Virus record (IMG/VR): IMGVR_UViG_3300046167_000916
Span: 1-45,168 of that record
Strand: one strand, 5' to 3'
DNA from: a virus
Length of the DNA stretch: 45,168 bases
Shown piece after piece: positions 1-45,168 of this stretch (position 1 is the stretch's first letter; every line of letters begins with the position of its first letter). A model generated the notes under the pieces. That model was not told the origin of the DNA and did no database searches. It saw only the letters and a list, made by a program, of their open reading frames with translations. The translations under genes and the position numbers were made by a program.

Positions 1-12
1 GGTACGCGCGAG
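1..12 (+). repeat. 12-bp direct repeat, left copy
   Basis: GGTACGCGCGAG occupies the first 12 bases of the window and recurs exactly at 35668-35679, where phage-like sequence gives way to algal sequence. The placement at both edges of the phage segment suggests a terminal repeat or an assembly overlap. Sequence after the two copies differs (gcacgtttg versus acgaactgt). Confidence 0.6.
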
Positions 13-75
13 GCACGTTTGTTTTTTAGCGATAGAACTGTATATATGGAGGTGTCTGCGAAAGGATAGCACAAA

Positions 76-549
76 ATGTCTAGCGTGTCAGAATTAGCTG
101 CGCATCTTCAAACAAGCACGAAAACCGTGCATGATATGATAAATAAGGGGATTATCACCAAGCAAGAGCGAGGAAAGTACGACATTGACCTGGCTCGCAA
201 GGAATACATCCTGCATGTCCGCGAAATAGCCGCTGGCCGAGCGAAGGTTGGTGATCTTGACCTGCAAGAAGAGCGAGCGCGGCTGGCGAAAGAGCAAGCT
301 GACTCCAAGGAAATGGAAAATGCTGTAGAGCGCGGCGATCTTGTGTATATTGAAAATGTAGCTAAACAGTTTGAGTTGCAGCTAACGAAGGTCCGAACCA
401 AGTTGTTGGCTGTCCCGACGAAGGTTGCACCTGAAGCTCATATTGCTGCGACGGTCAAAGAGGTCCAGAGCTTGATTGAGGCTGAAATAGTAGAGGCACT
501 GAATGAATTGGTCGGATACGACAAAGAAGCAGCAATCGAAGAAACTTGA
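76..549 (+). CDS. Terminase small subunit (TerS, Nu1-like)
   Basis: The 157-residue product is predicted to recognise the packaging site and bring DNA to the large terminase. The first 30 residues form a helix-turn-helix of the Nu1/MerR-like kind (SELAAHLQTSTKTVHDMINKG), followed by a long charged helical region rich in Glu, Arg and Lys (about residues 45-110) suited to oligomerisation. The start is supported by an AAAGGA box 9 to 10 bases upstream. It is the first gene of the morphogenetic run, and its 3' end overlaps the large terminase gene by 47 bases, implying coupled translation. Call rests on the fold-like N-terminus and on position directly before TerL. Confidence 0.85.
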   Translation: MSSVSELAAHLQTSTKTVHDMINKGIITKQERGKYDIDLARKEYILHVREIAAGRAKVGDLDLQEERARLAKEQADSKEMENAVERGDLVYIENVAKQFELQLTKVRTKLLAVPTKVAPEAHIAATVKEVQSLIEAEIVEALNELVGYDKEAAIEET

Positions 550-2353
550 TTCACGCCTGTCTTCTGCGATCTCAAAGGCGTTAAAGCCGCCTCCAAAGCT
601 GAACGTCAGTCAGTGGGCGGATAATTACCGTCAGCTGTCAAGTGAAAGCTCTGCGGAGGCTGGTCGCTGGACAACATCGAGGGCTGAATATCAGCGCGGA
701 ATGATGGATGCAGTTTCCGATACTGATGTGGAAACAGTTGTCTTGATGACTGGCGCTCAGATCGGCAAGACTGAGCTTATCAATAATGTCGTTGGTTATC
801 ATATACATCAAGACCCGGCTCCAATGCTAGTGGTGCAGCCTACGCTGGAGATGGCGCAAACTTGGTCAAAGGACAGGCTTTCTCCAGCGATCAGGGATAC
901 GCCCGTTCTGTCGGAGAAGATCAAGAATCCGAGGTCGAGAGACAGCGGCAACACAACGCTGCATAAAGTATTCCCTGGCGGACATGTTACTGCCTGTGGC
1001 GCAAACTCGCCCTCCTCACTGGCATCTCGCCCATGTCGGATCATTTTGTGCGATGAGGTTGATCGATACCCGCTGTCCGCTGGGACTGAGGGCGATCCTG
1101 TTTCATTGGCCAAGAAGCGTTCAACTACGTTCTGGAACCGCAAGATCATCATGGTCAGCACGCCAACCGACAAGGGCGCGAGTCGGATCGAGGACGCATA
1201 CGAGGAAAGTGACAAGAGGCGATATTTCGTGCCGTGCCAAGACTGCGGAGAGCATCAAGTCCTCAAGTGGTCGAATGTGAAGTGGTCGGAGGGCAAGCCT
1301 GCCTCTGCGGAGTACATTTGCGAGCATTGCGGGAGCTGCTGGAATGATGTGAAGCGTTTTGCGGCTATCAGGTATGGCGAATGGCGTGCAACTGCTGAAG
1401 GCGATGGCAAGACGGCTGGATTCCACCTTTCTGGGCTGTATTCACCTTGGACGCCGATGGAGGACACGGTTCGAGACTTTCTGGCGTCGAAGAAAGACCC
1501 AATGAGGCTGAAAACTTGGGTTAATACGTTTTTGGGCGAGACCTGGGAAGAGCAAGGCGACAGGATTGACGAGTTTGACTTGATGGACCGCCGCGAGGAC
1601 TGGGGTGATGAGTTGCCAGCGGATGTCTTGATGATGACCGCTGGTATCGACGTTCAGGATGATCGCTTGGAGATCGAGGTCGTTGGCTGGGGGAGGGGCG
1701 AAGAAAGCTGGTCAATCTCATATGATACGCTGTACGGAGATCCATCCACCTCTGAATTGTGGATACGTTTGGACAGCTTGCTTCAAAAGACGTTCACGCA
1801 TCCGCTCCACGGTGAGATGGTTATCAGATCGTCCTGCATTGACTCTGGTGGTCATTACACTCAGCAGGTTTACAATTATGCTCGGCAGAGGGCGGGTCGC
1901 AGGGTTTTTGCGATTAAGGGTGTCGGCGGTGAGGGTAAGCCCATCATTGGTCGCCCAAGTAAGAATAATATCGGAAAGATCAACCTTTTTCCTGTAGGGA
2001 CTGACACTGCGAAGGAATTAGTGTATGCTCGGCTCAAGATGACGGATGAAGGTGACGGCTACTGCCACTTCCCAGAAGATCGAAATGCGGAGTATTTTCG
2101 CATGTTGACCGCTGAGAAGAAGGTCACGAAGTATTTTAAGGGTCGCCCAAAACGTGAGTGGGTTAAGATCAGGCAAAGGAATGAAGCCTTGGATTGTAGA
2201 GTTTACGCTACCGCCGCATTGGCCGTGTTGAACCTAAATATTGAGGCAGTTTACAAGCAGGCACAAAATAGGTTATTATCCGACGAAACTTCACGTCCGT
2301 CTAGGGGTCCGAGAATGCCTAAACGTAGCGGCTTTGTGCATGGGTACAAGTAA
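503..2353 (+). CDS. Terminase large subunit, GpA family
   Basis: This 616-residue motor ATPase and nuclease packages the phage DNA into proheads. The ATPase half shows a Walker A-like loop GAQIGKTE (residues 84-91) and a Walker B segment with C-D-E (183-185). A zinc-ribbon-like pair, CQDCG near 245 and CEHCG near 273, sits in the middle. The nuclease half begins near residue 375 with AGIDVQDDRLEIE, whose Asp is typical of the RNase H-like metal site, and includes the conserved IDSGGHYT segment near 445. Length and order match lambda gpA-type terminases. It overlaps TerS upstream, and its stop TAA shares a base with the next ATG. Confidence 0.95.
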   Translation: MNWSDTTKKQQSKKLDSRLSSAISKALKPPPKLNVSQWADNYRQLSSESSAEAGRWTTSRAEYQRGMMDAVSDTDVETVVLMTGAQIGKTELINNVVGYHIHQDPAPMLVVQPTLEMAQTWSKDRLSPAIRDTPVLSEKIKNPRSRDSGNTTLHKVFPGGHVTACGANSPSSLASRPCRIILCDEVDRYPLSAGTEGDPVSLAKKRSTTFWNRKIIMVSTPTDKGASRIEDAYEESDKRRYFVPCQDCGEHQVLKWSNVKWSEGKPASAEYICEHCGSCWNDVKRFAAIRYGEWRATAEGDGKTAGFHLSGLYSPWTPMEDTVRDFLASKKDPMRLKTWVNTFLGETWEEQGDRIDEFDLMDRREDWGDELPADVLMMTAGIDVQDDRLEIEVVGWGRGEESWSISYDTLYGDPSTSELWIRLDSLLQKTFTHPLHGEMVIRSSCIDSGGHYTQQVYNYARQRAGRRVFAIKGVGGEGKPIIGRPSKNNIGKINLFPVGTDTAKELVYARLKMTDEGDGYCHFPEDRNAEYFRMLTAEKKVTKYFKGRPKREWVKIRQRNEALDCRVYATAALAVLNLNIEAVYKQAQNRLLSDETSRPSRGPRMPKRSGFVHGYK

Positions 2354-2940
2354 TGGCAAATCTTTTTGACTCCACTAATGCTCCTGAAGGCGAACCATTC
2401 GAAATAGTGGTTGGCGACTTTTTGCAATGGAAGCGCAGCGACCTTGTGGCTGATTACCCTGCCGCCACTCACTCTGCTGAGTATGTGGCCAGGGTTACTG
2501 CCGGTGGAAGCAGCGAGATCAAGCTGGCTGGAGTTGGTAGCGCAGATTATTATCTATTTACTGTTGATAGCGCCACTTCTGCTGACTTCGATGCTGGATT
2601 CTACCATTGGCAGCTTGAAGTCACTGAGACTTCCAGTGGAAATCGCATCGTTGTCCAGCGCGGTGAGTTTAAGGCTGTTGTTGACCTTGACGTAAACGGC
2701 ACTGATCCTCGGACGCACTCTGAGATCATGCTGGATAAGATTGAAACCATTCTTGAAGGCAAAGCTGACAGCGATGTTTCTAATTATAGCATTGCTGGTC
2801 GCTCTCTCACAAAGATGACTTTTGATGAGCTTATGGTCGCGCGAGACAGGTATCGTCAGGAGGTCTTGGCTTATCGTCGGAAGCTGAGAATAGAGAGCGG
2901 CAAAGCCAGCGGCACAACTGTAAAGGTTAGATTTAGCTAA
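2353..2940 (+). CDS. Head-tail connector-region protein with gpW-like C-terminus
   Basis: The 195-residue protein lies between TerL and portal, where lambda-like phages encode gpW. Residues 1-115 look like a beta-rich domain (FEIVVGDFLQWKRSDL and HWQLEVTE segments) of unrecognised type. The C-terminal part, from about residue 125, has the pattern common in gpW-like proteins of many phages: MLDKIETILEGKA, then YSIAGRSLTKMTFDEL, then a basic helix. A role in joining head and tail or stabilising packaged DNA is inferred from this and from position. The N-terminal half seems to be an added domain, since classic gpW is only about 70 residues. Start and stop codons overlap both neighbours. Confidence 0.6.
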   Translation: MANLFDSTNAPEGEPFEIVVGDFLQWKRSDLVADYPAATHSAEYVARVTAGGSSEIKLAGVGSADYYLFTVDSATSADFDAGFYHWQLEVTETSSGNRIVVQRGEFKAVVDLDVNGTDPRTHSEIMLDKIETILEGKADSDVSNYSIAGRSLTKMTFDELMVARDRYRQEVLAYRRKLRIESGKASGTTVKVRFS

Positions 2941-4415
2941 TGGGCATTTTGGACATCTTCAGTCGGTCTAAGAAGCCGCAAAACCGCAGAAACTATGCAG
3001 CCGCCAGCAAAGGGCGGCTTTTCGCTGACTTCAACGCAAGCAATCGTAGTGCTGACAGTGAGATATATCCTGTCCTGCGTGACTTGCGGAACCGCTCCCG
3101 TGATCTTGAGCGTAACAACGAATACATGCGTAGGTATTTGCAGCTTTTGCGCACAAATGTCGTTGGTGAGGCTGGGATACGCCTACAGATGAAGGCTCGC
3201 AATCCCGACGGCGGGATGGACATGGGCGGCAACAACATTGTTGAGAATGCTTGGGCTGAGTTCTGCCGTTATGGTGGCCCTACGGTTGACGGCCAGATGT
3301 CCATGATTGACTTGCTCAATCACGTTATCACTGGCGTTGCTCGTGATGGCGAAGTGTTCTTGATGAAGGTTCGTGCGAACTATTTGCGTCAGGGGTATGC
3401 TTTGCAGCTCATTGAGCCTGACATGATTGACGAGGATCATAACGAGCGAGTTCGTGGCGGCAATCCGATCCGCATGGGCATTGAGATTGATGAATCAACC
3501 CGTCGCCCTGTAGCTTATCATGTTTTGACGGCCCACCCTGGCGATTACGATTACACTACACTGGCTAACGGTAAGAAGCGCACTCGCATTCCTGCTGAGA
3601 AGATGATGCACATTTACCGTCCAGATCGTGCGGATCAGACACGAGGGGTGCCTTGGTCAGTTTCCGCTATAGCTTCTCTCAAGATGCTCCACGGTTATCG
3701 TGAGGCTGAATTGGTCGCTGCCCGTGTCGGCGCTGCGAAGATGGGCTTCTTTACGTCCCCTGCGGGCGACGGCTTTACGGCTGACGGCTATGAAGATGAT
3801 GTGACGCCGATCTATGATGCAGAGGCGGGTACGTTCCACCAGCTTCCGGCTGGCGTTGATTTCACTGCGTTTGATCCTACCCACCCTAATTCAGCTTTTG
3901 CTGACTTTGAGAAGGCTGTCTTGCGCGGTATCGCGGGCGGTTTGGGTATCAGTTACACGTCACTGGCCAATGACCTGGAGGGTACGTCATATTCGTCAAT
4001 CCGCCAGGGTGCGCTTGAGGAACGTGATTTCTACCGCACATTACATCGGTTTATGATCGACCACTTCATTGATCCTCTGTTCCGCGAATGGCTCGAGCAT
4101 GTTATGGGCTTTGGCGTTATTCCGATCTCAGGCACCAATAAGGTGTCCAAGTTCAGCGCAGGCATATCTTGGCGTGCGAGAGGCTTCCAGTGGGTTGATC
4201 CTCTGAAGGAGATCAACGCGGCAGTTGTCGGCTTACAGAACGGCATCTTGAGCCACACTGACATTGCCGCCAACTATGGCCGTGATGCTGAAGAGACATT
4301 TGCGCAGATACAGCGTGATAAAGAGATGGCTGATGCTTTCAACTTGAATATGGCTTATGAGCCGTTTGGTGATAAGCAGCCAGTTCCAGCGGAGGTTGAA
4401 GTCAATGACGAATAA
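2940..4415 (+). CDS. Portal protein, lambda family
   Basis: The 491-residue protein is the dodecameric portal through which DNA enters and leaves the capsid. The conserved segment with ERNNEYMRRYLQLLRTNVVG, then the W-x-x-F-C stretch and the RDGEVFLMK region, are typical of the lambda-family portal (gpB type). Further family-like parts are the AEKMMHIYRPDRADQTRGVPW segment and the C-terminal NYGRDAEETFAQIQRDKE helix. Length is normal for the family. The ATG overlaps the TAA of the previous gene by one base, and the 3' end overlaps the start of the protease-capsid gene by 11 bases, so the packaging-portal-capsid genes appear translationally coupled. Confidence 0.95.
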   Translation: MGILDIFSRSKKPQNRRNYAAASKGRLFADFNASNRSADSEIYPVLRDLRNRSRDLERNNEYMRRYLQLLRTNVVGEAGIRLQMKARNPDGGMDMGGNNIVENAWAEFCRYGGPTVDGQMSMIDLLNHVITGVARDGEVFLMKVRANYLRQGYALQLIEPDMIDEDHNERVRGGNPIRMGIEIDESTRRPVAYHVLTAHPGDYDYTTLANGKKRTRIPAEKMMHIYRPDRADQTRGVPWSVSAIASLKMLHGYREAELVAARVGAAKMGFFTSPAGDGFTADGYEDDVTPIYDAEAGTFHQLPAGVDFTAFDPTHPNSAFADFEKAVLRGIAGGLGISYTSLANDLEGTSYSSIRQGALEERDFYRTLHRFMIDHFIDPLFREWLEHVMGFGVIPISGTNKVSKFSAGISWRARGFQWVDPLKEINAAVVGLQNGILSHTDIAANYGRDAEETFAQIQRDKEMADAFNLNMAYEPFGDKQPVPAEVEVNDE

Positions 4416-6843
4416 ACCAACCAGCGGAATGGTATCTGAGGCGAAGAAGGGCTTGGATTGGCGCAGCGAATATGGCCGTGGCGGTACTGAGGTTGGGATT
4501 GCGCGAGCGCGTGATATTTCCAACGGCAAGAACTTGTCTGACGATACGGTTAAGCGGATGTATTCTTTTTTCAGCCGACATGAGGTTGATAAGAAGGCCG
4601 AGGGGTTCCGTCCTGGCGAGGATGGCTATCCATCAAACGGGCGCATAGCCTGGGCGCTCTGGGGCGGCGATGCTGGCTTCAGTTGGTCGCGCAAATTAGC
4701 TGATAGAATGGAAAAGGAACGCTCTATGGAAAATGTCGGAAATTCTGATATAATGCCCGAAAATACCGAGGGCGAAGTTATGGTTGATGAAGTTGAAGTG
4801 CGAGCCGAGCCTGATGGCTTGAGTGTTGGCGATTATGTTGAGTGGGACAGCTCCGGCGGCTCTGCTTACGGTCAAGTTAAGCGTATTGAGCGTGATGGCC
4901 AGATTGATGTGCCTGACTCTGACTTTACCATTAACGGTGATGCGGAAGATCCAGCCGCTTTGATCGAGGTCTACCGCGAAGGCGAAGACGGTTACGAGGC
5001 TTCCGGCACAATGGTCGGACATCGCTTTAGCACATTGACCAAAACGTCCGAGCGTTCTGCGCCTGAGGTTGAAGAGCGTTTCAACCGTGAGAGCATGGAA
5101 ACCCGTGCTATGGATGGTGGCGCCGATGTCATCGACGTTGATGCCCGCCGCGTTAAGATTGCTGTTTCCTCTGAGGAGCCAGTCGAACGCGGCTATGGAA
5201 ATGAAGTTTTAGATCACTCTGAGCGCAGCATTGACCTGTCGTTCTTGAATAGTGGTCGCGCCCCTTTGCTGCTGGATCACGATCCTCGCCAGCAGATTGG
5301 CGTTGTGGAATCAGTCACATTGGATGGCTCGGCGCGTAGATTGCGTGCGACGGTTCGTTTTGGAAAGAACGGACTTGCCAAAGATGTGTTTGATGATGTT
5401 TCTGACGGTATTCGCAGCAACATCTCAGTTGGCTATCAAGTCAACAAATTGGAACAAGATGGCAAGGGTAGCTACCGGGCTGTCGATTGGCTTCCAATGG
5501 AAGTTTCTGTTGTATCTATCCCCGCTGACAGGACAGTCGGCGTTGGCCGGAGCGCAGATGACGACCTTCAACACCGTACACCTAACCCAACCCCTCAAAA
5601 GGAGGCTACTATGTCCGATATTGACATTGAAGCGGTGAAGGCCGAAGCTGTTCGCGCCGCCGCAAAAGACCATGCCGAAATCTATGCTCTTGGTGGCAAG
5701 CACCAGCAGCGTGATATGGCTGAAAAAGCCGTTGCAGAAGGCCGCACATTGGCCGAGTTCCGCGGCGAGCTTTTGAACGTAATCGGCAACAAGCCGCTGG
5801 ACAACACTGAAATCGGTCTTGCACCGAAAGAAGTTCGCCAGTTCTCTTTGCTGAAAGCGATCCGCGCTCACGCCAACCCAACTGATCGTGCTGCACAGCA
5901 AGCTGCCGCTTTCGAACTTGAGGCATCTGCCGCAGCTTCTGAAGCCTATGGCCGCGAAGCCCAAGGCATCATGATCCCGAATGAAGTTCTTCGTTCATGG
6001 GCTGTTCGTGACCTGAACACCACAGATGACGCTGCTGTAATTGCAGATGACTTCCGTGGCGGTTCTTTCATCGACGTTCTGCGCAACCAATCTTCGGTTA
6101 TGCAGGCTGGCGCTACAATGTTGTCTGGTTTGTCCGGCAACGTGAAGATCCCAAAGAAAACTGCGGCATCGTCTGCTTCTTGGATCTCCACTGAAGGTGG
6201 CGCTGCTTCTGAGAGCGAGCCAACTTTGGGCCAAGTCACAATGGCACCAAAGACACTCGGCGCGTTCACAGACATCACACGTTTGATGATGATGCAGTCC
6301 AGCCTGGACATTGAAGCTCTTGTGCGTAACGACTTGTCCACAGCGATTGCTCTCGCAATTGACTTGGGCGCGTTGGCAGGCTCGGGTTCGTCTGGTCAGC
6401 CAACAGGTGTGAAAAACACATCTGGCATCAACGCTCCGACCAACTTTGCTGCTGCGAACCCAACCTTCGCAGAAGTTGTTGCGATGGAAACTGCGGTTGC
6501 AGAAGACAATGCTTTGTCCGGCAACTTGGCATACATCGCCCCAGCAGGCATGTATGGCGCTCTGAAAACAACTGCAAAAGACGCTGGTTCAGGCCAGTTC
6601 GTAGTTGGCCCAGACGGCAACATGAATGGTTACAACACCATCGTGTCCAACCAAGTCACAGCAGGCGATCTGTACTTCGGCAACTTTGCTGACTTGCTGA
6701 TCGGCATGTACGGCGGCTTGGACATTGTTGTTGATCCATACACCAGCAGCACAAGCGGCACTGTACGCATCGTTGCACTGCAAACATGCGATGTGGCTGT
6801 ACGTCACGCTGTATCGTTTGCGTTTAACAACGACGGCGCATAA
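4405..6843 (+). CDS. Prohead protease-major capsid fusion with TUDOR-like domain
   Basis: From the ATG at 4405 (GGAGG box 9 bases upstream; the open frame extends back to 4357 but lacks such a box) the product is 812 residues. In order: a conserved phage region with KKGLDWRSEYGRGGTEVG and GRIAWALWGGDAG (1-105); a region like the hypervirulence-associated TUDOR domain (VGDYVEWDSSGG, about 135-215); an HK97-type S78/U35 protease with predicted catalytic His292 (LLDHD), Ser341 (SNISVGY) and Glu366 (MEVSVVSIP); and an HK97-fold major capsid protein (403-812). Fusions of protease and capsid are known in some phages; the protease probably cuts itself off. An internal start at 5611 may give separate capsid protein. 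Confidence 0.92.
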   Translation: MTNKPTSGMVSEAKKGLDWRSEYGRGGTEVGIARARDISNGKNLSDDTVKRMYSFFSRHEVDKKAEGFRPGEDGYPSNGRIAWALWGGDAGFSWSRKLADRMEKERSMENVGNSDIMPENTEGEVMVDEVEVRAEPDGLSVGDYVEWDSSGGSAYGQVKRIERDGQIDVPDSDFTINGDAEDPAALIEVYREGEDGYEASGTMVGHRFSTLTKTSERSAPEVEERFNRESMETRAMDGGADVIDVDARRVKIAVSSEEPVERGYGNEVLDHSERSIDLSFLNSGRAPLLLDHDPRQQIGVVESVTLDGSARRLRATVRFGKNGLAKDVFDDVSDGIRSNISVGYQVNKLEQDGKGSYRAVDWLPMEVSVVSIPADRTVGVGRSADDDLQHRTPNPTPQKEATMSDIDIEAVKAEAVRAAAKDHAEIYALGGKHQQRDMAEKAVAEGRTLAEFRGELLNVIGNKPLDNTEIGLAPKEVRQFSLLKAIRAHANPTDRAAQQAAAFELEASAAASEAYGREAQGIMIPNEVLRSWAVRDLNTTDDAAVIADDFRGGSFIDVLRNQSSVMQAGATMLSGLSGNVKIPKKTAASSASWISTEGGAASESEPTLGQVTMAPKTLGAFTDITRLMMMQSSLDIEALVRNDLSTAIALAIDLGALAGSGSSGQPTGVKNTSGINAPTNFAAANPTFAEVVAMETAVAEDNALSGNLAYIAPAGMYGALKTTAKDAGSGQFVVGPDGNMNGYNTIVSNQVTAGDLYFGNFADLLIGMYGGLDIVVDPYTSSTSGTVRIVALQTCDVAVRHAVSFAFNNDGA
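5597..5613 (+). promoter_or_regulatory. Internal Shine-Dalgarno and start for stand-alone major capsid protein
   Basis: AAAAGGAGG at 5597-5605 lies five bases before an in-frame ATG at 5611 inside the protease-capsid gene, at the exact boundary between the protease linker (ending TPQKEAT) and the capsid delta-like domain (starting MSDIDIEAV). It is one of the strongest ribosome sites in the window. Translation from here would give a 410-residue capsid protein without the protease, raising capsid relative to protease. This is inferred from the sequence only. Confidence 0.7.
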
Positions 6844-6849
6844 TATAGC

Positions 6850-6873
6850 TGGTGGGGGCTTCGGCCCCCACCA
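6850..6873 (+). terminator. Hairpin with UUCG loop after the capsid gene
   Basis: A perfect 10-bp stem TGGTGGGGGC / GCCCCCACCA closed by a TTCG tetraloop lies 6 bases after the capsid stop. There is no T-run after it, so it may act as a partial terminator or as an RNA 3'-end stabiliser that leaves capsid mRNA more abundant than downstream mRNA. Confidence 0.6.
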
Positions 6874-6891
6874 ACTTATTAGGAGTTTTCT

Positions 6892-7110
6892 ATGCCATAT
6901 CTAGTCTTGAAATCTTGTGTAATTGATAACTCTCGCTGCAATGCGGGTGACATTTTAAATTTATCTGATGATAATGCTCGCTCCCTGACCGCCATGGGCC
7001 GCGTTGAGTATGTTGATGCTCCGCAGCCTGCGAAGGAAGTTGAGGACCGCTCCGTTGCTCTGCCAAAGAGCAAACCTGCTAAAAAGGTGACTCGGAGATC
7101 AAAGAAATGA
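6892..7110 (+). CDS. Small head-region protein, function unknown
   Basis: The 72-residue product starts MPYLVLKSCVI at an ATG preceded by AGGAG. Its first 45 residues look like a compact domain that recurs in phage head operons (a Cys/Gly-containing segment CNAGDILNLSDDNAR followed by MGRVEY), and its last 20 residues are Lys-rich. It lies between capsid and head-tail joining genes, so a head completion or decoration role is possible, but I do not recognise the family with certainty. Its stop overlaps the next small gene by four bases (ATGA). Confidence 0.6.
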   Translation: MPYLVLKSCVIDNSRCNAGDILNLSDDNARSLTAMGRVEYVDAPQPAKEVEDRSVALPKSKPAKKVTRRSKK

Positions 7111-7274
7111 TGATCTCTTTGCTGAAAAAGGCCGCTTGGGGCGGAAAGAGTCACAAGACTGGCACAAGCCATGACGTATCACCTTCAGTGGCAAGTAAGC
7201 TAATTTCGCGAGGTTACGCCGAAATCTATGTAGAACCAAAGGAAGACAAAGATGGCGCTGCCTCTGACAAGTGA
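7107..7274 (+). CDS. 55-residue protein in the head-tail region, unknown
   Basis: A short open frame of 55 codons starts with ATGATG overlapping the previous stop as ATGA and ends 23 bases inside the next gene. The product begins MMISLLKKAAWGGKSHK and ends with acidic EPKEDKDGAASDK. The tight overlaps on both sides and the continuous coding style support a real gene in this operon. No function can be assigned; the segment SVASKLISRGYAEIY resembles small head-tail adaptor-associated peptides, but that is only a hint. Confidence 0.5.
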   Translation: MMISLLKKAAWGGKSHKTGTSHDVSPSVASKLISRGYAEIYVEPKEDKDGAASDK

Positions 7275-7548
7275 TCTTGCTGCAATCATGGACGTTGATG
7301 ATTTTGCTACTGCTGTCACATATAGCGGCGGCACCATCAATGCTATCTTTGATAACGAGACGATCCCTGTTGATAACGGCGGTTTCATCACTGTTCACCA
7401 AGAGCAGCCTCGCTTGACATGCAGAACCTCTGACTTGCCGTCTATCGGTGAGGGTGAGGTTATGGTAATATCGGGCGTAACATATGTGGTTCGCGCATGG
7501 ATACATGATGGAACTGGTGTAACCGTAGTGCAATTGGAAAAATCATAA
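7252..7548 (+). CDS. Head-tail joining protein, gpFII-like
   Basis: The 98-residue protein has the layout of lambda gpFII-type head-tail joining (stopper) proteins: a segment around INAIFDNETIPVD, then QPRLTCRTSDLPSIGEGEVM, then a strand pair ISGVTYVVRAWIHDGTG. In lambda the matching parts read as IRGVFDDPE, PSLFVRTDEV and LTIGEENFWV. It would sit between portal ring and tail terminator. Position between capsid and tail genes agrees. It starts inside the preceding small gene and its stop overlaps the next ATG by one base (TAATG). Confidence 0.7.
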   Translation: MALPLTSDLAAIMDVDDFATAVTYSGGTINAIFDNETIPVDNGGFITVHQEQPRLTCRTSDLPSIGEGEVMVISGVTYVVRAWIHDGTGVTVVQLEKS

Positions 7549-7991
7549 TGGCCCATGTCCGCCAGCAAATCAGAAGCCAAATGGCAACGCTGCTGACAAG
7601 CGGCGTCGCATTGGTTTCATCTCGCGTATATAATAGCCGTGTGTACCCACTGACAGGGGCTAAATTACCTGCTATAACTGTTTATGCGGGCGCAGAGCAG
7701 TCCGGCCTAATGACTTTGGGCCGGAAAACGCTTATGAGAACGCTGACGGTCAATGTTGACGTTTACGCGTTGGCAACGGCCAATTTGGACAACGATCTTG
7801 ACGCAATTTGCGTTCAGGTTGAAGAGGCCATCGCCGGGGATTACTCTCTGAATGGTCTTGCGAAGAATACAGTGCTTTCGGGTACTGAAATAGATTTCTC
7901 TGGGGAGGCCGAACAGCCTGTTGGTGTCGCCAGATTAAACTTCAGTGTCGAGTATTCCACCGACATTGATGATGTGGAAACGGCCAGATAG
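7548..7991 (+). CDS. Tail terminator (gpU-like minor tail protein)
   Basis: The 147-residue protein matches the size and layout of tail terminators that stop tail-tube growth and dock the tail to the head. Visible hallmarks are the N-terminal RQQIRSQMATLL helix, the SRVYNSRVYPLTGAKLPAITVY strand region and the VNVDVYALATANLDNDLDAICVQVEEAI segment, typical of gpU-like proteins in which a helix with repeated Asp follows a long strand. Immediately followed by the tail tube gene, as expected. I cannot exclude a tail completion role (gpZ-like), but a gpZ-like gene occurs elsewhere at 32643. Confidence 0.75.
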   Translation: MAHVRQQIRSQMATLLTSGVALVSSRVYNSRVYPLTGAKLPAITVYAGAEQSGLMTLGRKTLMRTLTVNVDVYALATANLDNDLDAICVQVEEAIAGDYSLNGLAKNTVLSGTEIDFSGEAEQPVGVARLNFSVEYSTDIDDVETAR

Positions 7992-8001
7992 GAGATTCAC
8001 C

Positions 8002-8391
8002 ATGGCTACGCACGCTGGTAGCGAAGGCACCGTAAAGGTCGGTTCCGACGCGATTGCAGAAATCCGTTCTTTCTCAATTGAGGAAACTGCGGACACACTT
8101 GAAGATACATCCATGGGCGATTCCGCTCGGACGTACAAACCATCACTGACCAGCTTTTCTGGTTCTGTTGATGTATTCTGGGACGAATCTGACACAGCGG
8201 GTCAGGGCGGTCTCACAATCGGTGCAGAGGTAACTCTGAACCTTTACCCTGAAGGCGATACAGCCGGAGATACTTATCTTTCTGGTTCAGCCATCGTGAC
8301 TGGTCGTTCAGTTAGTTCATCATTTGATGGGCTTGTGGAGATGTCAATTTCAGTGCAGGGTAATGGTGCATTAACACAAACAACGGTGTAA
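8002..8391 (+). CDS. Major tail tube protein
   Basis: The start at 8002 is chosen over the upstream in-frame start at 7945 because AGGAG lies 7 bases before it and the preceding gene ends at 7991. The 129-residue product is all beta: MATHAGSEGTVKVGSDAIAEIRSFSIEE, a D-T-x-x-D-T-S-M-G segment, then alternating strands ending in VEMSISVQGNG. This is the pattern of short lambda-like tail tube proteins (TTP family), where a hairpin loop rich in Thr and Asp links tube rings. It sits between terminator and chaperone, the standard order. It should be the most abundant tail protein. Confidence 0.85.
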   Translation: MATHAGSEGTVKVGSDAIAEIRSFSIEETADTLEDTSMGDSARTYKPSLTSFSGSVDVFWDESDTAGQGGLTIGAEVTLNLYPEGDTAGDTYLSGSAIVTGRSVSSSFDGLVEMSISVQGNGALTQTTV

Positions 8392-8394
8392 AAC

Positions 8395-8739
8395 ATGACC
8401 CTAGCAAAACGTATCGCGGCGAAGCGAGCGGAACAGCAGCGTGGTTTCTCTGACGTTGAAGAGTGGGGCGAGGCGGACAATCCGCTTCGCCTTTACTTCA
8501 CCGAGGTCTCCGCAAGAGACATTGAGAAAGTCCAGCGCAAATACCCTAACTTTCTGGCTGAACCCAGCATGAGTGCAATGGTCGAGATGATTATTGTAAA
8601 ATGCGAGGATGAGGCCGGCGAAAAAGCATTCACATTGGAAGACAAGGCGATCCTTCTTGGTGAGCCTGTCAACGTGATTGCGAAGGTCTTTGGTTCTATC
8701 TTTGATACTGATAGCACAGAGGATCATCTAAAAAACTAA
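8395..8739 (+). CDS. Tail assembly chaperone gpG-like
   Basis: The 114-residue product is the short form of the tail assembly chaperone that covers the tape measure protein during tail assembly. It is mostly helical, with an N-terminal basic segment (LAKRIAAKRAEQQRG) and the pattern RLYFTEVSARDIEKVQRKYP common in these proteins. It lies just upstream of the tape measure gene, and its 3' end carries a slippery heptamer that lets a fraction of ribosomes make the longer gpGT form. Start is ATG three bases after the tail tube stop. Confidence 0.85.
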   Translation: MTLAKRIAAKRAEQQRGFSDVEEWGEADNPLRLYFTEVSARDIEKVQRKYPNFLAEPSMSAMVEMIIVKCEDEAGEKAFTLEDKAILLGEPVNVIAKVFGSIFDTDSTEDHLKN

Positions 8740-8885
8740 AGGGCGATCCATTCAGGTTCAACCTCCTTGGGTTGGCGCTCAGATTAGGCAAGACCATCTC
8801 AGAGATTGAGGAAATCAGCCTTTCGGAGTATAATGAATGGATCGCATACTTTGCGCTGATCGAGGAGCGGGATAAAAATGAGTGA
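8395..8885 (+). CDS. Tail assembly chaperone gpGT, made by -1 frameshift
   Basis: Ribosomes reading to codon AAC at 8734-8736 can slip back one base on the heptamer A AAA AAC (8730-8736) and continue in the -1 frame to the TGA at 8883-8885, giving a fusion of 163 residues instead of the 114-residue gpG. The T part reads LKGDPFRFNLLGLALRLG then KTISEIEEISLSEYNEW, a normal T-domain sequence, with no start codon of its own. Such G/GT pairs with a fixed ratio are conserved in long-tailed phages. The T domain ends 8 bases inside the tape measure gene. Confidence 0.88.
8730..8736 (+). promoter_or_regulatory. Slippery heptamer A-AAA-AAC for -1 frameshift
   Basis: The heptamer fits the X-XXY-YYZ rule in the gpG reading frame (codons CTA AAA AAC) and is followed at once by the zero-frame stop TAA. 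The -1 frame stays open for 49 more codons. Position at the end of gpG matches the programmed frameshift site of lambda-like phages. Confidence 0.88.
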
Positions 8886-10728
8886 AAAGATCAACATTAT
8901 TATCGCGGCCCAGACTAGCAGCGCGGTCAAAGGCCTAGACCAAGTATCAAAGTCCACTCAGCGCGTTGGTCAATCAGTGCAGAATGCTCAATCTAAAATG
9001 GGCAACTTCAATAAGAGTGTAACTGCTGGCGGCGTCAATCTGCGAAAGTTCGCTATGGGCGGTGCGCAGCAAGCTGGTTATCAGATTGGTGACTTTGCAG
9101 TTCAGGTCGCCAACGGTACTTCTAAGATGCAGGCGTTTGGCCAGCAGGCTCCACAGCTATTGCAAATCTTCGGCCCAATCGGTGCGGTTGTCGGCGCGGC
9201 GGTCGCTATCTTTGCGGCGTTTGCTGTTGTTGCCGAGAAGACGAAGAAAAAGACTGTCGAAACAGCATCTGCAATTGATAGGTTGAACAAAGCATTCAAC
9301 ACCCTTGAGGCGACTGACTTTGACTCACTCGGGGAGAGCATGTCTGCTCCTGTTCAGAAAGTGTTTGATAAATATCAGAACTTGATTAATGCAGCCCGTG
9401 AATATGCAGAATTGCAGCGGGCCTCGGCTCTAGGCGAAATCGTGCAAACCCTTAGTCCTGTGGAGGAGATGGACGAAACGAGGTCCAAGCTAAAAGAAGC
9501 CTTGAGAATCCAGCACGAAATGAGAAAGCAGGGTATCGATGTTGGTGAGAATTACGAGAACCATGTTAAAGTTATTGGAGAACTTAACGACAAGTTACTG
9601 CGTCAGCATAATGTTTCTGCTATTATATCTAAAGTAAACGGTAAAACTAGAGCGGAGACGGCTGCAAATTTAGATATAGCTATTGCTCAACTCAGAAAGG
9701 CCGGAGCTTACACAGACGAGGTGCAAGCAAGAATTATAAAGTTCCAGGAGGAAGCTGGTCTTATTGGGGTCGTAAATCAAGAACTTGACGAAGCCGCTGC
9801 CACCGAAAAGGACAGGCTAGCTGTTGCTCAGGAATTGACCAGATTCATGCGTGAGGAAGACACGATAATGGGTCAAACGGTTGTCAAGGCTAATGGCATC
9901 CACGCCGTCCTAAAGGCAATATTGCAAGATAGAGATCGCATAAAGAAGACGCTTCAAGATGAAGACACTGTTATGGGGCAGATAGTCGCCAAGTCTTTTG
10001 TCTACGCGAAGAATATGATTCAGGGCGGTAGAGGCGGCGATCCACGCCAGTTCACATACATGGATGAGTTCAGAAAGCAGCTTGCGGATGCAGACGCTGC
10101 TGCTGCGAAGTTGAATGACAATGCTCCTAAAGGTTTGTCCAAAATTGCAGCAAAGGTGAACGGTGAGCTTTCACCAGCCATGAAGCAACTTAATGGAATA
10201 ATGGATTCAGTCGGTCAATCATTCGAAGACGCTATGATGAGTGCTGTTGACGGTACAAAGTCAACAAAAGAAGCATTTAAATCTATGGCCTCTGAGATCA
10301 TCAAAGAGCTGTATCGCGTGTTTGTTGTCAAGCAGATCACTGGCTTTATCACCAGTGCTATTGGCGGATATTTCAACGCCAACCAAGTCTCTGGTCCGTC
10401 CATGCCGCTTGGAACTGGCAACGTCCGCCCACAGGCGAGAACCTTCGCAGGCGGCGGCTACACTGGCAACGGACCACGCGCAGGCGGCTTGGACGGCAAA
10501 GGTGGCTTTATGGCCATGCTGCACCCAAGAGAGACTGTTACAGATCACACCAAAGGCTCAGGCGGTGGCCAGGTTGTTGTCAATCAAACAATTAATGTTT
10601 CCACTGGTGTACAACAAACTGTACGCACAGAGATTAGGACGCTTATGCCGCAGATCGCCAACGCGGCGAAAGCTGCGGTTGTTGATGCAAAACGTCGTGG
10701 CGGATCATATGGAAAGGCGTTCTCGTAA
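8878..10728 (+). CDS. Tail tape measure protein
   Basis: The 616-residue protein sets tail length and is ejected with DNA. It is helical throughout, with Gln/Ala/Ser-rich repeats at the N-terminus (SSAVKGLDQVSKSTQRVGQS), a strongly hydrophobic segment at about 98-118 (IGAVVGAAVAIFAAFAVV) that may enter the host membrane, a long charged coiled-coil-like middle, and a C-terminus with the Gly-rich ARTFAGGGYTGNGPRAGGLDG and a strand rich in Val/Asn typical of lambda gpH-type C-termini. A short duplication with the core EDTIMGQ/EDTVMGQ occurs at about 327 and 362. At 616 residues the tail would be roughly 90 nm by the usual length rule. It overlaps the gpGT frame upstream. Confidence 0.92.
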   Translation: MSEKINIIIAAQTSSAVKGLDQVSKSTQRVGQSVQNAQSKMGNFNKSVTAGGVNLRKFAMGGAQQAGYQIGDFAVQVANGTSKMQAFGQQAPQLLQIFGPIGAVVGAAVAIFAAFAVVAEKTKKKTVETASAIDRLNKAFNTLEATDFDSLGESMSAPVQKVFDKYQNLINAAREYAELQRASALGEIVQTLSPVEEMDETRSKLKEALRIQHEMRKQGIDVGENYENHVKVIGELNDKLLRQHNVSAIISKVNGKTRAETAANLDIAIAQLRKAGAYTDEVQARIIKFQEEAGLIGVVNQELDEAAATEKDRLAVAQELTRFMREEDTIMGQTVVKANGIHAVLKAILQDRDRIKKTLQDEDTVMGQIVAKSFVYAKNMIQGGRGGDPRQFTYMDEFRKQLADADAAAAKLNDNAPKGLSKIAAKVNGELSPAMKQLNGIMDSVGQSFEDAMMSAVDGTKSTKEAFKSMASEIIKELYRVFVVKQITGFITSAIGGYFNANQVSGPSMPLGTGNVRPQARTFAGGGYTGNGPRAGGLDGKGGFMAMLHPRETVTDHTKGSGGGQVVVNQTINVSTGVQQTVRTEIRTLMPQIANAAKAAVVDAKRRGGSYGKAFS

Positions 10729-11348
10729 TGGCTATTATTTATCCTCTTGCGCTGCCAACCGTTACAGGTGTGGCTCAGATTGAATTGAGGGCCATCAATG
10801 CTGTGGCATATAGTAGATCACCATTCACGTTTTCTGGTCAGGCACATGCTTATTCTGGACAAGCATGGCAGGCAGACATAACTTTACCGCCCATGAAGCG
10901 TGATGCCGCTGAAGTTTGGATTTCTTGGTTAATTGCGCTGCGGGGTCAATTCGGCACGTTTTTGCTAAATGATCCTTCAGGGGTTACTCCTCGCGGGTCC
11001 GCTGGCGGTTCGCCACTTGTCAATGGTGCTGCGCAAACTGGCAATCTTATTAACATTGATGGTTGCCTTCCCAGCCAAACTGGATGGCTCAAGGCTGGAG
11101 ATTATGTTCAATTTGGATCGGGTGCGTCAGCTTCTTTGCACAAAGTGTTGGAGGACGTAAATTCAAACGCTAGTGGTGAAACAACTCTTGAGATTTGGCC
11201 AAGCGTCAGGAATGCTCCATCTGACAATTCTTCAGTGGTTACATCTAGCGCCAAGGGCTTGTTTCGTTTATCATCAAACGAGCAGGCATGGTCAGTCAAC
11301 GAGGCCAGCATCTATGGAATAACTTTTGGTGCAATGGAGGCGATCTGA
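10728..11348 (+). CDS. Distal tail protein-like
   Basis: The 206-residue product directly follows the tape measure gene and precedes the tail-tip genes, where the distal tail ring (Dit or gpM/gpL-like) is normally encoded. The N-terminal half has strands with LRAINAVAYSRSPFTFSGQ, then a conserved W-x-A-D-I-T-L-P-P-M-K-R stretch and an F-G-T-F-L-L-N-D-P turn seen in many marine siphovirus baseplate proteins. The C-terminal half carries an added GDYVQFGSG-type loop that resembles a small binding domain. The assignment is from position and these motifs. Its stop overlaps the next start (TGATG). Confidence 0.65.
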   Translation: MAIIYPLALPTVTGVAQIELRAINAVAYSRSPFTFSGQAHAYSGQAWQADITLPPMKRDAAEVWISWLIALRGQFGTFLLNDPSGVTPRGSAGGSPLVNGAAQTGNLINIDGCLPSQTGWLKAGDYVQFGSGASASLHKVLEDVNSNASGETTLEIWPSVRNAPSDNSSVVTSSAKGLFRLSSNEQAWSVNEASIYGITFGAMEAI

Positions 11349-12145
11349 TGTCGCGTAATAATCCAGAAATTACATCCGCACTATTGAAAGACACCGTTGA
11401 GATATTTAACGCGGTTGAGATTATCTTAGACAATCACACTTTGCGGTTTTGGACGGGATACGGAAAGCGCGCCATTGGCGCACCTGTCAACGTAGACACG
11501 ATAGGTATTGGTGATGAGTATATCGTCACATCGGTTGGAGACACTGACTTCACTTTAATCGGAGCCGCCAGCAACACTGCCGGAGAGGTATTCTACGCAA
11601 CTGATCGCGGCACGGGAGCGGGGACTGTTTCAAAGGTTTATACTGGTGCGGGACAGTTAATGGGAATTAGCGGCCTGACTGAGGTCAGTGATCTCAGCGC
11701 ACAGAGTGCCACACTTACATTCAGCGGCATCCCTTCTGATATTATCTCTATGGCGCTTCGGGAGCCTTATCAGCGGCGTGAATGCAAGATTTATTTTGGT
11801 ATCGCATCAAGCGACTGGATATTGCAGTTTGGCTCTTGGGACGACACTGGAGTCTGGGTTGATACGTCTGAGTGGAATGATGGTCCTGGCGATACAGATG
11901 CTGGTGACTTGTATTATGCTACGTCAGAGGTGTTCAGCGGCGAGATGGACACGATGGATATCCAGGACAGCTCTGATTCGAGTGTCATACAGCTTTCGGT
12001 CACAAGTCGATTGATTAAGTTAGATCGCGCAAATGTTCGTCGATATACTTCAGAAAACCACAAGTCCAGGTATCCAGCCGACACATTTTTTGATAATGTG
12101 TCAAAAATTCAAGACATGCAGATTGTCTGGGGAAGAGCGTCGTGA
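11348..12145 (+). CDS. Tail tip protein (DUF2163-like) with inserted beta module
   Basis: The start at 11348 is used because TGATG couples it to the preceding gene; an upstream in-frame start at 11288 lies inside that gene. The 265-residue protein begins with an alpha-beta segment (EITSALLKDTVEIFNAVEIIL) and the WTGYG motif usual in the phage/GTA baseplate family next to the distal tail protein. About 45 residues after WTGYG is an inserted module (GDEYIVTSVGDTDFTLIGA then SNTAGEVFYATDRGTGAG), after which the family pattern resumes with TGAGQLMGISGLTEVSDLSA. A copy of this module lies in the tail-tip gene at 14845-15030. It probably forms part of the tip hub. Confidence 0.7.
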   Translation: MSRNNPEITSALLKDTVEIFNAVEIILDNHTLRFWTGYGKRAIGAPVNVDTIGIGDEYIVTSVGDTDFTLIGAASNTAGEVFYATDRGTGAGTVSKVYTGAGQLMGISGLTEVSDLSAQSATLTFSGIPSDIISMALREPYQRRECKIYFGIASSDWILQFGSWDDTGVWVDTSEWNDGPGDTDAGDLYYATSEVFSGEMDTMDIQDSSDSSVIQLSVTSRLIKLDRANVRRYTSENHKSRYPADTFFDNVSKIQDMQIVWGRAS

Positions 12146-12552
12146 ATATAGAAGCATTGAACGAATATCTTGAAGGCAAACGTAAGACAGATTTCGTTTG
12201 GGGGTCTAACGATTGTTTGACTTTCACGAATGGCGCTTTTCATGCGATGTACGGCGAAGGTTGGTGCGATGACTGGCTGGGCCGCTATATGAGGGGTAAG
12301 GAGCATATTGCAAACGACGAGCTTCAGTCTGAGTTTGGATTTGAAACCCTTGAGGAAGGCGTTTCATCAAAGTTGACAAAGATTGATTATATTGCACCGC
12401 GCGGGGCCTTGGTAACTGCAAAGTTGTCTCGACGTTTTTTGTTGGGTCAGGCATTTGGCATAAGCACTGGCACAAAGGCCGCCTTTCTCACCAGAAGGGG
12501 TCTTCTTTATTTGCCAGTAGATAGAGTTAGCAGTGCGTGGATTAAGCCATGA
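12142..12552 (+). CDS. DUF6950-type NlpC/P60-like tail protein
   Basis: The 136-residue protein starts at GTG overlapping the previous stop (GTGA). The segment WGSNDCLTFTNGAFHAMYG carries the conserved Asn-Asp-Cys expected for the catalytic Cys of the NlpC/P60-like fold used by phage tail-tip proteins; the family (DUF6950) normally lies exactly here, between the DUF2163-like gene and the tail fibre hub. It may cut or bind peptidoglycan during entry or assist tip assembly. A clear His partner is not obvious, so enzyme activity is uncertain. It overlaps the next gene by four bases. Confidence 0.7.
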   Translation: MNIEALNEYLEGKRKTDFVWGSNDCLTFTNGAFHAMYGEGWCDDWLGRYMRGKEHIANDELQSEFGFETLEEGVSSKLTKIDYIAPRGALVTAKLSRRFLLGQAFGISTGTKAAFLTRRGLLYLPVDRVSSAWIKP

Positions 12553-15500
12553 TGTATAAACTTGGCAGCATTACCAGGAATAGCTGGAATAGTTGGGATC
12601 GCGTGCCTCGAGCCGAATATGTTGGCACCGCTATACTTAGCTCATTCGGTTCTGCTGGTGCAACCTTAGCCACAACTACTTTTCTCGGCACAACTGGCGC
12701 ATATATTGTCGGTACAATAGCTATAAGTGTTGCGACCAGCTACGCTGTCAGCGCACTCATGCCAAAACCAGATTTCGGCAATTTGAACAGCTCTACTGGA
12801 AGGCTCCTGACTTCAAGAGAGGCCATTCAGCCTCAACAATACATTTACGGCGAAGTTCGCAAGGGTGGCACGATTGTGAGCATGTCTACATCTGGAACTA
12901 ATAATTCAAGGCTTCATGTGGTAATTGCGATTGCGGGACATGAAGTTGCTGATATTTCTGATATTTATATAAATGATGAAATTGTTACTCTTATTGATGA
13001 TGATCCTTCGCTTATTGTGCAAGGAATTGTGCAGAGTGAGCCTTGGACAGGTTCTATCAGAGTTTTGAAATACGATGGAAGCCAGACATCTCCACCAAAT
13101 TTTGAATATATAACAGGTGATCCAACGACTTATGGCACTGGAGAAAAAATAGCGTACTTATACGTTGATATGTATTACGACCAAAACAAATTTGCTTCAG
13201 GAATGCCAAGCATTACTGCCGTTGTGCGTGGAAAAAAGGTTTACGACCCTAGAGATCCTGCGCAGAGCGCAACCGATAGTTCAACGTGGACATACAGCGC
13301 AAATCCAGCTTTGTGCGTTGCTGATTACATTCGTGCTGATTATGGGCTTGGAGATTCGTCTTATGATAGAATTGACGACACAATGCTCCAAGCAGCGGCC
13401 AATATATGTGATGAGCAGGTTGCGCTTTCGGGTGGCGGGACTGAGAATAGATATGAGTGTCACGGTGTTTTGTCGGCAGAAAGTACGCCGGCAGACAATC
13501 TGAGCAGAATGCTAACATCCTGTGCTGGAACAATTTTCTGGGGTTCAGGCAAATGGAAAATTAAAGTTGGAGCTTACACCTCGCCTGTCAAAGACTTTAC
13601 TCTTGATGACATTAGGAGTGAAATTAATGTTAAGACTAGAACCAGCGCAAGAGACAATTTCAATTCTGTTCAAGGTACATTTATTGATGCCGAGCAAGAC
13701 TGGATCAGCTCAGACTATCCTCAAATAAAAAGCACTGGCACCTTCCTGTTTGAGGACGGTGGCGTTGAGAACATTTTAGACCTTGATCTTCCCTTCACTA
13801 CATCCTCATCAATGGCTCAACGACTAGCCAAGCAGACCTTATTTAGAAGCCGAGAGCAGATAGCATTTTCCGCTGAGTTCGGAATGTCTGCGTTTGAGGT
13901 TGAGGTTGGTGACATCGTGCGATTGACCGTTGACAGATACGGATGGTCAAACAAAGAGTTTGAAGTTGTTTCGTGGTCTCTTGCTGCCAACAGCGATGCT
14001 GGCGATATGCGAGTGTCTATGTCATTACAGGAAACAAGTCAGACTGCATTCTCTTGGGATTCGGAAGAGACATCAATCGCAACTAACAACACAATCTTGC
14101 CTAAATTTTATGATGATGTTGGGTTTGGATTTTCGCCGACTTTGGAAAATATTTCCTTCGGTGAGAAGTTTCAGCGCGATCTTGTTATCGATGTTTCATC
14201 TAGCAATTTGGGACGCATTGAGAGTTTGGAGGTTCAGCTGCAAAGGGCGACAGATAATACCAATGCTTTGTCGCCCATAGGGCTGATTAACCGTGAGCTT
14301 GTAATCGAGGGATTGGCTGGCGCTGATGATCTTTTCAGCAGTCAGACCATTAATGGCCGAAAGATTGGCGACATCGACAACGACGGCGATGTGGATATTG
14401 ATGACATTGATGATTATGCTGAATATTACTACGGTGCATTGAGTGATAGCACCAAACTTACCCGCATTGGTGAGATGCACACCTACATGCTTGAGAGACC
14501 TGAGCTTTTCTCTCGTTACCTTTACTCTGACCTTATAGTCAAAACTGACTATGAAAATGTGTTTACAGGTCCGCCGCCAACAATCAGAGTTCAGAATATC
14601 TCCGGTGGATCTTATAATATCAAAATCACTCCGATAACAAAGCTGGGCTTTCGCGGCTCTCCTGTTATCCATCCTGCATTTGAGGTTCCTTTTTCTGACT
14701 CAACTATAGCTGCTCCGACTGAGGGATTTGTCAGCGTTAATGACATATCTTCAACTCAGCTTTATTGGGAGACATCTGAAAGCCAAGCTCTTTCGCATTA
14801 CGAAGTTCGTCACACTCAGGTAGTTGATGGCGCAACGGTATCTTCTGGCAGCTTTGTGGCTGGTCTTCACTACAAAATAAAAACAGTTGGGACCACTGAC
14901 TTCACCAAGATCGGAGCCGCGAGCAACACTGTCGGCCTGGAGTTTTGGTGTCACAGCGACTTTGACAATGATGTGCCTTACGATCAGATCGGTGAGGGGA
15001 ACGGAACTGCGACCAATGTTGTTTACATTGATAAGACTGTTCCTTGGGTTGATAAGGTTGCGCGTCCCGCAAACAATATAACTGCTGGCACAAAAGAAGG
15101 AACTTATGTTGTCCGAGCGATCAGCAAGGCAGGCACTCCATCTCTGAACTATTTACGCCTTCCGCTTGACGGCTCTGAAATCTCAAATCCATATTCCAGC
15201 TCAACAACAGCAAATCGTTGGGCCAGCAATAGCGTAGATTTTGAGCAATTATCCTACACTGTTGAAGATCCCATTTTTCCATCGGGGAGCTATGTAACGT
15301 CAGCGAATTATAAAGGTAAGATTGTTATCTGGGGATATGCAAGTCATCCAGATCTTGCTGGTGGAAATGACATAGATTTGGGTTCTGTTCAGGAGGCTAG
15401 GGTCACATTCAATTATGATTTCGCCAGAATCAATCTTGATAACAAGGAGACCTTCACGATAGATCAAGTTTTTGGAGTTTGGGACAATCTCGGATGTTTG

Positions 15501-15743
15501 GTTGATGATATCAACAACGAAATACAAGCTGACTTCAAAATCATTCCTTATGTTGATGTGGGCAACGGTTTTCAGCGAGTAACATCAAACATTATAAAAG
15601 GTCGTTACTTTAAGTTTAAAGTTGAGGTACTATCGAAAGCATACAATGCAGGCCCGACTTTTAGGGGTGTGAGCAATATAAACGAACCTTCAACTGGTTT
15701 GTTTGAGTGGACAGGTGGCATAATCGCCAAAGTGGAGTATTAA
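12549..15743 (+). CDS. Tail tip host-specificity protein (J-like) with dockerin-like loop
   Basis: The 1064-residue protein matches the central tail hub/receptor-binding protein of lambda-like phages. It opens with a short basic region and a Gly/Ala-rich hydrophobic segment (residues 30-65), then a hub core (SREAIQPQQYIYGEVRKGG, common to J-like proteins) and several fibronectin-like or beta sandwich modules. Residues 608-622 read GDIDNDGDVDIDDID with spacing of Asp typical of a dockerin/EF-hand Ca-binding loop. Another module near 765-830 (TVGTTDFTKIGAASNTVG) duplicates the insertion of the upstream tip gene. C-terminal beta regions are unlike known families. It is the last large gene before the fibres. 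Confidence 0.85.
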   Translation: MMYKLGSITRNSWNSWDRVPRAEYVGTAILSSFGSAGATLATTTFLGTTGAYIVGTIAISVATSYAVSALMPKPDFGNLNSSTGRLLTSREAIQPQQYIYGEVRKGGTIVSMSTSGTNNSRLHVVIAIAGHEVADISDIYINDEIVTLIDDDPSLIVQGIVQSEPWTGSIRVLKYDGSQTSPPNFEYITGDPTTYGTGEKIAYLYVDMYYDQNKFASGMPSITAVVRGKKVYDPRDPAQSATDSSTWTYSANPALCVADYIRADYGLGDSSYDRIDDTMLQAAANICDEQVALSGGGTENRYECHGVLSAESTPADNLSRMLTSCAGTIFWGSGKWKIKVGAYTSPVKDFTLDDIRSEINVKTRTSARDNFNSVQGTFIDAEQDWISSDYPQIKSTGTFLFEDGGVENILDLDLPFTTSSSMAQRLAKQTLFRSREQIAFSAEFGMSAFEVEVGDIVRLTVDRYGWSNKEFEVVSWSLAANSDAGDMRVSMSLQETSQTAFSWDSEETSIATNNTILPKFYDDVGFGFSPTLENISFGEKFQRDLVIDVSSSNLGRIESLEVQLQRATDNTNALSPIGLINRELVIEGLAGADDLFSSQTINGRKIGDIDNDGDVDIDDIDDYAEYYYGALSDSTKLTRIGEMHTYMLERPELFSRYLYSDLIVKTDYENVFTGPPPTIRVQNISGGSYNIKITPITKLGFRGSPVIHPAFEVPFSDSTIAAPTEGFVSVNDISSTQLYWETSESQALSHYEVRHTQVVDGATVSSGSFVAGLHYKIKTVGTTDFTKIGAASNTVGLEFWCHSDFDNDVPYDQIGEGNGTATNVVYIDKTVPWVDKVARPANNITAGTKEGTYVVRAISKAGTPSLNYLRLPLDGSEISNPYSSSTTANRWASNSVDFEQLSYTVEDPIFPSGSYVTSANYKGKIVIWGYASHPDLAGGNDIDLGSVQEARVTFNYDFARINLDNKETFTIDQVFGVWDNLGCLVDDINNEIQADFKIIPYVDVGNGFQRVTSNIIKGRYFKFKVEVLSKAYNAGPTFRGVSNINEPSTGLFEWTGGIIAKVEY

Positions 15744-15744
15744 A

Positions 15745-16413
15745 ATGTCACAACATGACTTTGATATAATCAACCAATCGTCGGGAGCTTTTAGGATTGA
15801 CCTAAACTTAGCGTTAAAGGCTCTTGCGTCTTTATCGAGCGGTGAAAGTGAGCCTGCGACTAAATACGCAAACATGCTCTGGTATGACTACGACACAGAT
15901 CCAGCGACCAGCATTTTAAAGATGCGCAATGCGACCAACGATGCCTGGATAAACCTTTTCTATCTTGACCAAACAAATGGTCAAATTCACATCCTTGACG
16001 ACACTCATGTTGTTGACACAAGTGGCACGCAAACTGGCTTGGTCGGAGATCAGGACGAAAGCGTTTGGACGACGGGAACTGGAGTTATTGATAGCCTTGT
16101 GTCGCCTGCTAAAATAAAAGCGGCCATTGACCAGTTCGCTCCAGACAGTGTTGGCGTTTTGCAGACTTGGCAGGACATGAGCGGGTCCAGAGCGGCAGAC
16201 ACGGCATATCAAAACACCTCTGGAAAGGCTGTCAATGTGGCCGTACAACTAGGGACGGGGACAACTTATTTGCAAGTATCTTCTGATGGCGTAACTTATT
16301 TAAGCATTGCAAACGGCAATGCCTCCACAACGGCTCCGGCATCTGCTATAGTGCCTAATAATCATTATTATAAAGTCGTCGGCTCTTACACCCGCTGGCA
16401 TGAACTGCGATAG
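15745..16413 (+). CDS. Tail fibre adaptor-like protein
   Basis: The 222-residue product starts MSQHDFDIINQSSGAFR and continues into a segment with YANMLWYDYDTDPATSILKMRNA, a very common N-terminal fold in marine phage fibres that binds the tail and exposes a WYxxDT-like motif. The rest, TDPATSILKMRNATNDAWI to the end, has Gly/Thr-rich beta structure and ends with YYKVVGSYTRWHEL. It probably connects tail tip to the long fibre encoded next. The gene starts two bases after the hub gene stop and has an upstream AAGTGGAG-like site that is only modest. Confidence 0.7.
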   Translation: MSQHDFDIINQSSGAFRIDLNLALKALASLSSGESEPATKYANMLWYDYDTDPATSILKMRNATNDAWINLFYLDQTNGQIHILDDTHVVDTSGTQTGLVGDQDESVWTTGTGVIDSLVSPAKIKAAIDQFAPDSVGVLQTWQDMSGSRAADTAYQNTSGKAVNVAVQLGTGTTYLQVSSDGVTYLSIANGNASTTAPASAIVPNNHYYKVVGSYTRWHELR

Positions 16414-16423
16414 GAGATAATCA

Positions 16424-19400
16424 ATGGCTCAAATCAGCAACGGTGAATCAGGTTTATCCGCTCGCAACAAGCTCAACGAGGTAATTGACAAAATTGAGGG
16501 TAACTCCGCGATTGGCAATGATATTGAGGTAACTGGCACAGTCACAATGGACGGCGGTTCTACATCTGCCGACTTTACCTTCGGCGACAACGACAAAGCC
16601 ATCTTCGGCGCTGGGTCTGACCTACAGATTTACCATGATAGTTCAGCATCTTATGTTTCAGAGCAGGGTGTAGGGCCGCTTAACCTGCTTGCCTCGCAGT
16701 TAAATATATACAACGCAAGTCAAACCTCACAGTTAGCACAATTTAACACCACATCATCTAAACTTTTCCATGATAACGCAGAAAAACTCGCCACCACCAG
16801 CACAGGTGTAGACATCACTGGGACTTTGACCAGCGATGGGCTGACTGTGGATGGCAATCCCGTGCTGGCTGCGTCAGTAAACAACTCAAGCACAACAGCA
16901 GGCACAGGCGGGTTAAAAGTAAACACCGCAAGCACAAGTTCTTCAACCATTCCCTTTTATGTTCGGTCGGATAATAAAAATCGACTAAGGGTTAAAGGTA
17001 ACGGAGATTTTGAACTGTACGAGGACACAGGCACCACGCCAAAAATGGTGTGGTCAGCGGCTGATGAGAAGCTAGAGATAGGAAGCATTCAAGGTGGTGC
17101 TGATGGGCTTCTTGCGGTAAAAACCAATGCTAACAATCACGCTATAGCTATTGAGGAAGCCAGTGGGGTTGAGGCTTATGCAATTGGAGTTGAGTCCGAT
17201 GGCTCACTTGGTTTTTATAATAGTGGTAGCACAACTGCATCTGTTACGTTTGATGACAGCGGTAATGTCGGGATTGGGACGAGTTCGCCAGACTACAAAC
17301 TAGAAGTAGAAGAAGTAGGGACGGGTAGTGGTTTAGGCGGTATTGCCGCTGCTACTGCAACGGCAGGTGGAAATGCAGGCTATCGTTGGGTAAGCGGAGG
17401 AACTTCACGTTTTGGAATGACGCTGATAGGCAGTGCGGGTTCAGAAAGTTTACGAATATATGATTCTAACAACTCAACTGAACGCCTCCGAATCACCAGC
17501 TCCGGTAATGTTGGGATTGGCACAAGTTCGCCTAGTGCTACGCTTAACTTGAGTGGTGGTGGTAACGCCATTGTTCGCCTAGAGAATAATTCCTCGTCAT
17601 TGACTACTAACTCACTTCTAGGGTCTACGCAGTTTTATTCTAATGATCCATCTGGTCTTGGTGTTGGCGTAAAAGCATCCGTAAATGCGTATTCTGAAAA
17701 CTCTACTGGCTCTGCGTATTACATGACGTTTAACACTACGTCATTCTCTGGGAGTAATGATACAGAACGTATGCGCATCAACAGCATCGGTAATGTTGGG
17801 ATTGGTACATCTGATCCCAGCACTCGTCTGGACGTATCAACCAGCACAAGCACTATAGCAACTTTCCGTGTTCCAAGCGGCGGAGGAGCTAACAATAAAC
17901 GCCTTGAGGTAGCTACTGGTGGCGACCGTGTAATATTTAAGGCTTACACAGACAGCGATAGCTCAGCTGCCGATATAGCGTTTAACAATGGCGCTACATC
18001 AGAAGCCATGCGGATCACCAGCTCCGGTAATGTTGGGATTGGCACGAGTTCGCCATCGTACAGGTTAGACCTCGGCACCGTAAGCAATGGCACAACTCTG
18101 TTCAACGTAACCAACGGTTCCAACAGCAACTTACGATTTAAGATTGAGGATGGTGTCTCTACCATCATGAACACAGGTAGTTCAGCTGCGTTAGCCTTTA
18201 CTTCTGGTGGCACCACAGAACGCATGCGGATCACATCGGCAGGCAGGGTAGGTATAGGGAAAAGCAGTCCTGATGAAGAATTAGACATTTATGCAAGTGT
18301 CCCGACCATTCGGCTATCTGACTCTGATGGATCTTACTCTAGGGTGGCGCACAACACTGCTTCCATGATTCTTCAAGCGGATGAAGGTGGCGTTGGGACT
18401 GGCAGTATGCGGTTTGATGTTGGCGGCTCAGAAACCATGCGCATCGACAACAGCGGACGGGTTGGAATTAACACGACTTTTCCTGATGATAAGCTTCATG
18501 TTTATAGCTCAAGCAGTTTAGATCACATAAAAGTAGATGGCCCTGCTGGCATAAATAGAAATATTAATTTTGCAACTGCTGGTTCTACTAGGTGGAATAT
18601 CTACGCTAATAGTACTGCTGAAAGTGGTTCAAATGCTGGCTCTAATTTATCTTTTGGAAGATATACTGATGCTGGAGCATATAACGGTGTCGCTATGCTT
18701 ATTGAGCGCAGCAGCGGACGGGTTGGGATTGGCACTAGTTCGCCAAACAGAGATCTTCATGTAATTGGCACTGCTACCATTGAAACAACGACAGGAAATG
18801 GGTCTTTTTTGTTCGTCCCAACGGATACGGACAACCGCCTATATTCTCGTGCGAATAATGCTTCAAGTACCGCATTGCCTTTGTCGTTTATTATGGGCAA
18901 CACAGAAGCCATGCGGATCAACAGTAGTGGTAATGTCGGGATTGGCACAAGTTCGCCGACAGGTACATTGTCAATAGATAGTACAGGTGGAACAAGCCAG
19001 TCTATTATTACTACAAGCACAAATGGATCGTCTTATGTAAACTTAGAGATTGGCGGTATTAATGCCACCCCAAGCATCAAGAGAGAAATAACCTTCCACA
19101 CAAATGCTGCGAGTGGCTCAAGAACAGAACGCCTTCGCATCGACAGCAGCGGTAACTTGCTGGTGGGGACTACTGACACAACACCGTATAATAACAACGC
19201 AGGAACGTCAGCAGATCAAGGTTTTGTTGTATCTGGCGGTCGCATATATGCTGCCACAAATGGTAACAGCGTAAGTATCTTGAACCGCACGTCAACAGAC
19301 GGCGACATTATTCAGTTCCGCAAAAACGGCACCACTGTGGGGAGTATTGGGACGTATGGTGGTGACTTGGATATCGGCACTGACGACACCGTTATTCGTT

Positions 19401-19924
19401 TTAACAATGGCATCGATGCTATTTTCCCTGTTGCATCTGTTGGTGGCGTAGGCCGAGATAATGCTGTTGACCTTGGCTTTTCAGGCGCACGCTTCAAAGA
19501 CCTCTACCTGTCTGGCGGTGTATACCTTGGCGGCACTGGGTCGGCTAATAAGCTGGATGACTATGAGGAGGGGACTTGGACGCCTGTTGATGGAAGTGGG
19601 GCGGGGCTTACGTTCTCTAACGTTGCTGCTAACTACACGAAAATCGGCAGGCAGGTTTTTATTCAATGCGAGTTACAATACCCGTCAACGGCAGACGTAT
19701 CTGACATGGATATCTCTGGTTTGCCCTTTGCCGCAAGGGATACGTTTAGATTTGCGGGTGTTATGGCCTACACGACAAGCACACTTGCTGGCTCTGCTCA
19801 AATTTTAAATGGACAAACAACGTCAATAAGATTCAGGGAAAACGGCTCATCAATAGTGATACACAATGACCAGTTGAGCGGAGTTGTTTGCAGATTTACA
19901 ATGGTCTATCACACCAATTCATAA
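16424..19924 (+). CDS. Tail fibre with repeated S-G-N-V-G-I-G-T-S-S-P modules
   Basis: The 1166-residue fibre begins MAQISNGESGLSARNKLNEVID, a short tail-binding helix of this family, and is then built from repeats. The motif SGNVGIGTSSP or a variant recurs about nine times at 212-285 base intervals (roughly 17271, 17504, 17789, 18025, 18242, 18457, 18717, 18929, 19151), each followed by a variable beta module. Residues near the end read YLGGTGSANKLDDYEEGTWTP, the usual C-terminal transition to a receptor-binding or chaperone head. Such fibres are known in cyanophages and pelagiphages. It probably binds a host surface polysaccharide (inference). Start follows an AGGAGAT box. Confidence 0.88.
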   Translation: MAQISNGESGLSARNKLNEVIDKIEGNSAIGNDIEVTGTVTMDGGSTSADFTFGDNDKAIFGAGSDLQIYHDSSASYVSEQGVGPLNLLASQLNIYNASQTSQLAQFNTTSSKLFHDNAEKLATTSTGVDITGTLTSDGLTVDGNPVLAASVNNSSTTAGTGGLKVNTASTSSSTIPFYVRSDNKNRLRVKGNGDFELYEDTGTTPKMVWSAADEKLEIGSIQGGADGLLAVKTNANNHAIAIEEASGVEAYAIGVESDGSLGFYNSGSTTASVTFDDSGNVGIGTSSPDYKLEVEEVGTGSGLGGIAAATATAGGNAGYRWVSGGTSRFGMTLIGSAGSESLRIYDSNNSTERLRITSSGNVGIGTSSPSATLNLSGGGNAIVRLENNSSSLTTNSLLGSTQFYSNDPSGLGVGVKASVNAYSENSTGSAYYMTFNTTSFSGSNDTERMRINSIGNVGIGTSDPSTRLDVSTSTSTIATFRVPSGGGANNKRLEVATGGDRVIFKAYTDSDSSAADIAFNNGATSEAMRITSSGNVGIGTSSPSYRLDLGTVSNGTTLFNVTNGSNSNLRFKIEDGVSTIMNTGSSAALAFTSGGTTERMRITSAGRVGIGKSSPDEELDIYASVPTIRLSDSDGSYSRVAHNTASMILQADEGGVGTGSMRFDVGGSETMRIDNSGRVGINTTFPDDKLHVYSSSSLDHIKVDGPAGINRNINFATAGSTRWNIYANSTAESGSNAGSNLSFGRYTDAGAYNGVAMLIERSSGRVGIGTSSPNRDLHVIGTATIETTTGNGSFLFVPTDTDNRLYSRANNASSTALPLSFIMGNTEAMRINSSGNVGIGTSSPTGTLSIDSTGGTSQSIITTSTNGSSYVNLEIGGINATPSIKREITFHTNAASGSRTERLRIDSSGNLLVGTTDTTPYNNNAGTSADQGFVVSGGRIYAATNGNSVSILNRTSTDGDIIQFRKNGTTVGSIGTYGGDLDIGTDDTVIRFNNGIDAIFPVASVGGVGRDNAVDLGFSGARFKDLYLSGGVYLGGTGSANKLDDYEEGTWTPVDGSGAGLTFSNVAANYTKIGRQVFIQCELQYPSTADVSDMDISGLPFAARDTFRFAGVMAYTTSTLAGSAQILNGQTTSIRFRENGSSIVIHNDQLSGVVCRFTMVYHTNS
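17271..19170 (+). repeat. Repeat array within the fibre gene
   Basis: About nine copies of a unit beginning GGTAATGTTGGGATTGG (with variants) lie within this span at 212-285 base spacing. Copies are coding and in frame, so recombination between them could add or remove whole modules. Confidence 0.75.
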
Positions 19925-19977
19925 CCACCCCTGTTGGATCATAGGGTAGTCAGTCCAACCATCACAGGAGATAAACG

Positions 19978-20229
19978 ATGGCACTAACAGAACGCACAGT
20001 TGAAGACAAAATTGAGATTGTCGGAGACCACAAACACATCCAAGTACGCACAGCAGTAGTGATCGAACGTGACGGTGTAGAGATCAGCCGATCCTTCAGC
20101 CGCCATGTAGTTGCACCAGATGCAGACATCACAAACGAAAGCTCAGAGGTTCAAGCCATCTGTGCAGCCGTCCACACACAAGCGGTTAAGGATGCTTATG
20201 CCGCCCATCTAGCCGAACAGGAGGTTTAA
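19978..20229 (+). CDS. Small fibre-associated protein, unknown
   Basis: The 83-residue protein (starting MALTERTVEDKIEIV) is one of a set of small conserved proteins found after fibre genes in many marine phages. It has a beta strand pattern HIQVRTAVVIERDGVEISRSFSRHVV and a helical C-terminus. I know the family only as a frequent neighbour of fibre genes; no biochemical role is known to me. The start follows a clear AGGAG box 6 bases upstream. It and the next two genes form one cassette. Confidence 0.6.
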   Translation: MALTERTVEDKIEIVGDHKHIQVRTAVVIERDGVEISRSFSRHVVAPDADITNESSEVQAICAAVHTQAVKDAYAAHLAEQEV

Positions 20230-20232
20230 CCT

Positions 20233-20538
20233 ATGGCCGTAACTTACACTTGGACTATCCCCACCTGCGAACATGACATTGCATCTGGCGGAATTAACGT
20301 AATTCACTGGCGCTGCACAGGCGTTGACGGTGACAACTCTGCGTCATCTTATGGTACTGTCGGTCTAACACCTGACGCGTCCTCCCCTGACTTTGTTGCT
20401 TATGCTGACGTTACTGAAGCAATGGCTCAAGGCTGGGTGTGGAATAGTGTATCGCAAGATGACACTGAAGCTGCTATTGCTGCTAATATTGACGCAATGG
20501 CAAACCCAACCGAAGCTTCTGGGACACCCTGGGGCTAA
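20233..20538 (+). CDS. DUF7936-like protein
   Basis: The 101-residue product reads TYTWTIPTCEHDIASGGINV and VIHWRCTGVD, then SSYGTVGLTPD and VWNSVSQDDTEAAIAANIDA. This is the pattern of the DUF7936 family, a small protein found next to fibres of cyanophages and pelagiphages. A role in fibre attachment or in the particle is inferred only from position. AGGAGGTTTAACCT before the start gives a strong ribosome site, two bases after the previous stop. Confidence 0.7.
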   Translation: MAVTYTWTIPTCEHDIASGGINVIHWRCTGVDGDNSASSYGTVGLTPDASSPDFVAYADVTEAMAQGWVWNSVSQDDTEAAIAANIDAMANPTEASGTPWG

Positions 20539-20560
20539 CTTAACTTAAAAGGAGATCACG

Positions 20561-20773
20561 ATGGCCGAAGACAAAAAGGTAATCACGATCAACGATGTTG
20601 ACTACACTGAAGACCAACTGACAGATCAGCAAAAGGTGATGATTAATCACATCAACTCTTTGCAGCAGAAAATCAACTCTGCGCAGTTTAATATGGATCA
20701 GTTGATGGTCGGCAAAGATGCGTTTGTAAATATGCTCACGGCATCTTTGGAAGCGCCAGCGGAAGAGGTGTAG
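20561..20773 (+). CDS. DUF6447-like helical protein
   Basis: The 70-residue protein starts MAEDKKVITINDVDYTEDQL and continues with a long helix (QKVMINHINSLQQKINSAQF) and NMDQLMVGKDAFVNMLTASL. This is the DUF6447 pattern: an ITINxxxYTxxxL strand then a helix with a GKDAF turn. It probably forms an oligomeric helix bundle; function unknown. AGGAGAT lies 6-7 bases upstream. It closes the small-gene cassette after the fibre. Confidence 0.75.
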   Translation: MAEDKKVITINDVDYTEDQLTDQQKVMINHINSLQQKINSAQFNMDQLMVGKDAFVNMLTASLEAPAEEV

Positions 20774-20889
20774 GATTAGCTTGAATTTGTGACGGCTAAC
20801 CCTGAGTAACTTTTGCTTGCGTTCAAGTGGCAAACAGACCTGAAATGTGATACATATTATATTGAATAAAGCGCAAAGAAGGTTGCAAT

Positions 20890-21114
20890 ATGGAAGCCGA
20901 GATCATGTGGAGCGGACTGCTATCAATCGTCGTAACTGGAATTGGCTTCTGGGTTAAGTCATGGACCAATGAAATCACGCGCTTGCAGATACTTATCAAT
21001 CGCACGCGCGAAGAATACATCACTAAGGCGGACAGCTCCGACCAGATGAATAGGCTGATGACGCGGCTGGACGGCCTAGACGCCAAAATAGACCGATTGA
21101 TAGAGAGAAAATGA
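20890..21114 (+). CDS. Small lysis-region membrane protein with coiled-coil tail
   Basis: The 74-residue protein has one N-terminal hydrophobic segment (MWSGLLSIVVTGIGFWVKSW) and a long charged C-terminal helix with Arg/Asp pairs. It lies ahead of endolysin and holin genes, so it may be an inner-membrane accessory of lysis (XhlA-like size and layout) rather than the holin itself. It overlaps the next gene by four bases. Family not recognised with certainty. Confidence 0.55.
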   Translation: MEAEIMWSGLLSIVVTGIGFWVKSWTNEITRLQILINRTREEYITKADSSDQMNRLMTRLDGLDAKIDRLIERK

Positions 21115-21296
21115 TGCTTTGCGCGCTGGTCTTTGTGAGCTTCGGACACGCATGGATACAGGGCGCAGGCAATGTTTTGGTCAAATCTTGTTATTACGAG
21201 TGCGGCCAGAAAAAGATCGGCAAGGGCCAATGGTATGATCGCAAGTATAGCTTGCCGCCGCACTACATCTGTCCAGTGAGGTTCGCAGAAGCATGA
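21111..21296 (+). CDS. Small Cys-containing secreted protein, unknown
   Basis: The 61-residue product has a hydrophobic N-terminus (MMLCALVFVSFGHAWIQG) that could be a signal peptide and then CYYECG and YICPVRF, giving three Cys in the exported part (about residues 28, 32 and 54). Similar small Cys-containing lipoprotein-like or spanin-like peptides occur in marine phage lysis regions. It overlaps both neighbours by four bases. It might be an outer-membrane or periplasmic lysis accessory; I cannot show this. Confidence 0.5.
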   Translation: MMLCALVFVSFGHAWIQGAGNVLVKSCYYECGQKKIGKGQWYDRKYSLPPHYICPVRFAEA

Positions 21297-21760
21297 TTGA
21301 TCCAATTTCCGCTATAGCCATTGCCGCGGGGGCGGTGAACAATGCCAAGTCGCTGATCGCCGCTGGCAGAGATGCTTCGTCAGCTCTGAGCAAATTCGCT
21401 GGTGCTGTTTCTGACGTAAATTACGCGGCTGAAAAGGCCAAGAATCCGGGCGTGTTTGCGTCTCTGACTGGCTCCGCAGAACAGGCTGCGATTGACGCAT
21501 TCTCTGCGCAAAAACGCTTGCAGGCGATGAAGAAGGAAATCGAGACAATCATCATGTACCAGCACGGGCCGAAAGGTTTGGAGGAGTATAAAGACACGCT
21601 CCGCAAGATCAGAGCGCAGCGCAAGAAGACTGCGTATCGTCAGGCTGAGATCAAAGAGGCCATCGTAATGTGGGTGGTCGGCGGCATCATCGTGCTGGCT
21701 GGAATTGCTGGCCTTGGGGCCGTGTTATATTTTATCGGCAAACAGCAGGGAAAATGGTAG
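21293..21760 (+). CDS. Helical protein with C-terminal membrane anchor, unknown
   Basis: The 155-residue protein starts MIDPISAIAIAAGAVNNAKS, a pattern common in cyanophage and pelagiphage proteins of unknown role, and continues with helix-rich GVFASLTGSAEQAAIDAFSA. Residues 125-147 (VVGGIIVLAGIAGLGAVLYFIG) form a membrane segment. It sits between the small secreted protein and the holin genes. A role in lysis or in the particle is possible; I do not assign one. Confidence 0.55.
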   Translation: MIDPISAIAIAAGAVNNAKSLIAAGRDASSALSKFAGAVSDVNYAAEKAKNPGVFASLTGSAEQAAIDAFSAQKRLQAMKKEIETIIMYQHGPKGLEEYKDTLRKIRAQRKKTAYRQAEIKEAIVMWVVGGIIVLAGIAGLGAVLYFIGKQQGKW

Positions 21761-21910
21761 ATGAAGGACGCAGAGATCATACGCTTGTTTGATCAAAACC
21801 TTGAACTAATCATTGAGGGCTTGGCTGCGCGATCTGGTCGAGAGTTCAATGAGGTTCTTTTGCTTTTGCAGGAAGGTAGGAAACTACATGGCCCACACAA
21901 TATTAGATGA
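21761..21910 (+). CDS. 49-residue small protein, unknown
   Basis: This 49-codon open frame starts directly after the previous stop (TAG ATG) and ends inside the next gene. The product begins MKDAEIIRLFDQNLELIIEG and ends HGPHNIR; it is helical with an amphipathic character. Tight spacing and coding in the same frame style support it, but no homolog is recognised. Confidence 0.5.
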   Translation: MKDAEIIRLFDQNLELIIEGLAARSGREFNEVLLLLQEGRKLHGPHNIR

Positions 21911-22139
21911 CTGGAAGGTTCTGCCGCGCTTGATGATGTTCGTCACGACGGTCATGTATATACGCTGCTTAGAGTGGGCGATGGGTCAGCCAGATTTGTC
22001 AGTCTCTCAAGCTGGTCTGATCTCGGTGGTCACTGGAACTTTCACAGCGGCTTTCTCGATTTGGATGGGGAAAGAGTCCAAGACGAGCGTGACAAGCACT
22101 GGTTCAAGCTCAAAGGTTGAGTATGAGGTGGACAAATGA
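21888..22139 (+). CDS. Putative holin-like two-TM protein
   Basis: The 83-residue product (ATG at 21888 chosen because the longer frame from 21813 would overlap the previous gene more) has two hydrophobic segments, LPRLMMFVTTVMYIRCLEWA and AGLISVVTGTFTAAFSIWMG, joined by a short charged loop, then a charged C-terminal tail. This is a class II holin-like layout and the same small protein is frequent in marine phage lysis regions. It could be a holin, antiholin or pinholin beside the 3TM holin downstream; sequence alone cannot decide. Confidence 0.6.
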   Translation: MAHTILDDWKVLPRLMMFVTTVMYIRCLEWAMGQPDLSVSQAGLISVVTGTFTAAFSIWMGKESKTSVTSTGSSSKVEYEVDK

Positions 22140-22537
22140 GCATTCTGAGTGCGCTGATTGCGCCAGCCACTGAGCTGGCCAACAAATTCATCCAAGATAA
22201 AGATCAGGCCGCACGCTTGGCGCATGAGTTGAGTACGATGGCCGACAAGCACGCGCAGCAAGCCATGCTGGCGCAGATTGAGGTCAACAAGGCTGAAGCG
22301 GCCAGTGGATCTGTATTCAAGGGCGGCTGGCGTCCGTTCATTGGCTGGGTTTGCGGCGCTGCGTTTGCATATCACTTTGTGCTGCAACCATTCATAGTTT
22401 TCGGCGTCACAGTAGCTGGTGTCGCCATACCGGAGCTGCCTACTTTTGACATGGGCAGCTTAATGACCGTAATGATGGGAATGCTCGGCCTGGGCGGACT
22501 CAGAAGTTACGAGAAAAAACAGGGACTGACGAAATGA
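22136..22537 (+). CDS. Holin, GTA 3TM family
   Basis: The 133-residue protein resembles the holin family with three membrane segments also used in gene transfer agent release. It has a charged N-terminal helix with ELANKFIQDKDQAARLAHEL, a family-typical KGGWRPFIGWVCGAAFAYHF region and two more hydrophobic stretches (VLQPFIVFGVTVAGVAIPEL and GSLMTVMMGMLGLGGLRS). It would form holes in the cytoplasmic membrane to release endolysin, encoded directly downstream with a four-base overlap. This family is common in Rhodobacterales phages and GTAs. Confidence 0.85.
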   Translation: MSILSALIAPATELANKFIQDKDQAARLAHELSTMADKHAQQAMLAQIEVNKAEAASGSVFKGGWRPFIGWVCGAAFAYHFVLQPFIVFGVTVAGVAIPELPTFDMGSLMTVMMGMLGLGGLRSYEKKQGLTK

Positions 22538-22989
22538 CTTACAAATTATCACAGCGCAGTTTGGATCGCATGGAGGGCGTCGATGAAAGGTTGGTTGGAG
22601 TGGTTAAACATGCAATCACAGCGACCAAAACGGATTTCGGCGTTATCCAAGGGCTTCGCACGATTGAGATGCAGAAGGCGCTGGTCGCCAAAGGCGCGTC
22701 ACAGACAATGAAATCCAAGCACCTTGATGGCCTTGCCGTTGATTTGATGGCCTACGTTGGTGGGCGAGGGTCATGGGAGCTGAATTTATATGATGACCTG
22801 GCGGATGCAATGTCTGAGGGTGCCAACGCTGTTGGCTGCAAAGTGCGCTGGGGCGCTGCATGGCACATCGATAGCATTGGCCAATATAAAGGCACAATGG
22901 AAGCGGCCATGAACGAATACATTGATTTGCGTCGGTCACAGGGCAGACGGCCCTTCATCGATGGTCCACATTTTGAACTTATGATCTAG
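22534..22989 (+). CDS. Endolysin, M15 peptidase (VanY-like)
   Basis: The 151-residue enzyme belongs to the M15 family of metallopeptidases that cut L-Ala-D-Glu or D-Ala bonds of peptidoglycan. Expected zinc ligands are His63 and Asp70 (SKHLDGLAVD) and His146 (GPHFEL). The segment FGVIQGLRTIEMQKALVAKG is family-typical. With the holin upstream it forms a standard lysis pair. No signal peptide is present, so transport through holin holes is expected. It overlaps the holin gene by four bases. Confidence 0.92.
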   Translation: MTYKLSQRSLDRMEGVDERLVGVVKHAITATKTDFGVIQGLRTIEMQKALVAKGASQTMKSKHLDGLAVDLMAYVGGRGSWELNLYDDLADAMSEGANAVGCKVRWGAAWHIDSIGQYKGTMEAAMNEYIDLRRSQGRRPFIDGPHFELMI

Positions 22990-23007
22990 TCTAGCTAGGT
23001 TAGCTAA

Positions 23008-23391
23008 GTGCGGGTCCAAGATCAGAAGGCCAGCGCGGCAGTTGGAAGGGCGGGCGAGCATATAGCACTCGCTCGGCTTTCGCTTGCTGGTTATCTCTGC
23101 ACCCTATGCCAGATCAGGGACCACGATGCGTATATACAAATGTATGAACGCACTCTCACCTTGCAGGTAAAGAGCGCCAGCAAGGCGCATGGAGTAGGGC
23201 GAAGGTACAAGTTCCACACAGCTAAAAAGAGCGGCCATCGATCAGACGTTTACGCCTTTGTCGCTGTGGATCTTGATGCTGTAGTCTTTCGACGCGGAGA
23301 CGAAGTTCTCAAGGCAACAACATATGTACCAGAGGCAGAATTCCTAAACGAAAGCCAGTCGATGCAAAAAACTCTAAGCAGCTTCAAATAG
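23008..23391 (+). CDS. Putative PD-(D/E)XK nuclease
   Basis: The 127-residue protein starts with GTG. Its fold pattern is GRAGEHIALARLSLAGYL (with the Glu of an alpha helix), then D-H-D, then LTLQVKSA (x-Q-V-K), which fits the PD-(D/E)XK site: Glu16, Asp41 or Asp43 region, and the Q-V-K motif. Similar small nucleases act in recombination or repair, or belong to mobile elements. A typical strong Shine-Dalgarno is missing. It is the last rightward gene before the leftward operon. Function beyond the fold is inferred. Confidence 0.6.
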   Translation: MRVQDQKASAAVGRAGEHIALARLSLAGYLCTLCQIRDHDAYIQMYERTLTLQVKSASKAHGVGRRYKFHTAKKSGHRSDVYAFVAVDLDAVVFRRGDEVLKATTYVPEAEFLNESQSMQKTLSSFK

Positions 23392-23430
23392 TATCTTGCG
23401 GGTCGGCGTCGCTTTGATTACAAAGTTTGA

Positions 23431-23501
23431 GTGGGTGGCTCAACCGTAACCTTGTTTATTGGTTAACGCGTTACCGAATGTGCCAACATCACGCCACCCA
23501 C
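23431..23501. terminator. Possible bidirectional transcription end between converging genes
   Basis: Rightward transcripts from 22136-23391 meet leftward transcripts ending at 23509. The interval contains GTGGGTGGC at 23431-23439 and its exact inverse GCCACCCAC at 23493-23501, with a nested GGTTAACGCGTTACC-type inverted repeat between. This could form a shared hairpin terminator, but there is no clean T-run, so the assignment is weak. Confidence 0.35.
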
Positions 23502-23508
23502 ACGATTA

Positions 23509-23619
23509 CTAAAATATAATCCCCACAGCGGCCATCAGACCAGCGCCAGCGACGAAGCCAAAGATGGCTCCAATCAGACCGGCTGCGTTTATCATGCGCT
23601 CGATTTCTTTGTCATCCAT
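23509..23619 (-). CDS. Small single-TM peptide, unknown
   Basis: A 36-codon frame starts with ATG at 23619 and ends at 23509. The product begins MDDKEIERMINAAGLIGAIF and continues as a Gly/Ala-rich hydrophobic helix ending AVGIIF, so it is probably a one-pass membrane peptide. GGAGAG lies 6-7 bases upstream and the start overlaps the 3' end of the methyltransferase gene by eight bases, supporting translation. Function unknown; phage membrane peptides of this kind may act in host or superinfection control. Confidence 0.5.
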   Translation of the reverse strand: MDDKEIERMINAAGLIGAIFGFVAGAGLMAAVGIIF

Positions 23620-24835
23620 CTAAACTCTCCACCATTTGTATTCTTCCGCCAATCCAGCGCATCACTGGCACGGCCATTGAGTTGCCCATTGCCTTGTATC
23701 GAGGACCATCTGGGCAGCTTTCTGCTGGCTTGTTGCGATATGGAATTTGCGTGTAGTTATCAGGGAAGCCTTGCAGGCGCTCGCATTCTGTTGGGGTTAA
23801 GCGTCGCACTTGAAGGTCAGATTGCACTGCATGTCGGTCACCCGCTGTTAGTGTGTATGACACTCCACTTTCATCAATTCCGAAGCCTTGTGATGTTGGC
23901 TGCTTTTCTTTGAGCGCTTGTGCTTGTGTTGCCACCGCGTGTTGGCTGCCTACGTCAAGAGTGTACATTGGCCCGTCATTTGTTATGCCCAATCCATTTT
24001 GCGATGCACCTCTAGTGGCATTCTGTATCGCCACCGCTGGTGTCTTGCTCTTATCCAGCGTTGGCGTGACTTCAGTTGACACGCTGTCGCCTTGGTTGGC
24101 GCTGTTTTGTGCGCCAAAGGCTATTGGCAATGTTTCTGTTGTCGGATCGTATGCGATTCCCGTGCGAGTTGTAAGGCACTGAGCCACAACAGCCTCCGCT
24201 TCTACTCGCTCGTTGCCTGTGCGACTGAATGGAGCGCCTTGTGTAACTGTGGGGGCAGCTTCTTGCCCCGCTTCTCTGCTCGGCGCAGGATGCCCTGACA
24301 TGCTTTCGCGCTCAAAAAGAACCGCTGCGGCACGCCGCCAGTCTCCAAGGTATCCGACAACGAACACACGGCGGCGTCGCTGGGCCACTCCGAAGTATTG
24401 AGCGTCAAGCACTCGGTAGGCGAACCCATACCCGAGCTGGCCCAGCGCCCCGAGAAAGGTTCCAAAATCCCGTCCTCGTTGGCTAGACAAGACGCCGGGG
24501 ACGTTCTCCCAAACCAACCACTTGGGCTGATATTGTGCAGCAATGGCAAGATAGGTGAGCATGAGATTTCCCCTTGGGTCATCAAGTCCCTTGCGAAGTC
24601 CTGCGACGCTGAACGATTGGCAGGGGGTTCCTCCGACCAGAAGGTCAATTGATCTGTCAATGGGCCACTCCTTAAATTGCGTCATGTCGCCAAGGTTAGG
24701 GACATCTGGATAACGATGCGCCAGCACGGCGCTTGGGAACTTTTCTATTTCGCTGAACCATTGCGGCTTCCAGCCAAGAGGATGCCATGCGGCTGTGGCC
24801 GCTTCAACGCCAGAGCAAACTGAACCATATTTCAT
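23612..24835 (-). CDS. DNA cytosine-C5 methyltransferase
   Basis: The 407-residue enzyme methylates cytosine in DNA, probably to protect phage DNA from host restriction. Class motifs are present: SAM-binding start YGSVCSGVEAATAAW (motif I), Cys72 in GGTPCQSFSVAGL (motif IV, the catalytic Cys), WENVPGVLSS (motif VI), QRRRRVFVVG (motif VIII), and the C-terminal TPTECERLQGFPDNY (motif IX). Residues 170-340 between VIII and IX are the target recognition region and carry low-complexity repeats (NSANQGDSVST and similar). No restriction endonuclease is seen nearby. It overlaps the HTH gene upstream by four bases and contains a second ORF in another frame. Confidence 0.95.
   Translation of the reverse strand: MKYGSVCSGVEAATAAWHPLGWKPQWFSEIEKFPSAVLAHRYPDVPNLGDMTQFKEWPIDRSIDLLVGGTPCQSFSVAGLRKGLDDPRGNLMLTYLAIAAQYQPKWLVWENVPGVLSSQRGRDFGTFLGALGQLGYGFAYRVLDAQYFGVAQRRRRVFVVGYLGDWRRAAAVLFERESMSGHPAPSREAGQEAAPTVTQGAPFSRTGNERVEAEAVVAQCLTTRTGIAYDPTTETLPIAFGAQNSANQGDSVSTEVTPTLDKSKTPAVAIQNATRGASQNGLGITNDGPMYTLDVGSQHAVATQAQALKEKQPTSQGFGIDESGVSYTLTAGDRHAVQSDLQVRRLTPTECERLQGFPDNYTQIPYRNKPAESCPDGPRYKAMGNSMAVPVMRWIGGRIQMVESLDG
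24202..24660 (-). CDS. ORF nested in the methyltransferase gene (conserved phage hypothetical)
   Basis: A 152-codon frame lies wholly inside the methyltransferase gene on the same strand, shifted by one base. It starts at TTG (24660) with AAGGAG seven bases upstream, a strong site for an internal start. The product opens MTDQLTFWSEEPPANRSASQ and includes SGWFGRTSPASC, then WASSGMGSPTECLTLNTSEW and ACQGILRRAEKRGKKLPP. I recognise this sequence type as an annotated hypothetical protein in many phages beside or inside such methyltransferases (from memory, not searched). It may be true overprinting or a conserved artefact of the conserved methyltransferase motif IV-VIII region. Function unknown. 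Confidence 0.45.
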   Translation of the reverse strand: MTDQLTFWSEEPPANRSASQDFARDLMTQGEISCSPILPLLHNISPSGWFGRTSPASCLANEDGILEPFSGRWASSGMGSPTECLTLNTSEWPSDAAVCSLSDTLETGGVPQRFFLSAKACQGILRRAEKRGKKLPPQLHKALHSVAQATSE

Positions 24836-25599
24836 GCCTCATCCTCAAACTTGTTCGACAGCGGTTTGATCGGCTGCTTGCTGAAGATCCACCGCCACTG
24901 CGGCTTTGTGTACCCAGGCACCTTGATGAAATCGCGCACACGGTACAGCTTTCCAGCGTCGGCCATGTTGTTCAGATAACTTGAGGTGCGAGCAATGCTC
25001 TCACCGAGCATACCAGCGCCCTCAGAAGCCGATATGCGTTGGTCATAGCGCAACATGCGGAAAAGACGCTCACCCTGTTCTATGCCGTGCTGACGGCGCT
25101 TCTCAGCCAGCTCAATCGCACTTGGGTGCATGGTTGACTTGCGGGCCTCACGCGATGGCAGTGGATCGCGCTTGCCGAGCTTATGCTGCAACTTCTCAAA
25201 CTCAAGCAGGACGTGACCGTAAGTGATCTCAAACCGCTCATGCTTGTCTGTGACGCCCTCCAGCATAGCCTTCAGTCGAGCTTCGGCAGATCGCTGATCG
25301 CGGATTTTAGCTTCTCGAGCAGAGCGCCTTGCTCTTGCAGCCTCTGCTGCAACGCTGGCCTCATCGCTGTCTTCGGTTCCGACAGCAGAATTGAGTTCAC
25401 TCTTTCGAGCCGTTTTATATATTGCATTATTAGGTCCATATTGGCGCCTCTTTCGCTTCAGGGTTATATTAAGTTTACTTGTGATCCGGCCAACGGTGGT
25501 CGGTGTTACGCGCAGCAATTCAGCAATTTCGCTTTGTGACATATCCATCTCTGCGCACCTGATGACCTGATCGGTCAAGGTTTCAGCTTCCTGTCTCAT
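24832..25599 (-). CDS. Helix-turn-helix protein, probable regulator
   Basis: The 255-residue protein has an N-terminal HTH at about residues 18-45 (MSQSEIAELLRVTPTTVGRI), a Lys/Arg-rich linker, an Ala/Arg/Glu-rich helix (near 90-120) suited to coiled-coil dimerisation, and a C-terminal part with TSSYLNNMADAGKLYRVRDF that reads as a winged-helix domain. Its closest likeness is phage-encoded DNA-binding regulators that act on the adjacent operon. It is translated between the zinc-finger gene and the methyltransferase, overlapping both by a few bases. No repressor of the CI type is present, so lysogeny control is unlikely. Confidence 0.65.
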   Translation of the reverse strand: MRQEAETLTDQVIRCAEMDMSQSEIAELLRVTPTTVGRITSKLNITLKRKRRQYGPNNAIYKTARKSELNSAVGTEDSDEASVAAEAARARRSAREAKIRDQRSAEARLKAMLEGVTDKHERFEITYGHVLLEFEKLQHKLGKRDPLPSREARKSTMHPSAIELAEKRRQHGIEQGERLFRMLRYDQRISASEGAGMLGESIARTSSYLNNMADAGKLYRVRDFIKVPGYTKPQWRWIFSKQPIKPLSNKFEDEA

Positions 25600-25763
25600 T
25601 CGTCTTCCTCCAGCGGCTCGATCTGACCTTTTCCATTGCAGTTGTCGCAGTCCTGCACTTCCGACTCAAAGTCGCCGTGCCAGGTCGCACTCTGGCGCAC
25701 CCAGACTTCGCGCTCAACTTGGCCATCGCCATCGCACTCAGGGCAATCAATTAGCTTGCTCAT
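25596..25763 (-). CDS. Small zinc-ribbon protein (DnaJ-Cys-like), unknown
   Basis: A 55-codon frame begins at ATG 25763 and ends by overlapping the next ATG (ATGA). Two Cys pairs, CPECDGDGQ near the start and CDNCNGKGQ near the end, give a CxxC-CxxC zinc knuckle of the DnaJ central type. The protein starts MSKLIDCPECDGDG and ends EPLEEDE. It lies one base after the preceding gene, so it is clearly in the leftward operon. Small phage proteins of this type may bind host proteins or nucleic acid; none is shown. Confidence 0.6.
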   Translation of the reverse strand: MSKLIDCPECDGDGQVEREVWVRQSATWHGDFESEVQDCDNCNGKGQIEPLEEDE

Positions 25764-25764
25764 A

Positions 25765-26280
25765 TCAAGTCTCCACGAAATCAGAGGCGTTCATGGCCCA
25801 CAATATGAAATTGGGCTTTGTCAGGCCGGCGCGGTTATAGACAGCGGCCTTCGCAATGCGTCCGGCAGTAAAATTTCGCTGGGCTGAGTTGCCTGCTGTT
25901 TTGCTGTCAATGTTAAGATAGTCGGCAATTTCAGCGGTAGTGCAGTATTTCGTCTCACTTATGTAAGCAAAGACAGCCTTGTCTAGCTTTTGCGGAGACA
26001 TTGGGTCCGGCTCTGGCTCTGGCAACTTGATGACCTCGCCAGTGGTCTCTGGCTGCGGGAACTTAACGCCGTTTTCGATCTTAATTGCCATCCAAGGTGT
26101 AGAGCTGGCCTTGTCGGAATAGTTGGGGATCAGGACGGCATTGATGCTGTCGCCAGCCTTCACATCATGATCGTCAACAACGCCAGCGGGGATAAAGACG
26201 CCTTCTGCGCTTTCTATGTCATAGGCAAAGCAAAAGCCGTTGAAGTGGACATTGGTTATGATGATTGATTTAGTGTGCAT
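25765..26280 (-). CDS. OB-like and winged-helix protein, first gene of leftward operon
   Basis: The 171-residue protein starts MHTKSIIITNVHFNGFCFAY and its first 65 residues have the strand pattern of a small beta barrel (GVFIPAGVVDDHDVKAGDSI then TPWMAIKIENG), like a cold-shock or OB domain. Residues 95-171 look like a winged helix (AVFAYISETKYCTTAEIADY, then RNFTAGRIAKAA). It would bind RNA or DNA and could regulate the operon. It is the first leftward gene; AAGGAAG precedes the ATG. Divergent from the RHH gene at 26410. I do not know the family by name. Confidence 0.5.
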   Translation of the reverse strand: MHTKSIIITNVHFNGFCFAYDIESAEGVFIPAGVVDDHDVKAGDSINAVLIPNYSDKASSTPWMAIKIENGVKFPQPETTGEVIKLPEPEPDPMSPQKLDKAVFAYISETKYCTTAEIADYLNIDSKTAGNSAQRNFTAGRIAKAAVYNRAGLTKPNFILWAMNASDFVET

Positions 26281-26409
26281 TGTATCTTCCTTTGTTTTAA
26301 CTTCTGTAACTCTTCATCACATATCAAAACAATATTGGCAACACATATTTTGCGCTTGCAATGATATTTATTTAATATTAATGGTAGGGAGTAAGCATAG
26401 GAGGGTCCA
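26281..26409. promoter_or_regulatory. Divergent control region
   Basis: Between the leftward and rightward operons lies an AT-rich 129-bp interval. On the + strand, TTGCGC at 26350-26355 and TAATAT at 26373-26378 are spaced 17 bases apart, a good bacterial promoter for the rightward RHH/nuclease operon. No equally clear leftward promoter was found, though TTGATATG occurs on the - strand. The RHH protein encoded at once downstream could autoregulate here. Confidence 0.6.
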
Positions 26410-26571
26410 ATGGATCACAATCAACTGATAGGTTTTACCCAGGCCCAGAAGGAAGCCATCGCAGAGGCGGCACGCCGAGCTGGGTTGTCATTTACAGCAT
26501 TTGTGCGGAGTTCCGCCGTATCAAAGGCCGCTGATGCTGGCGTTGAAGTAACGCAGCCGCGAGTTGATTAA
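26410..26571 (+). CDS. Ribbon-helix-helix-like small DNA-binding protein
   Basis: A 53-codon frame starts at ATG 26410 after AGGAGG and ends overlapping the next ATG (TAATG). The product reads QAQKEAIAEAARRAGLSFTA then FVRSSAVSKA, a pattern of an RHH/Arc-like second helix with hydrophobic spacing and the F-V-R-S turn. Size and place next to the divergent promoter fit a phage regulator that represses its own operon. The family is inferred from pattern only. Confidence 0.65.
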   Translation: MDHNQLIGFTQAQKEAIAEAARRAGLSFTAFVRSSAVSKAADAGVEVTQPRVD

Positions 26572-26963
26572 TGGTTAACGGGCGCAATAAGGGCGCATCG
26601 TTTGAGCGTGAAGTTGCCATAATGCTACGCGATGAGCTGGGTATTAACTTTAAGAGAAACCTAGAGCAATATCGAACCGCTGGTCACGCTGACCTGATCC
26701 CAGATGACCCGGCATTCCCGTTTACCTTGGAGCTGAAGCGATACGCCAGCGGCCCAATCGGCGGTGCGCCTGCATGGTGGGATCAAGCTGTGGGTGCTGC
26801 CGATCTTGATGGCAAGATGCCATGTCTAATCTACAAATACGACCGCAAGCCAATGCGATGTGTGATCCCGCTGGCTGCGTTGACTGATTGCGATCACGAT
26901 TACACCGCAGAGGTAGACTTCGAGACCTTCTGCTATATTGCGAGGGAGGCAATGGGATGCTAA
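26571..26963 (+). CDS. PD-(D/E)XK nuclease, Holliday-junction resolvase-like
   Basis: The 130-residue protein starts NKGASFEREVAIMLRDELG, with Glu of the first helix, then ADLIPDDPAFPFTLELKRYA, which holds the Asp, Glu-x-Lys of the PD-(D/E)XK metal site. This matches a widespread phage nuclease related to Hjc-type resolvases and VRR-NUC proteins and seen in many marine phages. It is in the recombination operon with a second such nuclease-like gene directly after it. Probable task: resolve branched DNA before packaging, or trim ends in recombination. Confidence 0.75.
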   Translation: MVNGRNKGASFEREVAIMLRDELGINFKRNLEQYRTAGHADLIPDDPAFPFTLELKRYASGPIGGAPAWWDQAVGAADLDGKMPCLIYKYDRKPMRCVIPLAALTDCDHDYTAEVDFETFCYIAREAMGC

Positions 26964-27460
26964 TCCAATTATCACCGAAAGAAATGTCGCAATGCAGGCA
27001 GGCTGCGGCTATGCGCTGGCAGCTTGCTAGGGCGTCTGGCGTTGTTAATCAGCGCAAGGATAAGAGCAGGTCTGACGCAGATTTGGATTTGTTGGGCGTT
27101 AAGGCTGAAGTCGCCGTGTCTAAGGTGTTTAACATTCCGCATCAGCACGCGATTGGCGTGGACGATGGGTGTGACCTATGGCTAGATAATATTTCTGTTG
27201 ACGTAAAGGCCACGTTTCATAAGGGAGGCAGGTTACTGTTTAAGCGCAAGGAGGCGTTTAAAGCAGATTGCGCTGTGCTGGTCTGCCAGATTGAGCCTAA
27301 TAAACTTAACGTGGTTGGCTACGCCTCACAGGCCACGTTTATGAATAAGGCGCAGGAAATTGATCTGGGTCACGGCAAGGGCTGGGCTATGGTGCAGGAC
27401 GAATTAAACTCGCTTGAGAGGCTGTGGTATGCCTCCCGGAAATTAGGATTGAAATTATAA
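26957..27460 (+). CDS. Putative nuclease-fold protein
   Basis: The start at ATG 26957 is used since GGGAGG lies 7 bases upstream; an open frame extends back to 26888 inside the prior gene. The 167-residue protein has GVKAEVAVSKVFNI with a helix Glu, then CDLWLDNISVDVKATF, where Asp and V-D-V-K fit a PD-(D/E)XK core. The C-terminal half has hydrophobic VLVCQIEPNKLNVVGYA. It overlaps the resolvase-like gene by 7 bases, so the two are coexpressed. It could be a partner nuclease of recombination; function unproven. Confidence 0.55.
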   Translation: MLIQLSPKEMSQCRQAAAMRWQLARASGVVNQRKDKSRSDADLDLLGVKAEVAVSKVFNIPHQHAIGVDDGCDLWLDNISVDVKATFHKGGRLLFKRKEAFKADCAVLVCQIEPNKLNVVGYASQATFMNKAQEIDLGHGKGWAMVQDELNSLERLWYASRKLGLKL

Positions 27461-27476
27461 ACAAGGAGAAAATGTG

Positions 27477-28271
27477 ATGATTCCCGCTGACCAGCTAACC
27501 AATGCTCAATATCACGCCACTGACGCGATTAGCTCATCTGACGTGAAAATGGTTTACGGCAAGTCGCTGGCACACTGGAAGGCCAAGGTCTACAAATCCA
27601 GCACCGTGTTTGATGTTGGAACCGCTGTCCACGCAATGTGTCTTGAAGGCGAAAAGAACTTGGTCATTCGTGGCCCAGAGACACGCAGAGGCAAGGCTTG
27701 GACGGAGGCTTATGAGGACGCGCAGGCAAACGATCAAACGCTGTTGACCGCCGGCGATTACGATCTTGCGCGGAATATTGCCGATAGTGTTCTGTTTCAC
27801 CCGGCAGGGCAGCGGATGGCAGGGCCAACAACGGTCAACGAAGCCAGCTTCTTTGCCACTGACCCCGAGACTGGGCTGAAAATCAAATGCCGCCCAGATA
27901 GCCTATGGGATGCAAAAGGCGTGCTGTATGACATCAAGACCTGTCAGGATGCTTCACCGCGTGGCGTGGCAAAGGATATGGTGACTTACAACTACGCCAT
28001 CCAAGCCGCCTTTTACCTGCACGTTATGGGTTGCGCTGGTCATAAGGCTGAACAATTCGTCTTCGTAAATGTGGAAAAAGCGGCTCCATATGCCGTATCA
28101 ACAAACATATTGTCACCAGAATATCTGGCCTGGGGTAAGCAAAAGATGCACGAAACCCTGCGCCAGATCGCAGAAGCCAACCAAGCCCAGAAGTGGGATA
28201 CAGGTTGGTCCGAAACAACCAATGTGGTTGTACTACCTCGGTGGTTGCAGAACGACGCAGCCGACTTTTAA
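27477..28271 (+). CDS. RecE-like nuclease (PDDEXK, DUF3799)
   Basis: ATG at 27477 is preferred to GTG at 27474 because AAGGAG lies eight bases before it. The 264-residue protein shows SSSDVKMVYGKSLAHWKAKV near the N-terminus, then DVGTAVHAMCLEG, and the active-site series CRPDSLWDAKGVLYDIKTC with D and DIK, then YNYAIQAAFYLHVMGC. This is the pattern of DUF3799/RecE-type 5'-3' exonucleases, which work with an annealing protein in phage recombination. No Erf/RecT/RedB partner is obvious; the SSB-like product follows directly and may serve. Confidence 0.85.
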   Translation: MIPADQLTNAQYHATDAISSSDVKMVYGKSLAHWKAKVYKSSTVFDVGTAVHAMCLEGEKNLVIRGPETRRGKAWTEAYEDAQANDQTLLTAGDYDLARNIADSVLFHPAGQRMAGPTTVNEASFFATDPETGLKIKCRPDSLWDAKGVLYDIKTCQDASPRGVAKDMVTYNYAIQAAFYLHVMGCAGHKAEQFVFVNVEKAAPYAVSTNILSPEYLAWGKQKMHETLRQIAEANQAQKWDTGWSETTNVVVLPRWLQNDAADF

Positions 28272-28288
28272 TAGCTAGGAGAAAACAC

Positions 28289-28927
28289 ATGGCTAACACA
28301 GACTTCAAACCCGTGATGATTCGAGACATTGAATATAAATACCCTCGCCTCAACGCGACCTATCGCTTTAACACCTCTCAAAAGAAGTCAGAGGAATGCG
28401 CGCCAAGTGCTTCCGGCGCGGCTTACTCAATAGCTTGGGAGATGAGCGCAGATGCCGCAAAGGCGCTGCACGCTGACCTGAAGACGCACTATGAAAGCTG
28501 CGGTCGCAAGGAAGCCTTCACCAAAGTCTTCGGCATGAAAAAGCTAGACAGCGGCAACTATGAGTTCCGCGCAAAGCGTAATGGCACAAACAGCCAAGGT
28601 ACTCTCAACGAAAAGCCTCGCGTGATTGATGGCGCAAAAACCCCGCTGGCTGACACCGCAATCTGGAGCGGCTCAAAGGGCAGCATCAAGGTAACTGCGT
28701 ACCCCGTGACAGATCCAGACGGCAACGGTGGCATCAGCTTGCTGATTGACACGGTGCAGGTCTCACATGCAGTGTACGGTGGCGGTGGTCTGGATGACTT
28801 CGATGAAGTGCCAACAACGATGTCTGGCGGCGTTGACGAAGCTCTCGATGACTTTGGACCTGCTACTGCGCCAGCACAGCAGGCAGCGCCGGCGCCAGCT
28901 GAGCTAGAGGACGAAATACCCTTTTAG
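28289..28927 (+). CDS. Single-strand DNA-binding protein-like
   Basis: ATG at 28289 follows an AGGAG box and is in frame with a longer open frame from 28193 that would overlap the previous gene. The 212-residue protein ends with ELEDEIPF, the acidic C-terminal tip of SSB and gp2.5 that recruits replication partners. The body is a likely OB-fold (YPRLNATYRFNTSQKKS, SIKVTAYPVTDPDGNGG). Between are acidic Asp/Ala/Pro-rich spacers. It lies between the exonuclease and the primase, which fits a role in replication and recombination. Confidence 0.8.
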   Translation: MANTDFKPVMIRDIEYKYPRLNATYRFNTSQKKSEECAPSASGAAYSIAWEMSADAAKALHADLKTHYESCGRKEAFTKVFGMKKLDSGNYEFRAKRNGTNSQGTLNEKPRVIDGAKTPLADTAIWSGSKGSIKVTAYPVTDPDGNGGISLLIDTVQVSHAVYGGGGLDDFDEVPTTMSGGVDEALDDFGPATAPAQQAAPAPAELEDEIPF

Positions 28928-28936
28928 TCAAAAGAA

Positions 28937-28966
28937 AACCCCGGCAGTTGGGACGCTGCCGGGGTT
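28937..28966 (+). terminator. Strong hairpin after the SSB-like gene
   Basis: An 11-bp perfect stem AACCCCGGCAG / CTGCCGGGGTT with an 8-base loop follows the SSB-like gene by 10 bases. It lacks a T-run, so it may be a partial terminator or an mRNA stabiliser separating the SSB mRNA from the primase. Confidence 0.55.
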
Positions 28967-29008
28967 CCATGGGAGAAAACAGACCGTAATTGGTGAAAGG
29001 GTCCGAAC

Positions 29009-30205
29009 ATGAACAGACTAACAAAAACCAGCCAAGTTGGCAAGAAGCAGCTTCTATTAGCACATGGTGCGCACGATACAAAAATCGGCGACAAATACCT
29101 AGAATATGACGGTATCACCCTGGCTGAAATAGCCGATATGGTGAACGAGCCGCAGGCAAAGGAAAAAGCCGACGCCTCATTCATTATTCCATCAACCTAC
29201 CGTGACTACGATGGTCGTAACCACGCTACGCAGCGCGAGCATGGAGAATATTGGCTGCTGGCCCTAGATGTTGACGAAGGTGATCCATCTCTGACAGAAC
29301 TGCGCACAGCCGTTGCCACCGTGACAGGTGACGCCTCTGCACTAATCTATTCCTCATCCGGGGCCAGCGAAGATAACCGCAAGTGGCGCGTGCTAATTCC
29401 CCTGGCCCTGCCGATAGAAGGGGAAGACTACGCTGACGCACAGCTCGCTCTGTTTGACCTGATGCAGCAGGAGGGCATCACCTGCGATGCTGCACTCTCA
29501 CGCACTGGTCAGCCGATATACCTGCCAAACGTACCGCCCGCGCGGAGAAATGAGTTTGATGAGCCGAGCTTTTACCACGGTGTTCGCCATCGCGGCGGCG
29601 GGATGCTTATCCCAGAAGAAAGCACAATCTGGGCAAACCTAGAGTTCCGCCGGAAAAATGAAGCCATCGCAGCAGAACGTGCCGCCGCCGAGAGGTCACT
29701 TCGCGCACAGGAGCGTGAACAACAGCGCAGCAAATACGACGATGATGACCCAATTGACGTATTTAACCAGCGCCACACTATCTCAGACATGTTGCTTAAA
29801 TACGGATACGAGCGCAAAGGCAGATCAGACAGCTACCGCAGTCCAATGCAATCCAGCGGATCGTTTGCCACGAAGGACTTTGGAACGCACTGGGTGAGCC
29901 TCTCCGGCTCTGACAGAGCATCCGGCATCGGCCAGGCCTCCGGCGAGTTCTGCTACGGTGACGCCTTCGACATCTGGGCGCACTTCGAGCATGGCGGCAG
30001 AATGTCAGACGCGGTGCGAGAATACGGCAAGGAAATACGGCCAACGCCAGCAAAGCAGCGCGAGGAGATCGTTAAGGCCGCATCGGACCCATACGCTGAC
30101 TTTGATACCATTCCAGATCCAGAGCCGCAGCCAGAGAAACCCAAAGCTACAATTATCATCCCCAATGCCGAACAGAAGCCGATATTCTGGCTGAAAGACG
30201 CCTGA
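29009..30205 (+). CDS. Primase, AEP/prim-pol-like
   Basis: The 398-residue protein has YWLLALDVDEGDPSL with the D-x-D site of archaeo-eukaryotic primases, IYSSSGASEDNRKWRVLIPL in the second motif region with Ser/Lys/Arg, and RTGQPIYLPNVPP beyond. Residues 215-245 are a charged helix with repeated Ala/Glu/Arg; the C-terminal third (GSFATKDFGTHWVSLSGS, FDIWAHFEHGG) looks like a primase C-terminal region that contacts the helicase. It would make primers for replication, with the ATPase encoded next as its helicase. A start at ATG 29009 follows AAAGGG. Confidence 0.75.
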   Translation: MNRLTKTSQVGKKQLLLAHGAHDTKIGDKYLEYDGITLAEIADMVNEPQAKEKADASFIIPSTYRDYDGRNHATQREHGEYWLLALDVDEGDPSLTELRTAVATVTGDASALIYSSSGASEDNRKWRVLIPLALPIEGEDYADAQLALFDLMQQEGITCDAALSRTGQPIYLPNVPPARRNEFDEPSFYHGVRHRGGGMLIPEESTIWANLEFRRKNEAIAAERAAAERSLRAQEREQQRSKYDDDDPIDVFNQRHTISDMLLKYGYERKGRSDSYRSPMQSSGSFATKDFGTHWVSLSGSDRASGIGQASGEFCYGDAFDIWAHFEHGGRMSDAVREYGKEIRPTPAKQREEIVKAASDPYADFDTIPDPEPQPEKPKATIIIPNAEQKPIFWLKDA

Positions 30206-30209
30206 ACCC

Positions 30210-31239
30210 GTGCTGACATCATCCTACCTCATCAAGGGCTGGCTGGGCCGGGGGCAGATGTCGGTGGTCTATGGGCCATCAAACGTCGGAAAGTCGTTCT
30301 TCTGTCTTGACATGGCGCTTTGCATTTCAGCCAATGTTGAGTGGCAGGGAAGCAAGGTTAAAGGGCGGACCAGTGCTATATCTAGCCACCGAGGGCGGCA
30401 ATGCCTTCCAATCGCGCTGTGTGGCTCTGCGCAAACAGTACGGCATCTTTGACGCTCCGCTGGCTGTCAGACCATCGCCCGTTGATCTGCTGCGCCCAGA
30501 GGCCGACTTGGCTGGCCTGATCGAGCTGTGTAAGCAGATTGAGGTTGATACGGGCGAGCCATTGGCAATGATCGTGATCGACACTCTATCCCGCGCAATG
30601 GCTGGCGGAGACGAAAACGGGCCAACAGATATGACATCGTTTATTGCCAACGCAGACGCGCTGCGTGATGTCACCGGCGCACATATCATGATCGTGCATC
30701 ACAGCGGCAAAGATACAGCCAAAGGGGCGCGTGGTCACAGCTCGCTTAGAGCCGCCACAGACACCGAGATTGAACTGGAGGTTGAGGATAAGATGCGCAC
30801 AGCCACCGCAACCAAACAGCGTGATCTGGAGCCACAAGATCCATTTGTTTTCACACTCAAGGTACATGAGCTGGGAAAGGATGAGGACGGCGATGCAGTC
30901 ACAACCTGTACCATCGACCAGGCCGATCCCGACGATGTGGCAGACATGCAGCAGAAGCGACCCTCTGGGGCAAACCAGAAGATCGTGACCTCAGCCTTCA
31001 AACAATTGCGCGGCGAGGGCATCGGTGGCTCAAATCCAACTGGGCCAGGCTGGCCCGAAAGCGGCAAATTCTGGTGCATTGAAGAGGTGGAATTGCGCAA
31101 GTTTGCGCTGGGCAAACTAACGTCAACCAACCCGTCAAGCGCGTATAATGGAGCCATCAAAGCCCTCTTGGGAAGCGGCTATATGGTACAAAATGAGGGC
31201 CAAATATGGATTTCTGCGAAGGAAGGGCGCGTTACATGA
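30210..31239 (+). CDS. RepA-like helicase/ATPase, split by a frameshift
   Basis: The reading frame starts at GTG 30210 with GRGQMSVVYGPSNVGKSFF, whose GPSNVGKS is the Walker A loop, and runs to about 30365. The remainder of the gene, from GGPVLYLATEGGNAFQSRCV to the stop at 31239, is one frame over. Joining them with one base removed from GGG at 30363-30365 gives a single hexameric RepA-like ATPase with Walker B (MIVIDTLSRAM) and the H-H-S-G-K sensor segment (IMIVHHSGKDTAKGARGHSS). Primase gene upstream and iteron-like repeats downstream fit a replicative helicase. The break is most likely a sequencing insertion; the gene is otherwise intact. Confidence 0.8.
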
Positions 31240-31405
31240 CCTACAAATTACCTACAAAAATGATGTCACTGTTTTTCAACGATAAAACGGCGCTTTTTGT
31301 AGTTTTTGTAATTTTTGTAGGTAGATTTGTAGATTTGGCTCATACCTACAAAACCTACAAAAAGCCTATAGGGCTTTGTAGGTTTGTAGATCGGGGAAAT
31401 TTGTA
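31240..31405. repeat. Iteron-like CCTACAAA repeats, possible replication origin
   Basis: The sequence CCTACAAA and its reverse TTTGTAGG occur about ten times: forward at 31240, 31251, 31345 and 31354; reverse near 31296, 31305, 31314, 31326, 31375, 31383, plus a further TTTGTAA at 31399. The copies at 31354 and 31375 form a near-palindrome centred on TATA. AT-rich DNA lies between. The location directly after the helicase and before unknown genes suits an origin where RepA-like helicase loads, or an operator. The ORF reading through it is very likely not a gene. Confidence 0.6.
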
Positions 31406-31978
31406 ATGGTTAAAAAGTCGAAAAAGGCGATGGCCAATCGTGGCACGTTTGAAAGCAAGCACACTGACTATGCAGATCCGATCCACTACAAGGTAGCAGC
31501 AGCGGTCGAGCCGTTCACCTTCGCGTCAGCAGCGGCCAGCAAGGTGTGGGGCGATACGCTGGTCAATTGTGTGCCGCCAACATACGCGTTGAGGTATCGT
31601 GAGCTGAAGGGTAAGCTGGACGCAGCGATGGTTGCAAATGATTACGAGCTGTGCGTTGAGCTGGCCACAAGCCTAATTAAGGCGCTCAAGGTGATGAACG
31701 TGAAGGCGCGGCAGGATGGCCATGAACCGCCAAAGGTTGACGGTCATATCTGTGAATGGGGTGGCAAGATATATTGCTTCCTCGCCAGCGGAGATATAAG
31801 CGCCGTCAGACGCGCAAACTTAAATTGGGCTGTGTACCACATATCTGACGTTTGTGCCGTCTTGAACGCGCTTACAGACGATCTGGTCGCCCCTGTGGTT
31901 AATGAGTTCCCGAAAGCCAAGATCACAGCGGTCAGAATGTACGACGATGAAATTAACTTTGAACCAAATGGAGAGTAA
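31406..31978 (+). CDS. Unknown protein after the origin-like repeats
   Basis: The 190-residue product starts with ATG 31406 and has a basic N-terminus (MVKKSKKAMANRGTF). The middle has helical WGDTLVNCVPPTYALRYREL and LCVELATSLIKALKVMNVKA, then a short beta segment (HICEWGGKIYCFLASGDIS). I do not recognise a family. Location in the replication module, just after the helicase and origin-like repeats, suggests a role in DNA replication or its regulation; that is only an inference. Confidence 0.5.
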   Translation: MVKKSKKAMANRGTFESKHTDYADPIHYKVAAAVEPFTFASAAASKVWGDTLVNCVPPTYALRYRELKGKLDAAMVANDYELCVELATSLIKALKVMNVKARQDGHEPPKVDGHICEWGGKIYCFLASGDISAVRRANLNWAVYHISDVCAVLNALTDDLVAPVVNEFPKAKITAVRMYDDEINFEPNGE

Positions 31979-31979
31979 A

Positions 31980-32252
31980 ATGACAGACAACGTAAGAACG
32001 CAAGTGCTAAAGGAAGCATCGCAACTCATCAACGGGGAGCGGGCGAGGCACTACGGTGAGCCAAGTGAGAACTTCGGATGTACTGCTACATTGTGGCAGG
32101 CTTATCTAGGATATCCAATCAGCGCGTCTGATGTTTGTCACATGATGGCGCTGCTTAAAATAGCCAGGTTACGCAACGGCAGCCACAGAGACTCATCAGT
32201 GGATTGCGCTGGCTACATGGCCCTCGGCGCCGAGTGCGATTCAAGTGAGTAG
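31980..32252 (+). CDS. DUF6378-like small protein
   Basis: ATG at 31980 directly follows the previous stop (GAGAGTAAAATG; a GGAGAG box lies close). The 90-residue protein reads LKEASQLINGERARHYGEPS and ENFGCTATLWQAYLGYPISA then DVCHMMALLKIARLRNGSHRDSSVDCAGYM. This is the DUF6378 pattern, a helical protein found in many phages, with the R-x-x-H-Y-G motif. A nucleotide-linked hydrolase role has been suggested for similar all-alpha folds; I do not claim it. An open frame extends upstream to 31902, but the start at 31980 has the ribosome site. Confidence 0.7.
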   Translation: MTDNVRTQVLKEASQLINGERARHYGEPSENFGCTATLWQAYLGYPISASDVCHMMALLKIARLRNGSHRDSSVDCAGYMALGAECDSSE

Positions 32253-32322
32253 ACTTTTTGGTCAATGTATGTGATAAGTGGATCGGAGTATGATCCTCCC
32301 AGACATGCTTTCATGGCAACTA

Positions 32323-32352
32323 AACCCCTGCTTTCAGCGGGGGTTCTTTTTT
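32323..32352 (+). terminator. Rho-independent terminator
   Basis: Stem AACCCCTGC / GCGGGGGTT (9 bp with one G-T pair, loop TTTCA) is followed by CTTTTTTG. It ends the replication transcript after DUF6378. A short palindrome GGATC...GATCC lies just before it. Confidence 0.85.
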
Positions 32353-32395
32353 GCTTTGTTTGCCAGTAAGGTCTCCAAATTAGGGAGGTTACGCC

Positions 32396-32581
32396 ATGTC
32401 AAGTGAAGTCTTTGTTATATCCAGCGGGATGGAGATCGACGCCGATATCATTGACGCCGTCTTTGACTTTATGGATGAGTGCCACGACGAAGGATACAAC
32501 GCCGCTCAGATTATGGTGGCGATGCTCTGCGTCGTGCAGATGATACAGGAATCCGCAAGCACCTCGCAATCAATTCATTGA
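32396..32581 (+). CDS. Small acidic protein, unknown
   Basis: The 61-residue protein starts MSSEVFVISSGMEIDADIID and is very acidic with a hydrophobic helix QIMVAMLCVVQMIQ and a Ser-rich end. A GGGAGG box is 8 bases upstream. It stands alone between the terminator and the repeats flanking the gpZ-like gene. No family recognised. Confidence 0.5.
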   Translation: MSSEVFVISSGMEIDADIIDAVFDFMDECHDEGYNAAQIMVAMLCVVQMIQESASTSQSIH

Positions 32582-32595
32582 TCGTGTATCATATG

Positions 32596-32631
32596 GGTGA
32601 GCTTTTCCATCGGAGGTGAGCTTTTCCATCC
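32596..32631 (+). repeat. Two copies of an 18-bp repeat, left of the gpZ-like gene
   Basis: The unit GGTGAGCTTTTCCATCGG starts at 32596 and again (variant) at 32615, just before the gpZ-like gene start. The same unit (GGTGAGCTTTTCCCTCGG) occurs five more times right after that gene. Each unit includes GGTGAG close to a ribosome-site-like sequence, but the spacing is not suited to translation. Confidence 0.7.
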
Positions 32632-32642
32632 CAGGGGGTCCA

Positions 32643-33380
32643 ATGTCTATTCGCTTCTCAATTAAGGCCGACACAGATCAGATGTACAAGAAGTTGGACA
32701 ACCTGGCGCGTCGGCAGATCCCCTTTGCGGTTGCCAGGGCAGTAACCCAAACAGCGGTGAAGGTGCGGAATGAGGACATCACCCGCGAATACATGCGCAC
32801 ATTTGAGGCGCGAAACTTATCTTTCATCATGGCGGTTCACCGGGTTTACGGCGCCAACGCATCTTTTGCTAAGCGCACAGGGATGGCTGTGGCCTCGATC
32901 CAGCCCGTTGATGACCCAGTGCCAGCAGGGACAACGGCAGGCGCTAGCGGTTCACGGGAAGGCACAAAGAAGACCAGAGCCGGCACGCAGTTCATGAAGC
33001 GCCATGTCAAAGGTGGGATCAAGACATCTGGGCGCACAAAGCTGGCCATTCCCATCAGTGGCGCGAATATAAAGCGTCGGCAAGGGTCTGGTCCTATGGC
33101 TGGACGTATCACTGAGGCTTCTAAGCCAAAGCAAGTGCTGGCGCGTAAGAATACTTTTTATGGCACTAGCAAGCGCACTGGTAAAAGCATGATTATGCAG
33201 CGCACTGGCAGCAAGAAAAACACAAAGATAAAGGCGCTTTACACCTTATCTCCAAGCGCAAAGATCAATCGCGTTTACAATCCCCTGCCAGCGGCAAAGC
33301 GCGGCATCGCGCGAACTTTCCCCAGCCTTTTCCGCAAATCTTTTGTCGGCGCACTGCGCACCGCGAAAATTCGCGGCTGA
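32643..33380 (+). CDS. Minor tail gpZ-like protein, displaced
   Basis: ATG at 32643 is preferred because the longer frame from 32616 begins inside a repeat. GGGGG lies 6-7 bases before ATG. The 245-residue protein is Lys/Arg-rich. Its first 55 residues (LARRQIPFAVARAVTQTAVK with a Y-M-R-T-F-E-A-R-N helix) resemble lambda gpZ-type (prophage minor tail Z) proteins; the C-terminus has TLSPSAKINRVYNPLPAAKR and FPSLFRKSFVGALRT, again family-like. It would help close the tail at the head end. In lambda-like phages this gene lies in the tail operon; here it lies alone between two clusters of 18-bp repeats. Confidence 0.6.
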   Translation: MSIRFSIKADTDQMYKKLDNLARRQIPFAVARAVTQTAVKVRNEDITREYMRTFEARNLSFIMAVHRVYGANASFAKRTGMAVASIQPVDDPVPAGTTAGASGSREGTKKTRAGTQFMKRHVKGGIKTSGRTKLAIPISGANIKRRQGSGPMAGRITEASKPKQVLARKNTFYGTSKRTGKSMIMQRTGSKKNTKIKALYTLSPSAKINRVYNPLPAAKRGIARTFPSLFRKSFVGALRTAKIRG

Positions 33381-33467
33381 ACTTTTCCCTCGGTGAACTT
33401 TTCCCTCGGTAGGGTGAGCTTTTCCACTGGTGAGCTTTTCCCTCGGTAGGGTGAGCTTTTCCCTCGG
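33376..33467 (+). repeat. Five copies of an 18-bp repeat, right of the gpZ-like gene
   Basis: The unit GGTGAGCTTTTCCCTCGG (with small variants such as GCTGAACTTTTCCCTCGG) starts at 33376, 33392, 33413, 33429 and 33450, so spacing alternates 16, 21, 16 and 21 bases. The first copy includes the stop codon of the gpZ-like gene. The paired units of about 37 bases suggest a duplicated block. Function unknown. Confidence 0.75.
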
Positions 33468-33672
33468 TCATGGTTTTGTGCGTTTTCGGTGGCGTTTTCT
33501 TGCCCGCTCGCCGCGCCGCGGCATGATTTTGACGCCGCGCCGCAGAATTTGGGCGCGTTGAATTAATTGCAAAATAATTGGAAAGCGTGCATTTTTTTCT
33601 TGATGATATGCGCAAAGCATATTAGGAACATATTAAGCGGTGACGTTGCCGCGATAACAGGAGAAAAAAACA
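33468..33672. promoter_or_regulatory. Control region before the right-end gene block
   Basis: This 205-base interval has a G+C-rich part with repeated CGCCGCGCCGC, then an AT-rich part with the inverted repeat ATATGC-GCAAA-GCATAT (33606-33622), an operator-like element, and GAGAAAA close to the next start. It likely drives the four-gene block to the right. No protein-coding frame is convincing here. Confidence 0.4.
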
Positions 33673-33951
33673 ATGTGCAAAGAATGCAGAACATATCCAC
33701 AAATGGCCGCGCTTGGCGCGATTGATTGTTACTATAAAACCGCCGCCGAATTTGTGGCCGGAATTTTTGGCGTTATGTTATTCGCCGCTCTTGTCTTTTA
33801 TGCGCCCGCGCTAATGGCAACCGAATTCTGGAGCGACGCTTGCGGATATGGCGTTTTTAACAATTGGTTCGAGGTTGGTTACTATTTCCAATCGTCATCA
33901 AGCGCGCTTTGCGACGCTGCACAAATTCAATCGCAATCAATCACAAAATAA
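33673..33951 (+). CDS. Membrane protein with one TM, unknown
   Basis: The 92-residue product starts MCKECRTYPQMAALGA, carries a strong membrane segment (FVAGIFGVMLFAALVFYAPALM, about residues 28-49) and a Cys-Gly/Ser-rich exterior part with Cys near 59 and 81. AGGAG is seen upstream. First gene of the right-end block; no family recognised. It could be a membrane-directed host-modifying peptide, but nothing shows it. Confidence 0.55.
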   Translation: MCKECRTYPQMAALGAIDCYYKTAAEFVAGIFGVMLFAALVFYAPALMATEFWSDACGYGVFNNWFEVGYYFQSSSSALCDAAQIQSQSITK

Positions 33952-33976
33952 ACAGAACAAATAAGGAAGCAAAACA

Positions 33977-34726
33977 ATGAACATGCAAGAAACAATAGCG
34001 CAAATGCTCACTGAAAATACTGGCACTCACTTTTTGGATAGTGGCGGCGCAAACGGGCGCGCCTGGCAGCAAAATGCTGGCAAGGTTGTTGCTGATTTTG
34101 AGGCCCAGCCCAGCGCCACCGCCGAAATATATGTCAGGGAATGGCAGGGAAAATTGGTGGCAGAAGTTTTGCCGTGCGTAAATATATTTCATTTATTAAC
34201 GTGCGGCGCTTTGGAGCTTGATGATTTGTGCCATGAATTTAACGCTATGCCCGTCGCTGAATGGGGTGGCGATTATAATGGCGTATCGCTCGAAGGTTCG
34301 GAGTGGCTTGAGGCTCGCGGCTTTGTAATGTGCAAGGAAAGCCGTGGCGGTTGGAACACTTACAATTGGAACGCAGCTCATTCCCAAGTTATGCAAGGTA
34401 ATGAGCTAACACTTGAGGGTGAGTGCGGTGAGGAAAAATATTTGCTGCTGCAAATACATGGCGGCGCTGACGTCCGCGGCGGCTATACTGACGCGCGGCT
34501 TTTCAAGCTGGCAGATTATGCCGAATTTTACAACGTAGTAAGTGAAGACTGCGGCTTTTCGGATGAACGCGGCGAAATATCAATAAGCTGGCACGGTGAA
34601 TGGATAAATTCTGACGGCGGCTGCGCCGATGATGAGAGCGACTTGCTGGCATTTGCTACGGCTTGCGGCGCGTCACTTGAAAACCCAAGCGTTACCGTTG
34701 CGGGCGACGCTTACTTGGATTTTTGA
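33977..34726 (+). CDS. Conserved phage protein with HFLDSGGANGR motif, unknown function
   Basis: The 249-residue protein contains TGTHFLDSGGANGRAWQQNA near its start, a motif I associate with a widespread phage protein group of unknown role. It continues with acidic and aromatic stretches (WGGDYNGVSLEGSEWLEARG, YNVVSEDCGFSDERGEISIS) and an acidic end. It is in the same direction as neighbours and starts 25 bases after the TM gene. No enzymatic motif is clear; a His or Cys metal site is not evident. Function unknown. Confidence 0.6.
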   Translation: MNMQETIAQMLTENTGTHFLDSGGANGRAWQQNAGKVVADFEAQPSATAEIYVREWQGKLVAEVLPCVNIFHLLTCGALELDDLCHEFNAMPVAEWGGDYNGVSLEGSEWLEARGFVMCKESRGGWNTYNWNAAHSQVMQGNELTLEGECGEEKYLLLQIHGGADVRGGYTDARLFKLADYAEFYNVVSEDCGFSDERGEISISWHGEWINSDGGCADDESDLLAFATACGASLENPSVTVAGDAYLDF

Positions 34727-34741
34727 TAGGGGGGAACTGGC

Positions 34742-34996
34742 ATGAAAAACCAACTAATAAAAGAAAACGTCCACGGCGAATTTGACGTTCTTATTGACCC
34801 GGTGACGAATTTTTGTGCAATCAAGCGCGGCGATGATATGGGGCCATTTTTCGACAATTGGCATGATTGCGTTGACTGGGGACAGGACACAAATTGCGGG
34901 CAATTGTCATTGCCTGATTATGACGTCGAGCCATTGGCGGGCTTGCAAGCCATATTTGCTCAAATGTATATTAGCAGATTAGAGGGCGCGGTATGA
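34742..34996 (+). CDS. Unknown 84-residue protein
   Basis: The product starts MKNQLIKENVHGEFDVLIDP and includes FDNWHDCVDWGQDTNCGQLS with two Cys. AGGGGGG lies 8 bases before ATG. It ends four bases inside the next gene (ATGATG), so the two are coupled. No family recognised. Confidence 0.5.
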   Translation: MKNQLIKENVHGEFDVLIDPVTNFCAIKRGDDMGPFFDNWHDCVDWGQDTNCGQLSLPDYDVEPLAGLQAIFAQMYISRLEGAV

Positions 34997-35259
34997 TGTG
35001 TTCAATTGCTTATAGTCATTTAAAGAGCTGGCCCGACCATCACCCGCGCCCGGTTTTCAGCGTAAACAGTTATCAATATTCATATGACGGAAAAACCCAC
35101 GCTTATGAGGCATTAAACGGGGTAGAGGCGTTTTTGAATTTTGTAGCTGGCATAATAGAGGAAACCGGATTTGACGGCGTGCAAGATCAATTTCAAAACG
35201 TTGATGCATTTTTAATATCGGCTGGCGTCAATACCGCTTTTTGGTCAAAGGATAAATAG
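34993..35259 (+). CDS. Unknown 88-residue protein
   Basis: The product starts MMCSIAYSHLKSWPDHHPRP and has Tyr/His-rich FSVNSYQYSYDGKTHAYEAL and a helical AFLNFVAGIIEETGFDGVQD. It overlaps the previous gene by four bases and is the last sizeable gene of the phage. No family recognised. Confidence 0.5.
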   Translation: MMCSIAYSHLKSWPDHHPRPVFSVNSYQYSYDGKTHAYEALNGVEAFLNFVAGIIEETGFDGVQDQFQNVDAFLISAGVNTAFWSKDK

Positions 35260-35262
35260 ACA

Positions 35263-35325
35263 ATGGAAAAAACCTGTAACCTTTGCGGCATTGCAATCAT
35301 GTTGGCAATCATGGCGTTTATCTAA
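35263..35325 (+). CDS. Possible 20-residue leader or hydrophobic peptide
   Basis: A 20-codon frame begins MEKTCNLCGIAIMLAIMAFI with one Cys pair and a hydrophobic tail. It starts right after the previous stop and ends before the first terminator. It may be a toxin-like or leader peptide, or simply random; evidence is weak. Confidence 0.25.
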   Translation: MEKTCNLCGIAIMLAIMAFI

Positions 35326-35348
35326 GCGCGTCGCCATAAACTAACATC

Positions 35349-35373
35349 AAGCCCGCCATTGCGCGGGCTTTTT
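35349..35373 (+). terminator. Rho-independent terminator, first of two
   Basis: Stem AAGCCCGC / GCGGGCTT with loop CATTGC and a T-run ends the right-end gene block. Confidence 0.85.
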
Positions 35374-35400
35374 GCTGTCCGCTTGCCCGCCAGCCCGCCC

Positions 35401-35424
35401 GCCCGCCATTTGCGCGGGCTTTTT
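35401..35424 (+). terminator. Rho-independent terminator, second of two
   Basis: Stem GCCCGC / GCGGGC with loop CATTTGC and five T bases; close copy of the first terminator 50 bases upstream. Together they would strongly isolate the packaging genes that follow in a circular map. Confidence 0.8.
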
Positions 35425-35679
35425 GCTGCGCGCTGCCCGCCCGGTTGCCAGGTTAAAACGAGCCGCGCAAATATCGCGTCTCATTGCCCAAACTAATCGC
35501 GCTACCCCCTAGGCCCGTCGAATATTACGGCAATGAGCGACCCTAAAAAAGGGCCGTTTTTAGGCCGTTTTAAGCGCGGTTTGCATTATGGAAAGCACTT
35601 GCGCTCAAAACCTGCTTCCCCCCACTCAAAACGTCTTAAACGGGTCCTCTGGGCCTGTCAGCCTGCGGGTACGCGCGAG
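35425..35679. other. Non-coding phage end, possible packaging (cos/pac) region
   Basis: Between the last terminator and the junction there is no convincing gene. It contains CCTAAAAA (35542) and its inverse TTTTTAGG (35557) as a hairpin, tandem GGCCGTTTT, and CCGTTTTAAG near 35566 with a partial inverse CTTAAACGGG near 35636. On a circular map it lies just before TerS, the usual site of the packaging signal. A 67-codon frame across 35533-35736 spans the junction and is not credible. Confidence 0.4.
35668..35679 (+). repeat. 12-bp direct repeat, right copy and junction
   Basis: GGTACGCGCGAG repeats the first 12 bases of the window. DNA before it is phage-like; DNA after it soon becomes the 3' flank of an algal gene on the opposite strand. 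Confidence 0.6.
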
Positions 35680-35798
35680 ACGAACTGTGAATACGGTACG
35701 TATAGTCTACCTATTTATCTCCAGACCGCGTGGTGATACGTGACGATCGCGACACGTGAAACCATCTCGCGCGAGAGTGTGTGATGTCATCTGTCTCA

Positions 35799-37733
35799 CT
35801 ACCTCGACCTCGAGCGTCCCATCTTCTTCCGCCCGCGCCCAGCTTTGAAGATGTCCCCGGCGCGCAGCGGCTTCTTCTCCCCCGGAGCGCCCTTGCCGCG
35901 CTTGTCCTCCCCCTTCGCCGGCCTCCGCCGCTTCTTCTTCCCCCCGAACTCGGAGGGTTCCTCGACGTCCGCGTACGTCGGGTCCCTCTCCCGCTTCCCC
36001 CCGCCCAGCCTCTTGCCGTCGCCGTCCAAAGACGCGCCCTCGCCGCCGCCCAGCTTCTTGCGGCCGCGCAGGTACCCGGGCAGGTGCGAGAGGTGCGGCA
36101 GCGGCGGCTGCTTGGCGAGGCTCACGTCGTGCTTGAGCAGGTTCAGGTCCTCGGGGTTGTCCTCGAAGTGCGCGGCGAGCCGCTCGCTATTGAGCAGCTC
36201 CGCGCGCAGCTCGCGCACGCGCGCCTCGCGCACGGCGGTCTTCCCCACGGACCGCGCCGCGTCCTCGGCGCGGTAGCGGAGCGACTCGACGGCTTCCGGC
36301 TTCAATCCCGTAAACGGAGCCATCGCGTTCGCCGCCGCCGCGCCGGCGTCGCCGCCGTTTTCCGCCAGCGCCGTCTTCACCGCCTCGAAGAGCGGCGCCT
36401 CCGCCGGGGACACCAGCGTGATGGCCGTGCCGCTCTTCCCCGCCCTTCCCGTCCTCCCGACCCGGTGCAGATACGCCGACGCGCTCGGAGGCACGTCGAA
36501 GTTGATCACCGTGCGCACGTCTTTGAAGTCGACGCCGCGCGCGACGCCGAATTCGACGTCGCGGCGCGTTTTTCGCTGGCTCTTTTTCTCTTTCGTTTTC
36601 AAAGCGGAAGCGTCGCCGGTCGAAGCGTCGCCAGCCTCGTCGTCCGACGCGTCGTTCGCGCCGTCGCCGCCGTCGCCGCCGTCTCGTCGCCCCAGGGTCT
36701 CTTCCCCGCGTTCCTCGCCCTCGGCGGCGGCGATCATGTAGTCGTACACGCCGCGGTTGAACTCCTGCAGGATGTGCGCGCGCGAGTTGGCGGGGAGCTC
36801 GGCGTGCAGCGCGCAGCAGGGCACGCCGAACTTGTCCAGGAACAGACGCAGGCGCACCGCGGCGTCGGGGTCCTTGACGAACACGAGCGTCTTGCGACGA
36901 CACACGCCCAGGCGGAGCAAGGACATGCACGTCAGAAGTTTGTCTTTCGCCGCCACGTCCAAGAAACGATGCGCGATGTCGGGACCGCCGTCCTTTTTCT
37001 CGTCACCGCCGTCCTTTTTCTCGTCGCCCTCCGCTTTCGTCGCGGACACGTCCAGCCGCACGGGGTGCTGCAGCACGAGCGCCTCCAGCCTGGCGAGTTC
37101 CTCGCCCGCGGTCGCGGAGAGGAGCATGCACTGCACGCCCTTCTCGCAGGCATCAACCACCTTCTTGATGTCCTCCTCGTACCCGAAGCTCAGCAGCAGA
37201 TCAGCCTCGTCCAGCACGAGCAGCTCCAGGCCGGCGTTCAACGCGCCGGTCGGGAAGAGGTTCTCGCGGACGCACTCCGCGGCGCGCGCGGGCGTGGCGA
37301 TGAGGATTTCCGGAGGTGCGCCCGCGAACTCGCGGAGCACGGCGGAGGCGCACCCAGCCGCGGGGAGCTCGCCCGCGCGCAGGGAAGGCGCGCACTTCCC
37401 GAGGAGAAACGCAGCTTCCTTCTTCACCTGATGCGCGAGCTCGCGCGTGGGCACGAGCACGAGCGCGCGCGGGTTGGAGGGCGGCGCGCCTCCCATCGCG
37501 GCGTCGCCGCTGGTGACGATCTTGTGGATCGCGGGGAGTAAGTACGCCGCGGTCTTGCCGCTCCCGGTGTGCGCGCGAGCCACCACGTCCTTGCCCTCCA
37601 GCACGAGCGGGATCGCCTGGGACTGCACCGCCGTCGGCGCGCGGTACCGCTTCTTCGTCAGCGCGCGGAGCAGCCGCGGGTCCAGCCCGAGGGTCGTCCA
37701 GCCGTCGCCCGCGTCGCCCGACTCGGCACCCAT
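35799..37733 (-). CDS. DBP9/DDX56-type DEAD-box RNA helicase
   Basis: The start at 37733 (MGAESGDAGDGWTTLGLDPR) is chosen because the DEAD-box Q-motif begins there; the frame stays open to 38330 but the extra part shows no helicase features and overlaps a neighbour. The 644-residue protein has AHTGSGKT (54-61), PTRELA (95-100), DEAD (175-178), SAT (206-208) and HRVGRTGR (423-430). The segment VDFKDVRTVINFDVPPSASA is typical of DBP9/DDX56, which unwinds pre-60S ribosomal RNA in the nucleolus. Residues 335-395 form an acidic insertion with Gly/Asp runs, and the C-terminus is Lys/Arg/Gly-rich. Conserved in green algae and plants. Confidence 0.9.
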   Translation of the reverse strand: MGAESGDAGDGWTTLGLDPRLLRALTKKRYRAPTAVQSQAIPLVLEGKDVVARAHTGSGKTAAYLLPAIHKIVTSGDAAMGGAPPSNPRALVLVPTRELAHQVKKEAAFLLGKCAPSLRAGELPAAGCASAVLREFAGAPPEILIATPARAAECVRENLFPTGALNAGLELLVLDEADLLLSFGYEEDIKKVVDACEKGVQCMLLSATAGEELARLEALVLQHPVRLDVSATKAEGDEKKDGGDEKKDGGPDIAHRFLDVAAKDKLLTCMSLLRLGVCRRKTLVFVKDPDAAVRLRLFLDKFGVPCCALHAELPANSRAHILQEFNRGVYDYMIAAAEGEERGEETLGRRDGGDGGDGANDASDDEAGDASTGDASALKTKEKKSQRKTRRDVEFGVARGVDFKDVRTVINFDVPPSASAYLHRVGRTGRAGKSGTAITLVSPAEAPLFEAVKTALAENGGDAGAAAANAMAPFTGLKPEAVESLRYRAEDAARSVGKTAVREARVRELRAELLNSERLAAHFEDNPEDLNLLKHDVSLAKQPPLPHLSHLPGYLRGRKKLGGGEGASLDGDGKRLGGGKRERDPTYADVEEPSEFGGKKKRRRPAKGEDKRGKGAPGEKKPLRAGDIFKAGRGRKKMGRSRSR

Positions 37734-37943
37734 CGTCGGAGACGCGAGGACGTGGAGAGGGAGGGGAGATGCACGAGCGCGGAGAGCGGCGCGCTGTCGC
37801 AATGGGCGGCGGCGGCGAAAAATCGTCGGCGGCTGCGCTCGCAGGAAAGCGAGGCGCAACTCGCTCTCCCCACTGTCGGCGAAACGGAAGCTCGCCACCT
37901 TCCGGTGGGCACCCTTGATCATGGACAAGAGAGAGTTTGTTTT
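37734..37943. promoter_or_regulatory. Divergent promoter region of helicase and DUF72 genes
   Basis: About 210 bases lie between the two opposed starts. No TATA element or repeat stands out, as is usual for compact algal genomes. Shared or bidirectional promoter is likely. Confidence 0.4.
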
Positions 37944-39140
37944 ATGCCACCACGACAGAGCACTCCGCGCCAGGGGCGTCTCGCGGACCGCGCCATGGCG
38001 TCCGGCGCGCCGCTCGACCTGGCCGGCCGGCTTGTGCAGGGCACGTGCGGCTGGGGCTCCCCGCACCAGCACCTGAGCGTGTACCCCGCGTCCTGTCGCA
38101 GCGCGGAGGATCGGCTGGAAGTGTACTCGAGGCACTTCGGCGCGGTCGAGGTGGACTCCACGTGCTACGCGATTCCGAGCGCTAAAGTCGTCGAGCGGTG
38201 GGTCAAACGCGTCCCCCCCCGGCTTCACGTTCCTGTTCAAGGCGTTCGGGGCGTTCTGCGCCTCCTCCGTCGACGTCGCGTCGCTCCCCAGAAGCACGCG
38301 CGCGCTGCTCGGGCCGGAGGATGACGGCAAATCGCACGTCGCCTACGCGCGTCTGCCGGAAGAAGCGCGCGCCGACCTGTGGAACGCGTTCCACGCGTGC
38401 CTGGCGCCCGTCTCTAAGGCGAACAAGCTCGCGTGCGTCGTGTTCCAGTTCCACACCACGTTCGGGGTGAGCCCCTCGAACCGCGCGAAGGTGGAGGAGC
38501 TGCGGACCCGGCTGGATCCAAAACTGCAAATGGCGGTGGAGTTTCGCGACAGGGCGTGGATCGTCGGCGCCGTCGGCGACGAAACCGCGCGTTGGTGTTC
38601 GCGAATGGATCTCGCGCTCGTGGCTTCCGACGAGCTCGCGCACGAGACCGCGCAGCCGGACAGGGCTCAGACCGGTCTGCCGAAGGGCCAGTAAGCGGAT
38701 CGTGATGCCGACCAAGTTGGTCGCCTCCGCGACGTGGGGCGCGCTGATTCGAGTGCACCGAAGACACGGCGGTAAAGAACGCGTGCTTACGCCGAGCGAG
38801 ATCGTTGGTTGGGGGGCGAGGATAAACGCGATACTCCCGGAATTACGAAAACAACGTCGTCACGAAAGCGAAGAGACGAAGCACGGCCCGCCCGTCAAGG
38901 GCAGGCTCGCCCTTGTACGTGATGTGGGGCACGGACTGGAAAGACGCGCCCTTGCTCAACGCGGCGGCGTTGGCGAACGCGGTGCCCGCGGCGGCGCGGC
39001 TGGACTGGGCGGCGGAGCAGAAAAAGAAGGCGCGCGCGAAAAAAAAACGGCGTCGCGGGGCTCTTCGCGAGACGCGCGCAAATGGCGAATGGCGAGGAGG
39101 GCGTACGAGAGGGGTTTGGTCTCGAGAGCCGTCGGTGTGA
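37944..39140 (+). pseudogene. DUF72/YecE-like gene broken by three frameshifts
   Basis: The gene starts at ATG 37944 (MPPRQSTPRQGRL) and the family-like GTCGWGSPHQ then VEVDSTCYAIPSAK follow. The frame breaks at a run of eight C (38213-38220), again near 38690 (a T makes TAA after LPKGQ), and near 38897-38906. Continuing one frame over each time restores FTFLFKAFGAF, VVFQFHTTFG, then MPTKLVASATWGALIRVHRR and YVMWGTDWKDAPLLN. Each break fits one extra base. The DUF72/YecE fold is a TIM-barrel-like protein of unknown role (found in bacteria and plants). The gene may be whole in the organism and broken only in this sequence. Confidence 0.65.
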
Positions 39141-39600
39141 GACCGTCACAAGAAAAACCGATGACGAGAGAGCGCGTGACGAGAAAAAGGAAGGCGCCGT
39201 TTTCGCGAACGGAAAGGCGCGCGAACAAAAAGCGAACGAGGACGCCGCGCCGGCGACGACAAAAAAGCGCTTTTTAGGCGAGGAGACTCGTTCGCCGTTT
39301 CCCGGAGGCGCGGGCGATGATTCATCGCGTTTGGGTTCGGGTTGCGCGCCGGTCGCGAAGCGCGCAAAAAACTCAGCCATCGCGCGGATGTTCGCCAAGT
39401 GCGCGTCCCCGGACGGGAAGCGGTAGACAGGGCGCATCGGGGTGCTTTTAGGGGAACGAACCGCGGAGTCGGTCGGAGGTATTCTTTGCGTTGTGATGAC
39501 TACACCAGGAAGCGTTTTTTCGCCGGAAGGCCTCGTCCGAGTTGTTGCTTTTTCCTGGGGTTGACCGATTCGGCATTTCTGGGCGCGCCTCGTCGTGGCG
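39141..39600. other. Intergenic region, no convincing gene
   Basis: About 460 bases between the DUF72-like gene and the EF-hand gene. Only short low-complexity frames with Arg/Ala/Gly bias are seen, as in much of the algal part. It would hold the 3' end of the DUF72 transcript and the promoter of the EF-hand gene. Confidence 0.4.
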
Positions 39601-41352
39601 ATGGCGGTGGCGCCGCCGACGATGGAGTTCGTCCCCGCGAAGAAGAAAGTGGCGGGGTGGGACTCGAAGGACTCGCTGTGCGAGGTGTACTTCGCCTCGT
39701 GCGAGCGCCTGGGGTGCACGGCGAACAGCGAGGTGGTGCGCCAGCTCGTGCGACGCGCGAAACTGCTCGCCCCTCTGCCCACGCATCGCATCGAAGGCAT
39801 GTCCCGCGCGGAGATGCTGAACCTGGCGTTCGACCACATGGACCTGGACGGCAGCGGGACGCTCTCCATCCCCGAGCTGGTGGGCTTCGCGCGCGGGCTG
39901 AACCCGATCAAGGTCCACGGCGACGTGCGCGCCATGATCAAGCAGATGGACAAGGATGGGGACAACAAGATTTCGAGAATGGAGTATCTCGACGCCATGC
40001 GCCCCATCGCCGACGCGCTCGTGGACGAGGAGTTTCAGCTGGGCATCTTAGAGACGCTCGCTTCCGTCCCGGACATCGACGACCTGCCCGACCGGGAAAG
40101 CAAGCTGGCGGCGGTGTTTCGCCACCTGGACGTGGACGGTTCCGGGTCGTTGGACCAGGACGAACTCGTGGCCATCTTCATGGACGGCGCGGACCCCGAC
40201 CCGGCGGAGGCGCGCCGCAACGCGGAGAAGCAGTTGGGGTGGCTGGACACCGACGCCGACGGCGTCGTGTCCCAGGTTGAGTTCGTGGAGGCCATGCTCT
40301 TCCTGCACGCCTACATGTCCGACGAGGACTTCCACGCGCACTGCGAGGAGATGATGCGCGAGCACAAGCACGTGTACGACTTCTCCAACGCCTTCCTCGG
40401 GCCGAGAGGCGTCGAGGCGGCGCTCCCCGCGCTCGCGCGCGATCGAACGTTCACGCACGTTTCCTTCCGCGGGTGCGGCGTTCGGAACGCGACGGCGGCG
40501 AAGATCGCCGAGCACCTCGCGGGCCACCCGACGCTGCGTTACTTGGATGTCGGTTCGAACCCCATAAGCGAGGGCGGTGTTGTTCATCTCGCGACGCTCG
40601 TGGAGAAAACGCCGAGCCTGCGCGACGCGCGCGTGGACGGTTGCCACTTCACGCGCGGGTTCTCGGACGTCTCCGAGAATTTAAATCCCGACGCGTGCGT
40701 CTCGAAACAAAACGCGGCGAGGCTGGCGAAGGCTCTCGCCACGAATCGGCTCCCTCCCCCCCCCTCCAGCGAGGAGGAGCTCGCGGCGTTGGACGTCGAA
40801 GCGTTCCTGTTTAAACGCCGAGCCGAGGTGAAGGCGCTGTTTAAGAACATCGCCGGCGACGACGGGAAGGTTTCTTTCGACGCGCTGCGTTTCGGCCTGC
40901 GCTCGCTCTCGAGCGAGTGGAACGCGCTCTCGAAACACCTGGCGGCGTTCGTCAACCCCGAGCGCGTGTTCGGGCGCGTGGACGGCGTGGAGACCGCGGA
41001 CCTGGACGGCGACGGAACGCTGAGCTACGCGGAGTTCGCGCGCGCGCTGGTGAAGGAAACTAAACGGGTCAAGGTGATTGCCGCGTGCAAAAAAAAACGC
41101 GTGCAGCTCAAGGTTGTGTTTTACGCGCTCGCGGGGGACGGAGGAAGGCTCAGCGCGGAACGGCTGGCGGACGGCGTCGAGGGCGTGCTGGTGGAGCAGG
41201 CGGAGGATCACTGGGGCTTTTCCGTTGAAGAAATGCGGTCGGTGATCAACCGCGAGCTGTTCCGCGGCGCAACCGGCGAGTTCGACGAGGAAGGGCCGGA
41301 CGCCGAGCTCACCTGGGGCGAGTTCTACGCGCGGCTCGCCGCGCTCTCCTGA
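39601..41352 (+). CDS. EF-hand protein with LRR-like segment
   Basis: ATG at 39601 is used; an upstream GTG in frame would not serve in a eukaryote. The 583-residue protein has five canonical EF-hand loops: DLDGSGTLSIPE (81-92), DKDGDNKISRME (117-128), DVDGSGSLDQDE (177-188), DTDADGVVSQVE (216-227) and DLDGDGTLSYAE (467-478). Between loops four and five, about 275-370, there is an LRR-like or Leu/Asn-rich segment (GHPTLRYLDVGSNPISEGGV). It likely binds calcium and signals or scaffolds; the target is unknown. A C-terminal helical region (EEMRSVINRELFRGATG) has no named family. No intron is apparent. Confidence 0.85.
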   Translation: MAVAPPTMEFVPAKKKVAGWDSKDSLCEVYFASCERLGCTANSEVVRQLVRRAKLLAPLPTHRIEGMSRAEMLNLAFDHMDLDGSGTLSIPELVGFARGLNPIKVHGDVRAMIKQMDKDGDNKISRMEYLDAMRPIADALVDEEFQLGILETLASVPDIDDLPDRESKLAAVFRHLDVDGSGSLDQDELVAIFMDGADPDPAEARRNAEKQLGWLDTDADGVVSQVEFVEAMLFLHAYMSDEDFHAHCEEMMREHKHVYDFSNAFLGPRGVEAALPALARDRTFTHVSFRGCGVRNATAAKIAEHLAGHPTLRYLDVGSNPISEGGVVHLATLVEKTPSLRDARVDGCHFTRGFSDVSENLNPDACVSKQNAARLAKALATNRLPPPPSSEEELAALDVEAFLFKRRAEVKALFKNIAGDDGKVSFDALRFGLRSLSSEWNALSKHLAAFVNPERVFGRVDGVETADLDGDGTLSYAEFARALVKETKRVKVIAACKKKRVQLKVVFYALAGDGGRLSAERLADGVEGVLVEQAEDHWGFSVEEMRSVINRELFRGATGEFDEEGPDAELTWGEFYARLAALS

Positions 41353-41741
41353 CGGTGTTTTTTTACCTTCAAGGTATTTTTAGAGAGAGCTTCACGACAG
41401 ACTGTCGCGGAGAGAGCGTATGTATCGACGCGAAGCGAAGAGTGACGGACGTGCGGCGGTGTGTTGTTCTCTGTGTGATTCCAACGAACGACGTTTAACG
41501 AATCGTCGCGCGGTGAAGCGTCTCTGCTCTGGAACACGAGGCGGCGGAGCGGTCGCGCCGGCGCCGCGCGTTTACAGAAACGCGGGATGCCGAAAAGCGA
41601 CGGGACGCGTTCGACGGGAAAATATCCCGAAAGCCGATCTTCGTCGGATGTCTTTCGAACCCGCCTCTCGTGACCTTTCGTGGCTCGTCCAAGTGACGGC
41701 GTCGACGACGTCCACGAGACGAGCGTGGTCGTGCGACCACC
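41353..41741. other. Intergenic region of converging genes, no convincing gene
   Basis: About 390 bases between the end of the EF-hand gene and the end of the Stc1-like gene. Only Arg-rich short frames are present. Probable 3' untranslated regions of both. Confidence 0.4.
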
Positions 41742-42165
41742 TCACGCCACGCGAGACATGGACTTGAAGTTGTTGTGCACCTGCCTGCCCTTGTTGTGCA
41801 CCTCGCCGGTCTTCAGCTCCCTGCTTTCGTCGAGGCTCTTACGACGCTCGGCCTTGGCCTCGTCCTTCTCCGCCTCGTTGCAGTGGCGGCACGACATGTA
41901 CTGCTTCTGCGGCAGCTGGAGCTGACGCTGAGAGAACTCCTTCTTGTCCCGTTTGGTGCCTGTCGCCGGATCGAGGGGGATCGATGGGATCGAGGGGGTC
42001 GGGGGTGAGTGAGGGAATCTCGTTGTTGCTTTTCGCGACCACGACGGTTCGATAGTGTCCGATTCTTCGGGGTTTCGAGGGGTACGACGCACCGCAATCC
42101 TTGCACTGGAAGGGGCCGTGGCACCCGAGGCGGTTCAGCGAGGACGTATCCGCGGTCTTGGTCAT
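41742..42165 (-). CDS. Stc1-domain-like zinc-ribbon protein, two exons
   Basis: Exon 1 (42165-42093) and exon 2 (41959-41742) joined over a 133-base intron give 96 residues. The product reads MTKTADTSSLNRLGCHGPFQ, then CKDCG, TKRDKKEFSQRQL and MSCRHCNEAEKDEAKAERRK, a C-x-x-C ... F-S-x-x-Q-L ... C-x-x-C pattern like the Stc1 domain, where two Cys pairs bind zinc. In fission yeast Stc1 links RNAi to chromatin; plant and algal relatives are small and uncharacterised. Splicing keeps a Gly codon (G|GC) across the junction and fixes frame, strongly supporting the model. The C-terminus is Lys/Glu-rich. Confidence 0.7.
41960..42092 (-). other. Spliceosomal intron, 133 nt
   Basis: The intron starts GTGCGT and ends CGACAG in the - strand orientation. 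It contains GATCGAGGGG-type tandem repeats (GGATCGAGGGGGATCGATGG on the + strand). The only intron in the algal part that could be set to the base. Donor GTGCGT resembles donors reported for introner elements in Micromonas; that link is a guess. Confidence 0.7.
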
Positions 42166-42453
42166 CGTTACGGGGGGTAAAAGAATGCGAGTGGGTACGT
42201 GCGTGTGGCCGCGCGCGAAGAATCAATGCCGAGCGCGTCGCGAGTCGCTTTCTCTCGGTGACGTGGCGCTGACGCGGCGATCTAATTTCTCGATTTCGCG
42301 CGAAAAAGGGAGATCACACCCGAAACGCGACTTTTTGCGTCGTGTGTGTGTGTTTCAACCACCCGGACGCGGATGTCCGCTACGAACGCGTCCTCCCGTT
42401 GCCCCGCCTCGCGCCCCTCGCGCACAAAAAACAGATCCTTCGGTTCGGTGTCC
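42166..42453. other. Region between Stc1-like and JmjC genes
   Basis: About 290 bases between the start of the Stc1-like gene and the end of the JmjC gene, both on the - strand. It would hold the Stc1-like promoter and the JmjC 3' end. Only low-complexity frames; no gene seen. Confidence 0.4.
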
Positions 42454-44311
42454 TCATGTCCACCAGAAACTCACCGAGAAGCTGCTGGTCACGGACTGCA
42501 CGTAGTGGAACCACCCCGGGGGCACGTACAGCGCGTCCCCCGGTTCCAACAACGCGTCTGAAAAGGACGCGCTGGAAAACTTTGGGAACGTCTTTAAAAA
42601 GGTTTCGTCGAGCGCGTGTCTTATATCGGCGCGCGACGCGTTGGCTCTTTTCGGGTCGGAAAAGAGGTACAGGTTCGGTTCCTGAACCGGCGCCCATAGA
42701 CGCACGTACTTCGAGCCGCAAACCTGCACGAGCAGGTTGTGCGTCGGGTCGCGGTGCGTCGGCGAAACCGTGCCTTTCGGCCCGAGCCACGCGCGCGTCG
42801 CGATGGACCCGGCCCCGTCGCGACGCGCGCCGCCATCGGAGTCCTTCTCGAGCGTCAAAGAGCAGTAGTCGGGGACGATCACGTCTCTTGCTCAACTTTG
42901 GGATCTGGTCCAGCAAAGCGTGCTGCGCGAGGTACCCCATCTTCTTCGGACTCTTCTTCGCGAAACACACTGGGGCGTCGGAGACGGAAGTTTCGGAGTT
43001 TCCGAGCGCGGAGCGTGAGAGCGCTTTTTTTTCAAACGTCTCGTCGCGCTCGTCGCGCGCGTTTTCCACGAAGACGTATTCGTCCAAAAACGCGTCCAGC
43101 GTGACCAGCTCCCGCGCGTGCGTCGCGTGCAGGTAGTGCTCGCCCGTCTCCACCGGCACGGTCCTCGCGCCGGCGACGGCGCGCAGGTACGTTGGGTCTC
43201 GCCACTTCGCGAACGCCGGCCACGCAAACGCGAGCCCCTTGAGCACAGCCGGCTCGCCCGGCGCCATCGCGTCAGTCAGGAAGCGCTCGAGCGACGGAGG
43301 CGACGCGAACGTCGCGACGGGTTCGCGAGCGCTCGCCAGACGGATCAGAGTCGCGCGACGCGCGCGGTTCGTCTCGGTGTCTTCTTCGCTCGTTTTTGTT
43401 TCGCGTTTTTGTTTTTGTTTTTGTTTCGCGGAGACCGCCTTCGCGTCACGCGCGCCGAGCGACCCCGGCGGAAGCGCGGCGACGACGTCGTCCTCCGCGT
43501 CGTCGCCCAGCGCGCGGACGACGAGTCTCGTCCGACGCTTCCTCGTGCGCTTTTTCGAGAACGCGTCTGACTCCATCGCCTCCTGCGCGTGCGCGATGGC
43601 GCGCTCGAGCTCGTCTCGGAACGTCGGGCCGCCGAGGAGCGACGCCCGATCCAGCGAAGCCAAGGTCTCCGCCGCGCGCGCCGGCGCGAATCCGCCGCGC
43701 GCATCCGCGACGGCCATCGATGCCATCACGTACAGGTCACGCCACGCCTCGTCCACGTCCTTCCAGTCGCCCGTGTGCAGCTTCTCCCAGGCGAGGTCGA
43801 CCAGCACGTCGCACGCGCGAATCGTCGAGCGGCTCGCCTCGGACGCGTCGCCGTCCGTCGGCGGGGCGCTCTCCGGGCGCGCGCGCTTCTCCAGATGCTC
43901 CAACGCGAGCGCGAGCGTGCGCTCCGCCGACGCCCCGCCGACGCATCGAAGGCGCTCGCGAAGCGTCGCGAGGCGCGCGTGGCCGGGCGCGCCAGGGCGC
44001 GACGAACGCGCACGCGCGCCACGAACATGCGGCACCTGTGCGCATGCGGCCGCTGCGGGGAAGGAACGGCGGCGGCACGCCCCCGCCGCGCGCGCCCCGG
44101 GCGAGTGGCCGCGCGCGCGTCGTTTCGCGCTCGTGGTTCTCGCGTCGTCCGAGAGAAAAGGCAAAACTAACTTCGCCAATTGTTCAGGTGTTCCAATTGG
44201 CGCGGCGCGGGCACGACGCACGCTGTTCCCGGGTTTTTCGCGCGTGCGATCTGCGTGGGGTCCCTCGGCGCACCGGGATGGCGCGCCTCGGGGAGACCGG
44301 CGACGGCGCAC
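42454..44311 (-). CDS. JMJD5/KDM8-like JmjC dioxygenase, frameshifted
   Basis: The product joins the long - strand frame (from 44311 to about 42885) to a second frame that ends at 42454. The first carries an N-terminal helical part (CVGGASAERTLALALEHLEK) and the start of the JmjC domain (FLTDAMAPGEPAVLKGLAFA, then a cofactor-pocket LDAFLDEYVFVE). The second has TVSPTHRDPTHNL, where His and Asp bind iron, and GDALYVPPGWFHYVQSVTSS with the third His. This is the layout of JMJD5/KDM8 (Fe/2-oxoglutarate hydroxylase acting on proteins). One extra base near the junction (CAAGAGACGTG) explains the break. The start codon is unclear; 44311 overlaps the neighbour. Confidence 0.75.
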
Positions 44312-45168
44312 CCTCCGTGAGCGCGGTGTCGGGCTTCGAGAGCGACCTCGCGGATTTAATCGACGATCACGTGCGGGCGTGCGGCGGGGACCTGAGCTTC
44401 GACGCGTTCAAGGCGCACTGGCAGAGCCGATCGTTCTCGTTCGTGCACAACGCGCGCCTGGTGGAGCTCCTGGAGGGCGAGTACGCGCAGATGCTCTTCT
44501 CGACGACGATGCCGTACCTCGCGCCCGACGCGGGACCCACGGTCCGGCGGATCGCGGCGCTCTACGCGCTTCATCTGCTGTACCACACGCAGCAGCTCGC
44601 TCCGCGCGCGCGCGTGTACGTCACGCCGCGGGACGTGCGTCGGCTCGCGCAGCTCGTGGAGACGTGCGTCGCGATGGGCGCGGCGGACGCCGTTCGCGCG
44701 GCGAAGGAGCTCGTGGACGACCGAGCGTTCGCCGTCGGCGTGTCGGACGCGACGCGCGAGGAAGCGCTCGACGACGCCATCGCCGAGGCGGAGGCGCGGA
44801 CGCGGACGACTTCCGCCTCGGCTGCGAGACAAAAAAAGAGGAAGACGGCGAAGGATGCGGGATCCGACGCGGCACGCGGTGACGGCGACGACGATGTCGA
44901 CCGCGGTCGCGTTTCCGACGACGAAGACGAAAACCCGGAGGCTTTGCTCCGCGCGCGCGTCGCCGCGGCTTCGCGCGGCGCGCTCGAGCATCTGCGCGCG
45001 ACGCGCGTCCCAGGCTCGTTCCAGGCGCTCGCCGAGGACTCCACCAGGTACGGCGCATGCATGGCCGCCCTGACGCGCCGCGGCGAAGGCCACAAAGGAA
45101 ACGCACGCCGCGGCGAGACCTCCGGCGACAAAAGCGGCCGCGCCGAGACGCGCACCGCGGAGATGCAC
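44278..45168 (+). CDS. SNAPC1/SNAP43-like subunit, 5' part
   Basis: ATG at 44278 opens a frame without stop to the window end: 297 residues. The segment FESDLADLIDDHVRACGGDL and FDAFKAHWQSRSFSFVHNAR, then LFSTTMPYLAPDAGPTVRRI and ALYALHLLYHTQQLAPRARV match the N-terminal half of SNAPC1 (SNAP43), a subunit of the snRNA-activating protein complex that starts U snRNA gene transcription. A Lys-rich and acidic stretch follows (residues near 180-220). The 3' part lies beyond the window. The start lies inside the JmjC frame's 5' end (34 bases), so one of those starts is probably elsewhere. Confidence 0.85.
   Translation, partial: MARLGETGDGAPSVSAVSGFESDLADLIDDHVRACGGDLSFDAFKAHWQSRSFSFVHNARLVELLEGEYAQMLFSTTMPYLAPDAGPTVRRIAALYALHLLYHTQQLAPRARVYVTPRDVRRLAQLVETCVAMGAADAVRAAKELVDDRAFAVGVSDATREEALDDAIAEAEARTRTTSASAARQKKRKTAKDAGSDAARGDGDDDVDRGRVSDDEDENPEALLRARVAAASRGALEHLRATRVPGSFQALAEDSTRYGACMAALTRRGEGHKGNARRGETSGDKSGRAETRTAEMH

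Follow-up and report, generated by a model that had tools for sequence, protein, structure and literature searches.

How does a phage genome come to be joined, without a gap, to what appears to be nuclear DNA of an alga? This question is raised by the 45,168-nt IMG/VR record IMGVR_UViG_3300046167_000916 (the whole of which is referred to here as the window), in which phage genes on the left give way to eukaryotic genes on the right. A first-pass annotation, made from the sequence alone, had noticed a 12-bp repeat at base 1 and again at the join, and had considered a whole phage genome opened at a terminal repeat and joined to an algal contig by short overlap far likelier than a real integration. 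In the current study, the repeat is identified as the phage's own cos site, that is, a pair of filled-in cohesive ends. The best explanation, to which we assign a probability of roughly 0.93 as a whole, is that bases 1–35679 represent the whole linear genome, as carried in the virion with its 5′ overhangs now filled in, of a marine roseophage that packages at cos and looks strictly lytic, and that algal DNA was attached artificially to this filled end during library making or assembly, giving a chimera at a physical genome end.

The Repeat and the Join

The 12-mer GGTACGCGCGAG lies on the plus strand and is exact at positions 1–12 and 35668–35679, as had been reported, and no other copy, either exact or with one mismatch, occurs anywhere in the 45,168-nt window. 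A chance match at both ends had been called unlikely, and the statistics agree: dinucleotide shuffles gave a mean of 0.38 matches with at most one mismatch over the whole window, base composition would yield an exact match no more than 60 positions from the join with a probability of approximately 4e-6, and a chance repeat was rejected on these two grounds. The two copies are identical over exactly 12 bp, with G at base 13 and A at base 35680. A long direct terminal repeat was likewise rejected, because the identity ends after 12 bases and relatives of the phage join their ends in a single copy (see below). The join itself contains no N characters, and across it the G+C content moves from 42–56% (up to 35 kb) to 61–71% (from 36 kb).

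The cos Site in Related Contigs

If the 12-mer were a cohesive end, a molecule with its right end fused to its left would have CTGCG, GGTACGCGCGAG, and GCACG in direct succession, and this arrangement was sought in IMG/VR. The joined-end sequence CGGGTACGCGCGAGGCACG proved to be internal to 11 other IMG/VR contigs. In contig 3300025483_000169 (L005/L085), the 40 bases left of 35668 are followed by the 12-mer and then by the 40 bases right of base 12, all of them exact, and the circular record of the isolate CRP-811 carries an identical joined cos sequence, CTGCGGGTACGCGCGAGGCAC.

The ends of related contigs fall at the same place. Among 80 TerL-bearing relatives, 38 begin here (33 exactly at GGTA and five one T earlier), and the starting 12-mers in this set are GGTACGCGCGAG, GGTAGTTCGCGC, GGTAATTCGGAC, and variants of these. 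The extra T before the cos 12-mer in the five contigs (L029, L035, L054, L055, and L082) could be accounted for by an untemplated A at the opposite 3′ end. On the right, four contigs (L100, L110, L120, and L131) stop directly after GGTAGTTCGCGC or GGTAATTCGGAC, and another (L142) stops after GGTAATTCGGAT; at positions 12078–12106 of L141 (IMGVR_UViG_3300045999_009132), GGTAATTCGGAC is followed directly by AGATCGGAAGAG, 12 final adapter-like bases that we take to be the Illumina TruSeq adapter after an A-tail. In a complete linear relative (36,239 bp), GGTAGTTCGCGC forms both the first 12 and the last 12 bases, which is the layout of window positions 1–35679 without the algal tail. As in a 5′ cos phage, a short sequence is thus present at both ends of the window's phage part and of this relative, and only one copy remains where the ends are joined in circular or concatemeric molecules. 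When 5′ overhangs are filled by end repair, the two termini come to share a sequence, and assemblers place contig limits at such ends (PMC5557969); because both ends of the window's phage part carry the 12-mer, its overhang was probably of 5′ polarity and filled in.

Three relatives with the same GGTACGCGCGAG core (L093, L094, and L095) end at GGTACGCGCGAGG, which is 13 nt long and finishes one base later than do ends of the GGTAGTTCGCGC and GGTAATTCGGAC types, which measure 12 nt. On account of these contigs, the overhang in the window's subgroup is probably 13 nt, with base 13 (G) also belonging to it, and the comparison of the two kinds of end suggests natural variation in cohesive-end length within one family. 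The 13th base at the join is A, not the G of GGTACGCGCGAGG, and at the join one base of the end that would be expected was therefore dropped or exchanged.

The 12-mer is thus the cosN sequence of the phage, present as the filled-in left cohesive end at 1–12 and as the filled-in right cohesive end, a second cosN copy, at 35668–35679 (both on the plus strand), and the cos-to-cos unit at 1–35667 is 35,667 bp long. The proposal of a whole genome opened at its natural ends stands, whereas the wording "terminal repeat" does not. Joining by short overlap is not supported either: a merge by the assembler of the phage with an algal contig whose start had the same 12 bases would fit the position of GGTACGCGCGAG exactly at the join, but there is no need to invoke one, since the 12-mer is the phage's own sequence and this accounts for both copies, the one at the join being wholly explicable as the right cohesive end with no algal copy needed. 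Twelve bases are, moreover, fewer than the overlaps or k-mers of common assemblers, and we regard a merge of this kind as quite unlikely.

Gene Content and Family of the Phage

The gene for the terminase small subunit (TerS; 76–549, plus strand; PHROG 57, E 4.6e-27) occupies a Nu1-type position adjoining cos and is followed by that for the large subunit (TerL; 503–2353, plus strand), which belongs to the lambda gpA family (Pfam GpA_ATPase, E 2e-94; GpA_nuclease, E 1.2e-100). The other structural and lysis genes left of the join encode a lambda-family portal, a capsid with a protease domain, head-tail attachment and tail proteins, a holin, and an endolysin, and further genes encode a cytosine methyltransferase, RusA, an exonuclease VIII-like protein, and an AAA helicase. 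The first-pass annotation had described the phage as lacking an integrase, and no integrase or recombinase family was recognized among the phage ORFs scanned, every ORF of at least 200 aa being included.

Several further features of the phage part were recorded. A helix-turn-helix protein encoded beside the cytosine methyltransferase (24832–25599, minus strand) has a weak match to the PHROG 57 terminase small subunit (E 1.9e-4), and seven degenerate copies of a 58-bp repeat are found at 17232–19179, within a tail-fibre-like ORF (16424–19924). The motif TGA[A/G]CTTTTCC occurs seven times on the same strand (32595–32632 and 33375–33467, with spacings of 16, 19, and 21 bp), flanking a minor-tail-like gene (32616–33380; PHROG 1924) in a layout kept in at least 10 related contigs. 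A reading of the TGAGCTTTTCC repeats as iterons accompanied by a replication initiator was set aside, since the intervening gene is similar to one for a minor tail protein.

By family, the window phage belongs with the published CRP-822-type roseophages, and its terminase is of lambda type. Its TerL is 78.5–79.9% identical to those of six cultured roseophages at 100% query coverage, with the next phages at approximately 50% or less, and the order of packaging and structural genes (TerS, TerL, portal, capsid, head-tail attachment) is common to the window, CRP-811, CRP-821, and CRP-406. The likeness to CRP-811 (PV211010, Roseobacter phage) includes a TerL that is 80% identical over its full length, the order TerS, TerL, portal, capsid, head-tail joining, and tail, and no recognizable integrase; integrases are absent from "almost all" family members (PMC12629253). 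Genomes of the family measure 27.4–39.3 kb, those of subgroup II being 35.75 kb (PMC12629253). The unit of approximately 35.7 kb lies within this range and resembles subgroup II, as is consistent with one complete genome of the size expected from its ends and from the 36,239-bp relative; the whole 45,168-bp record would not fit. The unit is longer than the CRP-822-type isolates (29–33 kb), and the window, unlike them, has one end occupied by 9.5 kb of unrelated eukaryotic sequence. The word "cos" is absent from the text of the paper describing the family (PMC12629253).

Comparison With Phage Lambda

Like phage lambda, with its gpA/gpNu1 terminase and cosQ-cosN-cosB arrangement, the window phage has a gpA-family terminase, a cos site immediately before the genes for the small and large terminase subunits, and ends that share approximately 12 bases. 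A cosQ-like motif, GGGTCCT (35642–35648, plus strand), is the only copy in the phage part and lies 26 nt before the left nick, compared to 30 nt in lambda, which corresponds to the conserved 7-bp cosQ adjoining cosN in strictly lambda-like phages (PMC4669245); some relatives of the window phage have GGTACTA in place of GGGTCCT. The cohesive ends differ, having 5 of 12 bases in common with those of lambda, and relatives with the window's core suggest a length of 13 nt, not 12. The system is therefore a lambda-type cos that stands outside the strict lambda-like group, since that group is defined by cohesive-end identity (PMC4669245).

The Eukaryotic Segment

The DNA beyond the join (35680–45168) is eukaryotic nuclear DNA, as judged from its genes and G+C content, and is a foreign contig fragment with no match in any of the fetched related phage contigs. 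Its first gene is the helicase that had been noted just after the phage sequence, a DEAD-box RNA helicase ORF of 843 aa (35799–38330, minus strand; Pfam DEAD, E 3.3e-34) with its 3′ end toward the join, whose best solved-structure matches are DEAD-box helicases, mostly eukaryotic (DDX23, DBP2, and DDX54). It is followed by the gene for an EF-hand protein (39595–41352, plus strand; EF-hand families) resembling the flagellar protein FAP101, chain 7n6g_4T of which is the best solved match (E 2e-25), and by a KDM8/JMJD5 gene (42380–44311, minus strand) whose C-terminal half lies in another frame and ORF (42454–42882), a split that would be expected if an intron interrupts the gene. A plausible candidate for the source is a green flagellate, for instance Micromonas; the description of this side as "algal" holds as to its eukaryotic nature, and a green-algal origin is probable. 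A near-identity DNA search of 25001–45168 against phage records returned no match, searches of viral contigs and genome contigs found no relatives of the helicase protein, and no match was found for the 21-mer CTGTGAATACGGTACGTATAG just past the join.

Packaging of the algal DNA in the virion, by mis-packaging or transduction past cos, would place foreign DNA immediately beyond the packaging cut site, which is where it starts. Cos termination, however, cuts at precisely this site, whose copy here is intact; the foreign DNA comes from a eukaryote rather than from the bacterial host group of the phage, and the total of 45 kb exceeds the family range of 27–39 kb (PMC12629253), so that this origin appears extremely improbable.

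Origin of the Join

Of the 13 contigs that were retrieved and carry this right arm, none leads into foreign DNA: 10 continue into the left arm and three end at cos. A nuclear insertion or a prophage would have foreign DNA on both sides, and the left algal flank is absent, with the window starting exactly at the left cos end. A real insertion, in which a marine green alga took up the complete linear phage DNA, cos end first, at a break in its nuclear genome and the second junction falls outside the contig, would agree with a precise junction that is free of Ns, and end joining is able to capture linear DNA whose ends are free. Against this, the full gene set is kept over the full cos-to-cos unit, the other cos end begins the window where the second algal flank would be expected, and no route is known by which a Roseobacter bacteriophage could enter the nucleus of an alga; there is also no recognizable integrase, in keeping with "almost all" members of the family (PMC12629253). 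We therefore consider a real insertion very improbable, in line with the earlier preference for a chimera, which the missing integrase and the missing second algal flank both favor.

What was sequenced is almost certainly an ordinary phage with an artefact attached, rather than a phage resident in an alga. In the mechanism that we propose, a lambda-type (gpA/Nu1-like) terminase would nick concatemers at cosN in a staggered manner, producing complementary 5′ overhangs of 12–13 nt that start with GGTACGCGCGAG, and end repair in library preparation would then fill them, leaving the same 12 bp at both ends of the linear molecule. Being a physical end, the filled end would also be where assemblers stop. 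As to how algal DNA came to follow position 35679, the most likely route would be blunt ligation between an algal fragment and the filled phage end, or else a bridge that the assembler built across two dead ends, and the step that made the chimera may have been the library, amplification, or the assembler.

Implications

The physical ends of cos phages are free ends and, as such, offer a route by which eukaryotic genes can enter public viral contigs. A chimera at a cos end is hard to spot, since the phage part is whole and meets the foreign DNA cleanly, and it would be wrong to count the eukaryotic genes beyond 35680 as cargo of the phage. For the CRP-822-type roseophages, a cos sequence is now given, and this site allows contigs of the family to be recognized as complete.
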